A stretch of 64,000 bases of DNA from Bifidobacterium eulemuris (lineage in GTDB: Bacteria > Actinomycetota > Actinomycetes > Actinomycetales > Bifidobacteriaceae). Below are positions 1 through 64,000 of this stretch, one piece after another. Location: NCBI RefSeq assembly GCF_014898155.1, contig NZ_CP062938.1, positions 2,170,001-2,234,000 on the forward strand. Reading direction: 5' to 3'. A program made the position numbers and the translations under genes. Position 1 is the first letter of the stretch; every line of letters begins with the position of its first letter. The notes under the pieces were generated by a model, which worked only from the letters and a program-made list of their open reading frames with translations, did no database searches and was not told the DNA's origin.

Positions 1-1091
1 CGGCGAATCCCGGCCTCACCATCAAGTTCTCCACCACCAACGGCGCCCAGGCCGGCTATCAGCAGACGCTGCAGACGCGCATCTCCGGCGGCCAGCTCAC
101 CGACGTGTTCGTGGCGCCTCCCGAGCAGCTGAACGACCTCGTCAAAAACAACTGCGTGAAGGATCTGACCGACGAGCCCTTCATGGACGTCATCGGAGAC
201 ACCAACAAGGAGCAATCCTCCGTGGACGGCAGGGTCTATTCCATGTCCGTCACCTCATGGACCAACGCCTTCGCCTACAACAAGGATCTGCTCGCCAAAG
301 CGGGATACGACAACATTCCCGAGACGTGGGACGACTTCGTGCGGATGCTCAAGGATCTGAAGGACGCGGGCGTCGAAACGCCGTATCTGGAGCCCAAGGC
401 CGGTCTCGGGGCGATGGTCGAAAGCTGGATCGGATATGATTCCTCCACGGCGGACAAGTCGATTGATCAGCAGATCACCGACGGCGACACCACCTTCGAG
501 CAGACCTACGGCGAATACTACGCCGAATGGGCGAAGCTGTTCGACGAAGGCGTGATGGGCTCCGAGGTCACGGGTCTCGGCGACGACCAGGTCCGCACCG
601 AGTTCGCCTCCGGCAGGCTCGCGGTGATGCCGTCCGGCTACTGGGACGTGAACACGTTCAAGGAGGCCGGCCTCAATTTCGCGTTCGGCCGTCTGCCGAT
701 GCTCCACGAAGGGGACACGCCCTACGCACCCGGCTCCGCCGACTCGGGGTATGCCATCAATGCGAAGCTCAGCGGCGCGAAGCTTGAGAACGCCGAGAAG
801 TTCCTCGAATACATCGCCTCCGAAGAAGGGCTGAAACTCCTGCAGGAGGGCGTCGGACTCATCCCCGCCACCAAGAACTACACGCCCGTGATCGACGAGA
901 CCTTCGCTGAGCCGTACGAGATGTACATCAGCACCGGAAACCTCTATCTCAACACCCTTGGATGGCCCACCACCGGCCGTTCCGCGCTGAGGGCCGAGAC
1001 CTTCGCTCAACTCCAGCAGGTGGCCCTCGGTTCCGAGACGCCCGCCGAGGCGGCCGCGAACCTCGACGCCAAGATCAAGACGCTGTCCTAA
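1..1091 (+). CDS. Sugar ABC transporter substrate-binding protein (5' end outside window)
   Basis: Extracellular solute-binding protein of the carbohydrate (family 1) type. It would capture an oligosaccharide outside the membrane and hand it to the two permeases that follow. The reading frame is open to the left edge, so the signal peptide and lipobox lie outside the window; about 363 residues are visible. The visible part has the family pattern: a region starting DVFVAPPEQLNDLV, a hinge-like stretch GRVYSMSVTSWTNAFAYNKD, then YDNIPETWDDFVRMLKDLK, and the C-terminal GLIPATKNYTP segment. The next gene starts 105 nt downstream, and the gap contains GC-rich inverted repeats that could lower downstream expression relative to the binding protein. 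The exact sugar cannot be read from sequence; the neighbouring GH35 and GH42 suggest a galactose-containing glycan. Confidence 0.93.
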   Translation, partial: ANPGLTIKFSTTNGAQAGYQQTLQTRISGGQLTDVFVAPPEQLNDLVKNNCVKDLTDEPFMDVIGDTNKEQSSVDGRVYSMSVTSWTNAFAYNKDLLAKAGYDNIPETWDDFVRMLKDLKDAGVETPYLEPKAGLGAMVESWIGYDSSTADKSIDQQITDGDTTFEQTYGEYYAEWAKLFDEGVMGSEVTGLGDDQVRTEFASGRLAVMPSGYWDVNTFKEAGLNFAFGRLPMLHEGDTPYAPGSADSGYAINAKLSGAKLENAEKFLEYIASEEGLKLLQEGVGLIPATKNYTPVIDETFAEPYEMYISTGNLYLNTLGWPTTGRSALRAETFAQLQQVALGSETPAEAAANLDAKIKTLS

Positions 1092-1196
1092 GGACCGCCC
1101 CGCCATCGTGGGCGCGGGCCGGCGACCGGCCGCATCATCGGCCGGTCCGCCGCATGGCGGCCGCCCCGATGGCGGATTCAGGAAAGAAGGCACACC
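1092..1196 (+). promoter_or_regulatory. GC-rich intercistronic hairpins between binding protein and permease
   Basis: The 105-nt gap contains nested inverted repeats (GGCCGG with CCGGCC, and GGCCGG with CGGCCGG) before a GAAAGAAGG ribosome binding site for the permease. Such structures between binding-protein and permease genes commonly limit read-through or stabilise the upstream message. That role is inferred from position only. Confidence 0.4.
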
Positions 1197-2159
1197 ATGT
1201 CACTCGCATCATCCCCAGACGAGCCGGACGGCTCCCGCGCATCGTTCGAAACCAGGCACCGCAAGGCCCTCAGACGGCGCAATCTCACGGAGAATCTCAC
1301 ATCTTTCGAGTTCCTGCTGCCTATCCTCGTGGTGTTCATCGTCGTCGTGCTGATCCCCTTCGGGCAAAGCGTCGTGTTCAGCTTCACGGACTACTCCGGA
1401 TACGATTTCTCCACGGCGAAATTCGTCGGACTGGAGAACTACGTCACCGTGTTCACCGACCAGACGCTGCTCGCCGGACTCGGCTTCACGCTGTTCTACA
1501 CCATCGCCACAACGGTGGCCATCACCGCGCTGGCCCTGCCTTTGGCGGTTGTGCTGAACCGCAGGTTCTTCGGCCGCAATTTCGTGCGCTCGCTGTTCTT
1601 CTTTTTCTCCGTGCCGTCGATGGCCGTGCTCGGCTTGGTCTGGCAGTACATCGTCTCGCCGGTCGATTCGGGCGCCATCAATCAGCTGCTTGCGCGCTTC
1701 GGCATCGATGCCGTGCCGTGGCTGTCCGACACGAACCTCGCGCGGCTGTGCGTGATCGTGATCGCCGTATGGGCGCAGGTGGGATGGCACGCCACGCTGT
1801 ATCTGGCGTATCTGCAGGCCATCCCGTCCGACCTGTACGAGCAGGCCGCGGTGGACGGCGCGAACCGCCGCCAGCAATTCCTCAACATCACCCTGCCCCA
1901 GATGGTGCCCGCCATGGGCGTGTCGATCTTCATGCTGCTCACCGGCGGTCTGAAGGTCTACGACCTACCGTTCACGCTCACCACCGGCGGTCCCGGCCAC
2001 GCCACCTATACCGTGACGCAATCCATCATCGTCACGGGCGTCAATTCCGGCCGTTACGGCCTCGGATCGGCGCTCGGCGTGATCTTCTTCCTATGCTGCG
2101 CGCTGCTGGTGGCCATCCAGCAGGGTGTGGTCCGGCAAATCGAAAAGAGGCTGTCATGA
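1197..2159 (+). CDS. Sugar ABC transporter permease (MalF type)
   Basis: Inner-membrane permease of a carbohydrate ABC importer, 320 residues. After a charged cytoplasmic N-terminus (about 1-35), the hydrophobic segment FEFLLPILVVFIVVVLIPFG begins the first of about six membrane spans. The EAA-type loop that contacts the ATPase is visible as LYEQAAVDGANRRQQFLNI around residues 213-231, with the expected G-x(9)-P-type ending at LPQM. The start ATG follows a GAAAGAAGG site. Its stop overlaps the next gene's ATG (ATGA), so the two permeases are translationally coupled. No ATP-binding subunit is encoded nearby; bifidobacterial sugar importers often share one MsiK-like ATPase from elsewhere, which I infer here. 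Confidence 0.95.
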   Translation: MSLASSPDEPDGSRASFETRHRKALRRRNLTENLTSFEFLLPILVVFIVVVLIPFGQSVVFSFTDYSGYDFSTAKFVGLENYVTVFTDQTLLAGLGFTLFYTIATTVAITALALPLAVVLNRRFFGRNFVRSLFFFFSVPSMAVLGLVWQYIVSPVDSGAINQLLARFGIDAVPWLSDTNLARLCVIVIAVWAQVGWHATLYLAYLQAIPSDLYEQAAVDGANRRQQFLNITLPQMVPAMGVSIFMLLTGGLKVYDLPFTLTTGGPGHATYTVTQSIIVTGVNSGRYGLGSALGVIFFLCCALLVAIQQGVVRQIEKRLS

Positions 2160-2989
2160 GTCTGAAAACCCGTGAACGCGTCGGATCGGTCATCCGATCC
2201 GTGGTGATGATCGCCCTGGCGCTGATCTGCGCCGTTCCGCTCTACGTGGTGGTGGTCAACACCTTCAAAACCTCCGGCGACATGATGTCCGATCCTTTCG
2301 GGCTGCCGAAGGACTTCACCTTGGACAACTACGTGGATGCGTGGAGCAACCTTCCGATCCTCTCCGCGTTCAAGAACACGTTGATCGTCACCGTGGTCGG
2401 CGTGGGCCTGCAGGCCCTGATCGGATCGCTCGCCGCCTACGGCATGATCATGAAGAAAAGCGGATTCACCACCGCCGTGGGGGCCTTCCTCATGCTCTCC
2501 TTCGTGATCCCCGGACAGACGCTGCTGATTCCGCAGTACAAGATGGAGGCCCAGCTCGGATTGGTCGACAGCCTGCTTGGTCTGATCGTGCTGTACACCG
2601 CCGGCGCCACCTTCTGCTATTTCCTCATCGTGCAGTACATGGCGAGTCTGCCCCGCGAGCTGTTCGAGGCCGCGCGCATCGACGGCGCCGGCCCCTGGCG
2701 GATCTATTGGACCATCGTGATGCCGTTGATCCGTCCGATCATGACCACCGTGGTCGTGTTCCAGACCATGTGGACGTGGAACGACTTCATGACCCCCAAC
2801 ATCTACATCTCCTCGGTGGACAAGCAGACCATCGTATTGCAGGTGTTCAACGCCATGGGACAGTTCTCCACCAACTGGCCGCTGTTCATGACCATCACCA
2901 CCATCGCCCTCATCCCCGTGTTCATCTTCTTCCTGCTATGCCAGAAATGGATCGTCGCCGGTCTCGTCGCCGGCTCAGTGAAAGGCTAA
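2156..2989 (+). CDS. Sugar ABC transporter permease (MalG type)
   Basis: Second permease of the importer, 277 residues. The start ATG at 2156 overlaps the TGA of the preceding permease. A long hydrophobic first span (SVVMIALALICAVPLYVVVV) is followed by the typical NTFKT motif, a periplasmic loop, and about five more spans. The EAA loop reads LPRELFEAARIDGAGPWRIY, the classic MalG-type coupling motif. The GH35-like gene starts 2 nt after the stop, so transport and hydrolysis are encoded in one transcriptional unit. The reading frame is open far upstream, but only this ATG matches the family length and coupling geometry. Confidence 0.95.
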   Translation: MSLKTRERVGSVIRSVVMIALALICAVPLYVVVVNTFKTSGDMMSDPFGLPKDFTLDNYVDAWSNLPILSAFKNTLIVTVVGVGLQALIGSLAAYGMIMKKSGFTTAVGAFLMLSFVIPGQTLLIPQYKMEAQLGLVDSLLGLIVLYTAGATFCYFLIVQYMASLPRELFEAARIDGAGPWRIYWTIVMPLIRPIMTTVVVFQTMWTWNDFMTPNIYISSVDKQTIVLQVFNAMGQFSTNWPLFMTITTIALIPVFIFFLLCQKWIVAGLVAGSVKG

Positions 2990-2991
2990 CC

Positions 2992-5283
2992 ATGACCCAC
3001 ACCCTTGACCTCACCGGCTTTCAGCCCAAGTCGATCGTCCGATTCCCCATCACGCGAGGCGAGTGGGGGGTGTCTCCACAGGGGGAGACCATCGACTTCA
3101 CCAACTACCACATGTCCGTGGACGGAAAACCGTTCTATGGAATCTGCGGAGAATACCATTATTCCCGCATGGATCCCGTTCGCTGGGACGAGCAGCTCGC
3201 CAAAATGGCGGCCGGCGGCATCAACGTCGTGTCCACATACGTGTTCTGGAACCACCATGAGGAACGCGAGAACGAATGGGATTTCACCGGCCGGCGCAAC
3301 ATCCGCCGTTTCATCAAGCTGTGCGCCAGGCACGGTCTCAAGGTGATCGTGCGTCTGGGACCCTTCGACCACGGCGAGGTGCGCAACGGCGGCATCCCCG
3401 ACTGGATGTACGGCAAGCCCTATGAGGTGCGCTCGTGCGACGCCGGATTCCTCGACAAGGTGCGCGACCTTTACCGCCATATCGCCGGACAGATCGACGG
3501 ATTGTACTTCAAGGACGGCGGTCCCATCATCGCCGCCCAGCTCGATAACGAATACATGCATTCCTCGGCGCCGTGGGAGATGACCACGGGCATCACCGAC
3601 GAATGGATCCCCGGAGGGCACGAAGGCTTCGCCTATGTGCACGCGCTGCGCGAGATCGCCGAAAGCGAGGGGATTTCGGTCCCCTTCTACACCAACACCG
3701 GCTGGGGCGGCTCTCCGGTGCCGGACGACGTGCTGCCGCTGTGGGGAGGATACGCCTATCGTCCCTGGCTGTTCTACGCCGGTCCGGGCGAGCATCCGGT
3801 CACGGACGAATACGTGTACCGTGATTTTCACGCGAACGACTGCCCCCGCGGCGAGGAGTTCGATCCGACCTATGAGCCGGAGACCAAGCCCTACGCCTGC
3901 TGCGAGATGGGCGGCGGCATGTTCTCGTCGTACAACTACCGCTTCGTGCTGCCGATGAAGTCCGTGGACGCCATGGCCAACATCAAAATGGCCTCGGGAT
4001 GCAACTTCCTGGGCTACTACATGTACCAGGGCGGATCGAATCCGATCGGAAACGGCGTCTATCTCAACGAAAGCCAGCTGCCGAAGATCTCCTACGATTT
4101 CCAGGCCGCGCTCGGCGAGTTCGGGCAGATGCGCGAATCGTACCGCAGGTTGAAAACGCTGCATCGCTTCGCGCTCGCCTTCGCCGACAGGCTCACCCCG
4201 CTGGGCGTCGCCGTGCCGGAGGAACAGAGAACCATCGATCCGAACGATATGCACTCGCTTCGATGGAGCGTGCGCACCGATGGGCGGCGTGGCTTCGTGT
4301 TCCTCAATAATTTCCAGGACCACGCCGCCATGGACGACAAGCATGGCGAGATCATCGCCATCACCTTGGCGGATGGTGCCGAGGTCGTGTTCGACGGCAT
4401 CGGCATGGCCCGCGACGAGAACTGCGTGCTGCCGTTCAACATGGACCTGGACGGAATCACCCTCACCGCCGCCACCGTGCAGCCGGTCACGGTGATCTCC
4501 ACGCCGGGATCCGGGCATCGGACCTTCGTGTTCATGCGCCCGGACGGCATGGACGAGGCATGGATGCGGTTCGAGGGCGTCGGGAAGCGTGTCATCGCGT
4601 CGGATGCCGACATCACCGATTTCGAAGTCGAAGACAATGGGAACATCGTTTCGATCGTAGTGGTCAGCCGGGCATGGGCCAACGCCATGACCGTCGTCGA
4701 CGACGAGGCCCTGGTCTTCTCCGCGGTTCCGACTGGCGAGTGGGACTCGGCGGAGAGCATCGTTCCCGCTGCGGACGCCCCGGCGGCGTATATCGCCGAC
4801 GGCAAGGTCAAAGTGGAATCCTTGGACGCCGACATCGCGGTCGAGACCTTCCCCGCCGACTATCTTTCCTCGAGCTCGGCGTCGTTCGCCCCGCACGTCG
4901 TCACACCCGTCGTCGAGAGGCTTTCCGACACGCGCTATGTCATCACCCTGCCGGACGATCTCATGGCGAGCGAGGGCGTCAAGGACGTACGCCTCAAAAT
5001 ACGCTACCAAGGCGATATCGGATGGCTATGGGCCGGCGCCACGCTGGTCGACGACAACTTCGCCAACGGCGACGTGTGGGAGATCGGCCTGCGGGAGCAT
5101 GCGGACCTACTGGTGGACAACCGCAACCGGCTTGTGCTGACCATCACCCCCATCAAAGAAGGCGCAAACGTGAACGTCGAATCCGCTATGGCGGCCCGCA
5201 TGGAGAATGTGGACGCCCGGATCGCGGGCCTGGTCTCGATCGAGGCCCGCGCGGTGTACGAAGCCGGATTTGCGATAGCATAG
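2992..5283 (+). CDS. Glycoside hydrolase family 35-like beta-galactosidase
   Basis: Predicted cytoplasmic beta-galactosidase-type enzyme, 763 residues, with no signal peptide. The GH35 catalytic barrel is recognised by YHYSRMDPVRWDEQLAKMAA followed by GINVVSTYVFWNHHE (family form: tYvpWn.He) and GLKVIVRLGPF. The proton donor is expected at Glu187 in AAQLDNEYMHS (family QxENEYG, here with an Asp two residues before the Glu). The nucleophile is expected at Glu305 in YACCEMGGG. The C-terminal half is beta-rich and probably forms the jelly-roll domains seen in the family. It follows the permeases by 2 nt and is followed by an AraC gene after 31 nt. The divergent QLDNEY motif and YACCEMGGG (instead of E-x-W-x-G-W) make it an outlying GH35 member; the natural glycoside is unknown. 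Confidence 0.85.
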   Translation: MTHTLDLTGFQPKSIVRFPITRGEWGVSPQGETIDFTNYHMSVDGKPFYGICGEYHYSRMDPVRWDEQLAKMAAGGINVVSTYVFWNHHEERENEWDFTGRRNIRRFIKLCARHGLKVIVRLGPFDHGEVRNGGIPDWMYGKPYEVRSCDAGFLDKVRDLYRHIAGQIDGLYFKDGGPIIAAQLDNEYMHSSAPWEMTTGITDEWIPGGHEGFAYVHALREIAESEGISVPFYTNTGWGGSPVPDDVLPLWGGYAYRPWLFYAGPGEHPVTDEYVYRDFHANDCPRGEEFDPTYEPETKPYACCEMGGGMFSSYNYRFVLPMKSVDAMANIKMASGCNFLGYYMYQGGSNPIGNGVYLNESQLPKISYDFQAALGEFGQMRESYRRLKTLHRFALAFADRLTPLGVAVPEEQRTIDPNDMHSLRWSVRTDGRRGFVFLNNFQDHAAMDDKHGEIIAITLADGAEVVFDGIGMARDENCVLPFNMDLDGITLTAATVQPVTVISTPGSGHRTFVFMRPDGMDEAWMRFEGVGKRVIASDADITDFEVEDNGNIVSIVVVSRAWANAMTVVDDEALVFSAVPTGEWDSAESIVPAADAPAAYIADGKVKVESLDADIAVETFPADYLSSSSASFAPHVVTPVVERLSDTRYVITLPDDLMASEGVKDVRLKIRYQGDIGWLWAGATLVDDNFANGDVWEIGLREHADLLVDNRNRLVLTITPIKEGANVNVESAMAARMENVDARIAGLVSIEARAVYEAGFAIA

Positions 5284-5314
5284 ACGCAACATTCAGACAC
5301 TCAAAGGAGGCGTC

Positions 5315-6214
5315 ATGGCCGTGGCAAGGCATCTGACCTGGAGCGGTCGTGACGCCTATCATCTGTGCATGCCGAGTCGGTCGGCCCAGCAGGTGCTGAT
5401 CTATCCCTCGCTTGTGGGGCGTTTCGAATACGAGACCGGTCAGGTGACCGAACGGACCACATTCGACAGTCTTCTGGTCATGCTCGTCGAATCCGGATCC
5501 ATGGAGATCGACGTGCCCGGATGCGTCGGTGTGGCCCATGCGGGGGATGTGGTGCTCATCGACTGCTATCAACATCACCGGTACGTGGCGCTTGAGCCCA
5601 CGCGCGCGCTATGGGCGCATTTCGAAGGGGCCGGCGCGCGGTTGTACTACGACGAGGTGTGCGCGACGATGCGCAATATCATCACCTTGCCCGACGAGGT
5701 TCGGGAGGCGGTCGCCGCGAACCTGCGGAATCTGCTGGATGCCGTGTCGGGGGAGCGGTACGACGAACTGGTCGCCGACCGGTTGCTCACCGACGTTCTG
5801 GGGGACCTGCTGTTGGAGGCGAAACGACGGCAGTCGGAGGCGGAGGGCGGAGGCGACGTAGGGGAACGTTCGCGGCCGCAGGGCGTCCGCGACGCGATGA
5901 CCCACATCATGAGCCATATCAACGAGCCTTTATCGGTAAGCGAGCTCGCCGCGGTCGCCGGCATGGGGGAGCGCAGCTTCATGAGGGCGTTCAAAAAGGA
6001 GACGGGATACACCCCGCACGCCTATATCATCGAGATCCGCATGAGCAACGCCAAATCGATGCTGGTCAATATGACCGCGTCGCTGCAGGAGATCTGCGAC
6101 GCCGTCGGATTCTCTTCCACCAACGCCTTCTGCATGGCGTTCAAAAACAAAACCGGCATGTCTCCGATGGAATACCGACGCCGCGGCGCGGCCGTCACCA
6201 GCCCGTTGACGTGA
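5315..6214 (+). CDS. AraC-family transcriptional regulator (1 of 3)
   Basis: Sugar-responsive transcription factor of 299 residues. The N-terminal part (about 1-165) looks like an AraC-type cupin sensor (VGRFEYETGQVTERTTFDS, then GDVVLIDCYQHHRY). The C-terminal 100 residues are the double helix-turn-helix domain: EPLSVSELAAVAGMGERSFM for the first HTH, FKKETGYTPHAYIIEIRM as linker helix, and LQEICDAVGFSSTNAFC for the second. The ATG follows AAAGGAGG with good spacing. It lies 31 nt behind the GH35 gene and 25 nt before a second AraC gene, so it is probably co-transcribed with the importer and may control it and the divergent GH42. Confidence 0.93.
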   Translation: MAVARHLTWSGRDAYHLCMPSRSAQQVLIYPSLVGRFEYETGQVTERTTFDSLLVMLVESGSMEIDVPGCVGVAHAGDVVLIDCYQHHRYVALEPTRALWAHFEGAGARLYYDEVCATMRNIITLPDEVREAVAANLRNLLDAVSGERYDELVADRLLTDVLGDLLLEAKRRQSEAEGGGDVGERSRPQGVRDAMTHIMSHINEPLSVSELAAVAGMGERSFMRAFKKETGYTPHAYIIEIRMSNAKSMLVNMTASLQEICDAVGFSSTNAFCMAFKNKTGMSPMEYRRRGAAVTSPLT

Positions 6215-6239
6215 CCTACGCCGGATAAGGAGGCTCGCG

Positions 6240-7097
6240 ATGAAACCAGCGGAACGGTTCGTCGACGTGGATCAGTCGGATTTCATCATCCGCACGCCAT
6301 CGGCCATCGCCCGGCGTACCTTCCTGTATCTGCTGCGCGCGGGCGAATTCGTCTATGAGCCGGGATATCGGCTCGAGCGCGGATCCTTCGACAGCTTCCT
6401 CGTGGCGTATGTGCGGTCCGGGTCCCTGGATCTGCGGCTGCCGAACACCTCGTGCCGCGCCGAGGCGGGACAGTTCGCGGTCGTCGATTGTTATGCGACG
6501 CACGCCTATGGCACCGACGAGGCCACCGATGTGCTGTGGGTGCATTTCGACGGCATTATGGCGAGGGCCTATTACGAGATGATCGTCGGCAAACTGGGCA
6601 ACGCGTTCTCGTTGCGCGATTCGGCGGCGGCGACGAACCGGCTGCGGCAGATCGTCGAACTGTCGCGCGGGACGTCCGGGTTCTGCGAGGCCCGCATGTC
6701 GAAATACCTCACCGATGTGCTTACGGAATTCGCCGCCGAACAGGAGCCCGGCGCGTCCGCGAGGCAGTCCCAATCGGTGGAGGACTGCCTCGCCTACATC
6801 GCGGCGCATCTGTCCGAACCGCTTACCGTGGATGATCTCGCCTCGCGCGCCTTTCTGAGTAAGTACCACTTCATCAGAGTGTTCAAAAAGGAGACGGGGA
6901 CGACTCCCCACGCGTATATCGTCGACGCTCGGATCCATGCGGCCAAATACCTGCTGGTCAATGGATCGGCCCAGCTCGGACGCATATGCGAGCAGTGCGG
7001 TTTCTCGTCCACTTCGGTGTTCTGCGCCGTCTTCAAACGAAAGGTGGGCGTCTCCCCGCTCGAATATCGGGCCAATAACCAAGGCCGCCGTCCATAG
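6240..7097 (+). CDS. AraC-family transcriptional regulator (2 of 3)
   Basis: 285-residue AraC-type regulator. Its N-terminus (MKPAERFVDVDQSDFIIRTP) is nearly the same as that of the third AraC regulator at 9588, and FVYEPGYRLERGSFDSFLV aligns with both neighbours, so the three look like local duplicates. The C-terminal HTH domain has LTVDDLASRAFLSKYHFIRV, FKKETGTTPHAYIVDARI, and LGRICEQCGFSSTSVFC. The RBS is ATAAGGAGG, 7 nt before the ATG. The gene ends just before a strong inverted repeat and converges on GH42. Confidence 0.93.
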   Translation: MKPAERFVDVDQSDFIIRTPSAIARRTFLYLLRAGEFVYEPGYRLERGSFDSFLVAYVRSGSLDLRLPNTSCRAEAGQFAVVDCYATHAYGTDEATDVLWVHFDGIMARAYYEMIVGKLGNAFSLRDSAAATNRLRQIVELSRGTSGFCEARMSKYLTDVLTEFAAEQEPGASARQSQSVEDCLAYIAAHLSEPLTVDDLASRAFLSKYHFIRVFKKETGTTPHAYIVDARIHAAKYLLVNGSAQLGRICEQCGFSSTSVFCAVFKRKVGVSPLEYRANNQGRRP

Positions 7098-7135
7098 GGC
7101 GTCCGGCGCTTCGAGGTGAGGCGGCGGACGCCCTA
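7095..7135. terminator. Bidirectional terminator-like hairpin
   Basis: A perfect 11-bp stem (TAGGGCGTCCG with CGGACGCCCTA) lies between the convergent AraC (plus) and GH42 (minus) genes. There is no clear T-run on either side, so the terminator role rests on stem strength and position. Confidence 0.6.
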
Positions 7136-7155
7136 CGGACGGCGGGATTCCGACG

Positions 7156-9393
7156 TTATTCGACGAACATGGCGACATCCCAGGCGCCAAGCGTCACGGT
7201 GGAAGTCCTCTCCCCGTCATCCCACCGCGCAAGCGGGTCGGGCAGGTCGAGACAGACGGGATTCCATGACCAGTTGAACAACCAGTGGATGCGCTCGCCG
7301 TCCTCGTTGACGGCGGAGGAATGCGTGACGGTCGGATGGTCGAACAGGGCGTGTGACCAAGGGGAGCCCGGCAGTGCGAAGTCGTAGATCGAGGCCGCCA
7401 GAGCCGTGTTCGGCACCGTCGCCACCATCGTCACGCGTCCCGATGCGAGCGCGTTGCTGGTGATCACCGGATATTGGGCGAAATGCGGGTTGTCGGCCGG
7501 ATCGATGCCGGCCAGGGCGTGACGGTCCGTCGGTTCGCCGCTTTGGACAAGGCTGTCGAGCCATATGGTGGCCTGCGAGCCTTCGCGCAGACGGAACCCG
7601 GCGTCATCGTCCGTGCGTGCGTGCAGTGTGATGGGAGCGTCGAGATTCCATGATTCCTGATACCCCGCGCCCGCCAGATCCTCGAGCCGGCTTGGCTTGG
7701 ATTGCGTCCGGGCGCGCGCGAGCCCATCGGCGTAGCCGGTGCGTGGTCCGATGATGAGATGCCCTCCGGCCACCACGTAGGATCGCAGCCATTCCAGCAT
7801 CGCGTCCGTGGCGACATACAGACCGGCGGCCACCAACACCGGATGCGCGGCGGCGAAGTCGCACGGCGCTGTGCGGAACGCGGACGCCATGTCCAAGGCG
7901 GCATCGCTTCCGGCGGTCAATCCGAAGCGCGCCGCGTCGGCGTCCATATCGACCAGCTGCGTGTCCTGCACGATGCGGACCTGACGGCCCGAGCGTACGG
8001 CACCGTCGTAGAACGCGCGGAACAGCTCATCATAGGCCGCGGGATTGTAGGGGATCTCTCCTGCGCAGGTGTGGGGCTGCTGGGTCAGCGCCCAGCGCGA
8101 ACGCACCGAATAGACCATGGCGATATCCGCGTCGGGCTCGAGTCCCGTGACCCGCGCCCCCGCCCGCGCAAGCTCGCGTCCCAGCACGGAGACCTCCTGG
8201 TAGACGCGTCCCGGCGTCATGTCGTGGGGCAGGATGCCTCCCCAGAAGGTCTCGGTGCCGAAATGGATTTGCTGCCAAGGCCAGTACGAGATCATCCTCG
8301 CGCCGCGGGCGACGAACTGCCATCCGACCTGCCGCCACTGCCCGTGATATCCGGGGTAATGGCGGGCGGGACCGTCGATGGGGCCGCCGTTGGTCTCCGC
8401 GACCATGAACGGCGCCTGTTTGAACGAGAACATGCGGTCGCCGAGCAGCGACGGCGCGACGGCGCCCGACGTGATCCACGAGGAATCGATCGTCGTGTTC
8501 CCGGGAAGCCGCAGACCGTCGCCCATATGGATGTACGGATCGGCCGAGGCGACGTCCAGCAGGTCGGGAACCCTGCCCTCGTCCAAGGCGTAGCGTCCTA
8601 TGGCGATGTTCACCGTGACGAACTGGTCGGGCCTGCGGAGCCCGTCGATGGCGGCGCGTTCCCATGCCAGGGATTCCTCGGCCAGCGACGCCTGGTAGAT
8701 ATGCCATTCGATATCGTACTGCGGCTGCGCGTTGCCCTCGGGTCGCCACAGGTCGTCCCACGTGCTCAACTCGTGCGACCAATACGCGGTGCCCCATTGG
8801 CGGTTGAGCTCCTCGACCGTGCCGTAACGGTGCCGCAGCCAGTCCTTGAATCCCTCGAAGGCGTCGTTGGTGCGGTTCTGCGCGATACCAGGCTCGTTAT
8901 GCAGCTGCCAGCCGATCACCGCGCCGTGGTCGCGATACCGGGTGACGATGGCGCGGATGATACGCTCCGCGTACCAGCGGAACGCGGGATGGCTCATGCT
9001 GGCCTCCTCGCGGCCTCCGAACGCCGTGGCATGGTCGTGCATGTCGCGCAGGCCGATCTCCGGGTATTTGCGCGCCAGCCACAGGGGAACCGCATAGGTG
9101 GGCACTCCGATGATGGCACAGATGCCGTGTCTCGCCGCGGCATCGAGCACCGGTTCGAGCCAGTCGAGATCGAAGCGGCCGTCCTCGGGCTCCCAGTGGG
9201 ACCAGACGCTTTCGCCCACGCGGATCACGTTCATGCCGGCTTGTTCCATAAGGGACATATCCGATTCGAGCCGATCGGTGTCGTCGTCGATATACCGCGG
9301 GCGGTATTCCGCGTAGTAAGATGCGCCGAACAGCACCGATCGGTCGCGGTTCGGATCGGAGGGCTGTCGGTTTGTGCGTTGCGTCGGGGACAT
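7156..9393 (-). CDS. Glycoside hydrolase family 42 beta-galactosidase
   Basis: Cytoplasmic GH42 enzyme of 745 residues. The start chosen is the ATG at 9393, preceded by CGAGGAG; an in-frame ATG 93 nt further upstream lacks such a site and would add a non-conserved tail. The N-terminus shows the family signature FGASYYAEYRP, then MNVIRVGESVWSHWEPEDGR. The acid/base Glu167 sits in GWQLHNEPG and the nucleophile Glu333 in FMVAETNGGP. A glutamine amidotransferase-like trimerisation domain follows (about 400-620), then a small beta domain. Known GH42 enzymes cleave beta-galactosides or alpha-L-arabinopyranosides from oligosaccharides; which one applies here is not decidable. It is divergent from the third AraC gene, which probably regulates it through the intervening inverted repeats. 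Confidence 0.95.
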   Translation of the reverse strand: MSPTQRTNRQPSDPNRDRSVLFGASYYAEYRPRYIDDDTDRLESDMSLMEQAGMNVIRVGESVWSHWEPEDGRFDLDWLEPVLDAAARHGICAIIGVPTYAVPLWLARKYPEIGLRDMHDHATAFGGREEASMSHPAFRWYAERIIRAIVTRYRDHGAVIGWQLHNEPGIAQNRTNDAFEGFKDWLRHRYGTVEELNRQWGTAYWSHELSTWDDLWRPEGNAQPQYDIEWHIYQASLAEESLAWERAAIDGLRRPDQFVTVNIAIGRYALDEGRVPDLLDVASADPYIHMGDGLRLPGNTTIDSSWITSGAVAPSLLGDRMFSFKQAPFMVAETNGGPIDGPARHYPGYHGQWRQVGWQFVARGARMISYWPWQQIHFGTETFWGGILPHDMTPGRVYQEVSVLGRELARAGARVTGLEPDADIAMVYSVRSRWALTQQPHTCAGEIPYNPAAYDELFRAFYDGAVRSGRQVRIVQDTQLVDMDADAARFGLTAGSDAALDMASAFRTAPCDFAAAHPVLVAAGLYVATDAMLEWLRSYVVAGGHLIIGPRTGYADGLARARTQSKPSRLEDLAGAGYQESWNLDAPITLHARTDDDAGFRLREGSQATIWLDSLVQSGEPTDRHALAGIDPADNPHFAQYPVITSNALASGRVTMVATVPNTALAASIYDFALPGSPWSHALFDHPTVTHSSAVNEDGERIHWLFNWSWNPVCLDLPDPLARWDDGERTSTVTLGAWDVAMFVE

Positions 9394-9506
9394 GGGCGCT
9401 CCTCGTTGGGACTTGGGCGCGAAGGCGGGTGGGCCGTCGGTGCGGCCTGCGCTCCTGGGCGCCGAATGGTGATATTGTGAAGCCAAGCATATGGAGTGAA
9501 ACGGCG

Positions 9507-9549
9507 TCGTTCTCTGGTATTTGAATCCAATACTCTAGAAAAAGAACGA
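9507..9549. promoter_or_regulatory. Nested inverted repeats between GH42 and AraC 3
   Basis: TCGTTCT (9507-9513) pairs with AGAACGA (9543-9549), and inside it GTATT (9517-9521) pairs with AATAC (9529-9533). The site lies in the divergent GH42/AraC control region where an AraC-type operator is expected. Assignment to a particular regulator is a guess. Confidence 0.45.
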
Positions 9550-9587
9550 TGCTATGCCGAACGGTGTTCTGGAATGCGAGGTGGGCG

Positions 9588-10478
9588 ATGAAGCCGGCGG
9601 AGAAGCTTGTGGCGGCGGATCGGTCCGATTTCATGACGAACACGCCCAGCGCCGTGGCCCGCCGGACGTTCGCGCATGTGGTATGGATCGGCGACTACGT
9701 GTATCAGGCGGGGTATCGGCAATCCCGCAGTTCGTTCGAGAGCTATCTGATCATGGTGGTGCTGCACGGCGGCCTTGATGTGTGGTGCGACGACGGCACC
9801 GCGGACGGCTGTCACGCGAGGGCCGGCGCGGGCCAGTTCGTGGTCCTGGACTGTCGCCCGCCGCATTCCTACGGCACCGACGAGGAGACGGAGCTGCTCT
9901 GGGTGCACTGCGATGGGCCGATGGTCAAAGGCTATGTCGATCTCATCGTCGGCGCGGGCCATCCGCGTATGACGCCGGTCGTCGAGCTGCGCGACCCCAC
10001 CTATGCGATAGCGAGACTGCGGGCTCTGGTGGATTCGTTCATATCGGGGCCCCGTCTTTCCGAGGCCCGCGTCGGCAGGCTTCTTGTGGATGTTCTCACC
10101 GAATGCGCGGACGCGCGGTTGAGCGAGATTCGCGACGATTCCTCGCGTGCGGTCGCCGCCGCGCAGGACGCGGTCGATTACATCGCCTCCCATCTCGACG
10201 CCGACCTGAGGGTCGAGGATTTGGCGGAACGGGCGTTCATGAGTAAAAGCCAATTCACCGCGGCGTTCCGAAAGGTCACCGGACTCTCTCCCCATGCCTA
10301 TGTGTTGGAGGCTCGCATGCGGACGGCCAGCTACCTGCTGACGCGCACCGACCGTCCGATCGGGCATATCATGCGCGCGTGCGGATACGCGGACGCGTCG
10401 GTGTTCGGCGCCGCGTTCAGGAAACGAATGGGGCAGAGCCCTCGGGAATACCGTAAGGCAACGCGTCAAAATCTATAG
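9588..10478 (+). CDS. AraC-family transcriptional regulator (3 of 3)
   Basis: 296-residue AraC-type regulator, divergent from GH42. The ATG at 9588 (MKPAEKLVAADRSDFMTNTP) matches the start of its paralogue at 6240 and follows GCGAGGTGGGCG; an earlier in-frame ATG at 9549 would add 13 residues without homology. The sensor half shares YVYQAGYRQSRSSFESYLI with the other two copies. The HTH half has DLRVEDLAERAFMSKSQFTA, FRKVTGLSPHAYVLEARM, and IGHIMRACGYADASVFG. Its position suggests control of GH42 and perhaps of the DUF5107 protein 100 nt downstream. Confidence 0.93.
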   Translation: MKPAEKLVAADRSDFMTNTPSAVARRTFAHVVWIGDYVYQAGYRQSRSSFESYLIMVVLHGGLDVWCDDGTADGCHARAGAGQFVVLDCRPPHSYGTDEETELLWVHCDGPMVKGYVDLIVGAGHPRMTPVVELRDPTYAIARLRALVDSFISGPRLSEARVGRLLVDVLTECADARLSEIRDDSSRAVAAAQDAVDYIASHLDADLRVEDLAERAFMSKSQFTAAFRKVTGLSPHAYVLEARMRTASYLLTRTDRPIGHIMRACGYADASVFGAAFRKRMGQSPREYRKATRQNL

Positions 10479-10578
10479 TTTTGGCAAGACTATCTCGATT
10501 TTCCTCCTGAAAACCGGCGGAGACTGGAACCAATTCCCATCACGGAATATGGAAAACAGACCCGCAAAGGAGCGAATC

Positions 10579-13500
10579 ATGAACGAGTCCGGAACCGTCA
10601 TCTGCGAAACCGAACGGATGACCATCCCCACGTACATCCCACCGAAACCGGAGGATATGCCGATGTTCTCCGAGTTTCGCCAGCATCAGGGATCCACAGG
10701 CTACGCCTATCCGAACAAGGCGACCATCGGCGTCGAAAGGGATGCGAAAACCGATGTCGACTACGATGTCGTGCGTCTGGAGAACGACTACATCCGACTG
10801 CTGGTCATCCCAGCGCTGGGCGGCAAGATCCTCGAAGGCTACGACAAGACCACCGACTACCACTTCATCTACCGCCAGAGCGTGATCAAACCGGTTTCCG
10901 TGGGATCCTACGGCTCGTGGCTCGCGGGCGGCATGGAATTCAACTATCCCTTCCACCATCGTCCCTCCACGTTCATGCCCGTCGACTTCACCGTCGAACA
11001 CGGCGAGGACGGCTCGGTGACCGTCTGGCAGTCCGAGTCGTCCCCGTCTCCCGGACAGTACCGCATGAAAGGCACGTGGGGCATCAGACTCACTCCGGAC
11101 GCCAGCTATTTCGAGACCATCGCCAAACTCGACAACCGCACCCCGCTGCGCAAGCCGTTCATGTGGTGGGAGAACTGCGGCGTGCACGTCAACGACGGCT
11201 ACCAGCTGTTCTTCCCGCAGGATGTGGGCTGGGTGCACCACCATTACGACCGCCACCACGCCACATTCCCCATCAACAAGGGTTGGTACGCGGTCGAGAA
11301 CTTCCCCGAGGCCACCGACATCTCTCGTCACGGCAATGTGGTCAAAGGCAACTCCTTCTTCTCCGGTCCGTCCAAATACGACTTCTTCGGCGGCTACGAC
11401 CACGAGCGCGACTGTGGCACGATGCACATCGCCGACCATCATGTCAGCCCGGGCAAGAAGAACTTCCGTTGGGCGCAGGAGGATCTCGGCAAGGCTTGGA
11501 ACGCGAATCTGACCGACACCGACGGCGAGCACGCCGAGCTTATGGCCGGATGCTACAACGACGACCAGCCGGACTTCGACTATCTCGCGCCGTTCGAAAT
11601 CCGCCGCTTCAACCAGTTCTGGTACCCGTTCCAAGGAGTCAAGGCGCCGGTGTTCGCCAATATCCATGCCGCGGTCGGTCTGGACAAGGACGCGGGCAAG
11701 GCGCGGGTGATGGGCACCAAAACGCTTGAGGGCGCGCGTTTCCAGGTGCTCGACGGTCGGAACGTGCTGGTGGACGAGACCGTATGCCTCAAGCCCTCCC
11801 AGGCGGTGGAATTCGACGCCGCCCTGCCGCAGGACGATCTGACCGTGCGTCTGACCGCATCCGACGGCACGGTGCTGGTCGACTACACCGAAGACAAAGT
11901 GCAGGTGCTCGACATTCCCGCCGACAATCCCGGAATCCCCACGCCGCACGATGCGAGCCTGAAAACGGCGCAGGACGTGTGGCTGGCCGGCGAGCACATC
12001 GACCAGTACCGCGATCCGGCATGGAAAGGACGCGAATACTACCGGGTCGCGCTCGAGCGGGATCCGGACCATCTTCCCACGCTGACCTCGCTTGCCGAGG
12101 ACCGCATCAACGTAGCCCACTACGACGAGGCGCTGGCCCTGCTGAACCACGCCCTCGAGGTGCAGGGCGCATACAACCAGAGCCCGTACGACGGCACCGT
12201 CAACTATCTGAAAGGACTGGCGCTGCGCGGTCTCGGACGGTTCGACGAAGCGTATGACGTGTTGTTCAAGGCCACATGGAGCAACAACGTCGTCAGTCCG
12301 GCCAAAGCGCTTATCGCGGCCATCGACGGCAGGCGCGGCGATTGGGAGCTGATGAGGCGCCACGCGCGCGAGGCGGCGGCGAAGGAAAGCGAGCATGCGC
12401 TCGCACGCGTCTACGAAGCGGCCGCCCTCGCGCGATTGGACGACGTCTCCGGCGCGGTCGCGTTGCTGCGCGAGGTCGTGGACGAGGACAGGCTCGACCA
12501 TCTCGGTCGATTCATGCTCGCCTGGCTCGACGGTGGTTTCGAGGCGGATCCCGCGGCCTACTACGACATGATGTATTCCGATCCCTCCCAGACCGTGCTC
12601 GATGTGGCCTTCGATCTGATCGACGCCGGTCTGCTTCGCGAGGCGAAGGCCGTGCTCGAGGGGCTGATCGCCCGCGACTTGGAGTTGGGCGCCGCTTCGC
12701 CGGCCGGAGCCGACGGCTGGAACGCGCTTGATCCGATGGTGGAATACACGCTCGCGCATGTGTGCGCGTCGCTCGGCGATGTCGACGCCGCGGCCGCGGC
12801 CCGCCGGTCCGCGGCGGCCCTGCCGTTGACCAACACCTTCCCGTACCGCGTCGAGGAGATCGGCGTTCTGCGTGAGGCCGTGGCGGCCGATCCTTCGGAC
12901 GCGCAGGCCGCCTATCTGCTCGGTTGCATCCTCTATGACAAGACCTTCTATGCGCAGGCCGCGGATTGCTTCAGAGCGACCATCGCGCTCAGGCCCGGTT
13001 TCCACCCCGCCTACCGCAACCTCGCCATCGCCTGCTTCAGCAAGCTCGGGCGTCGCGACGAGGCGCTCGAACTGATGAGGAAGGCCGTGAACGTCGATCC
13101 CGGCAACGATGTGCTCGTCAAAGAGACGAACTACGTCATGGCGAAACTCGGCGTGGAACCATCCGAACGGCTGCGCTTCCTCCTCGACAACATGCCCGAG
13201 CGGCCGTCCGACAATCTCACGTGGGATCTCGCCGACGCGTACAACGCCAACGGCGAATTCGACAAGGCGATGGACGTGATGCTCAACCACGAGTTCGTGG
13301 CCGCCGAATGCCAGGAGACCTACCAGGTCGAGGCGTGGACCTTCGCGAACGTGTGCAAAGGACGCACGCTGCTTCGCGACGGCGACGCCGCGGGCGCGCT
13401 CGAACGCTTCCGCGCCGCCCAGACCATCCCGCCCAACTTCCGCGCCGGATGGTGGGACACGCAGGCCTTGTATTATCCGAGGTATTTCGAAGGACTGGCG

Positions 13501-13914
13501 CTTAAGGCGTTGGGACGGGACGAGGAGGCGAAGGCTTCGGTCGCGCGTCTGATCCCCTTCATCCACTCCGGTTACAGCCCCTACATGGGACCGGAATGCG
13601 ATGTGTACGTGGCCGGCGCGTACCGCATGCTCGGCGACGAGACCACCGCGAGGAAGTACCTGAGCGAATACGTGGTCGCATGGCGCAAGGATCTGGCGGC
13701 GGGCGATGTCGACCGCAAGCCCATCGTCACCTCGCTGTACTGGTCCTTCGTGCCGGACGCAGCCGGCGAGCACCGTGGCGAGATCCTGCGCGCGCTCGCC
13801 TACAGCCGGCTCTACTTCGGCGATGAGGAAGGGGCCAAGGCCCTGTTCGAGGACAGCCTGAAAGCCAACCCGGACAATCCCAAGGCTCGCTTCGAACTGA
13901 CGCAGCTGGCCTGA
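10579..13914 (+). CDS. DUF5107 and tetratricopeptide-repeat protein
   Basis: Large cytoplasmic protein of 1111 residues with no signal peptide. The start at 10579 is preceded by AAAGGAGCGAATC; an in-frame ATG 30 nt upstream has no site. Residues about 30-330 match the DUF5107 type, a beta-rich, epimerase-like fold: LGGKILEGYDKTTDYHFIYR, GGMEFNYPFHHRPS, MWWENCGVHVNDG. From about residue 465 to the end the chain is built of helical TPR units (for example YYRVALERDPDHLPTLTSLA, AAYLLGCILYDKTFYAQAAD, ALAYSRLYFGDEEGAKALFE). Proteins of this architecture recur in glycan-use loci, but their biochemical role is not established to my knowledge; sugar mutarotation or a scaffold role are possibilities only. 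It is followed by a hairpin and then a HAD phosphatase gene. Confidence 0.85.
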   Translation: MNESGTVICETERMTIPTYIPPKPEDMPMFSEFRQHQGSTGYAYPNKATIGVERDAKTDVDYDVVRLENDYIRLLVIPALGGKILEGYDKTTDYHFIYRQSVIKPVSVGSYGSWLAGGMEFNYPFHHRPSTFMPVDFTVEHGEDGSVTVWQSESSPSPGQYRMKGTWGIRLTPDASYFETIAKLDNRTPLRKPFMWWENCGVHVNDGYQLFFPQDVGWVHHHYDRHHATFPINKGWYAVENFPEATDISRHGNVVKGNSFFSGPSKYDFFGGYDHERDCGTMHIADHHVSPGKKNFRWAQEDLGKAWNANLTDTDGEHAELMAGCYNDDQPDFDYLAPFEIRRFNQFWYPFQGVKAPVFANIHAAVGLDKDAGKARVMGTKTLEGARFQVLDGRNVLVDETVCLKPSQAVEFDAALPQDDLTVRLTASDGTVLVDYTEDKVQVLDIPADNPGIPTPHDASLKTAQDVWLAGEHIDQYRDPAWKGREYYRVALERDPDHLPTLTSLAEDRINVAHYDEALALLNHALEVQGAYNQSPYDGTVNYLKGLALRGLGRFDEAYDVLFKATWSNNVVSPAKALIAAIDGRRGDWELMRRHAREAAAKESEHALARVYEAAALARLDDVSGAVALLREVVDEDRLDHLGRFMLAWLDGGFEADPAAYYDMMYSDPSQTVLDVAFDLIDAGLLREAKAVLEGLIARDLELGAASPAGADGWNALDPMVEYTLAHVCASLGDVDAAAAARRSAAALPLTNTFPYRVEEIGVLREAVAADPSDAQAAYLLGCILYDKTFYAQAADCFRATIALRPGFHPAYRNLAIACFSKLGRRDEALELMRKAVNVDPGNDVLVKETNYVMAKLGVEPSERLRFLLDNMPERPSDNLTWDLADAYNANGEFDKAMDVMLNHEFVAAECQETYQVEAWTFANVCKGRTLLRDGDAAGALERFRAAQTIPPNFRAGWWDTQALYYPRYFEGLALKALGRDEEAKASVARLIPFIHSGYSPYMGPECDVYVAGAYRMLGDETTARKYLSEYVVAWRKDLAAGDVDRKPIVTSLYWSFVPDAAGEHRGEILRALAYSRLYFGDEEGAKALFEDSLKANPDNPKARFELTQLA

Positions 13915-13923
13915 TGCGCCGAT

Positions 13924-13966
13924 TCGCGCCGCGTGCCATGGCTCCACAGCCAGGCGCGCGGCGCGA
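13924..13966 (+). terminator. Hairpin after the DUF5107-TPR gene
   Basis: TCGCGCCGCG pairs with CGCGGCGCGA across a roughly 23-nt loop that itself contains short complementary pieces. It lies 10 nt past the stop codon. No T-run follows, so it may be an attenuating or stabilising hairpin rather than a full terminator. Confidence 0.45.
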
Positions 13967-14026
13967 GCCATGTGGCGCTGAGATGAATGGGCGCTTATGG
14001 GCGTCGCCGGGAATCCAGGAGGAATC

Positions 14027-14704
14027 ATGACGGCACGATCGCGTTATCCCGAAGCGGTGTTGTGGGATATGGACGGCACGCTGATCGACTCCGATCCGTT
14101 GTGGTTGGAGGCGGAACGGAACGTGGCATCGGAATGGGGTCTGGAACTGGATGCAAGTGCGGAACATATGTTGGAGGGGGCCAGTCTGCCGCTATGCGCA
14201 CACGTGTTGCGCGAGGCCGGTGTCGTATTGTCTCAGGACGCGATCGCGGAGCTTCTGGTCGCCGCCGTCGAATCGCGGATGAAGGGGATGCGCGGGGAGC
14301 GCGGTCAGGGGAGATGGGCAGCCGGAGCCCTCGGGCTTCTGGACGAATTGGGGAGGCGGGGCGTTCCCTCCGTGCTGGTCACCGGCTCTCCGACGCGCAT
14401 CGTTCGTCTCGTGTTGGAGGCCTTGCCGCGGCGGGCGTTCGCCGAAGTGATCACTGGGGACTGCCCGTTGCCCGCGAAGCCCCTGCCGGACCGATATGTG
14501 GCCGCGGCCCGCATGGTGGGGGCGGATATTCGCCGCTGCGTGATTTTCGAGGACTCCGACGCGGGACTTCGCAGCGCCGTCGACTCGGGAGCGCAGGTCA
14601 TAGCCGTGACGGCGTTGGCCCGCACGCCGGCGCCGGCAAGCCCCGCGTACCGCCGCGTTCGCGATTTTCGCGAACTGAGCGCGGAGTCGTTGCTCTGCGT
14701 ATGA
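14027..14704 (+). CDS. HAD-superfamily sugar-phosphate phosphatase or phosphoglucomutase-like protein
   Basis: 225-residue HAD hydrolase. Motif I is VLWDMDGTLID with the nucleophile and acid Asp residues; motif II is VLVTGSP; the motif III lysine is in LPAKPLPDRYVAAARMVG; motif IV is CVIFEDSDAGLRSA. A helical cap of about 65 residues between motifs I and II puts it with beta-phosphoglucomutase, pseudouridine-phosphatase and 2-deoxyglucose-6-phosphatase relatives. The start at 14027 follows CCAGGAGGAATC. The gene may remove phosphate from, or isomerise, a sugar phosphate made by the neighbouring catabolic locus; the substrate is not predictable. It converges with the next regulator. Confidence 0.85.
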   Translation: MTARSRYPEAVLWDMDGTLIDSDPLWLEAERNVASEWGLELDASAEHMLEGASLPLCAHVLREAGVVLSQDAIAELLVAAVESRMKGMRGERGQGRWAAGALGLLDELGRRGVPSVLVTGSPTRIVRLVLEALPRRAFAEVITGDCPLPAKPLPDRYVAAARMVGADIRRCVIFEDSDAGLRSAVDSGAQVIAVTALARTPAPASPAYRRVRDFRELSAESLLCV

Positions 14705-14763
14705 GGGGCGTGGCTGTCGGTTGCCAAGAAGGTGGGCAGGCGTTGGTTCCCGTAGGACTGGGT

Positions 14764-14781
14764 GCGCGAGCGGATTCGCGC
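14764..14781. terminator. Short hairpin between convergent HAD and DeoR/LacI genes
   Basis: GCGCGA and TCGCGC form a short stem with a 6-nt loop in the 89-nt convergent gap. It is weak evidence for a shared terminator. Confidence 0.35.
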
Positions 14782-14793
14782 TTATGGATGGGT

Positions 14794-15987
14794 CTAGTCG
14801 TGCGTCGGCGGCGGCACCACCGATCCGCGGTCCACGAGCATCGGGTCGATGTACACGTGGCGCGCCGCCGCCTCCGGATTCTGGATGCGGTGGAGCAGCG
14901 TGTGTATCGCCGCCTGCGCAAGGTCGCGATCGGAGGAGCGCAGCACGGTCAGAGGCCGCGAGCTGGGGGTGGCGAAGCCGTCCACGGAGATCAGCGAGAT
15001 GTCCTGCGGCACCTTCTTGCCATGCCGCTCCAGCGCCTGCGCGAGGGCGATGGCCAGATAGTCGGAATGCACCAGCAGGGCGGTGACGTTCGACGAGAGC
15101 ACCGTGGCGACGATATCGTCCACGCCGCGGGTGTCGTAGGGCATGATGCCGTCGATGATGAACGGGCAGTCGATGCGGTCCGTGCCGTTCACGACGCGCT
15201 TCCATCCGGTGAGGATCTGATTCGAAGTGGGGGTTTCGGTGAAGGCGGCGCCCACGCGCGTGTGCCCGCGCTCAAGGAAATGCGTGGCGGCCTTGCGCAC
15301 GCCGTAATGGTGGTTGGTGCGCACGGAGTCCACGAAGCTGGCCTGCAGCAGCGGCTGGCTGCGCTCGACAGCCACGGTGGGCAGCGCGGCCCGCGCGATC
15401 CAGTCCCAGGTGCGCTGTCCGATTTCGGGATGGGCGTTGGGGGCGACGATAAGCCCGCAGACGGTGGGATCGTCCGCGAACTCCTGCAGGATGTTCTCCT
15501 CGTGGATGTCCTCCTCGTAGGCGGACTCGCGGGTGATCAGCCGCAGTCCCATGCGGGTGGCGATCTCGTGCATGTGGTTGATGACGCCGGGCCAGAAGAA
15601 GCTCGGCTCCGGCAGCATCACGCCGATGGCCGGTTGGTCCGAGGGAAGTTCGAAGCGGCCGTCCACGGCGCGCACGGTGGTTCCCGAGTCGGTGCGTTCG
15701 GAGACCACGCTGGAGATGTCGTTGAGCGCGGCTTTCGTCGCAATCCGTTCGGCGGTGTCGCTGACGGACATGGCACCGCCGCGCACGCGTTTGAGCAGTC
15801 CCGCCTTGGCCAATACCGTCAGATCGCGGCGTACGGTGATTTCCGTGGTGTTGAGCAGCTGCGCGAGTTCCGGAACCGTGGCGACGCTTTGCCGGGTGAG
15901 CAGGCTGAGGATCATGTCCTGGCGTTCTGCGGGCAGGTAGTCGCGTTTGGCGGTTTCGTCGGCCGGGGCGAGGTCGGTGTCTGACAT
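14794..15987 (-). CDS. DeoR-type DNA-binding domain fused to a LacI-type sensor domain
   Basis: 397-residue transcription factor of mixed architecture. Residues about 16-72 form a DeoR winged helix (RQDMILSLLTRQSVATVPEL, then TTEITVRRDLTVLAKAGLLK with the VRGGA turn). From about 105 to the end it has a periplasmic-binding-protein-like effector domain as in LacI/GalR proteins (IGVMLPEPSFFWPGVINHM, ERGHTRVGAAF, ISLISVDGFATPSSRPLTVL). Such DeoR/PBP hybrids respond to free sugars rather than sugar phosphates. The start at 15987 (MSDTDLAP) is taken because the upstream extension is unlike the family; its site (GCGGTGAAG) is weak. It is divergent from the GH30-GH30-GH78 cluster and is the obvious local regulator. 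Confidence 0.9.
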   Translation of the reverse strand: MSDTDLAPADETAKRDYLPAERQDMILSLLTRQSVATVPELAQLLNTTEITVRRDLTVLAKAGLLKRVRGGAMSVSDTAERIATKAALNDISSVVSERTDSGTTVRAVDGRFELPSDQPAIGVMLPEPSFFWPGVINHMHEIATRMGLRLITRESAYEEDIHEENILQEFADDPTVCGLIVAPNAHPEIGQRTWDWIARAALPTVAVERSQPLLQASFVDSVRTNHHYGVRKAATHFLERGHTRVGAAFTETPTSNQILTGWKRVVNGTDRIDCPFIIDGIMPYDTRGVDDIVATVLSSNVTALLVHSDYLAIALAQALERHGKKVPQDISLISVDGFATPSSRPLTVLRSSDRDLAQAAIHTLLHRIQNPEAAARHVYIDPMLVDRGSVVPPPTHD

Positions 15988-16250
15988 GGCTTCACCGCTT
16001 TCGAAGTCTGTGTGGGCGCTGGTCGGCGCCTGCAATCTATCACTTATGATCATCTTCGAGCATAGCACGAAACGCCGAGTGGCTGTGATCGTTTAGGAGT
16101 CGTTATCGAGGTGATATTGCCTTTTTTGATGAATGTTTGTGAATGGAGATGATTAAAACTGATTGATTATGATATGATGATGGTGTTCACAACAGGATCG
16201 ATGATCGCAACAGCGCGAACATCGATGAGGAAATGATCAAAGGAACGCCA
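15988..16250. promoter_or_regulatory. Divergent control region for DeoR/LacI regulator and GH30 cluster
   Basis: An AT-rich 263-nt interval in an otherwise GC-rich window. It contains TATGATATGATG-type minus-10 candidates near 16167-16182 and a run of related TGAT repeats. Further on, ATCGATGATCG and a later ATCGATG element lie near 16198-16228. The GH30 ribosome binding site (AAAGGA) lies just upstream of its ATG. I cannot fix the operator more closely. Confidence 0.5.
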
Positions 16251-17810
16251 ATGTTGAAGTTCTCTGATGAGTTTTGGACGTCGACGTCGGGTGATCTGTC
16301 GCAGCGTCGCGAGGCGCTGGCGGTGCCGGCCGTGGTCGATGGTCCGGGGGACGCGGTCAGGATCGTGGTCGATCCCGCCGACCGCGGGCAGCCGTGGATC
16401 GGCGCGGGCGCGGCCGTCACGGACGCCGCGGCCTCGTTGATCTGGAACAGCATGGACGCCGGGCGGCGCCACGAGTTCCTGGACGAGTGCTTCAACCCGG
16501 AGCGGGGCGGGTTCTCCGTGGTGCGCGTCCCGTTGGGCTCGTGCGAGCCCGCGGCCCAGCCGTACTACACGTACGACGACGTGCCCTTCGGCGAGCACGA
16601 CAACACGCTCTCCAAGTTCTCCCTGGGCGAGGGCGAGCCCGGCGCGCCGGACGCGACCAAGGACCTCAAGCACATCGTCCCGGTCCTTCAGGAGATCCTC
16701 GCGATCAACCCGGCCGTCAAGATCATCGCCTCGCCGTGGAGCGCGCCGGCCTGGATGAAGAACACCGGCCACCTGTGCCAGGGCGGCCGCCTGCGCTTCG
16801 GCGAGTGGACCGGCAACGGCTTCGACCCGATGCACGACTCCTTCGAGGGCTGCTACGCGCGCTACTTCGTCAGATACGTCGAGGAGATGGCCAAACTGGG
16901 CATCCCGATCTGGGGCGTGACCGTGCAGAACGAGCCCTCCAACGCGCCCAAATGGCCGGCCATGATGTGGACCCTCAAGGAGCAGGCCGCGTTCGTCCAC
17001 GACTTCCTGCGCCCCGCGATGAACGAGCGGTTCCCCGAGATGCGCATCTTCGTCAACGACGACTCCACCCACAACCTCATGTGGCCGGTGCGCGACCTGG
17101 TCACCCCGGACCAGGCGTCCTCGATCGACGGGCTGACCGTGCACACCTACGAGGGCCCGTACGAGAACTTCTTCAACGCGTCGCGCGCCTACCCGCACTG
17201 GACGCTGGGCATGACCGAGCGCCGCTGCATGATCGACGAGACCCCCGAGGACGCCGCGCACATCATGTCCGGCGTCATCGGCAACTGGCTCGTGCGCAAC
17301 GGGGAGGGGTTCATCGCCCTGTGGAACCTCGCGCTCGACGAGCGCGGCCTGCCCAACCAGGTCGGCGCGACCGGACGGCGCGGCGTGGTCACCGTCCACC
17401 ACGAGACCGGCGGCGTGATCCGCAACCTCGAGTACTTCATGCTGCGCGCCTTCGGCCAGGACGTCGAGCCCGGGAGCGTGGTCGTGCGCTCGTCCAACCA
17501 CACGCCCGACGGATGGTCCGGCGGCCTGGGATCGGTCGCGTTCCTCGCGCCCGACGGGGGCGTGTCCGCGCACATCTACAACCCGACCGGAGAGAGCGTC
17601 GAGGCGGCCGTGACCATCAACGGGATGGGCGGCATGTGGCAGAAGGTCGTCGTGCCCGCCTGGGGCACCGTCACCATGCACAAAAACCACCACCCCATCA
17701 ACGAATCCACCGTCCCCGACGACGACCAATTCGAACTCAACCCCGAACCCAAGCATCTGCTCGGCGACGTGGCCCCCGGAAAAACCCGCGTCTGGGGCGC
17801 CGACGAGTGA
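16251..17810 (+). CDS. Glycoside hydrolase family 30 enzyme (copy 1)
   Basis: 519-residue cytoplasmic GH30 enzyme with no signal peptide. The start at 16251 is preceded by AAAGGAACGCC. The barrel shows GQPWIGAGAAVTDAAASLIW, then VRVPLGSCEPAAQPYYTYDD, and IIASPWSAPAWMKNTGHL. Acid/base Glu228 is in GVTVQNEPSN and nucleophile Glu323 in GMTERRC. The C-terminal beta-sandwich typical of GH30 follows (about 430-519, NGMGGMWQKVVVPAWGTVTM). Family members hydrolyse beta-glucosyl, beta-xylosyl or beta-1,6-galactosyl linkages. Bifidobacterial GH30 enzymes acting on beta-1,6-galactan are known, and that is my preferred but unproven reading. It is a tandem paralogue of the next gene. Confidence 0.9.
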   Translation: MLKFSDEFWTSTSGDLSQRREALAVPAVVDGPGDAVRIVVDPADRGQPWIGAGAAVTDAAASLIWNSMDAGRRHEFLDECFNPERGGFSVVRVPLGSCEPAAQPYYTYDDVPFGEHDNTLSKFSLGEGEPGAPDATKDLKHIVPVLQEILAINPAVKIIASPWSAPAWMKNTGHLCQGGRLRFGEWTGNGFDPMHDSFEGCYARYFVRYVEEMAKLGIPIWGVTVQNEPSNAPKWPAMMWTLKEQAAFVHDFLRPAMNERFPEMRIFVNDDSTHNLMWPVRDLVTPDQASSIDGLTVHTYEGPYENFFNASRAYPHWTLGMTERRCMIDETPEDAAHIMSGVIGNWLVRNGEGFIALWNLALDERGLPNQVGATGRRGVVTVHHETGGVIRNLEYFMLRAFGQDVEPGSVVVRSSNHTPDGWSGGLGSVAFLAPDGGVSAHIYNPTGESVEAAVTINGMGGMWQKVVVPAWGTVTMHKNHHPINESTVPDDDQFELNPEPKHLLGDVAPGKTRVWGADE

Positions 17811-17883
17811 CCCACGGCGGCGAACCCGTCGGGAAGCCGAGCCCTAGCGTCATATGAACGCCGTCCTTGCCAAGGAGGGACCT

Positions 17884-19428
17884 ATGAACCCCATCAACGA
17901 ATACGCATACGAATACTGGACCCGCACAAGCGGCGACCTGGCCGACCGCCGCGCGCCCATACCCACGCCCGACGTCACCGACGAACTCGGCGACGCCGTC
18001 GCCGTGGTGATCGACCCCACCCGGGAATACCAGATGTGGGAGGGCGTCGGCGCGGCCATCACCGACTCCTCCGCATATCTGTTCATGACCGCCATGAGCG
18101 CGGAGCAACGCCATGCGATCCTGAGCGAGATGTTCGACCCCGAGCAGGGCGGTTTCTCCTCCGTGCGCATATCGATCGGCGCCTGCGACTTCTCCAGCCA
18201 GAAGTACTACACCTACGACGATCTGCCCGAAGGCGTGGCCGCGGACCCCTCGCTCGCGTACTTCTCCATCGGCGAGGGCGAGCCCGGCGCGCCGGACGCC
18301 ACGCGGGACATGAAATACGTCGTGCCGGTGCTCAAGGAGATCCTCGCGATCAACCCGGCCGTCAAGATCATGGCCTCGCCGTGGAGCGCTCCGGCCTGGA
18401 TGAAGACCTCCAACCGCATCGACGGCGCGGGCCGTCTGCGGCTGGGCGAATACGTGGGCAACGGCTACCGCTACCAGGACACCATCGACTACGTGTACGC
18501 GCAGTATTTCGTGAAGTTCATCGCCGCCTACGCCAGGCTCGGCATCCGCATCAGCTCGGTGACCATGCAGAACGAGCCGAGCAACGGCTGTCCGTGGCCG
18601 ATCACCGTGTGGACTCCCGAGGAGTTGGCCGTATGGGGCAGCGAATACCTGCGTCCCGCGCTCGACCGCAGCTTCCCCGATGTGGAGATCTATTTCGGAG
18701 ATGACTCCTTGCGCTTCTGGCAGCGTCCGGCGTCCGAGTATATGACTCCCGCCCAGGCCAACGCCTTCGCGGGGGCCGCCTTCCACACCTATTCCGGCCT
18801 GCCGGAGTGGGTGGGCAACGGCACCCGCCAGTTCCCGCATTGGAAGGCCGCCATGACCGAGCGCCGCTGCATGCTCGACGAAACCGTGGCCGAAGCCAGC
18901 CATGTGATGTTCGGCGAGATCGGCACCTGGATGGTGCGCAACGGCGTGGGCCTGATCAACCTGTGGAACATGGCGCTCGACGAGCGGGGATGGCCCAGCT
19001 GGGCCGGCACCTCCGGCCGCCGCGGCGTCATCACCGTCGACTCGTCCACCGGCAAGGTCAAGCGCAACCTCGAATACTTCATGCTGCGCAACTTCGGACA
19101 GGACGTTTCGGTCGGCTCACGCCGCGTCGCCTCCACCAACCGCACGCCCGACGGGCGCAACGGCGGGCTGGGCTCCGTCGCCTTCGTCTCGAGACGGGGC
19201 GATCTGTCGGCCATCCTCCACAACCCCACCGACACGCCGATCGAGACCGCCGTCACCGTCAACGGCGAAGGCCCGCGCTGGCAGAAGGCCGTCGTTCCCG
19301 CCTACGGAACGGTGAGCCTGCGCAAATCCGACCGGCCGGTCAACACCACGCAGGCCCCGTCCGACGACGAGTTCGAGATCGTCTGCACGCCCCACCCGGC
19401 CGACGACCACGACGAGACGTTGTTCTGA
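17884..19428 (+). CDS. Glycoside hydrolase family 30 enzyme (copy 2)
   Basis: 514-residue paralogue of the preceding gene, 73 nt downstream with an AAGGAGGG site; the ATG at 17884 aligns with the start of copy 1. Acid/base Glu231 is in TMQNEPSNG and nucleophile Glu326 in MTERRCMLDE. Most of the barrel is shared (EILAINPAVKIMASPWSAPA, GEGEPGAPDATRD), whereas the loops after WMK and after NEPSN differ (TSNRIDGAGRLRLGEYVGN), pointing to different glycan specificity after duplication. It probably acts with copy 1 on consecutive steps of the same oligosaccharide. Confidence 0.9.
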   Translation: MNPINEYAYEYWTRTSGDLADRRAPIPTPDVTDELGDAVAVVIDPTREYQMWEGVGAAITDSSAYLFMTAMSAEQRHAILSEMFDPEQGGFSSVRISIGACDFSSQKYYTYDDLPEGVAADPSLAYFSIGEGEPGAPDATRDMKYVVPVLKEILAINPAVKIMASPWSAPAWMKTSNRIDGAGRLRLGEYVGNGYRYQDTIDYVYAQYFVKFIAAYARLGIRISSVTMQNEPSNGCPWPITVWTPEELAVWGSEYLRPALDRSFPDVEIYFGDDSLRFWQRPASEYMTPAQANAFAGAAFHTYSGLPEWVGNGTRQFPHWKAAMTERRCMLDETVAEASHVMFGEIGTWMVRNGVGLINLWNMALDERGWPSWAGTSGRRGVITVDSSTGKVKRNLEYFMLRNFGQDVSVGSRRVASTNRTPDGRNGGLGSVAFVSRRGDLSAILHNPTDTPIETAVTVNGEGPRWQKAVVPAYGTVSLRKSDRPVNTTQAPSDDEFEIVCTPHPADDHDETLF

Positions 19429-19502
19429 CGTTCGAATGGCTTGCGGGCGATGCGGATTCCCCGCAAACCGCCCGCCCACGGGTATGGAAAGGGCTTCTCC
19501 CG

Positions 19503-22304
19503 ATGAACGCGATCGATTTGATGGTCGACGACCGCCGCGAGCCGGTTGATTTGGAACCGGGGCGGCCGGCGACGTTGCGCTGGCGTCCGTCCGCGGACGG
19601 CGACGGCGCGACTCGTCGGATCTCCGCCTGCCATGTGGTGGTGTCCCTGCGCCCGGAGGCGGCCGAGGCCGGCGAGGGCGACGTGTGGGATTCCGGCCCG
19701 CGGCTTACGGACGGATTGGACGGCGTCGAACTCGAGGTGGATATGTCGCCTTCGCGCCGGTATTGGACGGCCGTGCGGCTGCGCGACGACGATGGCGTCT
19801 GGTCCGATTGGAGCAGGGCCGTCACCTTCGGCACGGGCGCGGGCGCGCGTTGGGAGCCGGCGCGGCCCATCTGGCTCGATGGGCGCGACGACGCGGGCGA
19901 CGCGGCCGAGGACAACGCGACCGGCTGGGCGTTTCTGCGCGGACGGTTCATCCTGCCGGACAAGCCGATCGCCTGGGCCACGTTGAACGCGACCGGCGCC
20001 TCTACCGCGCCCTCCCGCCAGTTCGTCTACCGGATGTGGATGAACGGCGCGTTCGTGGGATGCGGTCCGGTGTTTCCGACCGGAGACGAAACCCGATACG
20101 ACGGCTACGACGTCACCGGTCTGCTCGCGGCCGGGGAGAACGTCATCGGCGTTGTGGCCTATGCGATGGCGGACCGGCGTTTCGCGGCCCAACTGGACGT
20201 GTGCTTCGAGGACTCCACGATGCTGCATGTCGGCACCGGGCCGGATTGGCGGGGCTACGACGGCTCGCTGGCGTATCCGACCAGTCCGACCATCGGCACA
20301 TGGGCCTTCGACGCGCCCAGCGAGGATCTGCAGACCGGGCTGTATCCGTTCGGCTTCGCCGATAGGGGCTTCGACGACGCGGCCTGGACGCCGGTGGCCG
20401 TCAAACGGCCGTTCGCGCGGTATGAGGCCACGCCGGCCGACCCGATGGGCGTGCGTTACGTCCAAGCCGAAAGCCTGCGCCCGACCGAATCGGGCGGCGT
20501 GGTCGTCGACTTCGGACGCGGCTGGATGGGCGGCATCCGTCTGCTGCTGGACGTCGCCGAGCCGCTGGGCCTCACGGTGCGTTTCGGAGAGCAGTTGGAG
20601 CCCGACGGCACGGTTCGATATCACTTGAGCTGCTTCAACACCTACGAGGATCGATGGAGCCTGATGCCGCGGGCCAACGGAACACCGCTGGAGACGTGGG
20701 GCATCCGCGTGTTCAGGTACGTCGAACTGGTTCCGGACCGGCCCATGCCCGATCTGCTGGAACGGTTGAAGGGATCCGCCGACGCGCTGCGCGCGGCCGT
20801 GCTGGTGCAGCCGATGTCTGGCGACGGCCGCTTCGTCTCGTCGGACGCCACCCTCAACCGGGTGTGGGAGCTGTGCCGCCACACCATCGAGGCCTTCAAC
20901 GGCAATATCTACGTCGATTCGTGGACCCGCGAACGCGCGCCCTACGAGGCCGACGCGTGGATCCAACAGCGTGCGCACCTGGCCCTTGACGACGCGCCCG
21001 CGCTCGGCCGTCTCACCGTGGACCATCTGATCGCGAACCGCACCTGGCCCACCGAATGGCCGTTCTACCTGATTCTCGCCGTGCACGACGCTTGGATGCA
21101 TACGGGCTCCCTCGACCAGGCTCGCATGCGATACGAAGGTTTGGCGGCGCTGCTGCCCGAACGCTACCGTGACGAGGCCAGCGGGCTGATCGTCAAGGAT
21201 CCGGGCGAACCCAGCGTGATGGACGGCGATCTGGTCGACTGGCCGCAAAGTGAGCGCGACGGGTACGTGTTCGGTCGGGTCAACACGGTGGTCAACGCGA
21301 TCGCCAGCCAGGCATACGCCGATATGGCCGATATGGCCGCGGCCCTCGGCCGTCCCCGCGACGCCGAACGTTGGCGGCATGCGGCCGAAGGCATCCGCTC
21401 CGCCCTGCATCGATACTGCTACGACCGGACGATTGGCGCGTATATCGACGGTTTGGAGGACGCGCCCGCCGGTTCGTATGGTTCGTACGCCGGCTCGTGC
21501 GGCTCGTGCGGTTCATACGACGGCTCGGTCAAGCCGCTGCGCCACCATTCGCTGCATGCCAGCGCTTATGTGCTGGCCTTCGCCGAGCCTCCCTCCGACC
21601 GGATCGCGCCGCTTGGGGCGTACCTGCGCTCGCGGGGCATGGCGTGCAGTGTGTACACCGCCGCGGTGTATCTCGACGGTCTGTTCCGCGCCGGTTTGGG
21701 TGCCGACGCGGTGACGCTGCTGACTGGCACCGAAGACATGCGCACGTGGGCGCATATGCTTGACGTGGGTGCCGGCGCCACCATGGAGGCATGGGATGCC
21801 GACTTGAAACCCAACACCACGTATTCGCATCCGTGGGCCGCGTCCCCGGCATCGCTGCTGCCGCACGGCCTGCTGGGCATCCGCCCCATCGAGCCGGGCT
21901 ACCGGCGCTTCGCGGTGATGCCGCAACCGGGTGCCTTGGCGGCGGCCGAAGCGGAGCTGCCGACCCGTGCGGGCGTGATCGGCGCGTCCTACCGTGTGTT
22001 CGGGCATGCGCCAAGCGGCTCGGATCCACGGGTCGAAGGCATCCGTATCGAGGTGACGGTGCCGCCACGCACCGAGGCCACCGTGGTGCTGCCGCCCATC
22101 CGAGCCGTCGCGCCGGGGGATGGGGCGCATGTGGACGTCGACGGCGTCCCGACGTCGGTCGTCACCGAGCGTGGGGAGTCTCGTATCGCCGGTGTGAGAT
22201 GCCTCCCCGGCTCGGTGGTTATTCGCCGTATGACGGCCGGAAAACACGTCGTTATCGCGCGGATGGGCGTGGATGCCTCAGGATCTGAGGGGTTGCGGTT
22301 ATGA
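19503..22304 (+). CDS. Glycoside hydrolase family 78 alpha-L-rhamnosidase
   Basis: 933-residue enzyme expected to release terminal alpha-L-rhamnose in the cytoplasm. The N-terminal fibronectin-like and beta domains (about 1-340) include SRRYWTAVRLRDDDGVWSDW and WMNGAFVGCGPVFPTGDETR. The (alpha/alpha)6 barrel follows. The general acid is in DSWTRERAPYEADAWIQQ (family form CPQRDERLGWTGDAQ), with Glu477 or Glu482 as candidates; the base is probably Glu762 in GATMEAWD. The C-terminal beta domain ends the protein. The start ATG at 19503 has only a weak AAAGGG site; translation may depend on the GH30 gene 74 nt upstream. Residues about 657-676 are a Gly-Ser-Tyr/Cys repeat absent from typical members. 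This is a divergent GH78. Confidence 0.85.
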   Translation: MNAIDLMVDDRREPVDLEPGRPATLRWRPSADGDGATRRISACHVVVSLRPEAAEAGEGDVWDSGPRLTDGLDGVELEVDMSPSRRYWTAVRLRDDDGVWSDWSRAVTFGTGAGARWEPARPIWLDGRDDAGDAAEDNATGWAFLRGRFILPDKPIAWATLNATGASTAPSRQFVYRMWMNGAFVGCGPVFPTGDETRYDGYDVTGLLAAGENVIGVVAYAMADRRFAAQLDVCFEDSTMLHVGTGPDWRGYDGSLAYPTSPTIGTWAFDAPSEDLQTGLYPFGFADRGFDDAAWTPVAVKRPFARYEATPADPMGVRYVQAESLRPTESGGVVVDFGRGWMGGIRLLLDVAEPLGLTVRFGEQLEPDGTVRYHLSCFNTYEDRWSLMPRANGTPLETWGIRVFRYVELVPDRPMPDLLERLKGSADALRAAVLVQPMSGDGRFVSSDATLNRVWELCRHTIEAFNGNIYVDSWTRERAPYEADAWIQQRAHLALDDAPALGRLTVDHLIANRTWPTEWPFYLILAVHDAWMHTGSLDQARMRYEGLAALLPERYRDEASGLIVKDPGEPSVMDGDLVDWPQSERDGYVFGRVNTVVNAIASQAYADMADMAAALGRPRDAERWRHAAEGIRSALHRYCYDRTIGAYIDGLEDAPAGSYGSYAGSCGSCGSYDGSVKPLRHHSLHASAYVLAFAEPPSDRIAPLGAYLRSRGMACSVYTAAVYLDGLFRAGLGADAVTLLTGTEDMRTWAHMLDVGAGATMEAWDADLKPNTTYSHPWAASPASLLPHGLLGIRPIEPGYRRFAVMPQPGALAAAEAELPTRAGVIGASYRVFGHAPSGSDPRVEGIRIEVTVPPRTEATVVLPPIRAVAPGDGAHVDVDGVPTSVVTERGESRIAGVRCLPGSVVIRRMTAGKHVVIARMGVDASGSEGLRL
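21471..21531 (+). repeat. In-frame GSY/GSC microrepeat inside GH78
   Basis: Imperfect tandem copies of a roughly 9-12-nt unit (GGTTCGTAT, GGTTCGTAC, GGCTCGTGC, GGCTCGTGC, GGTTCATAC) encode alternating Gly-Ser-Tyr and Gly-Ser-Cys triplets. It falls in a barrel loop between IDGLEDAP and KPLRHHS. All units keep the frame. Confidence 0.85.
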
Positions 22305-22327
22305 CGGTCCGATTGGCGATGCCCGTC

Positions 22328-23377
22328 TCACTCGGCGAATGCGGCCTCGACGGCCTTGTATTCGGCTGCGGTGATCGGCAGGATCGCCCCGTGACGCTTC
22401 TTCAGCGTGCCGAAGTCGATGTCGTCGGCCACGGCCCAGTCTTGTGGGTCGCGCGACGACAGGTCGGCCGAGCGGAACGGCAGGTATCCCTTGGCTTCGC
22501 CGAACTGGTCGCACATCAGTCCGTAGGCCATCGTACGTCCGTCGACCACGCGTATGTCGGCGTCGTTGTAGCGGAAGAGCTCCGGCCCTTCCAGGTAGCG
22601 GCACGAGTATCGTCCGTTGCCGAGGATGTCGGTGAGGGTGCCGACGAAGGACCAGGCCTGCGGATCGTCGGTGCGTCGCGCCTCGTGGGTGACGGCGTAG
22701 GGGTTGCGCGTGCGTTCGATGGTGATTTCGGAATCCTTGGACGCGCGGTACCACCAGCCGTCGTCGTCGCGGATCATGGTGGTGTCGATGACGCTGCTGC
22801 TGCGGTCGATCCATTTGACTGGGGCGGAGAAGGTGCGGAAGTCCTCGGTGGTCGCGTAGTACATGTTGGTGCGGTCGCCGAGTTCGTTGTTGAGCGCCGC
22901 CTCCGGAGCGCCTTCGGGCGCGTCGGCGTTGGTTGTGGTGGCCCAGAACACGATCCATTGGCCGCGGTCGGGATCCCAGCAGGCCTCGGGCGCCCAGGCC
23001 ATGCCCGCGCCGGGGATCGTGGAGGCCACGTCGACCAGGCGTGGTTCGCTCCAATGCGCCAGGTCGGGGGAGTCCCAGACCACCAGTCCGGTGGAGCCGT
23101 TGGTGGTGGCGCCGTCGTTCGGTCCCCATCCGCCGCGGTGGTGGATGCTCAGATCGGTGGCGATGATATGGAATCCTCCGCGCGGGTCGCGCACGATATG
23201 CGGGTCGCGCGTGCCCCGCTCGCCGCCGAGCCAGGTCAGCGCCGGTCGTCCCGCCGGGCGGAGGTCACGCCAGTGTGTGCCGTCGTGGCTGAGTGCGAAG
23301 TACAGTTGTTCGTCGGTGGGGTTCCGTTCGTCGCCGATGAAATGCACGAACAGATACGCGCTGGTGGGTTCGGTCAT
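22328..23377 (-). CDS. Glycoside hydrolase family 43-like enzyme
   Basis: 349-residue cytoplasmic protein with the five-bladed propeller pattern of GH43. An Asp-Pro element occurs in GGERGTRDPHIVRDP, the middle Asp region in AWAPEACWDPDRGQW and VIDTTMIRDDDG, and the acid Glu is expected in RYLEGPELFRY. GH43 enzymes remove arabinofuranosyl, xylosyl or galactosyl units. The ATG at 23377 (MTEPTSAYLFVHF) is preceded by GGAGAAGGAAC; the open frame further upstream has no homology and overlaps the divergent gene. It converges with GH78 (23-nt gap) and is divergent from the DUF624 gene across an operator-like palindrome. Confidence 0.85.
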   Translation of the reverse strand: MTEPTSAYLFVHFIGDERNPTDEQLYFALSHDGTHWRDLRPAGRPALTWLGGERGTRDPHIVRDPRGGFHIIATDLSIHHRGGWGPNDGATTNGSTGLVVWDSPDLAHWSEPRLVDVASTIPGAGMAWAPEACWDPDRGQWIVFWATTTNADAPEGAPEAALNNELGDRTNMYYATTEDFRTFSAPVKWIDRSSSVIDTTMIRDDDGWWYRASKDSEITIERTRNPYAVTHEARRTDDPQAWSFVGTLTDILGNGRYSCRYLEGPELFRYNDADIRVVDGRTMAYGLMCDQFGEAKGYLPFRSADLSSRDPQDWAVADDIDFGTLKKRHGAILPITAAEYKAVEAAFAE

Positions 23378-23485
23378 GATGTTCCTTCTCCCCTGGGGTA
23401 TGGGGCTGCGTTCCGTGGTCCATGGATTCCACACCGGCGGGACGTGCGTGTCCGACTGGCGCGGTTCTCTAATCATACGTATATA

Positions 23486-23497
23486 GTTAACGTTAAC
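23486..23497. promoter_or_regulatory. Palindromic operator GTTAACGTTAAC
   Basis: A perfect 12-bp palindrome lies in the AT-rich middle of the divergent GH43/DUF624 region. It is the type of central-CG palindrome bound by LacI-family repressors. A TATGAT box on the minus strand a few bases toward GH43 would put the operator within the GH43 promoter. No LacI gene is adjacent, so the regulator would act in trans. Confidence 0.65.
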
Positions 23498-23632
23498 ATA
23501 TTGTTGGTCGTTGATAAAAAGACGGCCCGTTTCCGATTCCGGGCGTGCGACGGTCGAATAGGACGTTCGCTTTCGGTGCTCGGTTGGTGTTTGACGATGG
23601 GGTGCGTTCGGGACTGTCCTAAGGAGGCCGTG

Positions 23633-24307
23633 ATGAAACGTGTGGCTGTCGGCTACGAGTATTTGTGCCGGATTGTTCTCATGATCGTGGTGGTGAACGT
23701 CGCGTTCATCGTCCATACGATTATGGGCCTGGTGGTCGCCGGGCTGTTCCCCTCGGTGGCCGCCAGCTATGCGACGTACCGCCAATGGCTGCTCGACGTC
23801 GACGACCGGTCGTGGACCGTGCGGCGTACGTGGACGGTGTTCCACCAGGCATGGAAGGGCGAGCTGAAATCGGCGAACGCGTTCGGATGGCCGCAGTTTC
23901 TGGTGTGGGCGCTGCTGGTCTGGGAGTACTGGCTGATGATGAACAACGATATGGGCATGGTTGGCGTGGGCGTGTCCGGCGTGCTTCTGGTGCTTAACAT
24001 CGTCTACGGCCTGTTCGTGTTCATGAGCTGGGCGATCCATGTGAATTTCGACGAGAACGCGCTGTGGGTGCTGCGCACTTCGCTGACCATGGTCGTCGCC
24101 AGACCGTTATGCGGATTCATGGTGCTGTGCCTATTCCTGCTGACGGTCTGGGCCTACTACACATGGCCGGGGCTGATGATGGCGTTCGGCGTGGGGGTGC
24201 CGATCTTCGCCACGATGATGGCCATCTACTCATGGGGACGCCTGCCCGGCATGGACGTGCATGTGCTGGAACCCACGGAGAAGGAGCGGAATACAACCCA
24301 ACGGTGA
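23633..24307 (+). CDS. DUF624 (YesL-like) membrane protein
   Basis: 224-residue integral membrane protein with about five hydrophobic segments (LCRIVLMIVVVNVAFIVHTI, then MGLVVAGLFPSVAASYATYR, later VGVSGVLLVLNIVYGLFVFM and LCGFMVLCLFLLTVWAYY). The pattern GLFPSVAASYATYRQWL with F-H-x-x-W-K-G-E is typical of DUF624/YesL proteins, which recur beside sugar ABC importers and GHs in Gram-positives; their biochemical role is not settled. The start at 23633 follows TAAGGAGG. It precedes GH59 by 82 nt and is probably co-transcribed with it. Confidence 0.85.
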   Translation: MKRVAVGYEYLCRIVLMIVVVNVAFIVHTIMGLVVAGLFPSVAASYATYRQWLLDVDDRSWTVRRTWTVFHQAWKGELKSANAFGWPQFLVWALLVWEYWLMMNNDMGMVGVGVSGVLLVLNIVYGLFVFMSWAIHVNFDENALWVLRTSLTMVVARPLCGFMVLCLFLLTVWAYYTWPGLMMAFGVGVPIFATMMAIYSWGRLPGMDVHVLEPTEKERNTTQR

Positions 24308-24389
24308 TCGGATCGCCGTCGCGCGCCCCACAGGCGAATCCCCCGCCCGAGCCGCTTGCCCATATCCACAGAGAAGGAGCCATACGCTC

Positions 24390-27116
24390 ATGTCCTGCGC
24401 CGGTACCACCATCATCCTCACCGCGGGCGACGTCGCCGCCGCCGCACGCAACCGCAACGGCCTGACCTACAAAGGATTCGGCGTGCTGTCGGGCAACGCC
24501 ACATCCAGCCTGCTGATGGACTACAAAGCCGAACAGCCACAGGCCTACTGGCGGCTTCTCGAAACACTGTTCGGCGGCGAGAGACCGCTGATGAACACCG
24601 TCAAAGTCGAAATGGGCAACGACCGCAACAACTCCACCGGCCCGAACCCGTGTGTTATGCGCGATAGGAGCGAATACCCGGCCGTGGGGCGCGAGCCCGG
24701 CTTCCAACTGGCCGCCGACGCCCGACGATATCAGCCCGGCGTGCGGCTGAGCCTGCTGCGCTGGATGGCACCGACATGGGTGCGTTCCAACGACGACGTC
24801 TACCGCTGGTACAAGAACACCATTCTGGCCGTCTACCGCGAATACGGGGTGATGGCCGACTCCGTGAACCCCGACGTCAACGAGCGCACCGCCGATCTGG
24901 AATGGGTGGCCGAATTCGCCCGGCGCGTGCGGACGGACACCGAAGGATTCCTCGGCGACGGCACCGACGATCCGAACGCGGGCTTCGCCTCCGACGAGGA
25001 ACGCGAGCTGTTCCGCCGCATCAAAGTCATCACCTCCGACGAGGAGATCACCGGCACCTTCGCCGGCGATGTGATCGCTCAGCCGCGCTATCTCAACGCG
25101 ATGGACGTGGCCAGCTACCACTATTCCGTCGAAGACGACCCCGACGGCAACTTCACGCGTCTGGCCGAGGAATTCGACAAGGAGGTCTGGAACTCCGAAG
25201 CGCAGGCCGTGTTCTCGAACTCCGCAGACCGCCCGAACAACACCAACGGCGACGGCGTGGACGATCCGCGCGCCTGCACGGGGCTGGGAGGGCCGGGAGG
25301 CTCGTTGGAGATGGCGAACACCCTGATCAAAGGATTCGTGGAATCCCGCCGCACGCACGCCATCTACCAGCCCGCCATCGGCGCATGCTACGAGCATATG
25401 GAATACGCCGCCAAAGAGTTGGTCTCCGCCCGCGACCCGTGGAGCGGATGGATCTACTACGACGCCGGATGCGCGGCGTTGGGGCATTTCGCCCGATTCT
25501 CCAAGCTCGGCTGGGAAAGCGCCGATCCGGACGAACCTGCGGACACGCACGGCATCTGGCGCGCGATCCCGCAGGCCAGCGGTTGCGCGGTCGGCGGAAA
25601 CAATCCCGTCAACGGCGCGCGGCACGGCGAACCCTCCTATCTGACATTGGCCGCGCCCGACGGCGGCGACTTCAGCACCGTCATCGTCAATGACAGTGGC
25701 TTGACGGCACGGTACCGGCTGGTCGTCGATGCGGCGCTCGCGGCCTGCGGCAAGCCGCTCACCATATGGCGGACCGCTGCGGCGAACCCAGGCGAACGGT
25801 ACGACGCCGGCTGGCTCAAGCCCGTCGCCATCGTCGAGCCGACGCGTGGCGAGGCGGACATCACGGTGGAACCGTGGTCGATGGTCACCATCACCACGTT
25901 GGATACCGTGAACCGCGCGCAGGACGGAACCCTGTCCGCGAAGCCGGCGTTCTCGCCGAACCTGCCGGTGGCGGCCGAACACAGCCGCGCCGTGCTGGAC
26001 CAGGATCCGGAACATGGCGTGCTGTACGCGGATGATTTCGCCTATGCCGACGCGCCGACGGTCGAAACGATGAAGCACGGCCAGTTGGTTCGCGAGGATT
26101 ATCTCGCATCGCGCGGCGGCGACGCGGGCGCGACCCCGCGCTACACCACCGACTCGAACGGCGCGTTCGAAATCGTGCCGGATGAGACGCGCGGCCATGC
26201 GCTGCGCCAGCAGATCGACTGGACCCATGCGGGTAACGCGTGGATCGAAGGCGATCCGCGCACCGCCATCGGCGATATGCGCTGGGCCAACTACCGGGTG
26301 TCCGTGGATGTGCGGTTCGAGGAGTATCCCGGCCGTGCACCCTATGTGCTGCTCGGTGCGCGCGAGATGGGCGGCGACAAGTTCACCACCGACATCTGCG
26401 GATACGATTTCAAACTGCGCGCGGACGGCGTGTGGCTATTGCGCCGCTATGGCGACGAGAAACGACGCGGGCATCTCGAGGACCTGCGCAAGGCCGCCGC
26501 CCGCGCCGGAGCATCCGCGTTCCTTCCCGGCGCGGGCGGATGGTTCACGTTGGCGCTCGAAGTGGCCGGCCCCACCATCACCGTGCGGCTCAACGGCGCG
26601 AAGGTGACGGAATGGACCGACGATCGCCCGCAATCCGCAGGGCGTGTGAATCTCGGCACCAGCTTCGACCACGTGCGCTTCTCCAACCTGCGCGTGGAGC
26701 GGCTCGACGGATGGTCGCCCTACTATACGGCGCTGATCGATGACATGCATCTGGTGAGTTGGGACGACGGCGTTACGTCGGTGCTGGAATACGACGGCGA
26801 TTGGACGCATGAGAACGGGCAGGGCATGTTCACCTACATGCGCACCATCTCCCGCACTAGCAGCGCTGGGGCCTCGCTGTCCCATACGTTCGACGGCACC
26901 GGATTGGATGTGTTCGGACCATCCGACGGCGGCGCACGGATCGACGTGCTCGTCGACGGATCGCTGGTCGCCCCGCAGGTCCGCACCATGGCCACGTCGG
27001 GCGCGCTGCGCACGCAACTGCGCGTCGAAGGATTGGAACGCGGCCGTCACACCGTGACGCTGCGCCTCGCGAACCACGCCCTCTGGCAGGTCGATGCCAT
27101 CGGCGTGCTGCTCTGA
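24390..27116 (+). CDS. Glycoside hydrolase family 59 (galactocerebrosidase-type) enzyme
   Basis: 908-residue cytoplasmic protein with the full architecture of animal GALC. The barrel begins YKGFGVLSGNATSSLLMDY (GALC: GIGAVSGGGATSRLL). The acid/base aligns with Glu165 in DVNERTADL, and the nucleophile with Glu270 in EVWNSEAQAV (GALC LWSSEDF). A beta-sandwich follows, ending in WSMVTITTLDTV. The lectin-like domain (about 545-775) has DDFAYADAPTVETM, GHALRQQIDWTH, and MRWANYRVSVDVRFEEYP. An extra C-terminal beta domain of about 130 residues (TFDGTGLDVFGPSDGGARI) may bind carbohydrate. It presumably hydrolyses a beta-galactoside, but from an imported oligosaccharide rather than a sphingolipid. 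The ATG at 24390 follows GAAGGAG. No signal peptide is present. Confidence 0.82.
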   Translation: MSCAGTTIILTAGDVAAAARNRNGLTYKGFGVLSGNATSSLLMDYKAEQPQAYWRLLETLFGGERPLMNTVKVEMGNDRNNSTGPNPCVMRDRSEYPAVGREPGFQLAADARRYQPGVRLSLLRWMAPTWVRSNDDVYRWYKNTILAVYREYGVMADSVNPDVNERTADLEWVAEFARRVRTDTEGFLGDGTDDPNAGFASDEERELFRRIKVITSDEEITGTFAGDVIAQPRYLNAMDVASYHYSVEDDPDGNFTRLAEEFDKEVWNSEAQAVFSNSADRPNNTNGDGVDDPRACTGLGGPGGSLEMANTLIKGFVESRRTHAIYQPAIGACYEHMEYAAKELVSARDPWSGWIYYDAGCAALGHFARFSKLGWESADPDEPADTHGIWRAIPQASGCAVGGNNPVNGARHGEPSYLTLAAPDGGDFSTVIVNDSGLTARYRLVVDAALAACGKPLTIWRTAAANPGERYDAGWLKPVAIVEPTRGEADITVEPWSMVTITTLDTVNRAQDGTLSAKPAFSPNLPVAAEHSRAVLDQDPEHGVLYADDFAYADAPTVETMKHGQLVREDYLASRGGDAGATPRYTTDSNGAFEIVPDETRGHALRQQIDWTHAGNAWIEGDPRTAIGDMRWANYRVSVDVRFEEYPGRAPYVLLGAREMGGDKFTTDICGYDFKLRADGVWLLRRYGDEKRRGHLEDLRKAAARAGASAFLPGAGGWFTLALEVAGPTITVRLNGAKVTEWTDDRPQSAGRVNLGTSFDHVRFSNLRVERLDGWSPYYTALIDDMHLVSWDDGVTSVLEYDGDWTHENGQGMFTYMRTISRTSSAGASLSHTFDGTGLDVFGPSDGGARIDVLVDGSLVAPQVRTMATSGALRTQLRVEGLERGRHTVTLRLANHALWQVDAIGVLL

Positions 27117-27210
27117 GCACACGGTTTCAAACGGTTGCCTTCGGGCCGCGCCTCGGCGAGGAAGGGGCGGTACAGGCGTCTCGAAGGTCGCGTTAGTCTA
27201 CGATGAAAGG

Positions 27211-27339
27211 ATGCTGTATGAGAAAGTATGAGAACTACGCCGCCGCCTGGTCGATACGATCATCGTCGACTACACCCCTGAATTCGAGCGTCTGTGGCAA
27301 GGCCTGAACGACCGATACGGTTCACTGTTGTTGGCGTGA
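27211..27339 (+). pseudogene. Short interrupted reading frame (probable gene remnant)
   Basis: An ATG preceded by ATGAAAGG opens MLYEKV, then meets TGA at 27229, and the same frame continues as ELRRRLVDTIIVDYTPEF and ERLWQGLNDRYGSLLLA to a TGA at 27337. The downstream half has natural protein composition and a low-complexity-free helix pattern. It looks like a leftover of a larger gene or a small protein broken by one nonsense codon. I do not recognise the family. Confidence 0.4.
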
Positions 27340-27352
27340 TCATTCTGGCCAC

Positions 27353-27432
27353 TGCACGATTCCAAGGTGTTGTGGAGTCAGAGTTTGCACGATTCCAAGG
27401 TCTACTGAGGGTGGAATTAGCACGATTCCAGG
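27353..27432. repeat. Three direct repeats of TGCACGATTCCAAGG
   Basis: Copies at 27353-27367, 27386-27400 and (one base shorter) 27419-27432, with a 33-nt period. The last one abuts the stop codon of rimM. The function is unknown; regularly spaced protein-binding sites or remnants of a repeat family are both possible. Confidence 0.7.
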
Positions 27433-27433
27433 C

Positions 27434-28048
27434 TTATAGGCCGGGAATCAGGCCTCCGGGCGGGTCTAGGGTGAGGTATTGGGCGTCCAGATCGATGTCG
27501 GGCACGATCGCGCCCACGAACGGCACAAGAGCGGTTTTCTCCACTACGTCTTCGCCGCTGGAATTCGTACCGGTCACCACCGGTTCGACCAAGCGGATTT
27601 TGAGCAGCGACTGGGCCGGTCCGTCGATCACGTCCACGACCTTGCCGACCACCTGCCCGGCCGGCAGGCCCAGGCCGTTGCCCTCGGCCAGACGTGCCTC
27701 AAGTCCGATCAGGTCTTTGGAATACCATTCGTCGGCTTCGAGCATCTCTTCCGGATCGTCGGCCTCGCCGTAGAGTTCCACGCCGTTGATCGCCTCGGAA
27801 GCGTCGCGGTCATCCACATCGAAGAATTTGATGATCCAACGGTCCTTGAACGTGCGGGACCATTCGACCACGTATTCCTCCTCGCCGTCCTTCGTGTACA
27901 GCACGGAGTCGGGGGAGAAGCGGTATTCGGGATCGTCCGTGAACAGCCGTACGGTGACTTCGCCTTTGAGTCCCTGCGCGCGGCCGATACGACAGACCCT
28001 CAACAGCTCGCGCTGCTGAGGGTCGTCGGACATGTTCTGTTGCGCCAT
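27434..28048 (-). CDS. rimM: Ribosome maturation factor RimM
   Basis: 204-residue 30S assembly factor that binds S19 and assists 16S rRNA 3'-domain maturation. The N-terminal beta-barrel shows LLRVCRIGRAQGLKGEVTVR (family VGRIGKPHGLKGEV). The C-terminal PRC barrel includes WYSKDLIGLEARLAEGNGLG, QVVGKVVDVIDGPAQSLLKI and the ending FVGAIVPDIDLDAQYLTLDPP. The ATG at 28048 is taken; a second in-frame ATG 15 nt later is also possible, and neither has a strong site. It is last in the conserved rpsP-KH-rimM order. Confidence 0.96.
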   Translation of the reverse strand: MAQQNMSDDPQQRELLRVCRIGRAQGLKGEVTVRLFTDDPEYRFSPDSVLYTKDGEEEYVVEWSRTFKDRWIIKFFDVDDRDASEAINGVELYGEADDPEEMLEADEWYSKDLIGLEARLAEGNGLGLPAGQVVGKVVDVIDGPAQSLLKIRLVEPVVTGTNSSGEDVVEKTALVPFVGAIVPDIDLDAQYLTLDPPGGLIPGL

Positions 28049-28077
28049 GCCTGGGAAACCTATTCTGCTCGTCTCGG

Positions 28078-28311
28078 TCAGCGACGCACGTCCATGATGT
28101 CGACGCGCACCTTGTGGTCGGCAAGCGCCTGGACCACGGTGCGGATCGCATTGGCGGTGCGTCCGTTGCGGCCGATCACACGGCCGATGTCCTCCGGGTT
28201 CACGCGCACGCGAAGCAGTTCGCCGCGCGCGTTCTCGTGGGACTTGACGGAGACATCGTCGGGAAAATCAACGATGTTCTTGATGAGGTGTTCCACAGCT
28301 TGGGCAAGCAT
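28078..28311 (-). CDS. khpA: KH-domain RNA-binding protein (YlqC/KhpA type)
   Basis: 77-residue single KH-domain protein. The RNA-binding GxxG loop is IGRNGRTANAI around residues 44-54, preceded by LRVRVNPEDIGRV. Homologues (KhpA) pair with KhpB and affect cell division and small-RNA handling in Gram-positives; that role here is by homology. The ATG follows GAAAGGCACTGATC. It lies between rpsP (16 nt) and rimM (29 nt), the usual actinobacterial arrangement. Confidence 0.95.
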   Translation of the reverse strand: MLAQAVEHLIKNIVDFPDDVSVKSHENARGELLRVRVNPEDIGRVIGRNGRTANAIRTVVQALADHKVRVDIMDVRR

Positions 28312-28327
28312 GATCAGTGCCTTTCAC

Positions 28328-28795
28328 TCACTCGGCGTCGGCCGGAGCTTCTTCAGCGGCTTCCTCGGCCGGAGCTTCGGCCTCAGCGGCGGCGGCAGCC
28401 TCGGCCTCAGCCTTGGCCTTCGCGGCGGCTTCGGACTTGGCGGCCTTCAGCTTCTGAGCCTGGGACTCGACGGCCTCCACGCGGGCGGCCGCATCCGGGC
28501 CGGACTCAACGGTCTTCAGCGTGCCTTCGGCACCCTCAAGGCCCTTGAACTTCTGCCAGTCGCCGGTGATCTTGAGCAGGGCGAGCACGGGCTCGGACGG
28601 CTGAGCGCCGACGCCAAGCCAGTACTGGGCGCGCTCGGAGTCGATCTTGATGGTCGAGGGCTGGGTGTTCGGGTTGTAGGTACCGATCTCCTCGATGACC
28701 TTGCCGTCACGCTTGACGTGAGAATCGGCCACGACCACGCGGTAGAACGCGTAGAACTTCTTGCCCTGTCGCTTCAGACGAATCTTGGTTGCCAA
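28328..28795 (-). CDS. rpsP: 30S ribosomal protein S16, TTG start
   Basis: Ribosomal protein S16, 155 residues. The conserved core is [40 protein letters not shown], and [17 protein letters not shown]. The start must be TTG at 28795: it gives the universal ATKIRL N-terminus and sits 7 nt after AAGGAG, whereas any upstream ATG adds a non-homologous extension. After about residue 95 there is an Ala/Glu/Lys-rich tail ([20 protein letters not shown]), a long extension found in bifidobacterial S16 and probably disordered. First gene of rpsP-khpA-rimM, driven by the promoter at 28922-28949. Confidence 0.96.
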
Positions 28796-28921
28796 AATGG
28801 CTCTCCTTATAGTGTTGGTTTGTGCGTTATGGCTGCTGTGTGGGGCACGGCAAACCGATAACCCACGCGTTCCTCGCAAGCCGGGGTGTAGAGGGCGCCA
28901 CGGATTGCGAATAACTGGGAC

Positions 28922-28949
28922 ATTATAACTCCACTCCCCGGACGCGCAA
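28922..28949 (-). promoter_or_regulatory. Promoter of the rpsP operon
   Basis: On the minus strand TTGCGC (28949-28944) and a perfect TATAAT (28927-28922) are separated by 16 nt. This leaves a leader of about 120 nt before the TTG start of rpsP. The minus-35 lies in the inverted repeat CCCCGG/CCGGGG (28936-28966) that follows the upstream peptidase gene. Confidence 0.7.
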
Positions 28950-28966
28950 AACGCGGGAGGCCGGGG
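28936..28966 (-). terminator. Hairpin after the C39-like peptidase gene
   Basis: CCCCGG and CCGGGG form the outer stem with CGCG/CGCG inside and a short T/A-rich loop. It begins 1 nt after the peptidase stop. It lacks a T-run and overlaps the rpsP minus-35, so termination of one unit and initiation of the next share the same DNA. Confidence 0.45.
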
Positions 28967-31060
28967 CTACCACACATAGGCCGGCTCCTCGTTGGTGACG
29001 ATCGCACGCATCATGGTCGCCGCGTCGACGATCTTCAATCCTCCATATGTCGCATCCTGTACGGAACGCATGGAATCGATGAACCGGTAGTGGGTGATGG
29101 CGCCGTTCGCATCCGTGTCGTAACCGGTGACGACGATCATATGGTTGCCGTGCCCGAATCCGTCGTACATGGCTGCCACATCGATGGCCACGAACACCGG
29201 ATCGTTGGAGGCCATATCGGTTTTGACGCGTTGCTCGAACAGCTGCGCGGTCTGCACGCTGGTGTCTCCGAAGGCGATGGTCTGCACATGATAGCCAGCT
29301 CCGCTCGGATTCGCGTCCGCGACACCGAACAGGTATGCGTTGGCGACCCGAGCCAGGTCCACGTATTCGGTGCCCGTCACGGGTTTGGTGTTGAGCTCCG
29401 CGGCGAGGGTTGATTGGGAGACGTCGATGCCCTTGTATCGCAGCACGCTTTGCAATGCCGCCGGTCCGCACCAATCGTTGGAGTCCTGCAGCATGGTCGG
29501 CACGCTCAACCGGACTGATTGCGTCTGATCGCCGCCGTTGGGCTGTGCGTCGGATGAGCCGTCATTCGTGCCATTGTTACCGTCGGTATCGTTGCCGTCA
29601 GTGTCGCCGCCTGCGGTGTCTCCATCCGCGGAGCCGTTCCCATCGGCGTCATGCGATGAGGACGAATCGTCGGCGCCGTCGTCGGGTTTCGCCGAATGCG
29701 AGGAATCCTGCCGAGGGTCCACGGCCTGTTCCATATCCCGCACATACCGGATCTCGCTGTTGCGGTCGGTATACACCTCACCTTTGGCGATGCTCGCGTC
29801 CGGCTGCTTGTAGCGCACCCACGCCAGCGAATCGGGCGACAGATAGATGCCGCCGTTATCCTGCGACAGCACCGTCATCGTCTCCAAGTCCAGCAGCACG
29901 GTCTGCAGACGGTTCCGTCCTTCGACCAGCGGCGTGCCGGTCCATGCGAGGAAGCGTTCGTTGGCCTGCAGATCATCCTCCATAACATCGAGGGACAGCA
30001 GCGGAGTGATCGTGCGGTCGGCGACCGCGACGCGCCAGATCTGAACCCCACCGTTCGCAATCAGCGGTACGAACAGGGAATCCCCACCCATGGCCGGCTG
30101 CCCCAGCCGGTCACCATCCGCCGTGGAGGCCAGCACGGTTTTCGTATGATTCCGCACATTCAGCTCCACCAGCCGACTCTCGCCCGTCGCAGTATCCGAC
30201 AGGACGTAGTACCACAGTTCGCCGAGCTTGACGGCCTTCGAACAGTTGCCGCGTTCGACGGGAGTCACACCGCCTTGGAAATCGTGGTATTCGAGGATGT
30301 AATGCTCCGCTTCCGGATCGAAACGGTTGAGCATCACGCCATCGGCGTCGAAGAAGGCGGCGGTGGTATGCAGATTGGGCATCAGCGTGCTGGACAGCAG
30401 CTCGCGTGAGGTTCCTTCATCGAGGTCGTACAGGGTATACGTGCTGGTCTGATTGTGCTGATCGCTCAGTTCGACCAGCGCATGCCCCTCGCTGGCGGCC
30501 GCGATTCGATACGTCTCATACGTGGAGGCATCGGTTTTCTCCGCAAGCATAGAGAACGACTGTTGCGCGAGATCGTAGGCACCCAGCGACAACCTGTTCG
30601 TCTGCGTTGCGGTATCGGCTTGCGCATCGTCTGACGGCTTCGCCTCGCCGTATAAGACGCCTCTCTCATCGAGCCGCAGCGGCGTGAAATACGTGCCGTC
30701 CGGATACTCGAACACGGCGGCGGACGGGAACATGCTGTCCATCGTGCTTTGGGATAGATCGTCAAGCGCGGGAACAGTACCGTCGCTGATGGAATAATAC
30801 CGTTGCGGATCGTCGTCCAATGCGATGGTTGTGTAATCGAAGTCCGTGGACATCGTGCCATCCGCGAACGTTGTGGAGTTGCGGGTTTGCATGCGGTGCA
30901 GCAGCCCGGCGCCGGTGACGGCCAACGCGGCGACCAGCACCAGCGCCACGCATATGAGGGGCCAGTGGCGTTGCAGCATGTTCTGTGACGGCGTCCGCGG
31001 CGCGGATGGCGTATTGGACTCAGCCTTGGGTCGCTGCGCGGTGGGGATGTAGTCGTCCAT
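28967..31060 (-). CDS. Membrane-anchored protein with C-terminal C39-like cysteine peptidase domain
   Basis: 697-residue protein. Residues about 1-28 are cytoplasmic, one membrane span follows (WPLICVALVLVAALAVTGAG), and the rest is extracellular. The middle (about 60-430) is beta-rich and propeller-like. A strongly acidic Asp/Gly/Asn/Ser linker (about 440-505) resembles a calcium-binding-like repeat (DGNGSADGDTAGGDTDGNDT). The C-terminal domain is of the peptidase C39 type: Cys531 in NDWCGPAALQSVLRYKG and His640 in GHGNHMIVVTGYD, followed by a probable Asp in RFIDSM. The second of two adjacent ATGs (31060) is preferred because AAGGAGG lies 5 nt before it. No bacteriocin partner or ABC domain is linked, so a surface processing or cell-wall role is likelier than bacteriocin export. 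Confidence 0.8.
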   Translation of the reverse strand: MDDYIPTAQRPKAESNTPSAPRTPSQNMLQRHWPLICVALVLVAALAVTGAGLLHRMQTRNSTTFADGTMSTDFDYTTIALDDDPQRYYSISDGTVPALDDLSQSTMDSMFPSAAVFEYPDGTYFTPLRLDERGVLYGEAKPSDDAQADTATQTNRLSLGAYDLAQQSFSMLAEKTDASTYETYRIAAASEGHALVELSDQHNQTSTYTLYDLDEGTSRELLSSTLMPNLHTTAAFFDADGVMLNRFDPEAEHYILEYHDFQGGVTPVERGNCSKAVKLGELWYYVLSDTATGESRLVELNVRNHTKTVLASTADGDRLGQPAMGGDSLFVPLIANGGVQIWRVAVADRTITPLLSLDVMEDDLQANERFLAWTGTPLVEGRNRLQTVLLDLETMTVLSQDNGGIYLSPDSLAWVRYKQPDASIAKGEVYTDRNSEIRYVRDMEQAVDPRQDSSHSAKPDDGADDSSSSHDADGNGSADGDTAGGDTDGNDTDGNNGTNDGSSDAQPNGGDQTQSVRLSVPTMLQDSNDWCGPAALQSVLRYKGIDVSQSTLAAELNTKPVTGTEYVDLARVANAYLFGVADANPSGAGYHVQTIAFGDTSVQTAQLFEQRVKTDMASNDPVFVAIDVAAMYDGFGHGNHMIVVTGYDTDANGAITHYRFIDSMRSVQDATYGGLKIVDAATMMRAIVTNEEPAYVW

Positions 31061-31238
31061 CATGACCTCCTTGCATGCGACCGTGCGACCTTGCGACTCT
31101 GCGGCCGGTGATGGTTACGCATCGCCTATGATGCGAATGCCGCCGATACGCCAACGGTAGCCCGCGGTGGCGCTGCGGTGCAAGTCTTGTCACGCGCGCA
31201 CGTGACAGAACTGGCGTCGCGGCCGTGGAATCCCTACC

Positions 31239-31976
31239 ATGGCTTCTACAATGGGCGATATGAGATCCAACGCGCGCGATACGCCGATTTCGGTGGGCAT
31301 ACTGGACAACGACGTGCTCGCCCTCGAAGCTTTGCGCGTGGTGGTGTCGCGGTTGCATCCGCCCGGCATATCGACCTGCACGGTGGTCTGGCAGACCACA
31401 TCGGTCGCTTTGGCGCTGCACCGGTGCGCATCAGGCGAAGGTGCGCCGGACGTACTGTTGTTGGATATGGCGTTGGGAGGTATCTCCGGCGGCGAGGTCG
31501 CCGCCAGAATTCGCAAACGCAATGCGCGCACCGCCATCATCGGCATCACCGCCTACAATCCGGCCGATTATCTGGCCGACGCCGCAGATAGCGGCATGCA
31601 GGCGCTGCTCGCCAAGGATGCGCTGATGCGGGAATTGGCGCCGGCGATGGCCGCCATCGTTCAAGGCGGTGTATGGCCGGTGCGATCGGCCAACGGTGGA
31701 GCCGCCGTCGCCGCCATATTCGCCACCGTGGAGGAATCCCACCGCAGACTGGCCGAGACACCTGGTGCGGGAGGAGACATGGATTCGCTTTCCTCGCGCG
31801 AACGCGAGATTCTGCGTCGGTTCGCCGAAGGTGAGGACGCCGACGGCATCGCCGCCTCGCTGGGCATCAGCCGCAACAGTGTGTTCACCTACACGCGACG
31901 GGCATGCGCCAAATTGGGTGTGGGCACGCGGGCGGAGGCGGTGCGGCGGATACGTTCGCCGTGGTTGGCGCGGTAA
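31239..31976 (+). CDS. LuxR/NarL-type response regulator
   Basis: 245-residue two-component response regulator. The receiver domain has acidic residues in VGILDNDVLALEALRVV, phosphoacceptor Asp76 in VLLLDMALGG, and the conserved Lys in ALLAKDALM. The C-terminal LuxR helix-turn-helix reads LSSREREILRRFAEGEDADG, IAASLGISRNSVFTYTRRAC. The start is uncertain: ATGs at 31239 and 31260 are both possible and neither has a strong site. Its partner kinase is encoded 115 nt downstream on the same strand. It is divergent from the C39-like membrane protein, a possible target. Confidence 0.9.
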   Translation: MASTMGDMRSNARDTPISVGILDNDVLALEALRVVVSRLHPPGISTCTVVWQTTSVALALHRCASGEGAPDVLLLDMALGGISGGEVAARIRKRNARTAIIGITAYNPADYLADAADSGMQALLAKDALMRELAPAMAAIVQGGVWPVRSANGGAAVAAIFATVEESHRRLAETPGAGGDMDSLSSREREILRRFAEGEDADGIAASLGISRNSVFTYTRRACAKLGVGTRAEAVRRIRSPWLAR

Positions 31977-32091
31977 TGGTGCCGGGCGTGACGGTCGCGA
32001 CCGATCGCGGAGAGGATTCTCGGCCCATCGAAAGCGGCGCTCGTAATCGGTGCGGTGGCCGGGCGATATGTCGATTGGTGGAGGTTCGAGG

Positions 32092-33192
32092 ATGATCGCT
32101 GCTGCAAGGATGTTGCCTACACGCGGCTTTGCGATGTGCGGCGCCATCGCGTTGGCCGTGGCCATCACGATGGGTGAAGCCGCTGTGGCGTATGCCTATG
32201 GTTTCGCTTGGGGCCACCTGTCGTACGCGCTGGTGATGGTTGCGGCGGTGCTGGCCATGCCTCGCTGGCCCATGGCCGCCGCGATACTCGTGCTGATCGC
32301 GGACATGATCGCGCCGATGCTTCCGTTCCATACATCCGGCATGCTGGGGCTGGCCGTCATCGTGGCGCTGGCGGCGATCGGCTACCGACATACCATCGTC
32401 GGACTATGCGCGGCGGTACTGGCCGGCTGTGCGGAAAGCTGGTCGTTCGTAACCATGTTCGGCCTGCCTGCGAGCCGGATGCTGGCACCGAACCAACTGA
32501 TGAACCTGGTGTATTATGCGGGATTCGCCGTGCTGGGCGTGCTGTTGCGGCAGGCCGTCCATGCCGAACGTCTGCGTCACGAACTGCGTCTGTCGCGCTG
32601 GCGTGAAGCCACCGCCGCGCGGTTACATGACCGGATATGCAACGATCTGTCCTGTCTGGTGCTGCGCGTCGACCAAATCAACAACGGAGAAGACCAGAAT
32701 CTTGCTGGCATACGTCAGGGTCTTGCCGACGCATTGAATGATGTGCGGGCGGTCGTGTCCGCTCTGGAATCGCCGCACACGCGAGATGCGGCTGTGTTGC
32801 GCGTCGATGACGGGTTGCAGGCGCGATTGCAGGGGCATGTGGGCCGATTGGCCGACTTGGGCATCCAAGGTGAGGTGTTGTGCGCGGACGGCATAGAGGA
32901 AGGTCTGGATGAACAAGGGCGCAATCTGGCGTTGTCCGCAGTGGATGAGCTGTTCGGCAATATCGCCAAGTACGCGAGCCCTGAAGACGGCTACACGTTC
33001 GTCATCCAACGCGATGCCGCAACGTTGACGATCAGCGTGGCCGATACGCCGAATCACAGCAAGGCGCCAAGCGGAGGCGGCGGCAGCGGCATGGCGCGAT
33101 TACGTCGATCCGCGGAGGCTCTCGGCGGAAGCTGCGTGGTAGAGAGCTCCCCAGAAGCATGGTCCTGCCAACTTCGCATACCGTACGCATAA
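32092..33192 (+). CDS. Sensor histidine kinase (NarL-type partner)
   Basis: 366-residue sensor kinase. The N-terminal half has about five to six membrane spans with little extracellular sequence (AMCGAIALAVAITMGEAAVA, LSYALVMVAAVLAM, MLGLAVIVALAAIG), so it may sense the membrane or a small hydrophobic signal. The dimerisation domain is HisKA_3-like, with His179 in LHDRICNDLSCLVLRV. The ATPase domain has the N-box ELFGNIAKYASP and a Gly-rich GGGGSGMARLRR. The start at 32092 follows GGTGGAGG. It is the presumed phosphodonor of the adjacent response regulator. It converges with the next gene, 11 nt apart. Confidence 0.88.
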   Translation: MIAAARMLPTRGFAMCGAIALAVAITMGEAAVAYAYGFAWGHLSYALVMVAAVLAMPRWPMAAAILVLIADMIAPMLPFHTSGMLGLAVIVALAAIGYRHTIVGLCAAVLAGCAESWSFVTMFGLPASRMLAPNQLMNLVYYAGFAVLGVLLRQAVHAERLRHELRLSRWREATAARLHDRICNDLSCLVLRVDQINNGEDQNLAGIRQGLADALNDVRAVVSALESPHTRDAAVLRVDDGLQARLQGHVGRLADLGIQGEVLCADGIEEGLDEQGRNLALSAVDELFGNIAKYASPEDGYTFVIQRDAATLTISVADTPNHSKAPSGGGGSGMARLRRSAEALGGSCVVESSPEAWSCQLRIPYA

Positions 33193-33203
33193 GCGCGCGG
33201 ATA

Positions 33204-34418
33204 TCACCGCACGACCAGTGTGGCCGTCACGGCGAGATGGTCGGTGGTGGTGATTATGAACGATTCAACGTGCGAGACTTTGAGACCGCGCGTGACCAGC
33301 ACGTGATCGAGTTCGATGCGCGGCCACGGCAGCCATGAGGGGAAGGTGAGATTGGGACCGTGCGCGTAGGCGAGGCTCGCGTCCGTGAAACCGGATTTGA
33401 GCAGCGCGCGGAAGCTCGGGTGGTCGGTTCCGGAGTTGAGGTCGCCCATCACCACGGCGATATCGCCTCCGCTCTTCGCCGCGTCGGCCAATGCGCCCAA
33501 TCCGCGGATGCCGGCGCTCCACTGGGGGCAGCCGCGCATCGGGGATTTCGGATGCGCCGACGCGAACGTGATGTACCGACGGGCCGGCGCGACGTCCGGC
33601 TCGCTTTCGTCCGCCGGCTCGATGCCATCGGTATCGTCGGTATCGACGGCCGGGGTCTCGTCTTCGTCACGCGACAGCGGAATGGTGACTGCGGGGACGT
33701 CCGCCGCGGGGATGTCGACCGCATTGGATGTGGCGCTGGCCGGCTCGTACGCGGTCCAGATGCCGTTGAAACCGCCGTTGTCGGTGTCGCGTTCCTCGCC
33801 CAGCTGGTGGTAGGGGAGCAGTTCGGCGAGGCCCTCCTCGTCAAGCGCGGCGACGAGTTCGCCGGTGAGCTCCTGCAGGGCGAGCACGGTGATGTTCCGC
33901 TCGCGCACCTCGCGCACGATATGCGCGGCGTCGGCTCGGCCGAACCGGCAGTTCAACGTCATCACCGAGAACGGTTCGTTGGGCGCGATCGGCGACGCAG
34001 CCGTCGTGCCCGATGATCGCTCCGGACCATCCGTATTGGCCGCCGTTGATGTTTCACGATCTGTTTCACGACTGCCAAAAAGTGTTTCACGAGATGTTTC
34101 ACGGCTTTTTGCAGTGGTCGATGCCCTGCCGGTGCCTCCTATCGGACGCACGGCGGAAGGACTCATATCGAATCCGGATCCAAGGTATTGCATGCGCCGC
34201 GACGAGGCGGCCAACGCCAACACCAGCATGGCACCCACAATGCCCCATTCGTGCAGAACGGCAGCCCATACGGCCAAGGCGACCAGCGGAATCCACAGGA
34301 AGGGAACCAACGCGATGAGATACGGCATCGGCATATGTCCCTCCCAACCCGCGGGCAACGCGGTCAGCGCGATCCATAGCGCGGCGATGATCCATAGCAC
34401 GAAGAACAGAACGGTCAT
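33204..34418 (-). CDS. Membrane-anchored endonuclease/exonuclease/phosphatase family protein
   Basis: 404-residue protein. Two to three N-terminal spans (VLFFVLWIIAALWIALTA, LIALVPFLWIPLVALAVWAA, GIVGAMLVLALA) are followed by a linker of about 55 residues containing repeated Ser-Arg-Glu-Thr, then the EEP fold. Motifs are VMTLNCRFGRADA, TVLALQELTGEL, VVMGDLNSGTDHPSF and RIELDHVLVTRG, ending TTTDHLAVTATL with the catalytic Asp-His. Substrates in this superfamily range from DNA to phospholipids and inositol phosphates; membrane anchoring favours an extracytoplasmic phosphodiesterase. The start at 34418 follows AAAGGAGCCCC. An insertion rich in Asp/Glu/Thr splits the domain around residues 250-290. 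Confidence 0.85.
   Translation of the reverse strand: MTVLFFVLWIIAALWIALTALPAGWEGHMPMPYLIALVPFLWIPLVALAVWAAVLHEWGIVGAMLVLALAASSRRMQYLGSGFDMSPSAVRPIGGTGRASTTAKSRETSRETLFGSRETDRETSTAANTDGPERSSGTTAASPIAPNEPFSVMTLNCRFGRADAAHIVREVRERNITVLALQELTGELVAALDEEGLAELLPYHQLGEERDTDNGGFNGIWTAYEPASATSNAVDIPAADVPAVTIPLSRDEDETPAVDTDDTDGIEPADESEPDVAPARRYITFASAHPKSPMRGCPQWSAGIRGLGALADAAKSGGDIAVVMGDLNSGTDHPSFRALLKSGFTDASLAYAHGPNLTFPSWLPWPRIELDHVLVTRGLKVSHVESFIITTTDHLAVTATLVVR
34050..34105. repeat. Four GTTTCACG direct repeats within the EEP gene linker
   Basis: The plus strand contains four copies of GTTTCACG in about 56 nt, which read as repeated Ser-Arg-Glu-Thr on the coding strand. Each 8-mer equals one half of the widespread parS palindrome (TGTTTCACGTGAAACA), but none is paired into a full palindrome. 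Confidence 0.75.
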
Positions 34419-34660
34419 GCGGGGCTCCTTTGGGGTCGTGGAAGCTGTCGTCCCGACGGCCCATTGTATGCGCGCGCGTCCATCCGACGCCATCGGCGAA
34501 CACGGCTTTCAGAAAACATCCAAGATTGTGTTACCTCTTTTTCAGACACGCGACATGTTGTCTATCGGTTTGAGGAGTACGGTCGTAACCGTTCGCACCA
34601 TCGGTCGTCAACCGTGCCATGCCTGCCGGATGACGCCACGCAAGTCAGGAGCCCATCATC

Positions 34661-35620
34661 GTGAATATGCCGACCCCGCGCAGCTACACGGAAATGCAGC
34701 GCATGTATCGCCGACGTCGAGTGGTGGTCGTGATGGTGATCGTGGCGGTGGCGGCGTGCGTGACGGGACTGGGCGTGATGATCCACTCCCAACTGGTGGG
34801 TGACGAGGCACAGGCCGCGGCGGATGACGTATCGTCCTCAGCCGAGGTGTCGAGCGCGTCGGACGAGGATGACGAAGCCGAGGCGCAGGCGCAGGCCGAA
34901 GCGGAGGCCCTTGCGGCCGCGCAGGCCGAGGCCGCCGCCATCTCCGCCGAGGTGGAGATCCAATTGGATGAGGTGTTCGCCGGCGCCGAATACGCCGTTG
35001 AGGTCGTGGATCTCGAAAACGGCACGACTCCGGTCGCCATCGACGAGGACGAGGTCTTCGTCTCCGCCAGCACCTACAAACTGTACGTCGCCTACTCCAT
35101 GCTGAGCGCGGTGGACAGCGGCACGATGACGTGGGAATCGGAACTCAACGGCACCACGTTGGGTGAATGCTTCGCCCAGATGATCGAGATCTCCGACAAT
35201 GCGTGCCCGGAGGCATGGCTGTACGACGTGAGTTCGCGGGACGAGGTGACCGCGCAGGCGCACTCCATCGGCGCCACCAGCACCGCGTTCGTCGACGGGC
35301 AGGCGGCCACCACCACCGCGTCCGATCTGGCGACCATACTGACCGGCGTCTATGAGGGCACGCTGCTGTCTCAATCCTCGAAAGAGACGCTGATCGACGA
35401 GATGATGGCGCAGGTGTACCGCTACGGCATACCCGCCGGCATCGGCGACTCGGGGGTTGTGGCCGATAAGGTCGGATTCCTCGACGGCTATCTCAACGAC
35501 GCGGGCATCGTCTATAGCGACAAAGGCGACTACGTGTTCGTGATTCTGACCAACAACTCCTCATGGGAGGCGATCGCCCAAGCGACCTCCATTATCTACG
35601 ACGCGCTCCCGGAGGCGTAA
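34661..35620 (+). CDS. Beta-lactamase-like serine hydrolase, membrane-anchored
   Basis: 319-residue protein with one N-terminal span (VVVVMVIVAVAACVTGLGVM), an Ala/Glu/Asp-rich coiled-coil-like spacer (about 50-105, EAEAQAQAEAEALAAAQAEA), and a class A beta-lactamase/transpeptidase fold. The active site is visible: Ser137-x-x-Lys140 in SASTYKLYVAY, Ser178-Asp-Asn180 in EISDNACPE, and a Lys-x-Gly in ADKVGFLDG. It probably acts on cell-wall peptides or beta-lactams outside the membrane; such proteins in bifidobacteria are usually not true resistance enzymes. The GTG at 34661 lies 9 nt after CAGGAG; an ATG 6 nt later is the alternative. Confidence 0.85.
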   Translation: MNMPTPRSYTEMQRMYRRRRVVVVMVIVAVAACVTGLGVMIHSQLVGDEAQAAADDVSSSAEVSSASDEDDEAEAQAQAEAEALAAAQAEAAAISAEVEIQLDEVFAGAEYAVEVVDLENGTTPVAIDEDEVFVSASTYKLYVAYSMLSAVDSGTMTWESELNGTTLGECFAQMIEISDNACPEAWLYDVSSRDEVTAQAHSIGATSTAFVDGQAATTTASDLATILTGVYEGTLLSQSSKETLIDEMMAQVYRYGIPAGIGDSGVVADKVGFLDGYLNDAGIVYSDKGDYVFVILTNNSSWEAIAQATSIIYDALPEA

Positions 35621-35960
35621 ACAACGGCTTCGTCATTCCTGCTCCTTGTCATCCTGAACGGAGCACGGCTTGTTTTCGGCGTCCTGATCCCGTCATCCTG
35701 AGCGGAGGCCGTCAGGCCGGAGTCGAAGGATCTCTGACCGACGGGTACGAGGTGATGAGATTCTTCGACTCCGCTGCGCTCCGCTCAGAATGACGTTGAT
35801 AATGGTTGTTCGTCATGCTGAGCGTAGTGTAACGGAGTCGAAGCATCTCCACAGGTTGACGGTGGAACGGTGCTCCGTTTGGAATGACGGGAACGCCGTG
35901 TCCGCTCAGAATGCTGGGACACGGCGTTCCGCTCAGAACGACGGGACTCTCCGACTGGCG
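35621..35960. repeat. Cluster of REP-like palindromic repeats (GTCATTCTGAGCGG family)
   Basis: The 340-nt gap between the serine hydrolase and ffh has no gene. It contains at least six related units in alternating orientation: plus-oriented GTCATCCTGAGCGGAGGC (about 35690), CGTCATGCTGAGCGTAGTG (about 35811) and a shorter copy at about 35649. Minus-oriented copies include CTTCGACTCCGCTGCGCTCC ending in CAGAATGACG (about 35762-35795) and CAGAATG/CAGAACGACGG pieces at about 35905-35945. The recurring tail GGAGTCGAAG-ATCTC marks full-length units. The convergent-gene position suits a repeat that also terminates transcription. Confidence 0.85.
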
Positions 35961-37622
35961 TCAGCGGCCGAACAGCCCGCCGAGGCCGCCGCCGAGATTC
36001 GGAGGCAGGTCGGGAGTGCCATTGCCGGCGGCGTCTCCCATCAGCTCGTCCAAACCGGCGGGAAGCGCCGGATTCTGTGGCTTCTTGGCGAACGCGGAAC
36101 CGCCGGACGCGCCGTCGGCGGGCTTGCCGGACAGACGGTCGCGCAATGCCTTCTCCTCAGCCTCGCGCTTCATCGGATTGCCGGACTTCGAACCCTTCTT
36201 CTTGTTCTTGCCCTTGCCCTTCTTGCCGCCGCCCATCGCGGGGCCGCCGAAGCCGGGGATGCCGCCCATGCCGGCCTTGTTGCTCATCCGCTTCATCATC
36301 TTCGCGGCCTGCTCGAAACGCTGCAGCAGCGCGTTCACCTGCGAGACGGTCACGCCAGAACCGTAGGCGATACGGGCGCGGCGCGAGCCGTCGATGATCT
36401 TCGGGTCGCGGCGTTCGGCCGGGGTCATCGAACGGATGATGGCTTCGGTGCGGTCGATCTCACGCTCGTCGAACTGCTCCAGCTCCTTGCGGTGCTGCGC
36501 CATGCCCGGCATCATGCCCAGCAGGCTTTTCATCGAACCGAGCTTACGCACCTGCTGCAGCTGGTCGAGGAAGTCGTCGAGGCCGAAGGAACCTTCGGAG
36601 ATCTTCGCGGCGGCCTTCTTGGCCTCCTCCTCGTCGAACTGGCGCTGCGCCTGCTCGATCAGGGTCATGATGTCGCCCATGTCGAGGATACGTGAGGCCA
36701 TGCGGTCCGGATGGAACACCTCGAAATCCTTGAGGCCTTCGCCGGTGGACGAGAACAGAATCGGCTTGCCGGTCACGCTCGCCACCGACAGGGCCGCGCC
36801 GCCGCGGGCGTCGCCGTCGAGCTTGGAGAGCACCACGCCGGTGAAATCCACGCCCTCGTCGAAGGCCTTCGCGGTCCGCACCGCGTCCTGGCCGATCATC
36901 GCGTCGATCACGAACAGAATCTCATCGGGCTGCACGGCGTCGCGGATGTTGCGGGCCTGCTTCATCAGCTCCTCATCCACGCCCAAACGGCCGGCGGTAT
37001 CGATGATCACCGTGTCATACAGCTTCTGCTTGGCCAACGCGACCGCGTCGCGCGCCACCTTCACCGGATCGCCCGTGGTCTGGCCGGGGGAGGCCACCGC
37101 CTCGCCGCCATCGGACTGCACACCCTTCTCGGGCGCGTACACCGGCACGCCGGCGCGCTCGCCCACCACCTGCAGCTGCGTCACCGCGTTCGGACGCTGC
37201 AGGTCGGCCGCCACCAGCAGCGGCGTGTGGCCGCTGTCCTTGAGCCAGTAGCCCAGCTTGCCGGCGAGCGTCGTCTTACCGGCGCCCTGCAGGCCGGCGA
37301 GCATGATGACGGTCGGCGGATTCTTCGCGAAGTTCAGCGGGCGGTCCACGCCGGCGCCGAGCACCTCGGTGAGCTCCTCGTCCACGATTTTGACGACCTG
37401 CTGCGCCGGATTGAGCGCCTGCGACACCTCGGTGCCCAGCGCGCGCTCGCGGATGCGCGCGGTGAAGGAACGCACCACGTCGAGCGCCACATCGGCGTCG
37501 AGCAGTGCGCGGCGGATCTCGCGGATCGTGCCGTCGATATCCGCCTCGGAAAGCTTGCCCTTGCTCTTCAGATGCTTGAACGCATTCGAGAGCCTATCAG
37601 TCAAAGAACTAAATGCTGCCAT
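35961..37622 (-). CDS. ffh: Signal recognition particle GTPase (SRP54)
   Basis: 553-residue Ffh, which binds 4.5S RNA and signal peptides and delivers ribosomes to FtsY. The N domain begins FSSLTDRLSNAFKHLKSKGK. The G domain has G1 GLQGAGKTTLAGKL, the DLQRPNAVTQL box, DTAGRLGVDEELM, and TKLDGDARGGAALS in the form SKLDGDARGG. The M domain (about 330-470) contains LLGMMPG, RRDPKIIDGSRRARIAYGSG and a Met-rich hydrophobic face. A Gly/Lys-rich tail (GGGKKGKGKNKKKGSKSGN) extends it beyond the usual length. The start at 37622 follows CTGGAG. A low-complexity insert (EKGVQSDGGEAVASPGQTTG) lies after the DLQRP box. Confidence 0.97.
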   Translation of the reverse strand: MAAFSSLTDRLSNAFKHLKSKGKLSEADIDGTIREIRRALLDADVALDVVRSFTARIRERALGTEVSQALNPAQQVVKIVDEELTEVLGAGVDRPLNFAKNPPTVIMLAGLQGAGKTTLAGKLGYWLKDSGHTPLLVAADLQRPNAVTQLQVVGERAGVPVYAPEKGVQSDGGEAVASPGQTTGDPVKVARDAVALAKQKLYDTVIIDTAGRLGVDEELMKQARNIRDAVQPDEILFVIDAMIGQDAVRTAKAFDEGVDFTGVVLSKLDGDARGGAALSVASVTGKPILFSSTGEGLKDFEVFHPDRMASRILDMGDIMTLIEQAQRQFDEEEAKKAAAKISEGSFGLDDFLDQLQQVRKLGSMKSLLGMMPGMAQHRKELEQFDEREIDRTEAIIRSMTPAERRDPKIIDGSRRARIAYGSGVTVSQVNALLQRFEQAAKMMKRMSNKAGMGGIPGFGGPAMGGGKKGKGKNKKKGSKSGNPMKREAEEKALRDRLSGKPADGASGGSAFAKKPQNPALPAGLDELMGDAAGNGTPDLPPNLGGGLGGLFGR

Positions 37623-37958
37623 AATGCGCTCCAGTCTAGCCGTGACGCGGGAAAAGCGCACGCAAGGCGAGCTTGGGAGCCGGGCGAGCCGAATGGGGCG
37701 GACCTGCGGCGTGTACGGTTCGCGACCACCGAATCCGCTTTCCGCTGATCGGGCCGCCCCGCACGCTTCGGGCCGATACCATGGAAGGGTAAACCTTCAG
37801 TGGTATTCGCGAATTGTTGATTGAACTTCGATTTTCGGTTCCGTACATATCGCTGGACACCCCTTATCGCAGACATGCCGTGCGCTGGCGCACCCGTCCA
37901 CGATGTGATGGGTCGCGTTGCTGCAACGCAGACTGCCATGCAATATGGAGGCCCACCG
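37623..37958. promoter_or_regulatory. 336-nt divergent region with a promoter and palindromes for the CDF gene
   Basis: No gene is seen. A promoter toward the CDF gene is likely: TTGAAC (37821-37826), 17 nt, TACATA (37844-37849). The leader then carries TGCGC/GCGCA (37881-37892) and a perfect GCGTTGC-T-GCAACGC inverted repeat (37915-37929), candidates for a metal-dependent repressor site or a leader hairpin. ATTCGCGAAT (37805-37814) is a further palindrome just upstream of the minus-35. The ffh promoter on the other strand is not clear. Confidence 0.55.
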
Positions 37959-38864
37959 ATGCAACATAAGCAGATAGAACGCAAAGCCCTGACCGTGGGG
38001 CTGGTCGTCAACGTTTTGATGGTCGCCGCAGGCGTCATCGTCTTCTTCATCACCGGCCTGAAGGCCATGTTCCTCGACACCGCCTACACCGCCATCTCCG
38101 TATGTTCCGGATTGGTGGCGATCGCGCTGTCCTCGCACACCGTGCGCACCACCGAGCGTTACCCCAACGGGCGGTTCGCGCTGGAGCCGATCTACGCGAT
38201 CTGCAAGGCGGTGTTCACCCTCACTCTGCTGCTGTTCACTCTGATCGACACCGCGCAGGTCGCCTACGATTACTTCGCCTACGGGATCGGCGAGCGAACC
38301 GCCTTCGGCCCGGTGGTGGTGTACGAGGCCGTCACCGTGCTCTCCTGCCTGGGATTGTGGCTGTACTATCGCCGCGAGAACCATTCGATCCGCGGGGCGA
38401 GCACCATGCTGGTCGCCGAGGAGAAAAGCACGTTCATCGACGGCGCGATCTCGCTGGGCATCGGCGCGGCCGCGGTGATCCTCGTGTTCCTGCCGGACGG
38501 CACGCCGCTCGACTTCCTGCATTACACGGGCGACTTCTTCATCACGCTGCTAATCGTGCTCGCCGTGATCAAGGAGCCCTTCGAGGTGCTGTACGGTGCG
38601 TATGTCGAGCTGATCGGCGGCGTGCACGAGGACGACGAGACCAACGCCTTCGTCGAGGAGACCGCGCAACGCCATCTACCGGAGGGCACGGAGTACGACC
38701 GTACGCTGATCTTCAAAACCGGCATGAACTACACCATCGACGTGTACCTCGCCGGCACCGGCGAAACCATCGACGTCGACAATCTGGTGGAGTGCAAGCG
38801 CGCGCTTGAACGCGAGCTCACCCGCCGCCTGCATATCGTCGACGTCGACTTCGTCTTTGACTAA
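37959..38864 (+). CDS. Cation diffusion facilitator (CDF) family transporter
   Basis: 301-residue membrane protein that probably exports a divalent metal ion by proton antiport. About five to six spans are present (LTVGLVVNVLMVAAGVIVFF, FTLTLLLFTLIDTAQVAYDY, ISLGIGAAAVILVFL). The family Asp residues appear in MFLDTAYTAISVCSGLVAI and in STFIDGAISLGIG. The cytoplasmic C-terminal domain (about 215-301, TIDVYLAGTGETIDVDNLVE) has the ferredoxin-like CDF pattern. The intramembrane site lacks the classical His, so the metal cannot be guessed (iron or manganese type is as likely as zinc). The start at 37959 follows TGGAGG. Upstream palindromes may be its control. Confidence 0.82.
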   Translation: MQHKQIERKALTVGLVVNVLMVAAGVIVFFITGLKAMFLDTAYTAISVCSGLVAIALSSHTVRTTERYPNGRFALEPIYAICKAVFTLTLLLFTLIDTAQVAYDYFAYGIGERTAFGPVVVYEAVTVLSCLGLWLYYRRENHSIRGASTMLVAEEKSTFIDGAISLGIGAAAVILVFLPDGTPLDFLHYTGDFFITLLIVLAVIKEPFEVLYGAYVELIGGVHEDDETNAFVEETAQRHLPEGTEYDRTLIFKTGMNYTIDVYLAGTGETIDVDNLVECKRALERELTRRLHIVDVDFVFD

Positions 38865-38904
38865 ATCCTCCGTCGCTGCGCGCCGTCCGCGCCGTCCGTT
38901 GTGG

Positions 38905-40551
38905 TTATTTGAGGCTCCAGGTGGATCCTTGCGGGCCGTCTTCGATGGCGATGCCGGCGGCGCCCAGCGCGTCGCGGATCGCGTCGGCCGTGGCGAAGTC
39001 GCGGGCCTTGCGGGCTTCGGCGCGGGCGGTCAATTGTCCGGCGACCAGCGCGTCCAGCGCGTCGTGCTCGGCGGTGGCATCGCCTGCGGTTCCGGTGCCC
39101 GTGCCCGATGCGGACGCGCCGATCCACGGCTCGGCCAGCGGATCCAATCCCAGCGTGTCCAGCATCGCGCGCACGGCGAGCAGCGTGCCGCGCAGCTCGG
39201 CCTTGGCGGTGCCGGCGGCGTCATCGCCCGCGCCCGTATCGGCGGCGATCTGGGCGAGCAGGGTGTTGCCTGCGCGCACGGCGGAGAACATCGCGGCGAT
39301 CGCGCCGGAAACGTTGAAATCATCGTTCATGGCGGCGGTGAACTCGGCCGGCAGCTGGTCGGCCATCATCGCGCCCACCTCGCCGCGCGAGGGCTGCTCG
39401 CCCAACACGACGCCCGCGCGTTCGATGAAATTGCCCACGCGATCGTAGGCGGCCCGCGCCTCGGCCAGCGTCTGATCGGACCATTCCAGCATCGAACGGT
39501 ACTGCACGCCGCCCAACGCGTAGCGGACCACCCACGCGGGATTCTGGGCCAGCACGGCCGGCACGCTCAAGCCGTTGCCCAGCGACTTCGACATCTTCTC
39601 GCCTTTGGCGGTCACCCACGCCGAATGCATCCAATGCGCGGCGGAATCCCAGCCGGCGGCGCGCGTCTGCGCCATCTCGTTCTCATGGTGCGGGAATCGC
39701 AGGTCGAGACCGCCGCCGTGGATGTCAAAGCCGTCCTTGAGGTAGCGGCGACTCATGGCCGAGCATTCGATATGCCAGCCGGGGCGGCCCGTGCCGAACG
39801 GTGTGGCCCAGCGGGCGTCCTCGGGATCGGTATCCTTCGGCGCCTTCCACAGCGCGAAATCGCGCGGATCGCGTTTGTCGGGCGAAAGATCGGCCGGATC
39901 GACCGGATTGTACTTGTCGTCGCCGGCCGCGTCCACGCTGGGTCCCATACGGTCGGCCACCGCGGCGGCCTCATCCGTGGCCGGCTCCCCGGCGGTCTGC
40001 TTCTGATGCGTCAGCTCGCCGTAATGAGGCCAGCTCGCCACGTCGAAATACACATTGCCGGTGGGGCGGCCCTCGTCGTCCGTCACCACATAGCCGTGGC
40101 CGTTGTCGATGATGCGCTGGATCAGCTCGACCATATCCAGCATATGTCCGGTGGCGCGCGGCTCGTAGGTGGGCGGCAGCACGCCCAGCACGTCGTACGC
40201 CTGGGTGAACTCGCGCTCGTAGATATACGCGCGCTCCCACCACTGCTGGCCGGCGGCCGCGGCCTTGTCGAGGATCTTGTCGTCGATGTCGGTCACGTTG
40301 CGCACGAACGTGACCTGATATCCGAGCCTCATGAACCAGCGGCGCACCACATCGAAGGCCACGGCGGCGCGGATATGGCCGATATGCGGCGAGGACTGCA
40401 CGGTCGCGCCGCACACGTAGATGCCCACCTTGCCGGGTGCGATCGGCGTGAACGCCGACACGGCGTGCGTGGCGGTGTCGTACACCTGCAGACCGGAGGC
40501 TGCGGACTGCATGTCAACGGCGTGATTCTGCGGTTCTTGAGCGTTTTCCAT
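38905..40551 (-). CDS. cysS: Cysteinyl-tRNA synthetase
   Basis: 548-residue class I aminoacyl-tRNA synthetase. It has the zinc-site Cys in IYVCGATVQ, the HIGH motif [14 protein letters not shown], the second zinc ligand region [10 protein letters not shown], the His pair in [11 protein letters not shown], and the KMSKS motif in [11 protein letters not shown]. The anticodon-binding helical part ends with [20 protein letters not shown] and the typical [12 protein letters not shown]. Extra loops rich in Ala/Asp (about 190-235, [20 protein letters not shown]) lengthen it relative to the E. coli enzyme (about 460). The start is taken as 40551; the site is weak and ATG at 40512 remains possible. 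It is divergent from the amidotransferase gene. Confidence 0.96.
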
Positions 40552-40642
40552 AAACGCCAAGGCTATTCTCGCAACAAGACAAACGTTTCGGCGATCGTCC
40601 CGCAAAGCGCGGGTTTACGTGCCTCGTGTCACAATAGAGGTC

Positions 40643-41374
40643 ATGGCCACACCACAAGTGCTCATCATGCAACACGTCCCATGGGAGAAACCGGGGCGTA
40701 TTCTTGCGAACCTCGAGGACCTCGAACTGGGCTCGCAGACGTTGAACGTCGCAACGGTCAAGAAGCCGGACCTGCCGGATTTCGACGAGGTGGCCGGTGT
40801 GGTGATTATGGGCGGTCCGATGTCGGCGACCGACTACGACCAATATCCCGGTCTCAAGGCCGAGGCGAAACTCGTGCGCGCCTGCGTGGCCGTGGGCAAG
40901 CCGGTGCTGGGCGTGTGTCTGGGGCATCAGATCATCGCCACGGCGTTGGGAGCGAAGCTGTCCCGCGGCGAGGCACCGGAGATCGGATTCGCGCCGATCA
41001 AACGTGTGGACAAGCACGACTTCTTTTCGATGTGGGACAAGCAGATCGACGTGCTGCACTGGCATAACGACGTGGTGGGTCTGCCGCCGGATGCGCAGCT
41101 GCTGGCGCGGTCCGCGTCCACGAAAGTGCAGGCGTACCGTATCGGCTCGGCGTTGGGCCTGCAATTCCATCTCGAGGTCACGGGGGCGTTGCTTGAGGAA
41201 TGGCTTGACGAGCCGAGCATGGTCAAGGAGCTGAAAAAGGCCGGCGGCTCCAAATCGCAGCTGCGCGAGCAATTCGCCCAATACGACTGCACCCTGCAGC
41301 CGCTCGCCGAATCGGTGTTCTCCGGATTCGCGGTCCGCTGCAACGCCTACGCCAAAACCTTGCAGGCCGCGTAG
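40643..41374 (+). CDS. Class I glutamine amidotransferase (GMP synthase-like)
   Basis: 243-residue stand-alone class I amidotransferase. The nucleophile is Cys92 in GVCLGHQIIATALGA, with the His-x-Glu pair in LGLQFHLEVTG. The N-terminus VLIMQHVPWEKPGRILANLE is typical of the YfeJ/GuaA-like subgroup. It has no partner synthetase domain, so it may transfer amide nitrogen to an unknown acceptor or act as a gamma-glutamyl hydrolase. The ATG at 40643 is preferred to the GTG at 40619 because homology begins at TPQVLIMQ and an AGAGG lies directly before it. It converges with the ABC-F gene (12-nt gap). Confidence 0.88.
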   Translation: MATPQVLIMQHVPWEKPGRILANLEDLELGSQTLNVATVKKPDLPDFDEVAGVVIMGGPMSATDYDQYPGLKAEAKLVRACVAVGKPVLGVCLGHQIIATALGAKLSRGEAPEIGFAPIKRVDKHDFFSMWDKQIDVLHWHNDVVGLPPDAQLLARSASTKVQAYRIGSALGLQFHLEVTGALLEEWLDEPSMVKELKKAGGSKSQLREQFAQYDCTLQPLAESVFSGFAVRCNAYAKTLQAA

Positions 41375-41721
41375 CCTGCGGCGCGGTTATTCGAGCTGTT
41401 CGGAAAGCTCCATCCACTCCATTTCGAGGGTTTCGGATTCCTCGGCGATGGTCTGCAGCTGCTGGTTGAGTTCGTTGAGTCCGGCGTAGTCGCTGGGGTC
41501 GTGCTCGGCCATGCGCTGTTCCAGTTGCATCCGGCTCTCCTCGAGTTTGGCGAGCTTGCGTTCGATGGCGTTCACGCGCTTCGAGGCCTGATGGAACTCC
41601 TTGCCGCTCAGTTTCGGCTTTGCGGAGCCGTTCGATGAGCCGTCGTCGCCTGAACCGCCCGCGGAGACGTCGGAGATGCCTCGACTACGCTCGGCATGAC
41701 GAGAGGATGAATCCGCATTAT

Positions 41722-41846
41722 CGTCATTCTGAGCTGAGCGTCCTTTCCCGTCGTTCTGCGCGGAACGTCCCCTTCCGTCATTCTGAGCGGTGCGTCCTTT
41801 TCCTCCGTCATTCTGAGCGGAGCGCAGCGGAGTCGAAGAATCCCCC
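41722..41846. repeat. In-frame array of GTCATTCTGAGCGG repeats inside the ABC-F gene
   Basis: Four head-to-tail units start at 41722 (27 nt), 41749 (27 nt), 41776 (30 nt) and 41806 (41 nt, with the full GCAGCGGAGTCGAAGAATC tail); a degenerate unit in the opposite orientation lies at about 41679. On the coding strand they give repeated AQNDG(K/R)GRS peptides in the linker after the second ATPase domain. Tandem unit lengths are multiples of three. Confidence 0.9.
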
Positions 41847-43015
41847 ACGCCGCCGAAATCGCCCTTCTCGACCATATCGAGGTAATCGCCCACGCCTCCG
41901 GGCAGATGGCGCACCTTGCCGCCGATCAGCGCGAACTGCTGGTCCGTCACGCGCTCGAGCAGATACCGGTCATGGCTTACCACGATCAGCGTGCCGGGCC
42001 AGGTGTCGAGCAGATCCTCCATCACGGCGAGCATGTCGGTGTCCAGATCGTTGCCGGGCTCGTCCATAATGAGCACGTTCGGCTCGTCCAGCAGGATGAG
42101 CAGCAGCTGCATACGGCGCTTCTGGCCGCCGGAAAGGTCTCTGATCGGCGTCATCAGCTGGGCGGATTCGAAGCCGAGCCGCTCCATGAGCTGGCCGGGC
42201 GTCACCTCCTTGCCATCCACGATATAGCTCGGCTTGTAACGGCTCAGCACTTCCTTGACTTTGTATTTGCCGAGCTTCTCCAGCTCGTCGAGTCGCTGGG
42301 AGAGCACCGCGAACTTCACGGTTTTGCCGATATTCACATGCCCGACGGTGGGGGTGAGCGTGCCGTCGAGAATCTTGAGCAGAGTGGATTTGCCGGCGCC
42401 GTTCGCGCCGACGATGCCGAAACGGTCGCCCGGGCCGATCAGCCAGGTCACGTCGTCGAGGATCTTACGTCCGTGGATCGTGACCTTCTGCGCGGCGGAG
42501 GTGGCGGATGCCGTCATATCCGCCGTCTCGTGCGGATCGGCGGCATCCGCGGCATCGCCGACGGTGCCGGTGCCGGCGGCGTCGTCCATATCGGCCGTGC
42601 GGGCGGCATCGACTGTGCGGGCGGCACCGTTCGGCGTCATGCCCACGCCGGCATCCAGCAGACGCGGATCGTCCCAGTCATCCACCGCGACCTCAACGGA
42701 GCCGTGCGACTGCGGCTCGGCGTGCATGGCCGGCACCACGTCCACGCGCGAGGCGGAGTCGTTCATCGCCGCCACGTCGGGGTCGATATCGGCCAGACGG
42801 TCGCGTCCCAGCGCCCGATCCCGGCCGGTGGGCAGCGCCACGCCTTCGGCGGTCACCGCCTGGGTCGCGAAGATCTGCGTCACATCGATCAGATCCACCA
42901 CCTGCTTGCCCAAGCGTGAGGTGGCCATCTGCTTCAATTCGACGCTGTTGCGCACCGGCGGCACGTCGGCGATGAGTTCGCGCGCGGCCTTGACGTGGAA
43001 TTTCTGCTTGGTGGA

Positions 43016-43033
43016 GCGGGCGCGCGCCGCGGG
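43016..43033. other. CG-dinucleotide tract at the ABC-F frameshift
   Basis: A run built of GC/CG dinucleotides covers the exact point where ABC-F homology passes from one frame to the other. Such tracts are prone to slippage by two bases, during replication or base calling. Confidence 0.75.
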
Positions 43034-43757
43034 TCAGCCAGGCGAGCTCCTTGCGCGCGAGATTGCGCCGTTTGGTCTCGCGCACGTCGGCCTGGCGGTC
43101 GCGCTCCACACGCTGCAGCATATACGCGGAATAGCCGCCCTCGAAGGGGTCGATCACCCCGTCGTGCACCTCCCACATCGACTCGCACACCTCGTCGAGG
43201 AACCAACGGTCGTGCGTGACGAGCAGCAGCGCGCCGGAGCCGGCGGACCAGCGGCGCTTCAGATGTTCGGCCAGCCAGTGGATCGTCACCACATCCAAAT
43301 GGTTGGTGGGCTCGTCAAGCGCGAGGATGTCCCAATCCTTGAGCAGCAGCCGGGCCAGGTCGGCGCGTCGGCGTTGGCCGCCGGAGAGCGAGCCGACCTT
43401 CGCGTCGAGGCTGATGCCGCCGAGCAGCGCCTGCACGATTTCGCGCGAGGTGGTGTCGGACGCCCATTCGTAGTCCTCGCGGTTCTCCAGCGCGGCCTGG
43501 CGCACCGTGGCATCGTCGTCGAGCGGATCGCGCTGGTCGAGCATGCCGAAGGTGAGACCGCCGCGTTTGGTCACGCGTCCGGAATCCGGCTCCTGCGTGC
43601 CGTTGAACAGGTGCAGCAGCGTGGATTTGCCGTCGCCGTTGCGGCCCACGATGCCGATGCGGTCGCCTTCGAACACGCCCTGCGTCACATCGGTGAAGAT
43701 GGTTTTGGTGGCGAAGGCGAGCGAAACGTGTTCCAGTCCAATATCGTAAGTCGGCAT

Positions 43758-44278
43758 AAGGCACCAATCTAGCGCCTGCGGCCTACCGGCCGCCATGCGG
43801 AGCCGTGTTCCGGGCCGTTGTTCGACGGTTGCGGCCCGATTATGGTACAACGTTTGCCTAAACTGTGAAAAAGCAGAAGGAACCATATGTTGACATATGC
43901 CCAATATCGGCGTATTCAAGCCGAACACGCCGTGAAATCAAGGGCTTGCGATCGGGTATCGTCCGCATAAAATAAACCGAGTTCACAAGGTGAAAAAACC
44001 TTCAAGGAACAACGATAAATTCACATCGCGGGCGTTACCGAGGCGCGCTGAGGCGGCACGGTCGCGATCCCGCGGGGACAGGGGTGATGCTGGCGTACGC
44101 GCCTCGAGCGAAGACGAGTCGACTCGCGTGAATGCGATGTCGTCGCAGCGGTCCACCACACCCAAAGGCCACGGGACGTCGATGCCGTCGACGGCCGAAA
44201 CGTCAGCCACCATCAGTTCCCAACAGCACACACGACCATACAATCCGCACAGAGAAGATATGAGGGGTTATCCTCGTT
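43758..44278. promoter_or_regulatory. 521-nt leader region of the ABC exporter operon
   Basis: The region holds a strong promoter with an overlapping palindrome (43884-43918) and about 350 nt of transcribed leader. A GTG-initiated 103-codon frame (43990-44301), rich in Arg/Ser, runs through the leader and overlaps the exporter start by 23 nt. It could be a leader peptide but has no recognisable family and may be chance. A short frame from ATG 44260 (MRGYPRYVRRSEP) is the end of it. The ABC-F promoter must lie at the left side. Confidence 0.5.
43884..43918 (+). promoter_or_regulatory. Promoter with overlapping palindromic operator for the ABC exporter pair
   Basis: TTGACA (43890-43895), 17 nt, TATTCA (43913-43918). 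The minus-35 lies inside the inverted repeat CATATGT-TG-ACATATG (43884-43899), so a dimeric repressor bound there would block RNA polymerase. MarR- or TetR-type control is usual for such exporters; no such regulator is encoded nearby. Confidence 0.7.
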
Positions 44279-46126
44279 ATGTACGTCGATCCGAACCGTA
44301 ACCAAAACGCCAGCAACATCCGCTGGATCCTGCCATACTGCAAACCCGACTGGCCGCGCGTGGCCGGCTCAGTCGTGCTGTTCATCGTCAACAACGCCAT
44401 GGCGCTGTCCATTCCGCTGATCACCGGCATGATCGTCGACCGGGTGATCGTGCAGGGGCATGTCGACGAGCTCACCCGCCTGTGCGTGCTGATGGTCGTC
44501 ATGACCTTGGTGCGCGTCGCCTCACGTTACGGCTATGTGATGTGGATGGAGCGCTTCGGGCAGAACTCCGTGTACCGGCTCGTCTCGGACGAATACGAGA
44601 AGCTGCACAAGCTCGACTTCACCTACTTCAACCACACGCGCACCGGCGACATCATGAGCCGCATGACCTCCGACACCGACGCGATCCGCCACGCCCTGAG
44701 CTGGGTGACCTATCAGGTGCTCGACTGCGTGGTCATGTTCATCGGCGCGCTCGCCGTCATGTTCGCCATCGACTGGCGGCTCGCCCTCGCGCTCGCCTGC
44801 ATCACCCCCTTCCTGTTCCTGCTCACGCGCGGCCTGTCGAGCCACGCGCGACCGCTGTTCTTCGCCATCCGCAACTCGCTGGCCGAACTCAACTCCATGG
44901 TCGAGGAGAATATCGAAGGCAACCGCGTGGTCAAGGCCTTCGTGCGCGAGGAATACGAGACCGAGAAATTCGACGAGCGCAACGACGACTACATGCAGCG
45001 CAACATGGCGCAGGCCTACAACACCCGTCGCTATATGCCCTGGCTCGACGGCCTCGGCTTCTCGCTGCAGCTCATCACCCTGGGGCTGGGCGGCTTCCTG
45101 GTGATCCGAGGCTATATGACCCTCGGCAATCTGGTGAGCTTCAACTCCTTCCTGTGGATGATCGACGGCCCGGTGCGCCAGTCCGGCTGGCTGATCAACG
45201 ATTGGCAGCGGTTCAACGCCTCCTGCATCAAAATCCGCAGGCTGCTCACCGCCAAACCGCGCATTGTGGAGAAGGACGGTGCCGAAGACACAGTCAAGCA
45301 GGCCGTGGCCATCGCCGAGCAGGTCGGCGTGGCCCATCCGCCGACCTCCGACCGTATCAGCGGCGAGATCCGCTTCGACCACGTGAGCTTCGCCTTCCCC
45401 GACGACCCCCAAACGCCGATCCTCAAGGACGTCGACTTCCGCATCCCCGCGGGCGGCAAACTGGGCATCCTCGGCGAGACCGGATCGGGCAAATCCACGT
45501 TGGTCAACCTCATCTCGCGCTTCTACGATCCGACCGTCGGCCATGTGATGATCGACGGCATCGACGCGCGCGACTGGCCGCTGACCACGTTGCGCTCGCA
45601 AGTGTGCATCGTCGCGCAGGACACCTTCCTGTTCTCCGACACCATCGGCGGCAATATCGCGTTCGGCGCGGGCAGCGACCGTGACGAGTGCTTCATCCGC
45701 CGGATGGCGCAGATCGCCGGCGCCGACCAGTTCATCACCTCGATGCCCGAAGGCTACGACACGGTGGTGGGCGAGCGCGGCGTGGGCCTGTCCGGCGGGC
45801 AGAAGCAGCGTCTGTCGCTGGCCCGCGCGCTGGCGGACGACCCGGCGATCCTCATCATGGACGACACCACGTCGGCCGTCGATATGGAGACCGAAGCGGA
45901 AATCCAGCGCCGCCTGCAGGAGATGGACAGCCGCAAGACGATCATCACCATCGCGCACCGCATCTCATCGGTGAAGGACGCTGACCTGATCCTGGTGCTG
46001 GAACGCGGCCAAGTGGTCGAACGCGGCACGCACGAGGAGCTGGTCAAGGCGCACGGCCGGTATTGGGACATCTATCACAAACAACTCGGCCTGCAATCCG
46101 GCCGTTCGCAAGGCTACGGCGAATAA
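44279..46126 (+). CDS. ABC exporter half-transporter, degenerate-site subunit
   Basis: 615-residue type IV ABC half-transporter with six membrane spans (about 25-330) and a C-terminal ATPase. Walker A is GETGSGKST, the signature is canonical LSGGQKQR, and Walker B is AILIMDDTTSAVD, in which Asp replaces the catalytic Glu. This is the mark of the subunit forming the degenerate ATP site in heterodimers such as BmrCD or LmrCD. Upstream, GAGGGG lies 11 nt before the ATG. The partner follows 21 nt downstream. The likely role is export of drugs, peptides or lipids; the substrate is unknown. Confidence 0.92.
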   Translation: MYVDPNRNQNASNIRWILPYCKPDWPRVAGSVVLFIVNNAMALSIPLITGMIVDRVIVQGHVDELTRLCVLMVVMTLVRVASRYGYVMWMERFGQNSVYRLVSDEYEKLHKLDFTYFNHTRTGDIMSRMTSDTDAIRHALSWVTYQVLDCVVMFIGALAVMFAIDWRLALALACITPFLFLLTRGLSSHARPLFFAIRNSLAELNSMVEENIEGNRVVKAFVREEYETEKFDERNDDYMQRNMAQAYNTRRYMPWLDGLGFSLQLITLGLGGFLVIRGYMTLGNLVSFNSFLWMIDGPVRQSGWLINDWQRFNASCIKIRRLLTAKPRIVEKDGAEDTVKQAVAIAEQVGVAHPPTSDRISGEIRFDHVSFAFPDDPQTPILKDVDFRIPAGGKLGILGETGSGKSTLVNLISRFYDPTVGHVMIDGIDARDWPLTTLRSQVCIVAQDTFLFSDTIGGNIAFGAGSDRDECFIRRMAQIAGADQFITSMPEGYDTVVGERGVGLSGGQKQRLSLARALADDPAILIMDDTTSAVDMETEAEIQRRLQEMDSRKTIITIAHRISSVKDADLILVLERGQVVERGTHEELVKAHGRYWDIYHKQLGLQSGRSQGYGE

Positions 46127-46147
46127 GAGAGAGGAGGACGCACTTCC

Positions 46148-47953
46148 ATGGCGCAACGCAACACATTCCGTGAGGACGAGGAACTCGAGGAGCAGATCAA
46201 CCTGCACGACATCCTGCGCGTCGGCGGGTATCTCAAACCGTATCTTGGCCGCGTGGCCCGCATCCTCATCGTCGTCGTGTCGATGAGCGGCATTCTGGTC
46301 ACCGTGCCCTACCTGACCAAAATCATGATCGACGAGGCGATTCCGAACGAGGACCTGGGACTGCTGGGTCTGCTCGCCGGTCTGCTCGCCGTGCTGATCG
46401 TGGTCTACGAGCTGTGCCTGCGCTACCGCACGGTGGAGATCACGCGCGTGGGGCAGATGATGCTCAAGGACATGCGACGCGACATCTTCACGCATATCCA
46501 GACGCTGCCGTTCAGCTACTTCGACTCGCGTCCGCACGGCAAGATCCTGATCCGCGTGGTCAACTATGTGAACACGCTGTCCGACACGCTTTCGTCCGGT
46601 CTGATCAACGTGATCTCCGACGTGTTCACCTTCCTGCTCACGCTGGTGATCATGTTCGCGGTCGACTGGCGGCTCGCGTTGTGGAGCCTGGTGCTGTTCC
46701 CCGCGCTCATCATCTGGGTGCGCGTGCTGCAGTATTTCCAGCGGCGCGCCTACCAGCGGCTGTCGAACAAGCAGTCGAATCTCAACGCGTACATCCATGA
46801 GTCGATCGCCGGCGTGAAAACCACGCAGACCTTCGCGCAGGAGCGCGCGCAGTTCGACACCTTCCAGCAGCAGCAAAGCGAGGTGCGTACCGCGTGGATG
46901 AAGGCCGTGCACATCCAGTTCCTTATGTGGCCGGGCGTGCAGACCATCTCCGTGATGACGATCGCGCTGATCTATTTCGTGGGCATCACGGGATTCGCCG
47001 GCGTGGACGTGACCACGGGCGTGCTCATCGCGTTCGTTGGCTACGCGAACAACTTCTGGAACCCGGTCATCAACATCGGCAACTTCTACAACCAGCTCAT
47101 CACCTGCTCCGCCTATCTGGAGCGCATCTTCGAGACGCTGGACGTGGTGCCCGAGATCGAGAACAAGCCGGGGGCCGCCGACCTGCCGCAGGTGCGCGGC
47201 GCGGTCGACTTCAACGATGTGGTGTTCCGTTACGAGGAGGGCGGCCGCAACATCCTCAATCTGGTGGACTTCCATGTCTCGCCGGGGCGTACGGTCGCGC
47301 TGGTGGGGCCGACGGGCGCGGGCAAGACGACGATCATCTCGCTGCTGTCGCGCTTCTACGACGTGTCGGAGGGGTCGGTGACGATCGACGGCTACGACGT
47401 GCGCGACGTGACGCTTGAATCGCTGCGCCGGCAGATGGGCGTGATGCTGCAGGACACGTTCATCTTCTCGGGCGATGTGCGCGAGAACATCCGCTACGGC
47501 AAGCTCGATGCCACCGACGATCAGATCGAGGCTGCGGCCCGGGCCGTGCACGCGCACGAGTTCATCATGGAGCTGCCCGACGGCTACGACACCGTGGTGG
47601 AGGAGCGGGGCTCGACGCTCTCCGCCGGGCAACGACAGCTCATCGCCTTCGCTCGCGTGCTGCTCGCCGACCCGCGGATTCTGATCCTCGACGAGGCGAC
47701 GTCGAATATCGACACGCGCACCGAGGAGGCGCTGCAGGCCGGGCTCGCCGCGCTGCTGAAGGGGCGCACGAGCTTCATCATCGCGCACCGGTTGTCGACC
47801 ATTGAGAACGCGGACGAGATTTTCTACATCGACCACGGGCAGATCGTCGAGCATGGCGCGCATAAGACGCTATTGGACGAGCGTGGCGCGTATTGGCGGC
47901 TGTATGAGTCGCAGTATGCGATGATCACGGCCGGCGTCGGGCGTGGTGCGTAG
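46148..47953 (+). CDS. ABC exporter half-transporter, catalytic-Glu subunit
   Basis: 601-residue partner of the previous gene. Six spans are followed by an ATPase with Walker A GPTGAGKTT, Walker B ILILDEATSNID (catalytic Glu present) and a non-canonical signature LSAGQRQL. Together with the Asp in the partner, the altered signature here predicts one hydrolytic and one degenerate site, as in known heterodimeric exporters. An N-terminal amphipathic, acidic stretch (REDEELEEQINLHDI) precedes the first span. The ATG follows GAGGAGG, 12 nt upstream. The gene ends 6 nt before repeat element copy A, whose first hairpin probably terminates the operon. Confidence 0.92.
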   Translation: MAQRNTFREDEELEEQINLHDILRVGGYLKPYLGRVARILIVVVSMSGILVTVPYLTKIMIDEAIPNEDLGLLGLLAGLLAVLIVVYELCLRYRTVEITRVGQMMLKDMRRDIFTHIQTLPFSYFDSRPHGKILIRVVNYVNTLSDTLSSGLINVISDVFTFLLTLVIMFAVDWRLALWSLVLFPALIIWVRVLQYFQRRAYQRLSNKQSNLNAYIHESIAGVKTTQTFAQERAQFDTFQQQQSEVRTAWMKAVHIQFLMWPGVQTISVMTIALIYFVGITGFAGVDVTTGVLIAFVGYANNFWNPVINIGNFYNQLITCSAYLERIFETLDVVPEIENKPGAADLPQVRGAVDFNDVVFRYEEGGRNILNLVDFHVSPGRTVALVGPTGAGKTTIISLLSRFYDVSEGSVTIDGYDVRDVTLESLRRQMGVMLQDTFIFSGDVRENIRYGKLDATDDQIEAAARAVHAHEFIMELPDGYDTVVEERGSTLSAGQRQLIAFARVLLADPRILILDEATSNIDTRTEEALQAGLAALLKGRTSFIIAHRLSTIENADEIFYIDHGQIVEHGAHKTLLDERGAYWRLYESQYAMITAGVGRGA

Positions 47954-47959
47954 GGGGCT

Positions 47960-48139
47960 TCGCACGGACCTCGCCCCATCTCGGTCCCGTGCGACTTTTT
48001 CTTACATGAATCGCACAGGTCGTGTGTGATTCAAAACGGGAGGAAGGGCTGATTTCCAAGGAAATCCGCCCTTCCGTGTGCGTTTGGCGGTCGAAACAGG
48101 GTCGCACGGGCATGGCGGCCGCCCGTATCCGTGCGACCC
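47960..48139 (+). repeat. Three-hairpin repeat element, copy A
   Basis: About 180 nt. Stem I (TCGCACGG with CCGTGCGA, 47960-47994) is followed by a T-run (CTTTTTC) as in an intrinsic terminator, then TTACATGAATCGCACAGG. Stem II, centred on GATTTCC-AA-GGAAATC, spans about 48042-48075. Stem III is GGGTCGCACGG (48099-48109) with CCGTGCGACCC (48129-48139). It lies between the exporter operon (plus) and a LacI gene (minus, ending at 48144). Confidence 0.88.
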
Positions 48140-48143
48140 GCCT

Positions 48144-49163
48144 CTACCGTCGGGTCGACTCGCGGGCGACCAGCCTATAGTCGGCGGTAAGCGTGCGGGT
48201 GGGGGCGTCCCCGCCGTCGATGCGGTCGAGCAGCAGTCCCACCGCTTTGCGCGCCAGATCCTCCATGTCGGTGGCGATGGTGGAGAGCGAGGGGATGTAG
48301 TAGTCGCATTCGTTGATGCCGTCGAATCCGATGACGGCGGCATCCTGCGGCACGTGGATGCCCCTGTCCGCCAAGCCGCGGATGAATCCAAGTGCGATCG
48401 AATCGGTCATGCAGAACACTCCGTCAAAGGGTGTGCCCGCGTCGACGACGTTATGGGCGAGTTTGCGTGCCGCGCCGTTCTGCCATTGTTCAGGGCGGAG
48501 GAATTGCGTGGGGTCCGGAGTGATTCCCAAGTTCTCGAACGCGTTGAGACATCCGATAAGGCGGCGTCCAGAAACAGACATGGCGGCGCGATCCTCGGCC
48601 AGCATGTCGTAAGAGGCGCCGACGACCAGAATGCGTCGGCATCCGACTTCGATCAGATGGCGGATGGCGGCTTCGGAACCGGATTCGCAAGGGGTGGCCA
48701 CCGAATCGAACACCGGGTCGGGGGAGATGTCGTCGAGCAACACTACCGGTTTACCTCCGGACAGGTCGCGAATCTCTTCGTCGGAAACCTTACCGGGGCT
48801 GAAAATCGTGCCGTCGCACAGTTGGCTCGTCACCTTCTGCAGAATCGCGATTTCGCTTTCTTTGGAATTGGAGGTCTCCTGGACGATGGCTTCGAGCCCG
48901 TGGCGGGCGACCTCGCGGGAGATGGCGGCGCTCATTTCGGAGGGGTATGGGAAGTCGAGTTCGAAAATCGCCACGCCGATAAGCCCGCTGCGCCCTGAGC
49001 GCAGTGATCGGGCGGAGAGATTGGTGGTGTATTGCAACGCGCGCGCCGCTTGAAGCACGCGGTCCGTGGTTGCGGGGGCGATGCGTGGGTCGCCGCGCAG
49101 TGCGTAGGATGCGGTGGCGCGCGACACGCCTGCCGCCTTGGCGACATCGCTCATCGTGACCAT
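48144..49163 (-). CDS. LacI-family transcriptional regulator (local GH43 control)
   Basis: 339-residue LacI/GalR repressor. The HTH is VTMSDVAKAAGVSRATASYA, with the hinge helix region LSARSLRSGRSGLIGVAIFE. The effector domain contains CRRILVVGASYDM, GVFCMTDSIALGFIRGL, and AAVIGFDGINECDYYIP, ending RLVARESTRR. The start at 49163 follows AAGGAGCGCAGC; the upstream extension in the same frame covers the operators and is non-coding. It is divergent from the GH43 gene at 49598, and the two operators at 49252 and 49297 are the expected targets, giving autoregulation and control of GH43. Confidence 0.94.
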   Translation of the reverse strand: MVTMSDVAKAAGVSRATASYALRGDPRIAPATTDRVLQAARALQYTTNLSARSLRSGRSGLIGVAIFELDFPYPSEMSAAISREVARHGLEAIVQETSNSKESEIAILQKVTSQLCDGTIFSPGKVSDEEIRDLSGGKPVVLLDDISPDPVFDSVATPCESGSEAAIRHLIEVGCRRILVVGASYDMLAEDRAAMSVSGRRLIGCLNAFENLGITPDPTQFLRPEQWQNGAARKLAHNVVDAGTPFDGVFCMTDSIALGFIRGLADRGIHVPQDAAVIGFDGINECDYYIPSLSTIATDMEDLARKAVGLLLDRIDGGDAPTRTLTADYRLVARESTRR

Positions 49164-49251
49164 GCTGCGCTCCTTGGATATTGCAATAGTTGCGTTGCTA
49201 TTGGGCTTCGCTGGGAATATCCCTTTCCTGGGTCTAGTGTACCCCGATGAT

Positions 49252-49265
49252 TTGACACGATTCAA
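49252..49265. promoter_or_regulatory. LacI-type operator O1 with overlapping promoter
   Basis: TTGACACGATTCAA has the TTGA-CG-TCAA skeleton of LacI/GalR operators. Its first six bases are also a consensus minus-35; TATAAC follows after 18 nt at 49276-49281, giving a plus-strand promoter that repressor binding would cover. Confidence 0.8.
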
Positions 49266-49296
49266 TTCAATGGTGTATAACGGTGTCCACCACCTG

Positions 49297-49310
49297 TTGA
49301 ATCGTGTCAA
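49297..49310. promoter_or_regulatory. LacI-type operator O2
   Basis: TTGAATCGTGTCAA is the exact reverse complement of O1, centred 45 bp away and just downstream of the predicted transcription start. Two mirror-image sites could allow looping or cooperative repression by the adjacent LacI protein. Confidence 0.8.
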
Positions 49311-49392
49311 AACAAGAATTCAGCGGGAAATACATGGCGATGCAGCCATGAAACGACCACAGGGGCATAGCGGCCTCGATAAAGGAGGAGTC

Positions 49393-49473
49393 ATGAGGAT
49401 CACGAAGACGATGAAGGCCGTCCTCGGCGCGGTTTCTGCCAGAAGCGGATCGTCTCCGGTCTTGTCGGGCTGA
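49393..49473 (+). pseudogene. Truncated 5' end of a probable sugar-binding protein gene
   Basis: A strong AAAGGAGGAG site precedes an ATG encoding 26 residues, MRITKTMKAVLGAVSARSGS then SPVLSG and stop. The beginning looks like the basic start of a lipoprotein or secretion signal, as in ABC sugar-binding proteins, after which the sequence collapses. Its place, between a LacI-controlled promoter and a GH43 gene, is where a binding-protein gene would be expected. I infer that an importer was deleted and only the first codons remain; it could also be a leader peptide. Confidence 0.45.
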
Positions 49474-49597
49474 TGGCTGGCATGGAACGCCAGTCCTCCC
49501 ATGGTCGAGGCCGCGGCGGAGCATGTTCTCCTTTCGCTCCGCCTGCGACCTGATAACAAGCTACGCCCGCGGGTGCGGGCATGAGAAAGGCATTACA

Positions 49598-50566
49598 ATG
49601 ACCAACGCTTTTGAACCTTCCGTCGTGCGCGTCGCGGAGCGTGAGCTGCTTCCGCACCGCGTGAACGACGCGACGTTGCCGACCAATCCGTTGCATCGCT
49701 ACTGCGCGGATCCGAATCTCGCGATTTTCGATGGACGCTATTTCCTCTACTGCACCGACGACGGCGTCGACGATTGGGGGACCACCGCGTTTAGCGTGTA
49801 CGTCTCCGACGATCTGGCCACTTGGGAGCGCTATCCGGCGCTCGACCTGCGCGACGTGCCATGGTGGGACGGCGAGAACGGCGCGTGGGCACCGTCCGTC
49901 GTGCGATCATCCCAAGGCAAGTATGTGTTCCTGTTTGTCGCGGGCGGACAGATCGGCGCGGCCGTGACGGACACCCCGTACGGCCCGTTCGTCCCCCAGC
50001 CGCAGCCGCTGGTGCGTAAGGGCACATTCGACTGCCATACCATTGATCCCGGCGCGTTCGTCGATGACGATGGCAGTCGGTACTTCCTCTGGGGTAACGG
50101 CCGGGCGTGGATGGCCCCATTCTCCGACGATTGCCTGTCGTTCGATGAGACGCGGGCCTGGTCGTGGATTCCCGGCGATTTTCGCGAGGCCATCTGGATT
50201 CACCGCCGTAACGGCACGTACTACGCTTCGTGGAGCGAAAACGACACGCGCGATCCGGAATACTGCGTCAAATACGCGATGTCGGATTCCCTGCATGGGC
50301 CGTGGAGCGAGCCGCGCACACTGCTGGAGCAGGACCCCGAGCATCACTTGTATGGTACCGGACACCACAATATCGTGAACATCCCTGGCACCGACGAATG
50401 GATCATCGCCTACCATCGATTCGCCTACCATCCTGGCGGGCGTTGGTCGGGCGGCGACGGATGCCATCGTGAGGTGGTGTTCGCTCCCCTGACCCACAAC
50501 ACCGACGGCACGCTGGAGCAGGTGCGTCCGGCCGTGGGGTCATATGTGCGGTCGTTGACCTTCTGA
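49598..50566 (+). CDS. Glycoside hydrolase family 43 enzyme (arabinanase/arabinofuranosidase-like)
   Basis: 322-residue cytoplasmic GH43 five-bladed propeller. The catalytic base Asp is in YCADPNLAIFDG, the middle Asp in CHTIDPGAFVDDDG, and the acid Glu in PGDFREAIWIHRRNG. HNIVNIPGTDEWIIAYHRFA is the conserved last blade. The spacing of DPN, IDPG and REA matches bifidobacterial alpha-L-arabinofuranosidases or beta-xylosidases; which one is not determined. The start at 49598 follows GAAAGGC; the upstream in-frame extension lacks homology. It is under the LacI operators upstream and followed after 62 nt by repeat copy B. Confidence 0.9.
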   Translation: MTNAFEPSVVRVAERELLPHRVNDATLPTNPLHRYCADPNLAIFDGRYFLYCTDDGVDDWGTTAFSVYVSDDLATWERYPALDLRDVPWWDGENGAWAPSVVRSSQGKYVFLFVAGGQIGAAVTDTPYGPFVPQPQPLVRKGTFDCHTIDPGAFVDDDGSRYFLWGNGRAWMAPFSDDCLSFDETRAWSWIPGDFREAIWIHRRNGTYYASWSENDTRDPEYCVKYAMSDSLHGPWSEPRTLLEQDPEHHLYGTGHHNIVNIPGTDEWIIAYHRFAYHPGGRWSGGDGCHREVVFAPLTHNTDGTLEQVRPAVGSYVRSLTF

Positions 50567-50628
50567 GTCCGGCGCGGCCGTCGGCTGGGCGGCGACTGGG
50601 GCCATCGGGCGAGAGAAGCGCACGGACT

Positions 50629-50809
50629 TCGCACAGACCCTGCCCCAACCCGGTCCCGTGCGACTTTTCCTTACATGAATCGCACAGGTCGTGTGCGTTC
50701 CGTAAGAAGCAAAAGGGCGGATTTCCAAGGAAATTCGCCTTTTTTGTGTGCGTTTGGGGCCGACGGGAGGGTCGCACGAACGCACGAGACCAAGGCATTC
50801 GTGCGACCC
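50629..50809 (+). repeat. Three-hairpin repeat element, copy B
   Basis: About 181 nt in the 306-nt GH43-membrane protein gap. Stem I is TCGCACAGACC with GGTCCCGTGCGA (50629-50663), followed by CTTTTCC. Stem II is AAGGGCGGATTTCC with GGAAATTCGCCTTTT (about 50711-50744). Stem III is GGGTCGCACGAA (50769-50780) with TTCGTGCGACCC (50798-50809). Compared with copy A, the stem III end changes from GG/CC to GAA/TTC on both sides. The rest of the gap holds only the start region of the next gene. Confidence 0.88.
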
Positions 50810-50872
50810 GCTCCCAGCCAGCGATGGTGCGGACGATGTACACTGTCAGCGCGAGCATATAAGGAGGTCCGT

Positions 50873-51622
50873 GTGACGGCAGACGACAGCAACCATAAAG
50901 GTGGGGTGGTGTTCACGCAGGAGCAGCAGGACGCCATCGCCGCTCTCGCCTCGGAGAACAAATACGCGAAGCAGTCGAAATGGAAAACGCTGCGTGAGCT
51001 TCCGCCTAAGGACCGTTGGCCCTTCTTCCGCCAGAATTTCCTGGTGGAGACGGGACTGGTGTTGGTGGTCGTGGCGTTTGTCGTGGCGCTTGTCGTCACC
51101 ATGGTGACGCGTGGGCCCGATGCGGAGCTCACGGTCGTGCGGCTCAACGCCGGCGAGTCCTACGCGCAGCCGATGTCGGAGCTGAAAACCGGCTTCATCG
51201 AGCGCGCGGGCATCGAGGACGAGCGGATCGCGCAGTTCGACGGTTCCTACGACATCACCGAGGACGGAAACATCTACACCGACGATTCCGCCGGTCTGCT
51301 CACCCGTATCAGCGCGGGGGACATCAATGTGCTGATCACCACCGAAGAGACGTTGACATTGGTGGAGACGCGTGGATACGCCTCGTCTCTGTCGGAGAAG
51401 CTCGAGTCCTCGCAGCTGGAGGCGGTGGCCGACGCCCTGGTCGATGTCGACGGCGAGCCGGTGACCGACGCGTCGCAGGCGTTCGCGCTCGACCTGAGCA
51501 AGTCGGCCACGTGGACGTCGCTGGACGGCGCGCCCGACGACGCCTATCTGGTCATCTCCAATGTGGAGGATGAGACGCATCTGACCCGCATGCGCGAGTT
51601 GGTTGATTATCTGTTTGAGTGA
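50873..51622 (+). CDS. Single-span membrane protein of unknown function
   Basis: 249-residue protein. An N-terminal cytoplasmic part (about 1-55, VFTQEQQDAIAALASENKYA) is followed by one span (TGLVLVVVAFVVALVVTMVT) and an extracellular domain of about 165 residues rich in Asp/Glu/Thr. The latter includes FIERAGIEDERIAQFDGSYD, GDINVLITTEETL and DAYLVISNVEDETHLTRMRE. The fold resembles small bifidobacterial and streptococcal surface proteins annotated only as hypothetical; I do not recognise a family. The GTG at 50873 lies 6 nt after AAGGAGG. Repeat copy C begins directly after its stop codon. Confidence 0.8.
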   Translation: MTADDSNHKGGVVFTQEQQDAIAALASENKYAKQSKWKTLRELPPKDRWPFFRQNFLVETGLVLVVVAFVVALVVTMVTRGPDAELTVVRLNAGESYAQPMSELKTGFIERAGIEDERIAQFDGSYDITEDGNIYTDDSAGLLTRISAGDINVLITTEETLTLVETRGYASSLSEKLESSQLEAVADALVDVDGEPVTDASQAFALDLSKSATWTSLDGAPDDAYLVISNVEDETHLTRMRELVDYLFE

Positions 51623-51802
51623 GGTCGCACGGAGCGGTTGCGCGGTATCGCTCGTGCGACTTTTCCTTACATGAATCGCACAGCCCGTGTGCGTTGCGTG
51701 GATGACATAATGGCGGATTTCCAAGGAAGTCCGCCATTCGTATGTTCATTTGAGGTTGATGGATGGGTCGCACGCGTGGGAGCGCCGGCCTCCGTCGTGC
51801 GA
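51623..51802 (+). repeat. Three-hairpin repeat element, copy C, overlapping a LacI coding end
   Basis: About 180 nt starting at the base after the upstream stop codon. Stem I is GGTCGCACGGAGCG (51623-51636) with CGCTCGTGCGAC (51649-51660), then TTTTCC. Stem II is AATGGCGGATTTCC with GGAAGTCCGCCATT (51709-51738). Stem III is GTCGCACG with CGTGCGA (51767-51802). Stem I has its own paired change (GAGCG with CGCTC). The 3' half forms the last codons and stop of the LacI gene on the other strand. Confidence 0.88.
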
Positions 51803-53125
51803 TAACAGGCTTGTGGACTCGCGCTCGACGAGCCGATATCCGATGGTGAGCTGCGCGGGAGGTTCGTCCGTTTCGCCGCTGGCCCGGCGTTCGATGCGTC
51901 GGACGAGCAGGTCGAGCGCGAAGCGGGAGAGTTGGTCGAGGTCGACTTGGATGGTGCTCAGGCTGGGGGTCGCGTATGCGCCGGCGCTGGCCCCGTCGAA
52001 GCCGATCACCTTCACATCGCGCGGCACGTCGAGTCCGAGATTGTTCAGGCCGCGGATCACCGCGAAGGCGACGCAGTCGTTCGCGCAGAACACCCCATCG
52101 AACGGAATCGGCGCGGTCTCCTCGGCAACGTTCGTCCGTTCCGCGGTGTGCGGGTCATTCTGTGCGGTGGTGGTTTGCCTCGCGTTCGCCGTGGTGCGTC
52201 GGTCGGTCTGCGCAGCGGCGGACTGACCAGCACCCGCCGCTGTCTGGTTGCCGATCTGCACGGATTGTGGGTGGCCCCCGCGGTCGTACACATGCGTTCC
52301 GGTGGTTGTCTGGTTGCCGATCCGCGCGGGGCGGGGGTCTTGGTTCGCGGTCTCCGATGTCGTGCCGTAGGCCGCCAGAATATGACGTGCGATGCGCTCT
52401 CCGGCGGCGATGCCGTCGTCGATCCCGTAGGCGTGGAAGACCGTGGGCTCGTCGTAGGGCAGTCCGGCGTCGAGCAGCGCGCCGCTGGCGCCGCGCAGAC
52501 GCAAGGCTCCGGAACTTTGCGCCTGCGCGAGTTCGCCGCGCTCCATGTAGGTTTCGCCGACGAGCGCGACGCGTTGGCATCCGCGGTCGATCAGATGGCG
52601 CACGGCGGCGCGCGCCCCCTCCTCGTTGGGGAAGTTCACCTGGTCGGTGGTGGGCTGGATTTCACATGAGTCGATCAGCACGAAGGGGCGACCGTGGGTC
52701 ATGCTGTCGATTGGGGCGTCCGGGTTCAGTCCGGAGGCATGCAGGATCTCCCCGTCGAAGAGTTGGTCGGAGAAGGGGGAGGATTGCAGCGCCTGTTTGG
52801 CCGCGTCCGGCGAATATCGCGTCTGTTCGAGGAAGGGGGTGAGTCCGCGCGCGGTGGTGTGCGCGCTGAGCGACTGCACGAGTTTGGAATAGAAAGGCGA
52901 GTCGTATTCGTTCACGACGATGTGGATGATGTTGCTGCGGCCGGATTTGAGCATGCTCGCGGTGAGATTGATGCGGTAGTCGAGTTTTTTCGCGGCCGCG
53001 ACCACCTTGAGCCGCGTGGACTCCTTGACGCCGGGCTTGCCGTGCAGCGCGTTCGACGCGGTCATGGGGGACACTCCCGCCGCTCGCGCCACATCGCGTA
53101 ATGTCGGGGTGCTGCCTGTGCCCAT
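51746..53125 (-). CDS. LacI-family transcriptional regulator with a low-complexity insertion
   Basis: 459-residue LacI/GalR repressor. The HTH is TLRDVARAAGVSPMTASNAL, and the hinge is LTASMLKSGRSNIIHIVVNE. The effector domain shows CQRVALVGETYMER, GVFCANDCVAFAVIRGLNNL, and VKVIGFDGASAGAYATPSLS. Between about residues 252 and 338 is a Thr/Gln/Ala/Asn-rich insertion with repeated IGNQT units, about 85 residues absent from the family. The natural end would be RLVERES; the last 20 or so residues (SLLSHDGGRRSHACDPSINL) are read from repeat element copy C. The start at 53125 follows AAGGAGGAGTC. It is divergent from GH27 and the probable regulator of the GH27-GH51-symporter cluster. Confidence 0.92.
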   Translation of the reverse strand: MGTGSTPTLRDVARAAGVSPMTASNALHGKPGVKESTRLKVVAAAKKLDYRINLTASMLKSGRSNIIHIVVNEYDSPFYSKLVQSLSAHTTARGLTPFLEQTRYSPDAAKQALQSSPFSDQLFDGEILHASGLNPDAPIDSMTHGRPFVLIDSCEIQPTTDQVNFPNEEGARAAVRHLIDRGCQRVALVGETYMERGELAQAQSSGALRLRGASGALLDAGLPYDEPTVFHAYGIDDGIAAGERIARHILAAYGTTSETANQDPRPARIGNQTTTGTHVYDRGGHPQSVQIGNQTAAGAGQSAAAQTDRRTTANARQTTTAQNDPHTAERTNVAEETAPIPFDGVFCANDCVAFAVIRGLNNLGLDVPRDVKVIGFDGASAGAYATPSLSTIQVDLDQLSRFALDLLVRRIERRASGETDEPPAQLTIGYRLVERESTSLLSHDGGRRSHACDPSINLK

Positions 53126-53512
53126 GACTCCTCCTTGGGTGCGTCTGACGGCCGATACCGCATATCGTACGCATATCACGACCTTCAGCTGTGCGTCTTC
53201 TTGTCGGGTGCGCCTGACTGCCGGCTCCGGACCGCGATATGTCCGCATGATATGGATAGGTTTATTTAACGATATTGTCTTGCTGAACAAAATGCAAACT
53301 GAGGTAAAATCATTGTAATTCAGCGAAATAACAGGCAACTCTCCGATAGGCGGATTCCGTTTGCGAAGTGATGATGTTGCTTTAGAATATGTAACGGTAC
53401 ATATTTGTGTGGGGCCATTCCACACGGATCGGAACGGGCCGGACGGCCGCCGCCCGACATCGGCGGCCTCGCGACGCGGCCGGCGTGCGGCGAAGGACGG
53501 AAAGGAATCGAT
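53126..53512. promoter_or_regulatory. 387-nt divergent LacI/GH27 control region
   Basis: No gene is seen. The AT-rich middle (53240-53345) contains TTATTTAACGATATTG and related AT-rich pieces likely to hold the LacI promoter. Toward GH27 a promoter can be read as TTGCGA (53361-53366), 18 nt, GAATAT (53385-53390), with the palindromic operator overlapping its minus-10. A GC-rich leader of about 110 nt follows. Confidence 0.6.
53387..53404. promoter_or_regulatory. Palindromic operator upstream of GH27
   Basis: ATATGTA and TACATAT flank ACGG, an 18-bp near-perfect palindrome with a central CG, overlapping the predicted minus-10 of the GH27 promoter. The neighbouring LacI regulator is the obvious candidate to bind it. 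Confidence 0.7.
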
Positions 53513-54916
53513 ATGAGCGGGCATCTCAAGGCAAGTCGCCCACCGATGGGCTGGAACAGCTGGGATTCATACGGCACCACGCTGAACGAGCAGGAGCTGC
53601 TCGCCAACGCGCGTTTCATGGCCGAGCATCTGCTCGCCGCCGGATGGGACACGCTGGTCGTGGACATCGACTGGTACGATCCGACCGCCCGCGCGCACGG
53701 CTACAACGAGAACGCGCCGCTGGTGCTCGACGAATACGGCCGTCAGCTGCCCGACCCGGAGCGTTTCCCGAGCGCGGCGAACGGCGCGGGCTTCAAGCCG
53801 ATCGCCGACGCCGTGCACGCGCTGGGACTGAAATTCGGCGCGCATATGATGCGCGGCATCCCACGCCTCGCCGTCGAACGCGACCTGCCCGTCAAAGGCA
53901 CCGCATACACCGCGCGCGACGTGGCCGACCTCGACCACGTGTGCAAATGGAACCCCGACAACTACGGGCTCAACCAATCCCACCCCGGCGCGCAGGCTTG
54001 GTATGACGCGCAGATCGACCAATTCGCCGAATGGGGGCTCGAGTTCCTCAAAGTCGACGACATGCAGACCCCGTTCCATTCCGAGGAGATCGCCGCCTAC
54101 CGGCGCGCCATCGCCAAAGCCGAGGCCGCGCACGGCCGCGCCATCAGCCTTTCGCTCTCGCCCGGCGGCTGGGTGAGCACCGGCTACGTCGACTTCCTGC
54201 GCGAGAACGCCCAGATGTGGCGCATCTCCGACGACCTGTGGGACCGTTGGGAGGATATCCTCCAACAGTTCGCTCGCCTCGCCCGTTGGGCCCCGTTCCA
54301 GACCGCCGGCCACTGGGCCGACGCCGACATGCTGCCTTTGGGACATATCGGCCTGCGCGCCGAACGCGGGGACGACCGCGACTGCCGTCTGACCCCGGAC
54401 GAGCGCCGCACCCTGCTCGCCCTATGGTGCATGGGACGCTCGCCGCTGATGGTGGGCGGCGACCTGCCCACCAGCACGCCCGAAACCATCGCCCTGCTCG
54501 CCAACCCGGCCCTGCGCGAGGTGACCGCGGGCTCGGCCGACAACCACGAAACCGTGCGCGAACGCATCTTCGCCCGCTGGGACGACGAGAACAGCTATCG
54601 CGGCGAACTCATCGTCTGGGCCGCCGACGCCGCCGACTGGGCCGACGGCACGCCATCCGCCCATCCGAACGGCCGGTACGCGGCCCTGTTCTGGACCGGT
54701 GACGACGACTACGAGCTCGGCGGCAACATCGAACTGCAATCCATCGTCGGCATCGACGGACGCGACGATCCGTGGACCCTCACCGATCTGTTCGCCGGCG
54801 TGGCCGACGGCGCGGCTCCGGCCGACGTGCGCATCGAAGGCGAAGGGGCGGACCGGGTGGTCGCCGGCACGATCCCCTCCCACGGCGCGCTGTGGATCGC
54901 GCTCGACCGTCGCTGA
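53513..54916 (+). CDS. Glycoside hydrolase family 27 alpha-galactosidase
   Basis: 467-residue GH27 enzyme, cytoplasmic. It opens with the family motif RPPMGWNSWDSYGTTLNE and then TLVVDIDWYDP. The nucleophile is Asp182 in FLKVDDMQTP, and the acid/base Asp lies in WRISDDLWDRWEDI (about 240-245). HWADADMLPLGHIG is the conserved loop. A C-terminal antiparallel beta domain follows (about 385-467). Activity is probably alpha-galactosidase, but beta-L-arabinopyranosidases also belong here and would suit an arabinogalactan locus. The start at 53513 follows GGAAAGGAATCG. It is first in the GH27-GH51-symporter unit. Confidence 0.92.
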   Translation: MSGHLKASRPPMGWNSWDSYGTTLNEQELLANARFMAEHLLAAGWDTLVVDIDWYDPTARAHGYNENAPLVLDEYGRQLPDPERFPSAANGAGFKPIADAVHALGLKFGAHMMRGIPRLAVERDLPVKGTAYTARDVADLDHVCKWNPDNYGLNQSHPGAQAWYDAQIDQFAEWGLEFLKVDDMQTPFHSEEIAAYRRAIAKAEAAHGRAISLSLSPGGWVSTGYVDFLRENAQMWRISDDLWDRWEDILQQFARLARWAPFQTAGHWADADMLPLGHIGLRAERGDDRDCRLTPDERRTLLALWCMGRSPLMVGGDLPTSTPETIALLANPALREVTAGSADNHETVRERIFARWDDENSYRGELIVWAADAADWADGTPSAHPNGRYAALFWTGDDDYELGGNIELQSIVGIDGRDDPWTLTDLFAGVADGAAPADVRIEGEGADRVVAGTIPSHGALWIALDRR

Positions 54917-55019
54917 GCATCCATCGCAATCAAGGGCGGCCGCGCCGGCGCTCGGTACAGCGTGGGCGTGCGTCGTTTCGCTCGGCATGACGCGGACAGG
55001 TGCCGTGTCATTCGGCGTG

Positions 55020-55078
55020 ACGGCTCTTCGCTTCCGTCATTCCGAGCGCAGCGCAGCGGAGTCAAGGAATCCCACAAC
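55020..55078. repeat. Single REP-like unit between GH27 and GH51
   Basis: CGTCATTCCGAGCGCAGCGC followed by AGCGGAGTCAAGGAATCCC is a full unit of the same family as at 35.6 kb and in the ABC-F gene. Partial pieces (TCGGCATGACG, GTCATTCGGCGTGACGG) lie just upstream at 54979-55022. It occupies the 178-nt gap before GH51. Confidence 0.85.
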
Positions 55079-55094
55079 CCAAAAAAGGAACATC

Positions 55095-57671
55095 ATGACA
55101 AACGAACGACTCACCGCCGCCCTCGACAAGGCGGGCGTACGGAAAATCAGCACCGACCTGTGGGGCATCTTCTTCGAGGACATCAGCCATTCCGCCGACG
55201 GCGGCCTGGCCAGCGAACTCGTGCAGAACGGCGCCTTCGAATACAACCGCGCCGACAGCCGCGACTGGAGCAGCTACACCGCCTGGCGCAAAATCGTGCC
55301 GGAAGGATCCTTCGCCGCGTTCGGCGTCGGCGTCGACGATCCGGTGGCAAACGAGAACCCGCGCTACGCCGTGGTCGAGGTGCGCGACGCCCCGGCCTCG
55401 CTGGAGAACGTCGGCTTCGACGGCATGGTCTTCCGCGCCGGCGAAACCTACCGATGCTCTCTGTGGGCTCGCACGCGCGGCGGAACCGACGCGATGCCCA
55501 TCGACATCGCCCTGATCGGCGACTGGGGCGAAACGTTGGCCCGGTCGCGGGTTACGGCCGAAACGCGGCAGTGGTGCCAGCTCGCCGTCGACCTCACCGT
55601 CGCGGCCGACGGAACCGCATCGTACGATGCGGCCGATGACGACGGCGAAACGCGCGGCGGAACCGACGGCATCGCCCGCGAATCATACGCTTGCGCCAGT
55701 GCCGCGGACGATTCCGCGCAGGACGCGCCTTCGGGCAAGCCGAACGCTCCGGACGACCCGGCCAATCCAGCCAATCCAGCCGCCCCGGCCTACTCGTCCA
55801 ACCTGACCAATCCGGTCAATCCGGTCGGCCCGGCCAACCCGCCGACCGTCGCGCGCCAGGGCATGCTGCGCTTCACTTTCACCCAACCGGGCGAACTCGA
55901 CCTCGACTTCATCTCGCTGGAACCGGCCGCCACAACCCAAGGCCTGACGGCCCACATGCGCCCCGATCTGGTCCAGGCGCTCGCCGAACTCAAGCCGCGG
56001 TTCATGCGCTTCCCCGGCGGCTGCATCACCCACGGCCTGGGCATGGAGAACATGTACCACTGGGACCGCACCATCGGCGCCGTTGAGCATCGCCCGCACA
56101 ACTTCAACACGTGGGGCTACCACCAGAGCTTCCGCATAGGCTACTACGAATACCTGTGCCTGTGCGAGGCGATCGGCGCGAAACCCCTGCCCGTGCTGCC
56201 CGCGGCCGTCAGCTGCCAGAACACCAGCCAAGGCCCCGTGCCCATCGCCGAACGCGACATGCCCACCTACATCGACGAGGTGCTCGCGCTGGTCGAATTC
56301 TGCAACGGCGACGCCGACACCCCATGGGGCGCGCGCCGCGCCGAACTCGGCCATCCCGAACCCTTCGGGCTGGAATATCTGGGCATCGGCAACGAGGACC
56401 TCATCGACCCCGTGTTCAAAGACCGCTTCCAGCGCATCTTCGACGCGGTGAAGGCCGCGTACCCCGAAATCGTCGTGGTCGGCACCGTCGGTCCCGCTCC
56501 TGAAGGGCAGGATTACGAACTCGGCTGGGCCTACGCGCGCGAGGCCGGCATCCCGGTCGTCGACGAACACTCCTACCAGTCGCCGAGCTGGTGGTTCCAC
56601 AATCTGCACCACTACGACGACGCCGACCGCGGCGGCCCGAAGGTGTACCTCGGCGAATACGGCTCATGGGGCACCCAGCTCATCAACGGCCTGTCGGAAG
56701 CCGCGTTCATGAGCCATATGGAACTCAACGGCGACGTGGTGTCGATGGCCTCCTACGCGCCGCTGTTCGCCAAAAACGGCCACGAAAGCTGGAATCCCGA
56801 CCTCATCTACTTCGACAACGAGCGCGTCTACCGCACCATCAGCTATTGGGTGCAGCGGATGTTCGCCACCACCACCTGCGACGTCGCCTATCCGGTGGCG
56901 CTCGACGGGCCCGCCACGCTGACCCGCGAACTGCCGGAGAACATCGGCCTGCGCATCCTCGGCGGCGCGCACGCCGACATCCGCGATCTCAGCATCGAAA
57001 CGGCGGACGGCGAAACCATCGCCCTGCCCGACGTCCACTACCTGGGCAACGGCCCCGTCGACACCACGCTGGCGGCAAGCGGCGAAAGCTACACGCTGCG
57101 CGCGCGGGTCACGTATTGGGAAGGCATGTGGGGCGTGCAGTTCGCGATGGGCGACGTGAACGGCCCCAACCACAACATCGTCTCGCTCGGGCGCGGGCAC
57201 AGCGTGCAGGTGGTGCGCGACGGCAGCGGGTACGCGCTCGCCGGCACGGAGGTGTCGATGGACGCCGTGCGCCCCGGCACCACGTGGGACGTGCGCGTCG
57301 AAGTCGCCGACCGCGGCGCTCGTATGCGTCTGTTCATCGACGGCGAGCTGATCGCGGACGGGCGCGAGGATCCGGCCGAGCCGCGCCGCACCGTCACCGT
57401 CGCGCAGGATACGGCCGCTGGCATGACGTATGTGCGTGTGGTCAACGCGATGCCCGAGTCGGTTCAGGTGGATCTGACGCAGGTGTGCGATGGGCTGGGA
57501 CTTGCGCCCGAACGGCGTGCGCACGCGAAGGCCGTCGTGCTTGCCGGTGACGACGAATACGCCGGGCGTGTGGGGCAGGAGGCGCCGTACGCGCCGCAGT
57601 CCGTGCGGATCGATTTGGCGGGCGGCACGTACGAGGCTCCCGCATGGTCGTTCACGGTTATTACGCTGTGA
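55095..57671 (+). CDS. Glycoside hydrolase family 51 alpha-L-arabinofuranosidase
   Basis: 858-residue cytoplasmic GH51 enzyme. The N-terminal part has DLWGIFFEDISHSADGGLAS. A carbohydrate-binding-like beta domain (about 60-290) follows, interrupted by an Ala/Asp then Pro/Asn-rich insertion (about 176-254, with PANPANPAAP and NPVNPVGPANPP). The barrel has RFMRFPGGCITHGLGMENMY, acid/base Glu434 in LGIGNEDLIDP, and nucleophile Glu521 in VYLGEYGSWG. The C-terminal domain contains a lectin-like piece (YWEGMWGVQFAMGDVNGPN). GH51 enzymes release terminal arabinofuranose from arabinan, arabinoxylan or arabinogalactan fragments. The ATG at 55095 follows AAAAGGAACATC. Confidence 0.93.
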   Translation: MTNERLTAALDKAGVRKISTDLWGIFFEDISHSADGGLASELVQNGAFEYNRADSRDWSSYTAWRKIVPEGSFAAFGVGVDDPVANENPRYAVVEVRDAPASLENVGFDGMVFRAGETYRCSLWARTRGGTDAMPIDIALIGDWGETLARSRVTAETRQWCQLAVDLTVAADGTASYDAADDDGETRGGTDGIARESYACASAADDSAQDAPSGKPNAPDDPANPANPAAPAYSSNLTNPVNPVGPANPPTVARQGMLRFTFTQPGELDLDFISLEPAATTQGLTAHMRPDLVQALAELKPRFMRFPGGCITHGLGMENMYHWDRTIGAVEHRPHNFNTWGYHQSFRIGYYEYLCLCEAIGAKPLPVLPAAVSCQNTSQGPVPIAERDMPTYIDEVLALVEFCNGDADTPWGARRAELGHPEPFGLEYLGIGNEDLIDPVFKDRFQRIFDAVKAAYPEIVVVGTVGPAPEGQDYELGWAYAREAGIPVVDEHSYQSPSWWFHNLHHYDDADRGGPKVYLGEYGSWGTQLINGLSEAAFMSHMELNGDVVSMASYAPLFAKNGHESWNPDLIYFDNERVYRTISYWVQRMFATTTCDVAYPVALDGPATLTRELPENIGLRILGGAHADIRDLSIETADGETIALPDVHYLGNGPVDTTLAASGESYTLRARVTYWEGMWGVQFAMGDVNGPNHNIVSLGRGHSVQVVRDGSGYALAGTEVSMDAVRPGTTWDVRVEVADRGARMRLFIDGELIADGREDPAEPRRTVTVAQDTAAGMTYVRVVNAMPESVQVDLTQVCDGLGLAPERRAHAKAVVLAGDDEYAGRVGQEAPYAPQSVRIDLAGGTYEAPAWSFTVITL

Positions 57672-57696
57672 GCGCGAACCTTATGCAAGCGGAAGC

Positions 57697-59499
57697 ATGA
57701 CCGGAAGCACAATCGAAAGCGGGGTTGGGCGCGTGAGTGAAAGCGGTGGCGAACCCGCGGACGGCGGCGCGGCTGAGGCGGCGGGCGCATGTATGGGGCG
57801 GCGTCCCTTGCCTGGTCCCGCGGTCGAGTCCGACGGGCGGGTCGTGCCTGGTCCCGTGAATGAGTTCGACGGGCGGGCCGTGTCTGATTCCGCGGTCGAG
57901 TCCGACGACCCGACGGTCGATCCCACAGCCGACCCCGTCAATCCGCCGGTCGATCCCATGCCAGGCCAGCGGTCCGCCGGCGAAAGCGAGGCCCTGCGCG
58001 AGGCGGTCGCCGCATCCGACAAACGGCGCATCACCCTGCGCGAAGCCATCGGTTTCGGCATCGGCGACTGTTTCGGAGGCGGACAGCTCGCGCTGGGCAC
58101 CACCTATCTGGCGCTGTTCTGGAACCGATTCGGCGGCATGTCGATCACCACGGCCCAGGGCATCATCGGCGCGTGCGCCATCGTCAGCGCGTTCGCGGCG
58201 CTGGTGTTCGGCGTGCTCGACGACAATCTCTACCGTTTTCCGATCGGCCTGCGCTTCGGCCGCCGCCGCTTCCTGCTCGCCCTGCTTTCGCCATTGGTGC
58301 TGATCGGCGTGTTCCTGTGGATTCCGGGACTGCCGGTCGGCGTGTATGCGGTGGCATACGCGCTGTGGACAATGCTTCCGCAGGCGTTCCAGGCCTGCTA
58401 CAACCCGCTTCCCGGCGAGATGGCGCAGGATTTTGACGAACGCACGAAGCTGTCGACCACGCGTCTGTTCATCGCCACCGGAACCGGCACGCTGATTCCA
58501 TTGGCCGGCAGCGCGACGTTGGCGGTGTTCGGCGAGTGGCGCCCGGTCGGCTATATGATCTTCGCCATCGGCTTTACCGTCTGGTTCTCGCTGTCCCTGT
58601 TCCTGTGCTGGCGTGCCACTTGGGAGATGACGCCGGAGGAGGCGGGCTTCGGAGCGTGGGCGCGCGGCGAGGTCCCGCGCCGTCGCGTGGGGTTGCTTGG
58701 CTGGCTGCGACGCTTGGGCAAAGTGTTGGGGGAGTATGCCTCGACGTTGCGCATCGCCGAATTCCGCCGGCACCTGTCCATCTACCTGCTGGTGCAGCTG
58801 GCGATGGATGTGTTCGGGCAGACCTTCGTGTTCTTCGTGATCTACGATTGGAACCGCACCGCCGCCTTCGCCTCGCTGCTGCTGGGATGCGGCGTGATCT
58901 CGCTGCCGCTGATGCCTCTGTTCGGCTGGCTGCTTTCCGCCATCGGGCCCCGTCGCCTGTATGCGGTGAATTTCATCGGGTGTCTTGCGGGGGTGGGTTG
59001 GATGTTCGCGGCCTGGCGGTTGGTGGACGTGCTGCCCTCCACGGCGTGGACGGTGTTCGCGGTGGCCGGTGTGGTGGTGTTCTTCGTGTTCAAATCGCTC
59101 TGCGGATATCTGCCCTGGTCGGTGTTCCCGTTCATCGCGGATATCGACCAGTTGGTCACCGGACGCTACCGTTCCGCCACCTTCTCCGGCATCCAATCCT
59201 GCCTGCGCCAGTTGGGCTCCGGTATTGTGGTGATCGCGGTGGGGGCGATACTCGGCTGGGTGGGGTTCGACTCCACGCTGGATACGCAGTCCGAAATGGC
59301 GCGCGATGGTTTGGGCGCGGTGCTGCTTGGATGGTTCGCCATCGCCATGGTGCTCGCTTGGGTTATTTCGTCGCAGCTGACGATCGACCGCGAGACGAAT
59401 CTGCTGGTGTTGCGTGAGATCGACCGCTTGCGTGCGGGCGGCCGTAAGGAGGATGCGGACGAGGAGACGCGTCGGACCATTGAGCGGCTGATTGGATGA
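57697..59499 (+). CDS. GPH-family sugar:cation symporter
   Basis: 600-residue glycoside-pentoside-hexuronide type transporter. The first 110 residues are a soluble, Pro/Asp/Gly-rich N-terminal tail that includes three tandem 12-residue repeats (57814-57921). The membrane core has about 12 spans, starting REAIGFGIGDCFGGGQLALG. PLGEMAQDF-type sequence appears as NPLPGEMAQDFDERTKLSTT, the conserved cytoplasmic loop, and SIYLLVQLAMDVFGQTF begins the second half. It probably imports the oligosaccharide or arabinoside handled by GH27 and GH51. The start ATG at 57697 has a weak site (GCGGAAG) and lies 25 nt after GH51, so coupling is likely. The stop overlaps the start of repeat copy D. Confidence 0.88.
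   Translation: MTGSTIESGVGRVSESGGEPADGGAAEAAGACMGRRPLPGPAVESDGRVVPGPVNEFDGRAVSDSAVESDDPTVDPTADPVNPPVDPMPGQRSAGESEALREAVAASDKRRITLREAIGFGIGDCFGGGQLALGTTYLALFWNRFGGMSITTAQGIIGACAIVSAFAALVFGVLDDNLYRFPIGLRFGRRRFLLALLSPLVLIGVFLWIPGLPVGVYAVAYALWTMLPQAFQACYNPLPGEMAQDFDERTKLSTTRLFIATGTGTLIPLAGSATLAVFGEWRPVGYMIFAIGFTVWFSLSLFLCWRATWEMTPEEAGFGAWARGEVPRRRVGLLGWLRRLGKVLGEYASTLRIAEFRRHLSIYLLVQLAMDVFGQTFVFFVIYDWNRTAAFASLLLGCGVISLPLMPLFGWLLSAIGPRRLYAVNFIGCLAGVGWMFAAWRLVDVLPSTAWTVFAVAGVVVFFVFKSLCGYLPWSVFPFIADIDQLVTGRYRSATFSGIQSCLRQLGSGIVVIAVGAILGWVGFDSTLDTQSEMARDGLGAVLLGWFAIAMVLAWVISSQLTIDRETNLLVLREIDRLRAGGRKEDADEETRRTIERLIG
57814..57921 (+). repeat. Three 36-nt tandem repeats in the symporter N-terminus
   Basis: Units at 57814-57849, 57850-57885 and 57886-57921 encode GPAVESDGRVVP, GPVNEFDGRAVS and DSAVESDDPTVD. 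The repeats are imperfect but phase-locked. They lie in the hydrophilic tail before the first membrane span. Confidence 0.9.
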
Positions 59500-59678
59500 G
59501 TTCGCACGGAGGCGCGTATCTCGTGCGGTCGTGTGACTTTTTCTTACATGAATCGCACGGGTGATGTTCGGTGAGTGAAATGTAAAATGGCGGATTTCCA
59601 AGGAAATCCGCCATTACTATGTTCATTTGGGGTGGTGGTGAGGGTCGCACGCGGAGGCTATGTCCGCCCGTCCGTGCG
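59499..59678 (+). repeat. Three-hairpin repeat element, copy D
   Basis: About 180 nt, starting on the last base of the symporter stop codon. Stem I is AGTTCGCACGG with TCGTGTGACT (59499-59537) followed by TTTTTC. Stem II is AATGGCGGATTTCC with GGAAATCCGCCATT (59586-59615). Stem III starts with GGGTCGCACGCGGA, pairing with TCCGC and CGTGCG pieces (59642-59678). It fills the gap between the convergent symporter and ilvN genes together with the hairpin at 59688. Confidence 0.88.
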
Positions 59679-59687
59679 TTTTGTTTC

Positions 59688-59712
59688 ACGATAAGCCCAC
59701 TGGGCTTATCGT
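59688..59712 (-). terminator. Terminator-like hairpin at the ilvN stop codon
   Basis: ACGATAAGCCCA and TGGGCTTATCGT form a perfect 12-bp stem around one base, and include the TAA stop of ilvN. With no T-run on the minus strand it may act as a 3' end-stabilising or Rho-assisted structure. Confidence 0.65.
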
Positions 59713-60260
59713 CCCGTGATCTCCGACCCCAGCACCTTCTCGCTCAGCGCCCGCGGGCCGCGCGTGACGGCCACGGAGCCGGAACGCACCAGCTCAATTA
59801 CGCCGTAATGCTCCAACAGTCCCAGCAGCGCGTCGATTTTGCCCTCCGCGCCAGTCGCCTCGATGGTCAGTGACTCGGGATGCACATCGACCACGTTCAC
59901 GCGGAACAGACGCACGATCTCCAGCACGTCCGAACGGTTCGACTCGTCCGCCGCGACCTTGATGAGCACCAGCTCGCGGTCCACGGTGGTGGCGGCGTCC
60001 AGTTCGACGATTTTGAGCACATGCAGCAGCTTGTTGAGCTGCTTGATGATCTGCTCCAGCGGCACGGTGTCCACATCGGCGGTCACGGTGATGCGGGAGA
60101 TGTCCGGACGCTCGGTGGGGGAGACGGACAGCGAGTTGATGTTGAACGCACGGCGCGCGAACAGACCCGCCACACGGGCGAGCACGCCGGGACGGTTCTC
60201 CACCAGCACCGACAGGGTGTGGCGCTGGGAGCCGGGTTGGGATGCGGGATAGTTGGCCAT
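59706..60260 (-). CDS. ilvN: Acetolactate synthase small (regulatory) subunit
   Basis: 184-residue regulatory subunit of acetohydroxyacid synthase, which mediates valine feedback in branched-chain amino acid synthesis. The ACT domain is HTLSVLVENRPGVLARVAGL, FARRAFNINSLSVSPTERPD, followed by LNKLLHVLKIVEL. The C-terminal domain has the ELVLIKVAA and ALLGLLEHYGVIELVRSGSV motifs. The start at 60260 follows TAAGGAG, 25 nt after ilvB. The gene converges with the symporter across repeat copy D. Confidence 0.97.
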   Translation of the reverse strand: MANYPASQPGSQRHTLSVLVENRPGVLARVAGLFARRAFNINSLSVSPTERPDISRITVTADVDTVPLEQIIKQLNKLLHVLKIVELDAATTVDRELVLIKVAADESNRSDVLEIVRLFRVNVVDVHPESLTIEATGAEGKIDALLGLLEHYGVIELVRSGSVAVTRGPRALSEKVLGSEITGR

Positions 60261-60285
60261 ATCGTTTCTCCTTACACGCTGGATC

Positions 60286-62214
60286 TCACACCGAGGCGGC
60301 GCCGGACACCTGGGCCGCGTCATCCGCGCCCTGGGAGGAGGCGCGACGCAGCGGCTTGGTTCCGGGACGGTAGGTGACTTCGTCGTTGGGCGCGCCGGCG
60401 GCGACCATCGGCCACACCATCGCGTCCTTCCATACGCGGAAGTCGATCAGCACCGGACGGTCGTTGATCTCGTTGGCGCGCTTGATCGCCTCGATCGCCT
60501 GCTCTTCGGTGAAGGCGCGCAATCCCACGCAACCGTACGCCTCGGCGAGCTTGACGAAATCGGGCACGTCGACGAAATCCTCGGGAGCGGTGTCTTTCGT
60601 GGCCTCGCCGTCGCGCAGCATCGTGGCCGAGTAATGCTTGTTGTAGAACAGGGTCTGCCACTGGCGCACCATGCCGTACACGGAATTGTTGAGGATGGCG
60701 ATTTTCACGGGCGCGCCGTCGAGGAACGCGGTCGCCAGCTCTTCGGAGCTCATCTGGAACGATCCGTCGCCGTCGATCAGCCACACCGGCTTGCGTCCCT
60801 CGAAGTCGCGCTGCGAGCCGAGCGAGGCGCCGATGGCCGCGGGCAGACCGTAGCCCATCGTGCCCAGACCGCCGGAGGAGATCCACGAGCGCGGCCGTGT
60901 GAAGTCCACCAGCTGCGAGGCCCACATCTGATGCTGGCCCACGCCGGCCACCCAGATCGTTTCGGGATCGGCCATGTCGGAGAGCTGCCTGACCACCCAC
61001 TGCGGCGCAAGCGATCCGTCGGTCGGCTGGTCCTCGGGCTGGTCGTAGTCGATGGGGTAGTCCTCGCGCAGCTTGTTGAGCGAAGCCCACCAGTGGGTCA
61101 GGTCCGGCTTGCCGTGGATCGCCTGGGCGCGCTCGATCTCGGGGATGAGATCCTTGAGCACGCAGGCCACATCGCCCACGATCGGCACGTCGGCCACGCG
61201 GTTCTTGCCGATTTCGGCCGGGTCGATATCGATGTGGATGACGCGTGCCGTGGGTGCGAACGACGCCAGATCGCCGGTGACGCGGTCGTCGAACCGCGCG
61301 CCAATCGCCACCAGTAGGTCGGATCGCTGGGCCGCACCGGTCGCCGCCACCGCGCCGTGCATGCCCAGCATGCCGAGGTTGGCGGGATCGGAGTCCGGCA
61401 TGATGCCGCGGGCCTGCAACGTGGTGACCACGGGCGCGCCGGTGACGCGCGCGAGCTCGGCGATCTCCGCCTGGGCACCGGAACGCACCGCTCCGCCGCC
61501 CACATACAGCACCGGGCGGTACGACTGCGAGAACATCTTCGCCGCGTCGGCGAGCACGCGGCCGTGCGCCTTCGTGGTGGGATTGTATCCGGGCAGGATC
61601 ATGCGCTGCGGCCATGAGAAGTACATGTCGCCGGTCTGCGCGGTTTTGGTCAGATCGACCACCACGGGGCCGGGGCGGCCGGTGGCGGCGATGTGGAAGG
61701 CCTCGGTGAGCACGCGGGGGATGTCCTGCGCGCGCGTGACCAGATACGAATGCTTGACCACCGGGTAGGTGATGCCGACGATATCGGCCTCCTGGAAGGC
61801 GTCGGTGCCGATCGCGCCCACACCCACCTGGCCGGTGATGACGACCATCGGCACGGAATCCATATTCGCGTCGGCGATGGCGGTGACCACGTTCGTGGCA
61901 CCCGGGCCGGAGGTGACGAGGCACACGCCCACACGGCCGGTGGAGATCGCGTAGCCCTCGGCCGCGTGGCCGGCCGCCTGCTCGTGACGCACCAGCACGA
62001 AACGGAACTTCGTGCTGTCCTTGATCTCGTCGTACACCGGCAGGATGGCGCCGCCGGGCAGGCCGAACACATCCTTGACGCCCAGCTCCTCCAGGGACCG
62101 TACCAGCGCCTGCGCGCCGGTCATCTTCTCACCGTTGACGATGGTCTGCTTATCGTTGCCCGCAGGTGTTTTGGGCACGCTGCTGAATGCCTGAAGCGGC
62201 GTAGGTAATGCCAT
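60286..62214 (-). CDS. ilvB: Acetolactate synthase large (catalytic) subunit
   Basis: 642-residue thiamine-diphosphate enzyme that joins two pyruvates, or pyruvate and 2-ketobutyrate, in the first common step of valine, leucine and isoleucine synthesis. The catalytic Glu is in [16 protein letters not shown], the FAD region includes [12 protein letters not shown], and the ThDP motif runs from [14 protein letters not shown] to [12 protein letters not shown]. The start at 62214 follows TGAGAGGAACC; further upstream in-frame sequence has no homology. It is followed by ilvN. The 195-nt region between ilvB and rnc shows no clear leader peptide. Confidence 0.97.
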
Positions 62215-62409
62215 GGTTCCTCTCACACTTCGATGAACTTCTCGCCTTAGGCCGGGCTTTTCGGTGCAAAGCCCTCCGGCGGCGTCGGCGGTTCGGCGCG
62301 GCGCTTGTGGCGCGTGCGCGAATCCAATACGGTTGTCTCTCCAGTCTATGGTACCGGCGGATATCACGCGGCGCGGCGCTCCGCCCGAATGGTGAAGTCT
62401 GGCTGTCCC

Positions 62410-63192
62410 TTAGCCCAGGGCCTTCCATCCCGCTTCGGCGGCGGCCAGCTGGGCCTTGCGTTTGCTGGAGCCGCGGCCTTCGCCGATGACGGTCCCGTCC
62501 TCGCCCAAACTCACGCGGGCGGTGAACACCTGCGCGTATTCGGGGCCGGAGACCTCCATATGGTAGACGGGCTCGCCTTTGCCGAGCTTATGCGCCTTGA
62601 CGGTGAGCGAGGTCTTCCAATCGAGCGCCGGACCCTCGGTGGCCACCTCGTCCAGCGTCTCGTCGATCAGACGATGCACCACGGCCCGCGCCTCGTCGAT
62701 GCCGTGTTCCAGGAAGGTCGCGCCGATCAGCGACTCCACGATGTCGCACAGAATCGAGTTCTTCTCGGCACCGCCCTGATCGGACTCGCCATGGCCGAGC
62801 AGAATATACGGCCCCACATGTAGCTTTTTCTTGGCGATGGCGCTGAGCGCGTCCTCCGACACGGCCCGCGCGCGCATCTTCGCCAGCTCGCCTTCGGACT
62901 TGTCTGGGTGCCGGGCGAACAGCGTTTCGGTGGCGACGAGTTCGAGCACCGCGTCGCCGAGGAATTCCAGACGCTCGTAGTCGGGCACGCCGGGATGCTC
63001 GTGCGAGAAGGAGCTGTGGGTGAGCGCCTGCACCAGCAGGTCCGGACTGATGGTGGTGCCCAGCGCCTCCAACAATTCCGCGCCGGCCATCTGGTCCGAC
63101 TGCGAGGCGCGTGAGACGCGGGTGCGGGGCGCGGTCGCGTCGTGCGCACCGGACACGTCGTGTGCGGATGTGTGCGTGTTTTGGTTCTTCAT
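62410..63192 (-). CDS. rnc: Ribonuclease III
   Basis: 260-residue double-strand-specific RNase used in rRNA and mRNA processing. The catalytic signature is ERLEFLGDAVLELVATE, with the second acidic site in CDIVESLIGATFLEHG. The C-terminal double-stranded RNA-binding domain ends GEGRGSSKRKAQLAAAEAGW. A non-conserved N-terminal stretch of about 35 residues (NQNTHTSAHDVSGAHDATAP) precedes the core. The start at 63192 follows CGAGAAGC. It belongs to the yceD-rpmF-rnc order, separated from rpmF by the inverted repeat pair at 63223-63335. Confidence 0.96.
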   Translation of the reverse strand: MKNQNTHTSAHDVSGAHDATAPRTRVSRASQSDQMAGAELLEALGTTISPDLLVQALTHSSFSHEHPGVPDYERLEFLGDAVLELVATETLFARHPDKSEGELAKMRARAVSEDALSAIAKKKLHVGPYILLGHGESDQGGAEKNSILCDIVESLIGATFLEHGIDEARAVVHRLIDETLDEVATEGPALDWKTSLTVKAHKLGKGEPVYHMEVSGPEYAQVFTARVSLGEDGTVIGEGRGSSKRKAQLAAAEAGWKALG

Positions 63193-63222
63193 GTGCTTCT
63201 CGTCTCTTCGCCAGGGTGGGGG

Positions 63223-63335
63223 ACGTCGTGGATTTCGCACTTCGACGGATGGTGTGCGAAATCCACGACGTTGCATGGCCGACAAACGTCGCGGATTTCG
63301 CACAAGGTCCGTCAAAGTGCGAAATCCACGACGCC
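63223..63335. repeat. Pair of large hairpins in inverted orientation between rpmF and rnc
   Basis: Two hairpins with the same 17-18-bp stem (GTCGTGGATTTCGCAC with GTGCGAAATCCACGAC, about 63224-63273; and GTCGCGGATTTCGCAC with GTGCGAAATCCACGAC, about 63288-63335). The loops contain GACGGA and TCCGTC, so the second hairpin is an inverted copy of the first. This is the layout of REP/BIME pairs. The 220-nt gap otherwise holds the rpmF terminator. Confidence 0.88.
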
Positions 63336-63356
63336 GCCGGCGGGGAGGGATTATGC

Positions 63357-63392
63357 AGAAGGCCCCGCCACCCGTCGATGGCAGGGCCTTCT
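63357..63392 (-). terminator. Terminator-like hairpin after rpmF
   Basis: AGAAGGCCC(C)GCCA and TGGCAGGGCCTTCT form a 14-bp stem with one mismatch and an 8-nt loop, 20 nt past the rpmF stop. The minus strand continues with a short mixed CTTCTGCAT rather than a clean T-run. Confidence 0.7.
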
Positions 63393-63412
63393 ATGCCGTT
63401 ATGCAGCCGAAA

Positions 63413-63607
63413 TCACTTGGTGTGGGCCGGCTGGATGGCTTCGCGGTAGACGCGGCCGCGGAAGGAGCCGCAGCTCGGGCAGGCCATGTGCGGCAGGGCC
63501 GGAGCGCCGCAGTTCGGGCAGCTCACGGTAGCGGTAGCGGTGGCCTTCCAGTTCGCGCGACGCGAGTGCGTATTGGCGCGCGAGGTCTTGTACTTAGGCA
63601 GTGCCAT
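63413..63607 (-). CDS. rpmF: 50S ribosomal protein L32
   Basis: 64-residue L32 with the conserved start [20 protein letters not shown] and a zinc-binding form: [18 protein letters not shown] (two CxxC pairs). The tail [18 protein letters not shown] is typical. The ATG follows GAGGATACTGAAATGG with AGAGGAT as site. It is preceded by yceD 158 nt upstream and followed by a strong hairpin. Confidence 0.97.
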
Positions 63608-63765
63608 TTCAGTATCCTCTGTTTCGTTCGAACGATTGAGCTTAAGCGTTCAGTATGTTAGCGCAATGCTCGTACAAAGTCCATTTCGACATGCGCGGGG
63701 CTTGCTTGGACGCGCTCATGCCGGTCCTGCCGAGTTGATTCGCGTTCGGCACGCGCGGACCGCCG

Positions 63766-64000
63766 TCACTCGTCGGCTTCGGCTTCCAGCTGGGCTTTGA
63801 GCGCCGCCAGTCCCGCGAGACGGATGTCGGTCACGTCGTGGCGGTGATCGGGATGCTCGTTGAGATTCTCCCCGCACTGCGAGCACAGGCCGCGGCAATC
63901 CTCGCGGCACAGCGGCTGCAGAGGCAGCGCCTCGACCAGCGAGTCGCGCAGCATCGCCTCGATGTCGGCGAACGCGCCGTCCATCAGCAGCGGATAGGTG
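63766..64000 (-). CDS. DUF177 (YceD) family protein, 5' end outside window
   Basis: The visible C-terminal 77 residues contain the DUF177/YceD signature CREDCRGLCSQCGENLNEHP followed by DVTDIRLAGLAALKAQLEAE. The reading frame runs off the right edge, so the start lies beyond the window. YceD-type proteins are encoded directly upstream of rpmF in most bacteria and are linked to 23S rRNA accumulation. The four cysteines suggest a metal site. Confidence 0.92.
   Translation of the reverse strand, partial: TYPLLMDGAFADIEAMLRDSLVEALPLQPLCREDCRGLCSQCGENLNEHPDHRHDVTDIRLAGLAALKAQLEAEADE

Follow-up and report, generated by a model that had tools for sequence, protein, structure and literature searches.

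Dispersed inverted-repeat elements at gene ends in Bifidobacterium eulemuris, some carrying a conserved central hairpin

Four copies of the element in the window

The DNA analysed, a stretch of 64,000 nucleotides of the Bifidobacterium eulemuris genome (the window), contains four copies of an element, A to D, all on the plus strand. A sequence-only reading had placed them at these positions and described stem I, a T-run, CTTACATGAATCGCAC, stem II and stem III as following one another in each copy; both points were borne out from the sequence. Copy A (47955..48144, R1 match of 183.8 bits) belongs to the long class with an end-unit offset of 142 and fills the gap between two genes that converge on it, with their ends at 47953 and 48144. 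Its end unit I (47961..47995) matches the pattern CGCACG-N21-CGTGCGAC and is followed by an exact match to CTTACATGAATCGCAC (48001..48016), by stem II, the central hairpin (48044..48073, 12 of 13 pairs, included in alignment A5), and by end unit III (48103..48137, pattern match). Copy B (50624..50814, 194.6 bits, offset 143) is flanked by two plus-strand genes. Its end units I and III were found by pattern match at 50630..50664 and 50773..50807, and the sequence of its stem II (50713..50742) forms 13 of 13 pairs with a T-rich 3' context.

Copy C (51620..51810, 186.9 bits, offset 143) lies between convergent genes. Its end unit I (51626..51660, pattern match) overlaps a terminator-like site, stem II (51709..51738) forms 13 of 13 pairs, and end unit III (51767..51801, pattern match) is located within the 3' end of a minus-strand gene for a LacI-family regulator (51746..53092, start uncertain). 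The gene call, Pfam and the C-termini of homologues place the last 21 codons and the stop of this gene inside copy C. The protein, 448 residues long, has the Pfam domains PF00356 and PF13377; PF13377 ends at residue 427. None of the 8 homologues with a readable C-terminus has the 21-residue tail that copy C supplies. They end 2-6 residues after the residues REST and are not independent because L189/L190 and L191/L195 are near-identical pairs. These eight come from 16 loci, of which 10 had a readable C-terminus, two of them being the own gene and that of the sister genome G041, and 6 had none. A tail that is supplied by the element and absent in the homologues supports insertion of the elements.

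Copy D (59497..59687, 169.2 bits, offset 143) has an MFS gene and the gene of the acetolactate synthase small subunit as its neighbours (Pfam). End unit I (59503..59537, from the sequence and the offset list) has the inner arm CGTGTG, stem II (59586..59615, 13 of 13 pairs) carries a terminator-like flag on the minus strand, and end unit III (59644..59678) was matched by the pattern on the minus strand. When the corresponding site of G041 was compared, copy D was missing there.

Copy number, spread and gene context

The element had been described as four-copy, but A to D are four of at least 34 full-length copies (R1 matches) in the own 2.92-Mb genome. Copy numbers are lower bounds, as 150 of 2034 candidates were scored in the own search and 150 of 2157 in another. 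In the window, the 16-mer CTTACATGAATCGCAC occurs 4 times at ≤3 mismatches, against 0.45 expected. The element is 160-190 bp long and consists of two inverted end units of ~35 bp around a core with CGNACA sites, with or without the central hairpin. Between copies the interiors vary and the element length is almost constant. Of 112 genus genomes, only 2 gave strong own-type R1 matches; 27 others gave weak ones, often to the central hairpin alone, which were excluded from the copy counts. A branch with different ends, the T-type, is present in 22 of 189 family genomes, where the R2 search scored at most 15 candidates per genome and the T-type counts are again lower bounds. Rfam gave no match at the gathering score, in agreement with the earlier statement that no named RNA family of such a layout is known; at E values up to 1, two sub-threshold matches were obtained in three loci. 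Among open-licence papers, matched by words rather than by sequences, no description of the element was found.

The element is strongly biased to the 3' ends of genes. Stop codons facing the element lie within −80 to +10 of its edge in 31 of 39 cases, and start codons in 3 of 28. Placement after plus-strand genes, proposed as a constant feature, holds for copies A to D and not for the family, where an upstream gene was called for 33 copies and reads plus-strand into 18 of them (copy 213809, with no such call, was left out of the orientation tests). By script-called genes, 6 of the 33 lie between divergent genes and others in co-directional and convergent gaps.

Central hairpin and end units

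Stem II is carried by 12-13 of the 34 copies and is lacking in about 21, with a bimodal distribution. Compensatory changes were observed in 4 of its 13 pairs (9 distinct of 10 copies chosen by sequence) and in none of the pairs of stems I and III. In alignment A5, whose 11 copies were selected for good hairpins, 7 of 13 stem II pairs were compensated. From A5 we left out 2669720 because it was misaligned by MAFFT; 179993 and 707573 passed the 11-pair cut and were omitted from A4 and A5 as weak or misplaced hairpins. The proposal that paired bases change together under selection on structure holds for stem II alone; stems I and III are conserved as sequence at a fixed spacing. A lack of significant covariation in a larger alignment, which the sequence-only reading had named as a refuting result, was seen in stems I and III, whereas stem II did covary.

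As a conserved base-paired hairpin, stem II resembles an intrinsic terminator. The upstream gene reads into the element in 10 of 12 copies with a strong stem II versus 8 of 21 others (p 0.027), in a set of gene-context tests that are small (p 0.027, 0.052 and 0.065). The central hairpin probably stops transcription in some copies. It is unlikely, though it deserves serious weight, that the whole element serves mainly to terminate transcription or as an RNA module of 3' ends, a hairpin cluster between genes stopping RNA polymerase from both sides. Gene stops abut the element, stem II is a real hairpin that has A/T flanks in several copies and is lacking in all 6 copies between divergent genes, whole copies A and D fold better as RNA than their shuffles (z about −5), and for a B. 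breve megaplasmid a terminator role has been suggested for hairpins without U-tracts (PMC10832533). However, the 6 divergent-gap copies and the many copies without stem II do not fit a terminator module, stems I and III keep their sequence and a 21-nt loop rather than their pairing, and a terminator scan of the region gave no excess (7 sites vs 8.4 expected). Processed small RNAs, also raised by the sequence-only reading, found no support, and such a family or a riboregulator is very improbable. Many copies would be crossed by transcripts of the adjoining genes, and stem II has 6 G-U versus 2 A-C cells (p 0.29), but the loops of the end units vary freely and stem II, the sole covarying stem, is missing from most copies.

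The end units behave differently from stem II. Between orthologous copies of the own and sister genomes, the core arms changed in 8/396 and 9/363 cells (2-2.5%), the end-unit loops in 85/660 and 101/656 (13-15%) and the flanks in 7-9%; these rates are without copy D, whose best match is a paralogue, and with the pair 1514909/1308619, retained despite only 63% identity. In a count that allowed spacers of 10-35 nt and imposed no preferred length, the arms of the two genomes' end units were 21 nt apart in 63 units I and in 61 units III, out of 69 each. Free pattern matches in the own genome had N21 in 67 of 70 cases. Of the own copies, 22 had an end-unit offset of 130-133, 11 had one of 141-144 and one had 108, so that the two main classes are ~10 bp, about one helical turn, apart. 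As few as two insertion events may underlie this difference.

Pairing within hairpins I and III as a whole was not above permutation (34 copies, p 0.07-0.32), and 3 of 18 single positions, all in unit III, reached p 0.018-0.032 uncorrected. At the sixth arm base a mirror-symmetric change was observed (A-C/G-U 10/4 vs 1/11, p 0.0017) when own and G041 copies were pooled, which counts orthologs twice; the own copies alone gave 6/2 vs 1/4. Within a copy, loop I was no more like the reverse-complemented loop III than between copies (29 copies, p 0.89). The suggestion that stems I and III swap partners as RNA was not upheld, and covariation cannot speak for it because the arms hardly vary and the loops are free. 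The consensus fold obtained pairs I with III, as symmetry alone would produce for an inverted-repeat DNA element. As judged from sequence, nearly invariant stems around a free 21-nt spacer, together with the two spacing classes, favour a protein complex on DNA over RNA structure.

An array of binding sites across the host genome, used by a regulatory or chromosome-organising protein and made of immobile copies kept for their function, would also account for motifs conserved between orthologs, for spacing classes about one helical turn apart and for sites in divergent, co-directional and convergent gaps. We regard such an array as improbable, since the LacI-family gene bears an insertion signature, the bias to gene 3' ends is strong, and strong matches of both the own type and the T-type are patchy among genomes.

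Mobility and relation to known systems

The copy number, the fixed geometry, the motif conservation between orthologs, the placement at gene 3' ends and the donated gene tail are best explained by a dispersed, non-autonomous inserted DNA element of REPIN-like build, with end units bound as DNA and hairpins acting as terminators. We give this reading a probability of about 0.48. Two opposed end units of ~35 bp, held at a constant distance, enclose a core that has additional half-sites, and a DNA-binding protein would recognise the inverted TCGCACG sites, replaced by different end sequences in other species, in the form of a phased complex on double-stranded DNA. The same protein may have moved the elements. 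Where genes read into an element, selection would keep or rebuild the central hairpin as an RNA terminator, and the end units would not work mainly as RNA stems. The earlier idea of a mobile non-autonomous repeat carrying a terminator comes close to this, given the LacI-family tail and the presence of stem II mainly where genes read in.

RAYT Y1 transposases are the presumed movers of REPINs and REP doublets (BIMEs) (PMC3116915). The present element shares with REPINs the inverted doublet of short palindromic units, found at a preferred distance in both own-type and T-type, the less conserved spacer, and an extragenic, non-autonomous nature. Unlike REPINs, it resides in genomes in which no Y1 transposase was found, and its units of ~35 nt have a free 21-nt loop. 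REPs usually exceed 100 per genome (PMC2817692), whereas the present element numbers tens of copies, as a lower bound. GTAG/CGTC-tagged REPs adjoin gene 3' ends (<20 bp), mostly in convergent and co-directional gaps (PMC3733652, in whose main text the word 'Actinobacteria' does not occur). The present element also lies beside gene 3' ends, but its loops are long and no GTAG or CGTC tag was seen at the element ends in the alignments. With MITEs it shares short, dispersed, non-coding copies and inverted terminal repeats; in contrast to them, no autonomous parent with the same ends was recognised, no target duplication was seen, and the interiors differ at nearly fixed length. Stem II at gene ends is like a bidirectional intrinsic terminator, yet such a terminator has no need of end units that hardly vary and keep a fixed distance.

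For 33 of the 34 own copies a partner was present in the sister genome, so movement was not recent in this lineage. No target duplication was seen by eye in 25 T-type flanks. No clean empty site was found; alignable polymorphic sites showed replacement by other DNA or deletion, and three further ones gave no alignment within the stretches compared. The own genome has no Y1 transposase, and the 7 of 112 genus genomes that have one include none with a strong R1 match and none in the T-type list (G016, G059 and G060 have weak R1 matches, not counted). RAYT as the mobiliser is therefore not supported. That neither a mobiliser nor a binding protein was found counts against the reading as a REPIN-like inserted element, as does the strong RNA folding of whole copies A and D. 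With a T-type query no match was obtained in plasmids, phages or viral contigs; copy A gave no plasmid match and one marginal phage match (34 bp, E 4e-3, 17% of the query). Own-type patterns had 0 and 3 matches in two scans of named genomes, the 3 lying in unrelated organisms and taken as chance by estimate.

If the preferred reading is correct, a REPIN-like family exists in genomes where the presumed REPIN-moving enzyme class was not found, which makes the mobiliser a testable question. Within a single genome, tens of elements with defined boundaries at gene ends, some with a terminator hairpin and some lacking it, could then be compared to learn how regulatory roles arise in inserted DNA. 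A wider proposal is tentative, with the odds clearly against it: a genus-wide class of mobile repeats, recognised through a nucleoprotein complex on double-stranded DNA whose geometry is fixed (a pair of inverted end units, spaced in helical-turn steps) and moved by a non-RAYT enzyme, with lineage-specific ends and a replaceable terminator hairpin that domesticates the element at gene ends.

In six genomes we counted 122 T-type end units, of which 100 form 50 pairs, 48 of them at 133-137 bp. The other 22 had no listed partner, and 12 of these lie within full elements found by R2. By eye, the T-type units are weakly palindromic. The two ends were identical in 21 of the 50 copies versus 8.6 expected, in a test that excludes the 22 unpaired units and is driven by G036 (13 of 14). 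In G036, two copies share 97.6% identity over 165 bp although their flanks are unrelated; this pair could have arisen by gene conversion. Inward arrangements of end units at 0.17-10 kb in the six genomes were confined to distances of 4-5 kb, in G031 and G068.

Copies and branches of the family

Four elements, A (47955-48144), B (50624-50814), C (51620-51810) and D (59497-59687), were present as the sequence-only reading had described them, both by inspection of the sequence and by matches to R1, a covariance model built from 10 copies. A 16-mer shared by the elements occurred 4 times in the window (0.45 expected) and 6 times in the B. eulemuris genome with up to 2 mismatches, where the control gave 0 matches. 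The description as a four-copy element was too narrow, as R1 gave 67 matches in this genome, corresponding to at least 34 separate full-length copies when 150 of 2034 candidates were scored and opposite-strand duplicates and fragments were set aside. The most similar copies were mostly neighbours on the chromosome. Clusters with a spacing of 1-4 kb round single genes or small operons were frequent, here and in the genomes carrying the T-type branch described below.

In the sister genome G041, whose flanks were mostly 92-98% identical where compared, at least 35 full-length copies were used for comparison. They paired with 33 of the 34 B. eulemuris copies, one pair being only 63% identical. Copy D was the sole unpaired one and unrelated DNA was found at its G041 site, which is occupied by two unrelated long palindromes (L095 4060-4560). 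Strong R1 matches were confined to these two genomes among 112 of the genus; weak matches, often to the central hairpin (stem II) alone, were observed in 27 others.

Searching with one weak relative led to the T-type branch, whose ends are GCAGCGAATCATTCTCAATAAGAAAAGTGTGAG and its inverse instead of the TCGCACG of the own-type elements. R2, a sequence-only model, detected T-type elements in 22 of the 189 family genomes, 21 of which belong to this genus. Six genomes had 122 listed T-type end units, of which 100 formed 50 inward pairs, 48 of them at a distance of 133-137 bp; 12 of the 22 units without a listed partner lay within full elements according to R2. The core motifs AATCGCACAT, ATGTTCGTTTG and a GGCGGAAT..CAACGATTCCGCC centre are common to both branches, and (T/C)TATTGAGAA is retained in unit III of the own-type copies 2892577 and 710887. 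Loci matched by both models include G070:C13:193469, G031:C15:42949 and G072:C12:95490. Judged from these sequences, the architecture appears to be genus-wide, with two branches that have different ends and common core motifs.

Other hairpin-bounded repeats were seen at L058 (G052) and L062 (G068), with arms GGGACGGAA..TTGCGTCCC and TGCCGTTCAGCGCGATT and a centre resembling TTCCAAGGA; they are perhaps further branches. At L046 (G037) and L048 (G060), a TTTTCCAACGAAAA hairpin is followed by CATGTGCGA..CACATG repeats past a gene end; these loci were matched weakly by R1 and may represent another relative. G060 also carries a Y1 transposase.

Gene ends and polymorphic sites

Genes were called by a codon-usage script. 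Where a gene 3' end faced an element, it fell between -80 and +10 nt from the element's edge in 31 of 39 cases, compared to 3 of 28 for 5' ends (p = 1.6e-8). The contexts were convergent for 11 copies, co-directional for 16, divergent for 6 and uncalled for one. In the LacI-family gene at 51746-53092, the terminal 21 residues after REST are encoded within copy C. The protein has 448 residues and its periplasmic-binding domain extends to residue 427; in the LacI-family protein beside copy A, the domain extends to residue 337 of 339. All 8 readable homologues, B. eulemuris and G041 excluded, terminate 2-6 residues past REST. The elements thus appear to insert at gene ends. Two copies in G036, 1.7 kb apart, were 97.6% identical across 165 bp with unrelated flanks, for which gene conversion is an alternative. 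The two ends of a T-type copy were identical in 21 of 50 cases (8.6 expected), a result driven by G036 (13 of 14).

The polymorphic sites show replacement and not clean insertion, which argues against recent mobility. A single T-type element of G015 corresponds in position to a 6.7-kb gene block in G043 (L170 11361-18091), by sight encoding an amino-acid ABC transporter and SAH-hydrolase-like and amidohydrolase-like proteins. At the site of one G041 copy the B. eulemuris genome has 1.6 kb of other DNA, and another is partially deleted there. At three further sites, the stretches compared between G015 and G043 could not be aligned. A full element in G041 is preceded, at a distance of about 230 bp, by a partial second copy (L076, about 4335-4420), and a short flank is duplicated.

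Comparison with known systems

REPINs are the closest known kind (PMC3116915), and GTAG/CGTC REPs share the placement at gene ends (PMC3733652). The family was not filed as REPIN because a Y1 transposase is absent from the B. eulemuris genome and from genus genomes with strong own-type or listed T-type elements. None of the 7 Y1-bearing genus genomes has such elements; three have weak R1 matches. An Rfam search gave no match at the gathering score, and word searches of open-licence papers brought up no description of the family. Searches of plasmids, phages and viral contigs gave nothing except one marginal 34-bp phage match.

Hairpins and end units

Compensatory changes had been proposed for all three hairpins. 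They were found in stem II, with 4 compensated pairs in a sequence-chosen set, and none were found in stems I and III. In 11 copies selected for good hairpins, 7 of 13 stem II pairs were compensated, a figure inflated by the selection. Stem II was bimodal, since 13 of 34 copies beat their own shuffles at p 0.05 in a scan with a 4-nt loop. Because 707573 was misplaced and 2892577, which folds with a 3-nt loop, was missed by the scan, 12-13 copies were counted with stem II.

A gene reads into the plus strand from upstream in 10 of 12 strong-stem-II copies versus 8 of 21 others (p = 0.027), and convergent placement was observed for 7 of 12 versus 4 of 21 (p = 0.052). Strong-stem-II copies were absent from divergent gaps (p = 0.065); this absence and the convergent placement both agree in direction with the reading-in bias. 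A generic terminator scan of the region found no excess of terminator-like sites. Stem II probably terminates transcription in the copies bearing it, and would not be the reason for the existence of the whole element.

The inner pairing of hairpins I and III was at chance overall (p 0.07-0.32); of 18 positions taken singly, 3 had an uncorrected p of 0.018-0.032, and these 3 belong to unit III. Between the 33 B. eulemuris-G041 pairs, the core arms differed in 8/396 and 9/363 cells, the loops in 85/660 and 101/656 and the flanks in 73/1045 and 96/1056; excluding insertions, 4 loop and 31 flank cells were deleted in G041. With its length left free, the spacer measured 21 nt for 124 of the 138 units from both genomes; free pattern matching in B. 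eulemuris gave 70 matches, 67 of them with this spacer length. Among the B. eulemuris copies, 22 have their end units at an offset of 130-133, 11 at 141-144 and one at 108. The offset was still 132-133 in 179993, 662417 and 1708133, where the core motifs are placed differently. Much of the long class could go back to one ancestral insertion, inherited jointly; the additional 10 nt lie at another place in 1303306, and therefore at least two insertion events were counted. The sixth arm base showed mirrored changes between units I and III (p = 0.0017, both genomes pooled and orthologs counted twice); in B. eulemuris alone, A-C/G-U was 6/2 in unit I and 1/4 in unit III. These changes hint weakly at a strand-symmetric DNA site.
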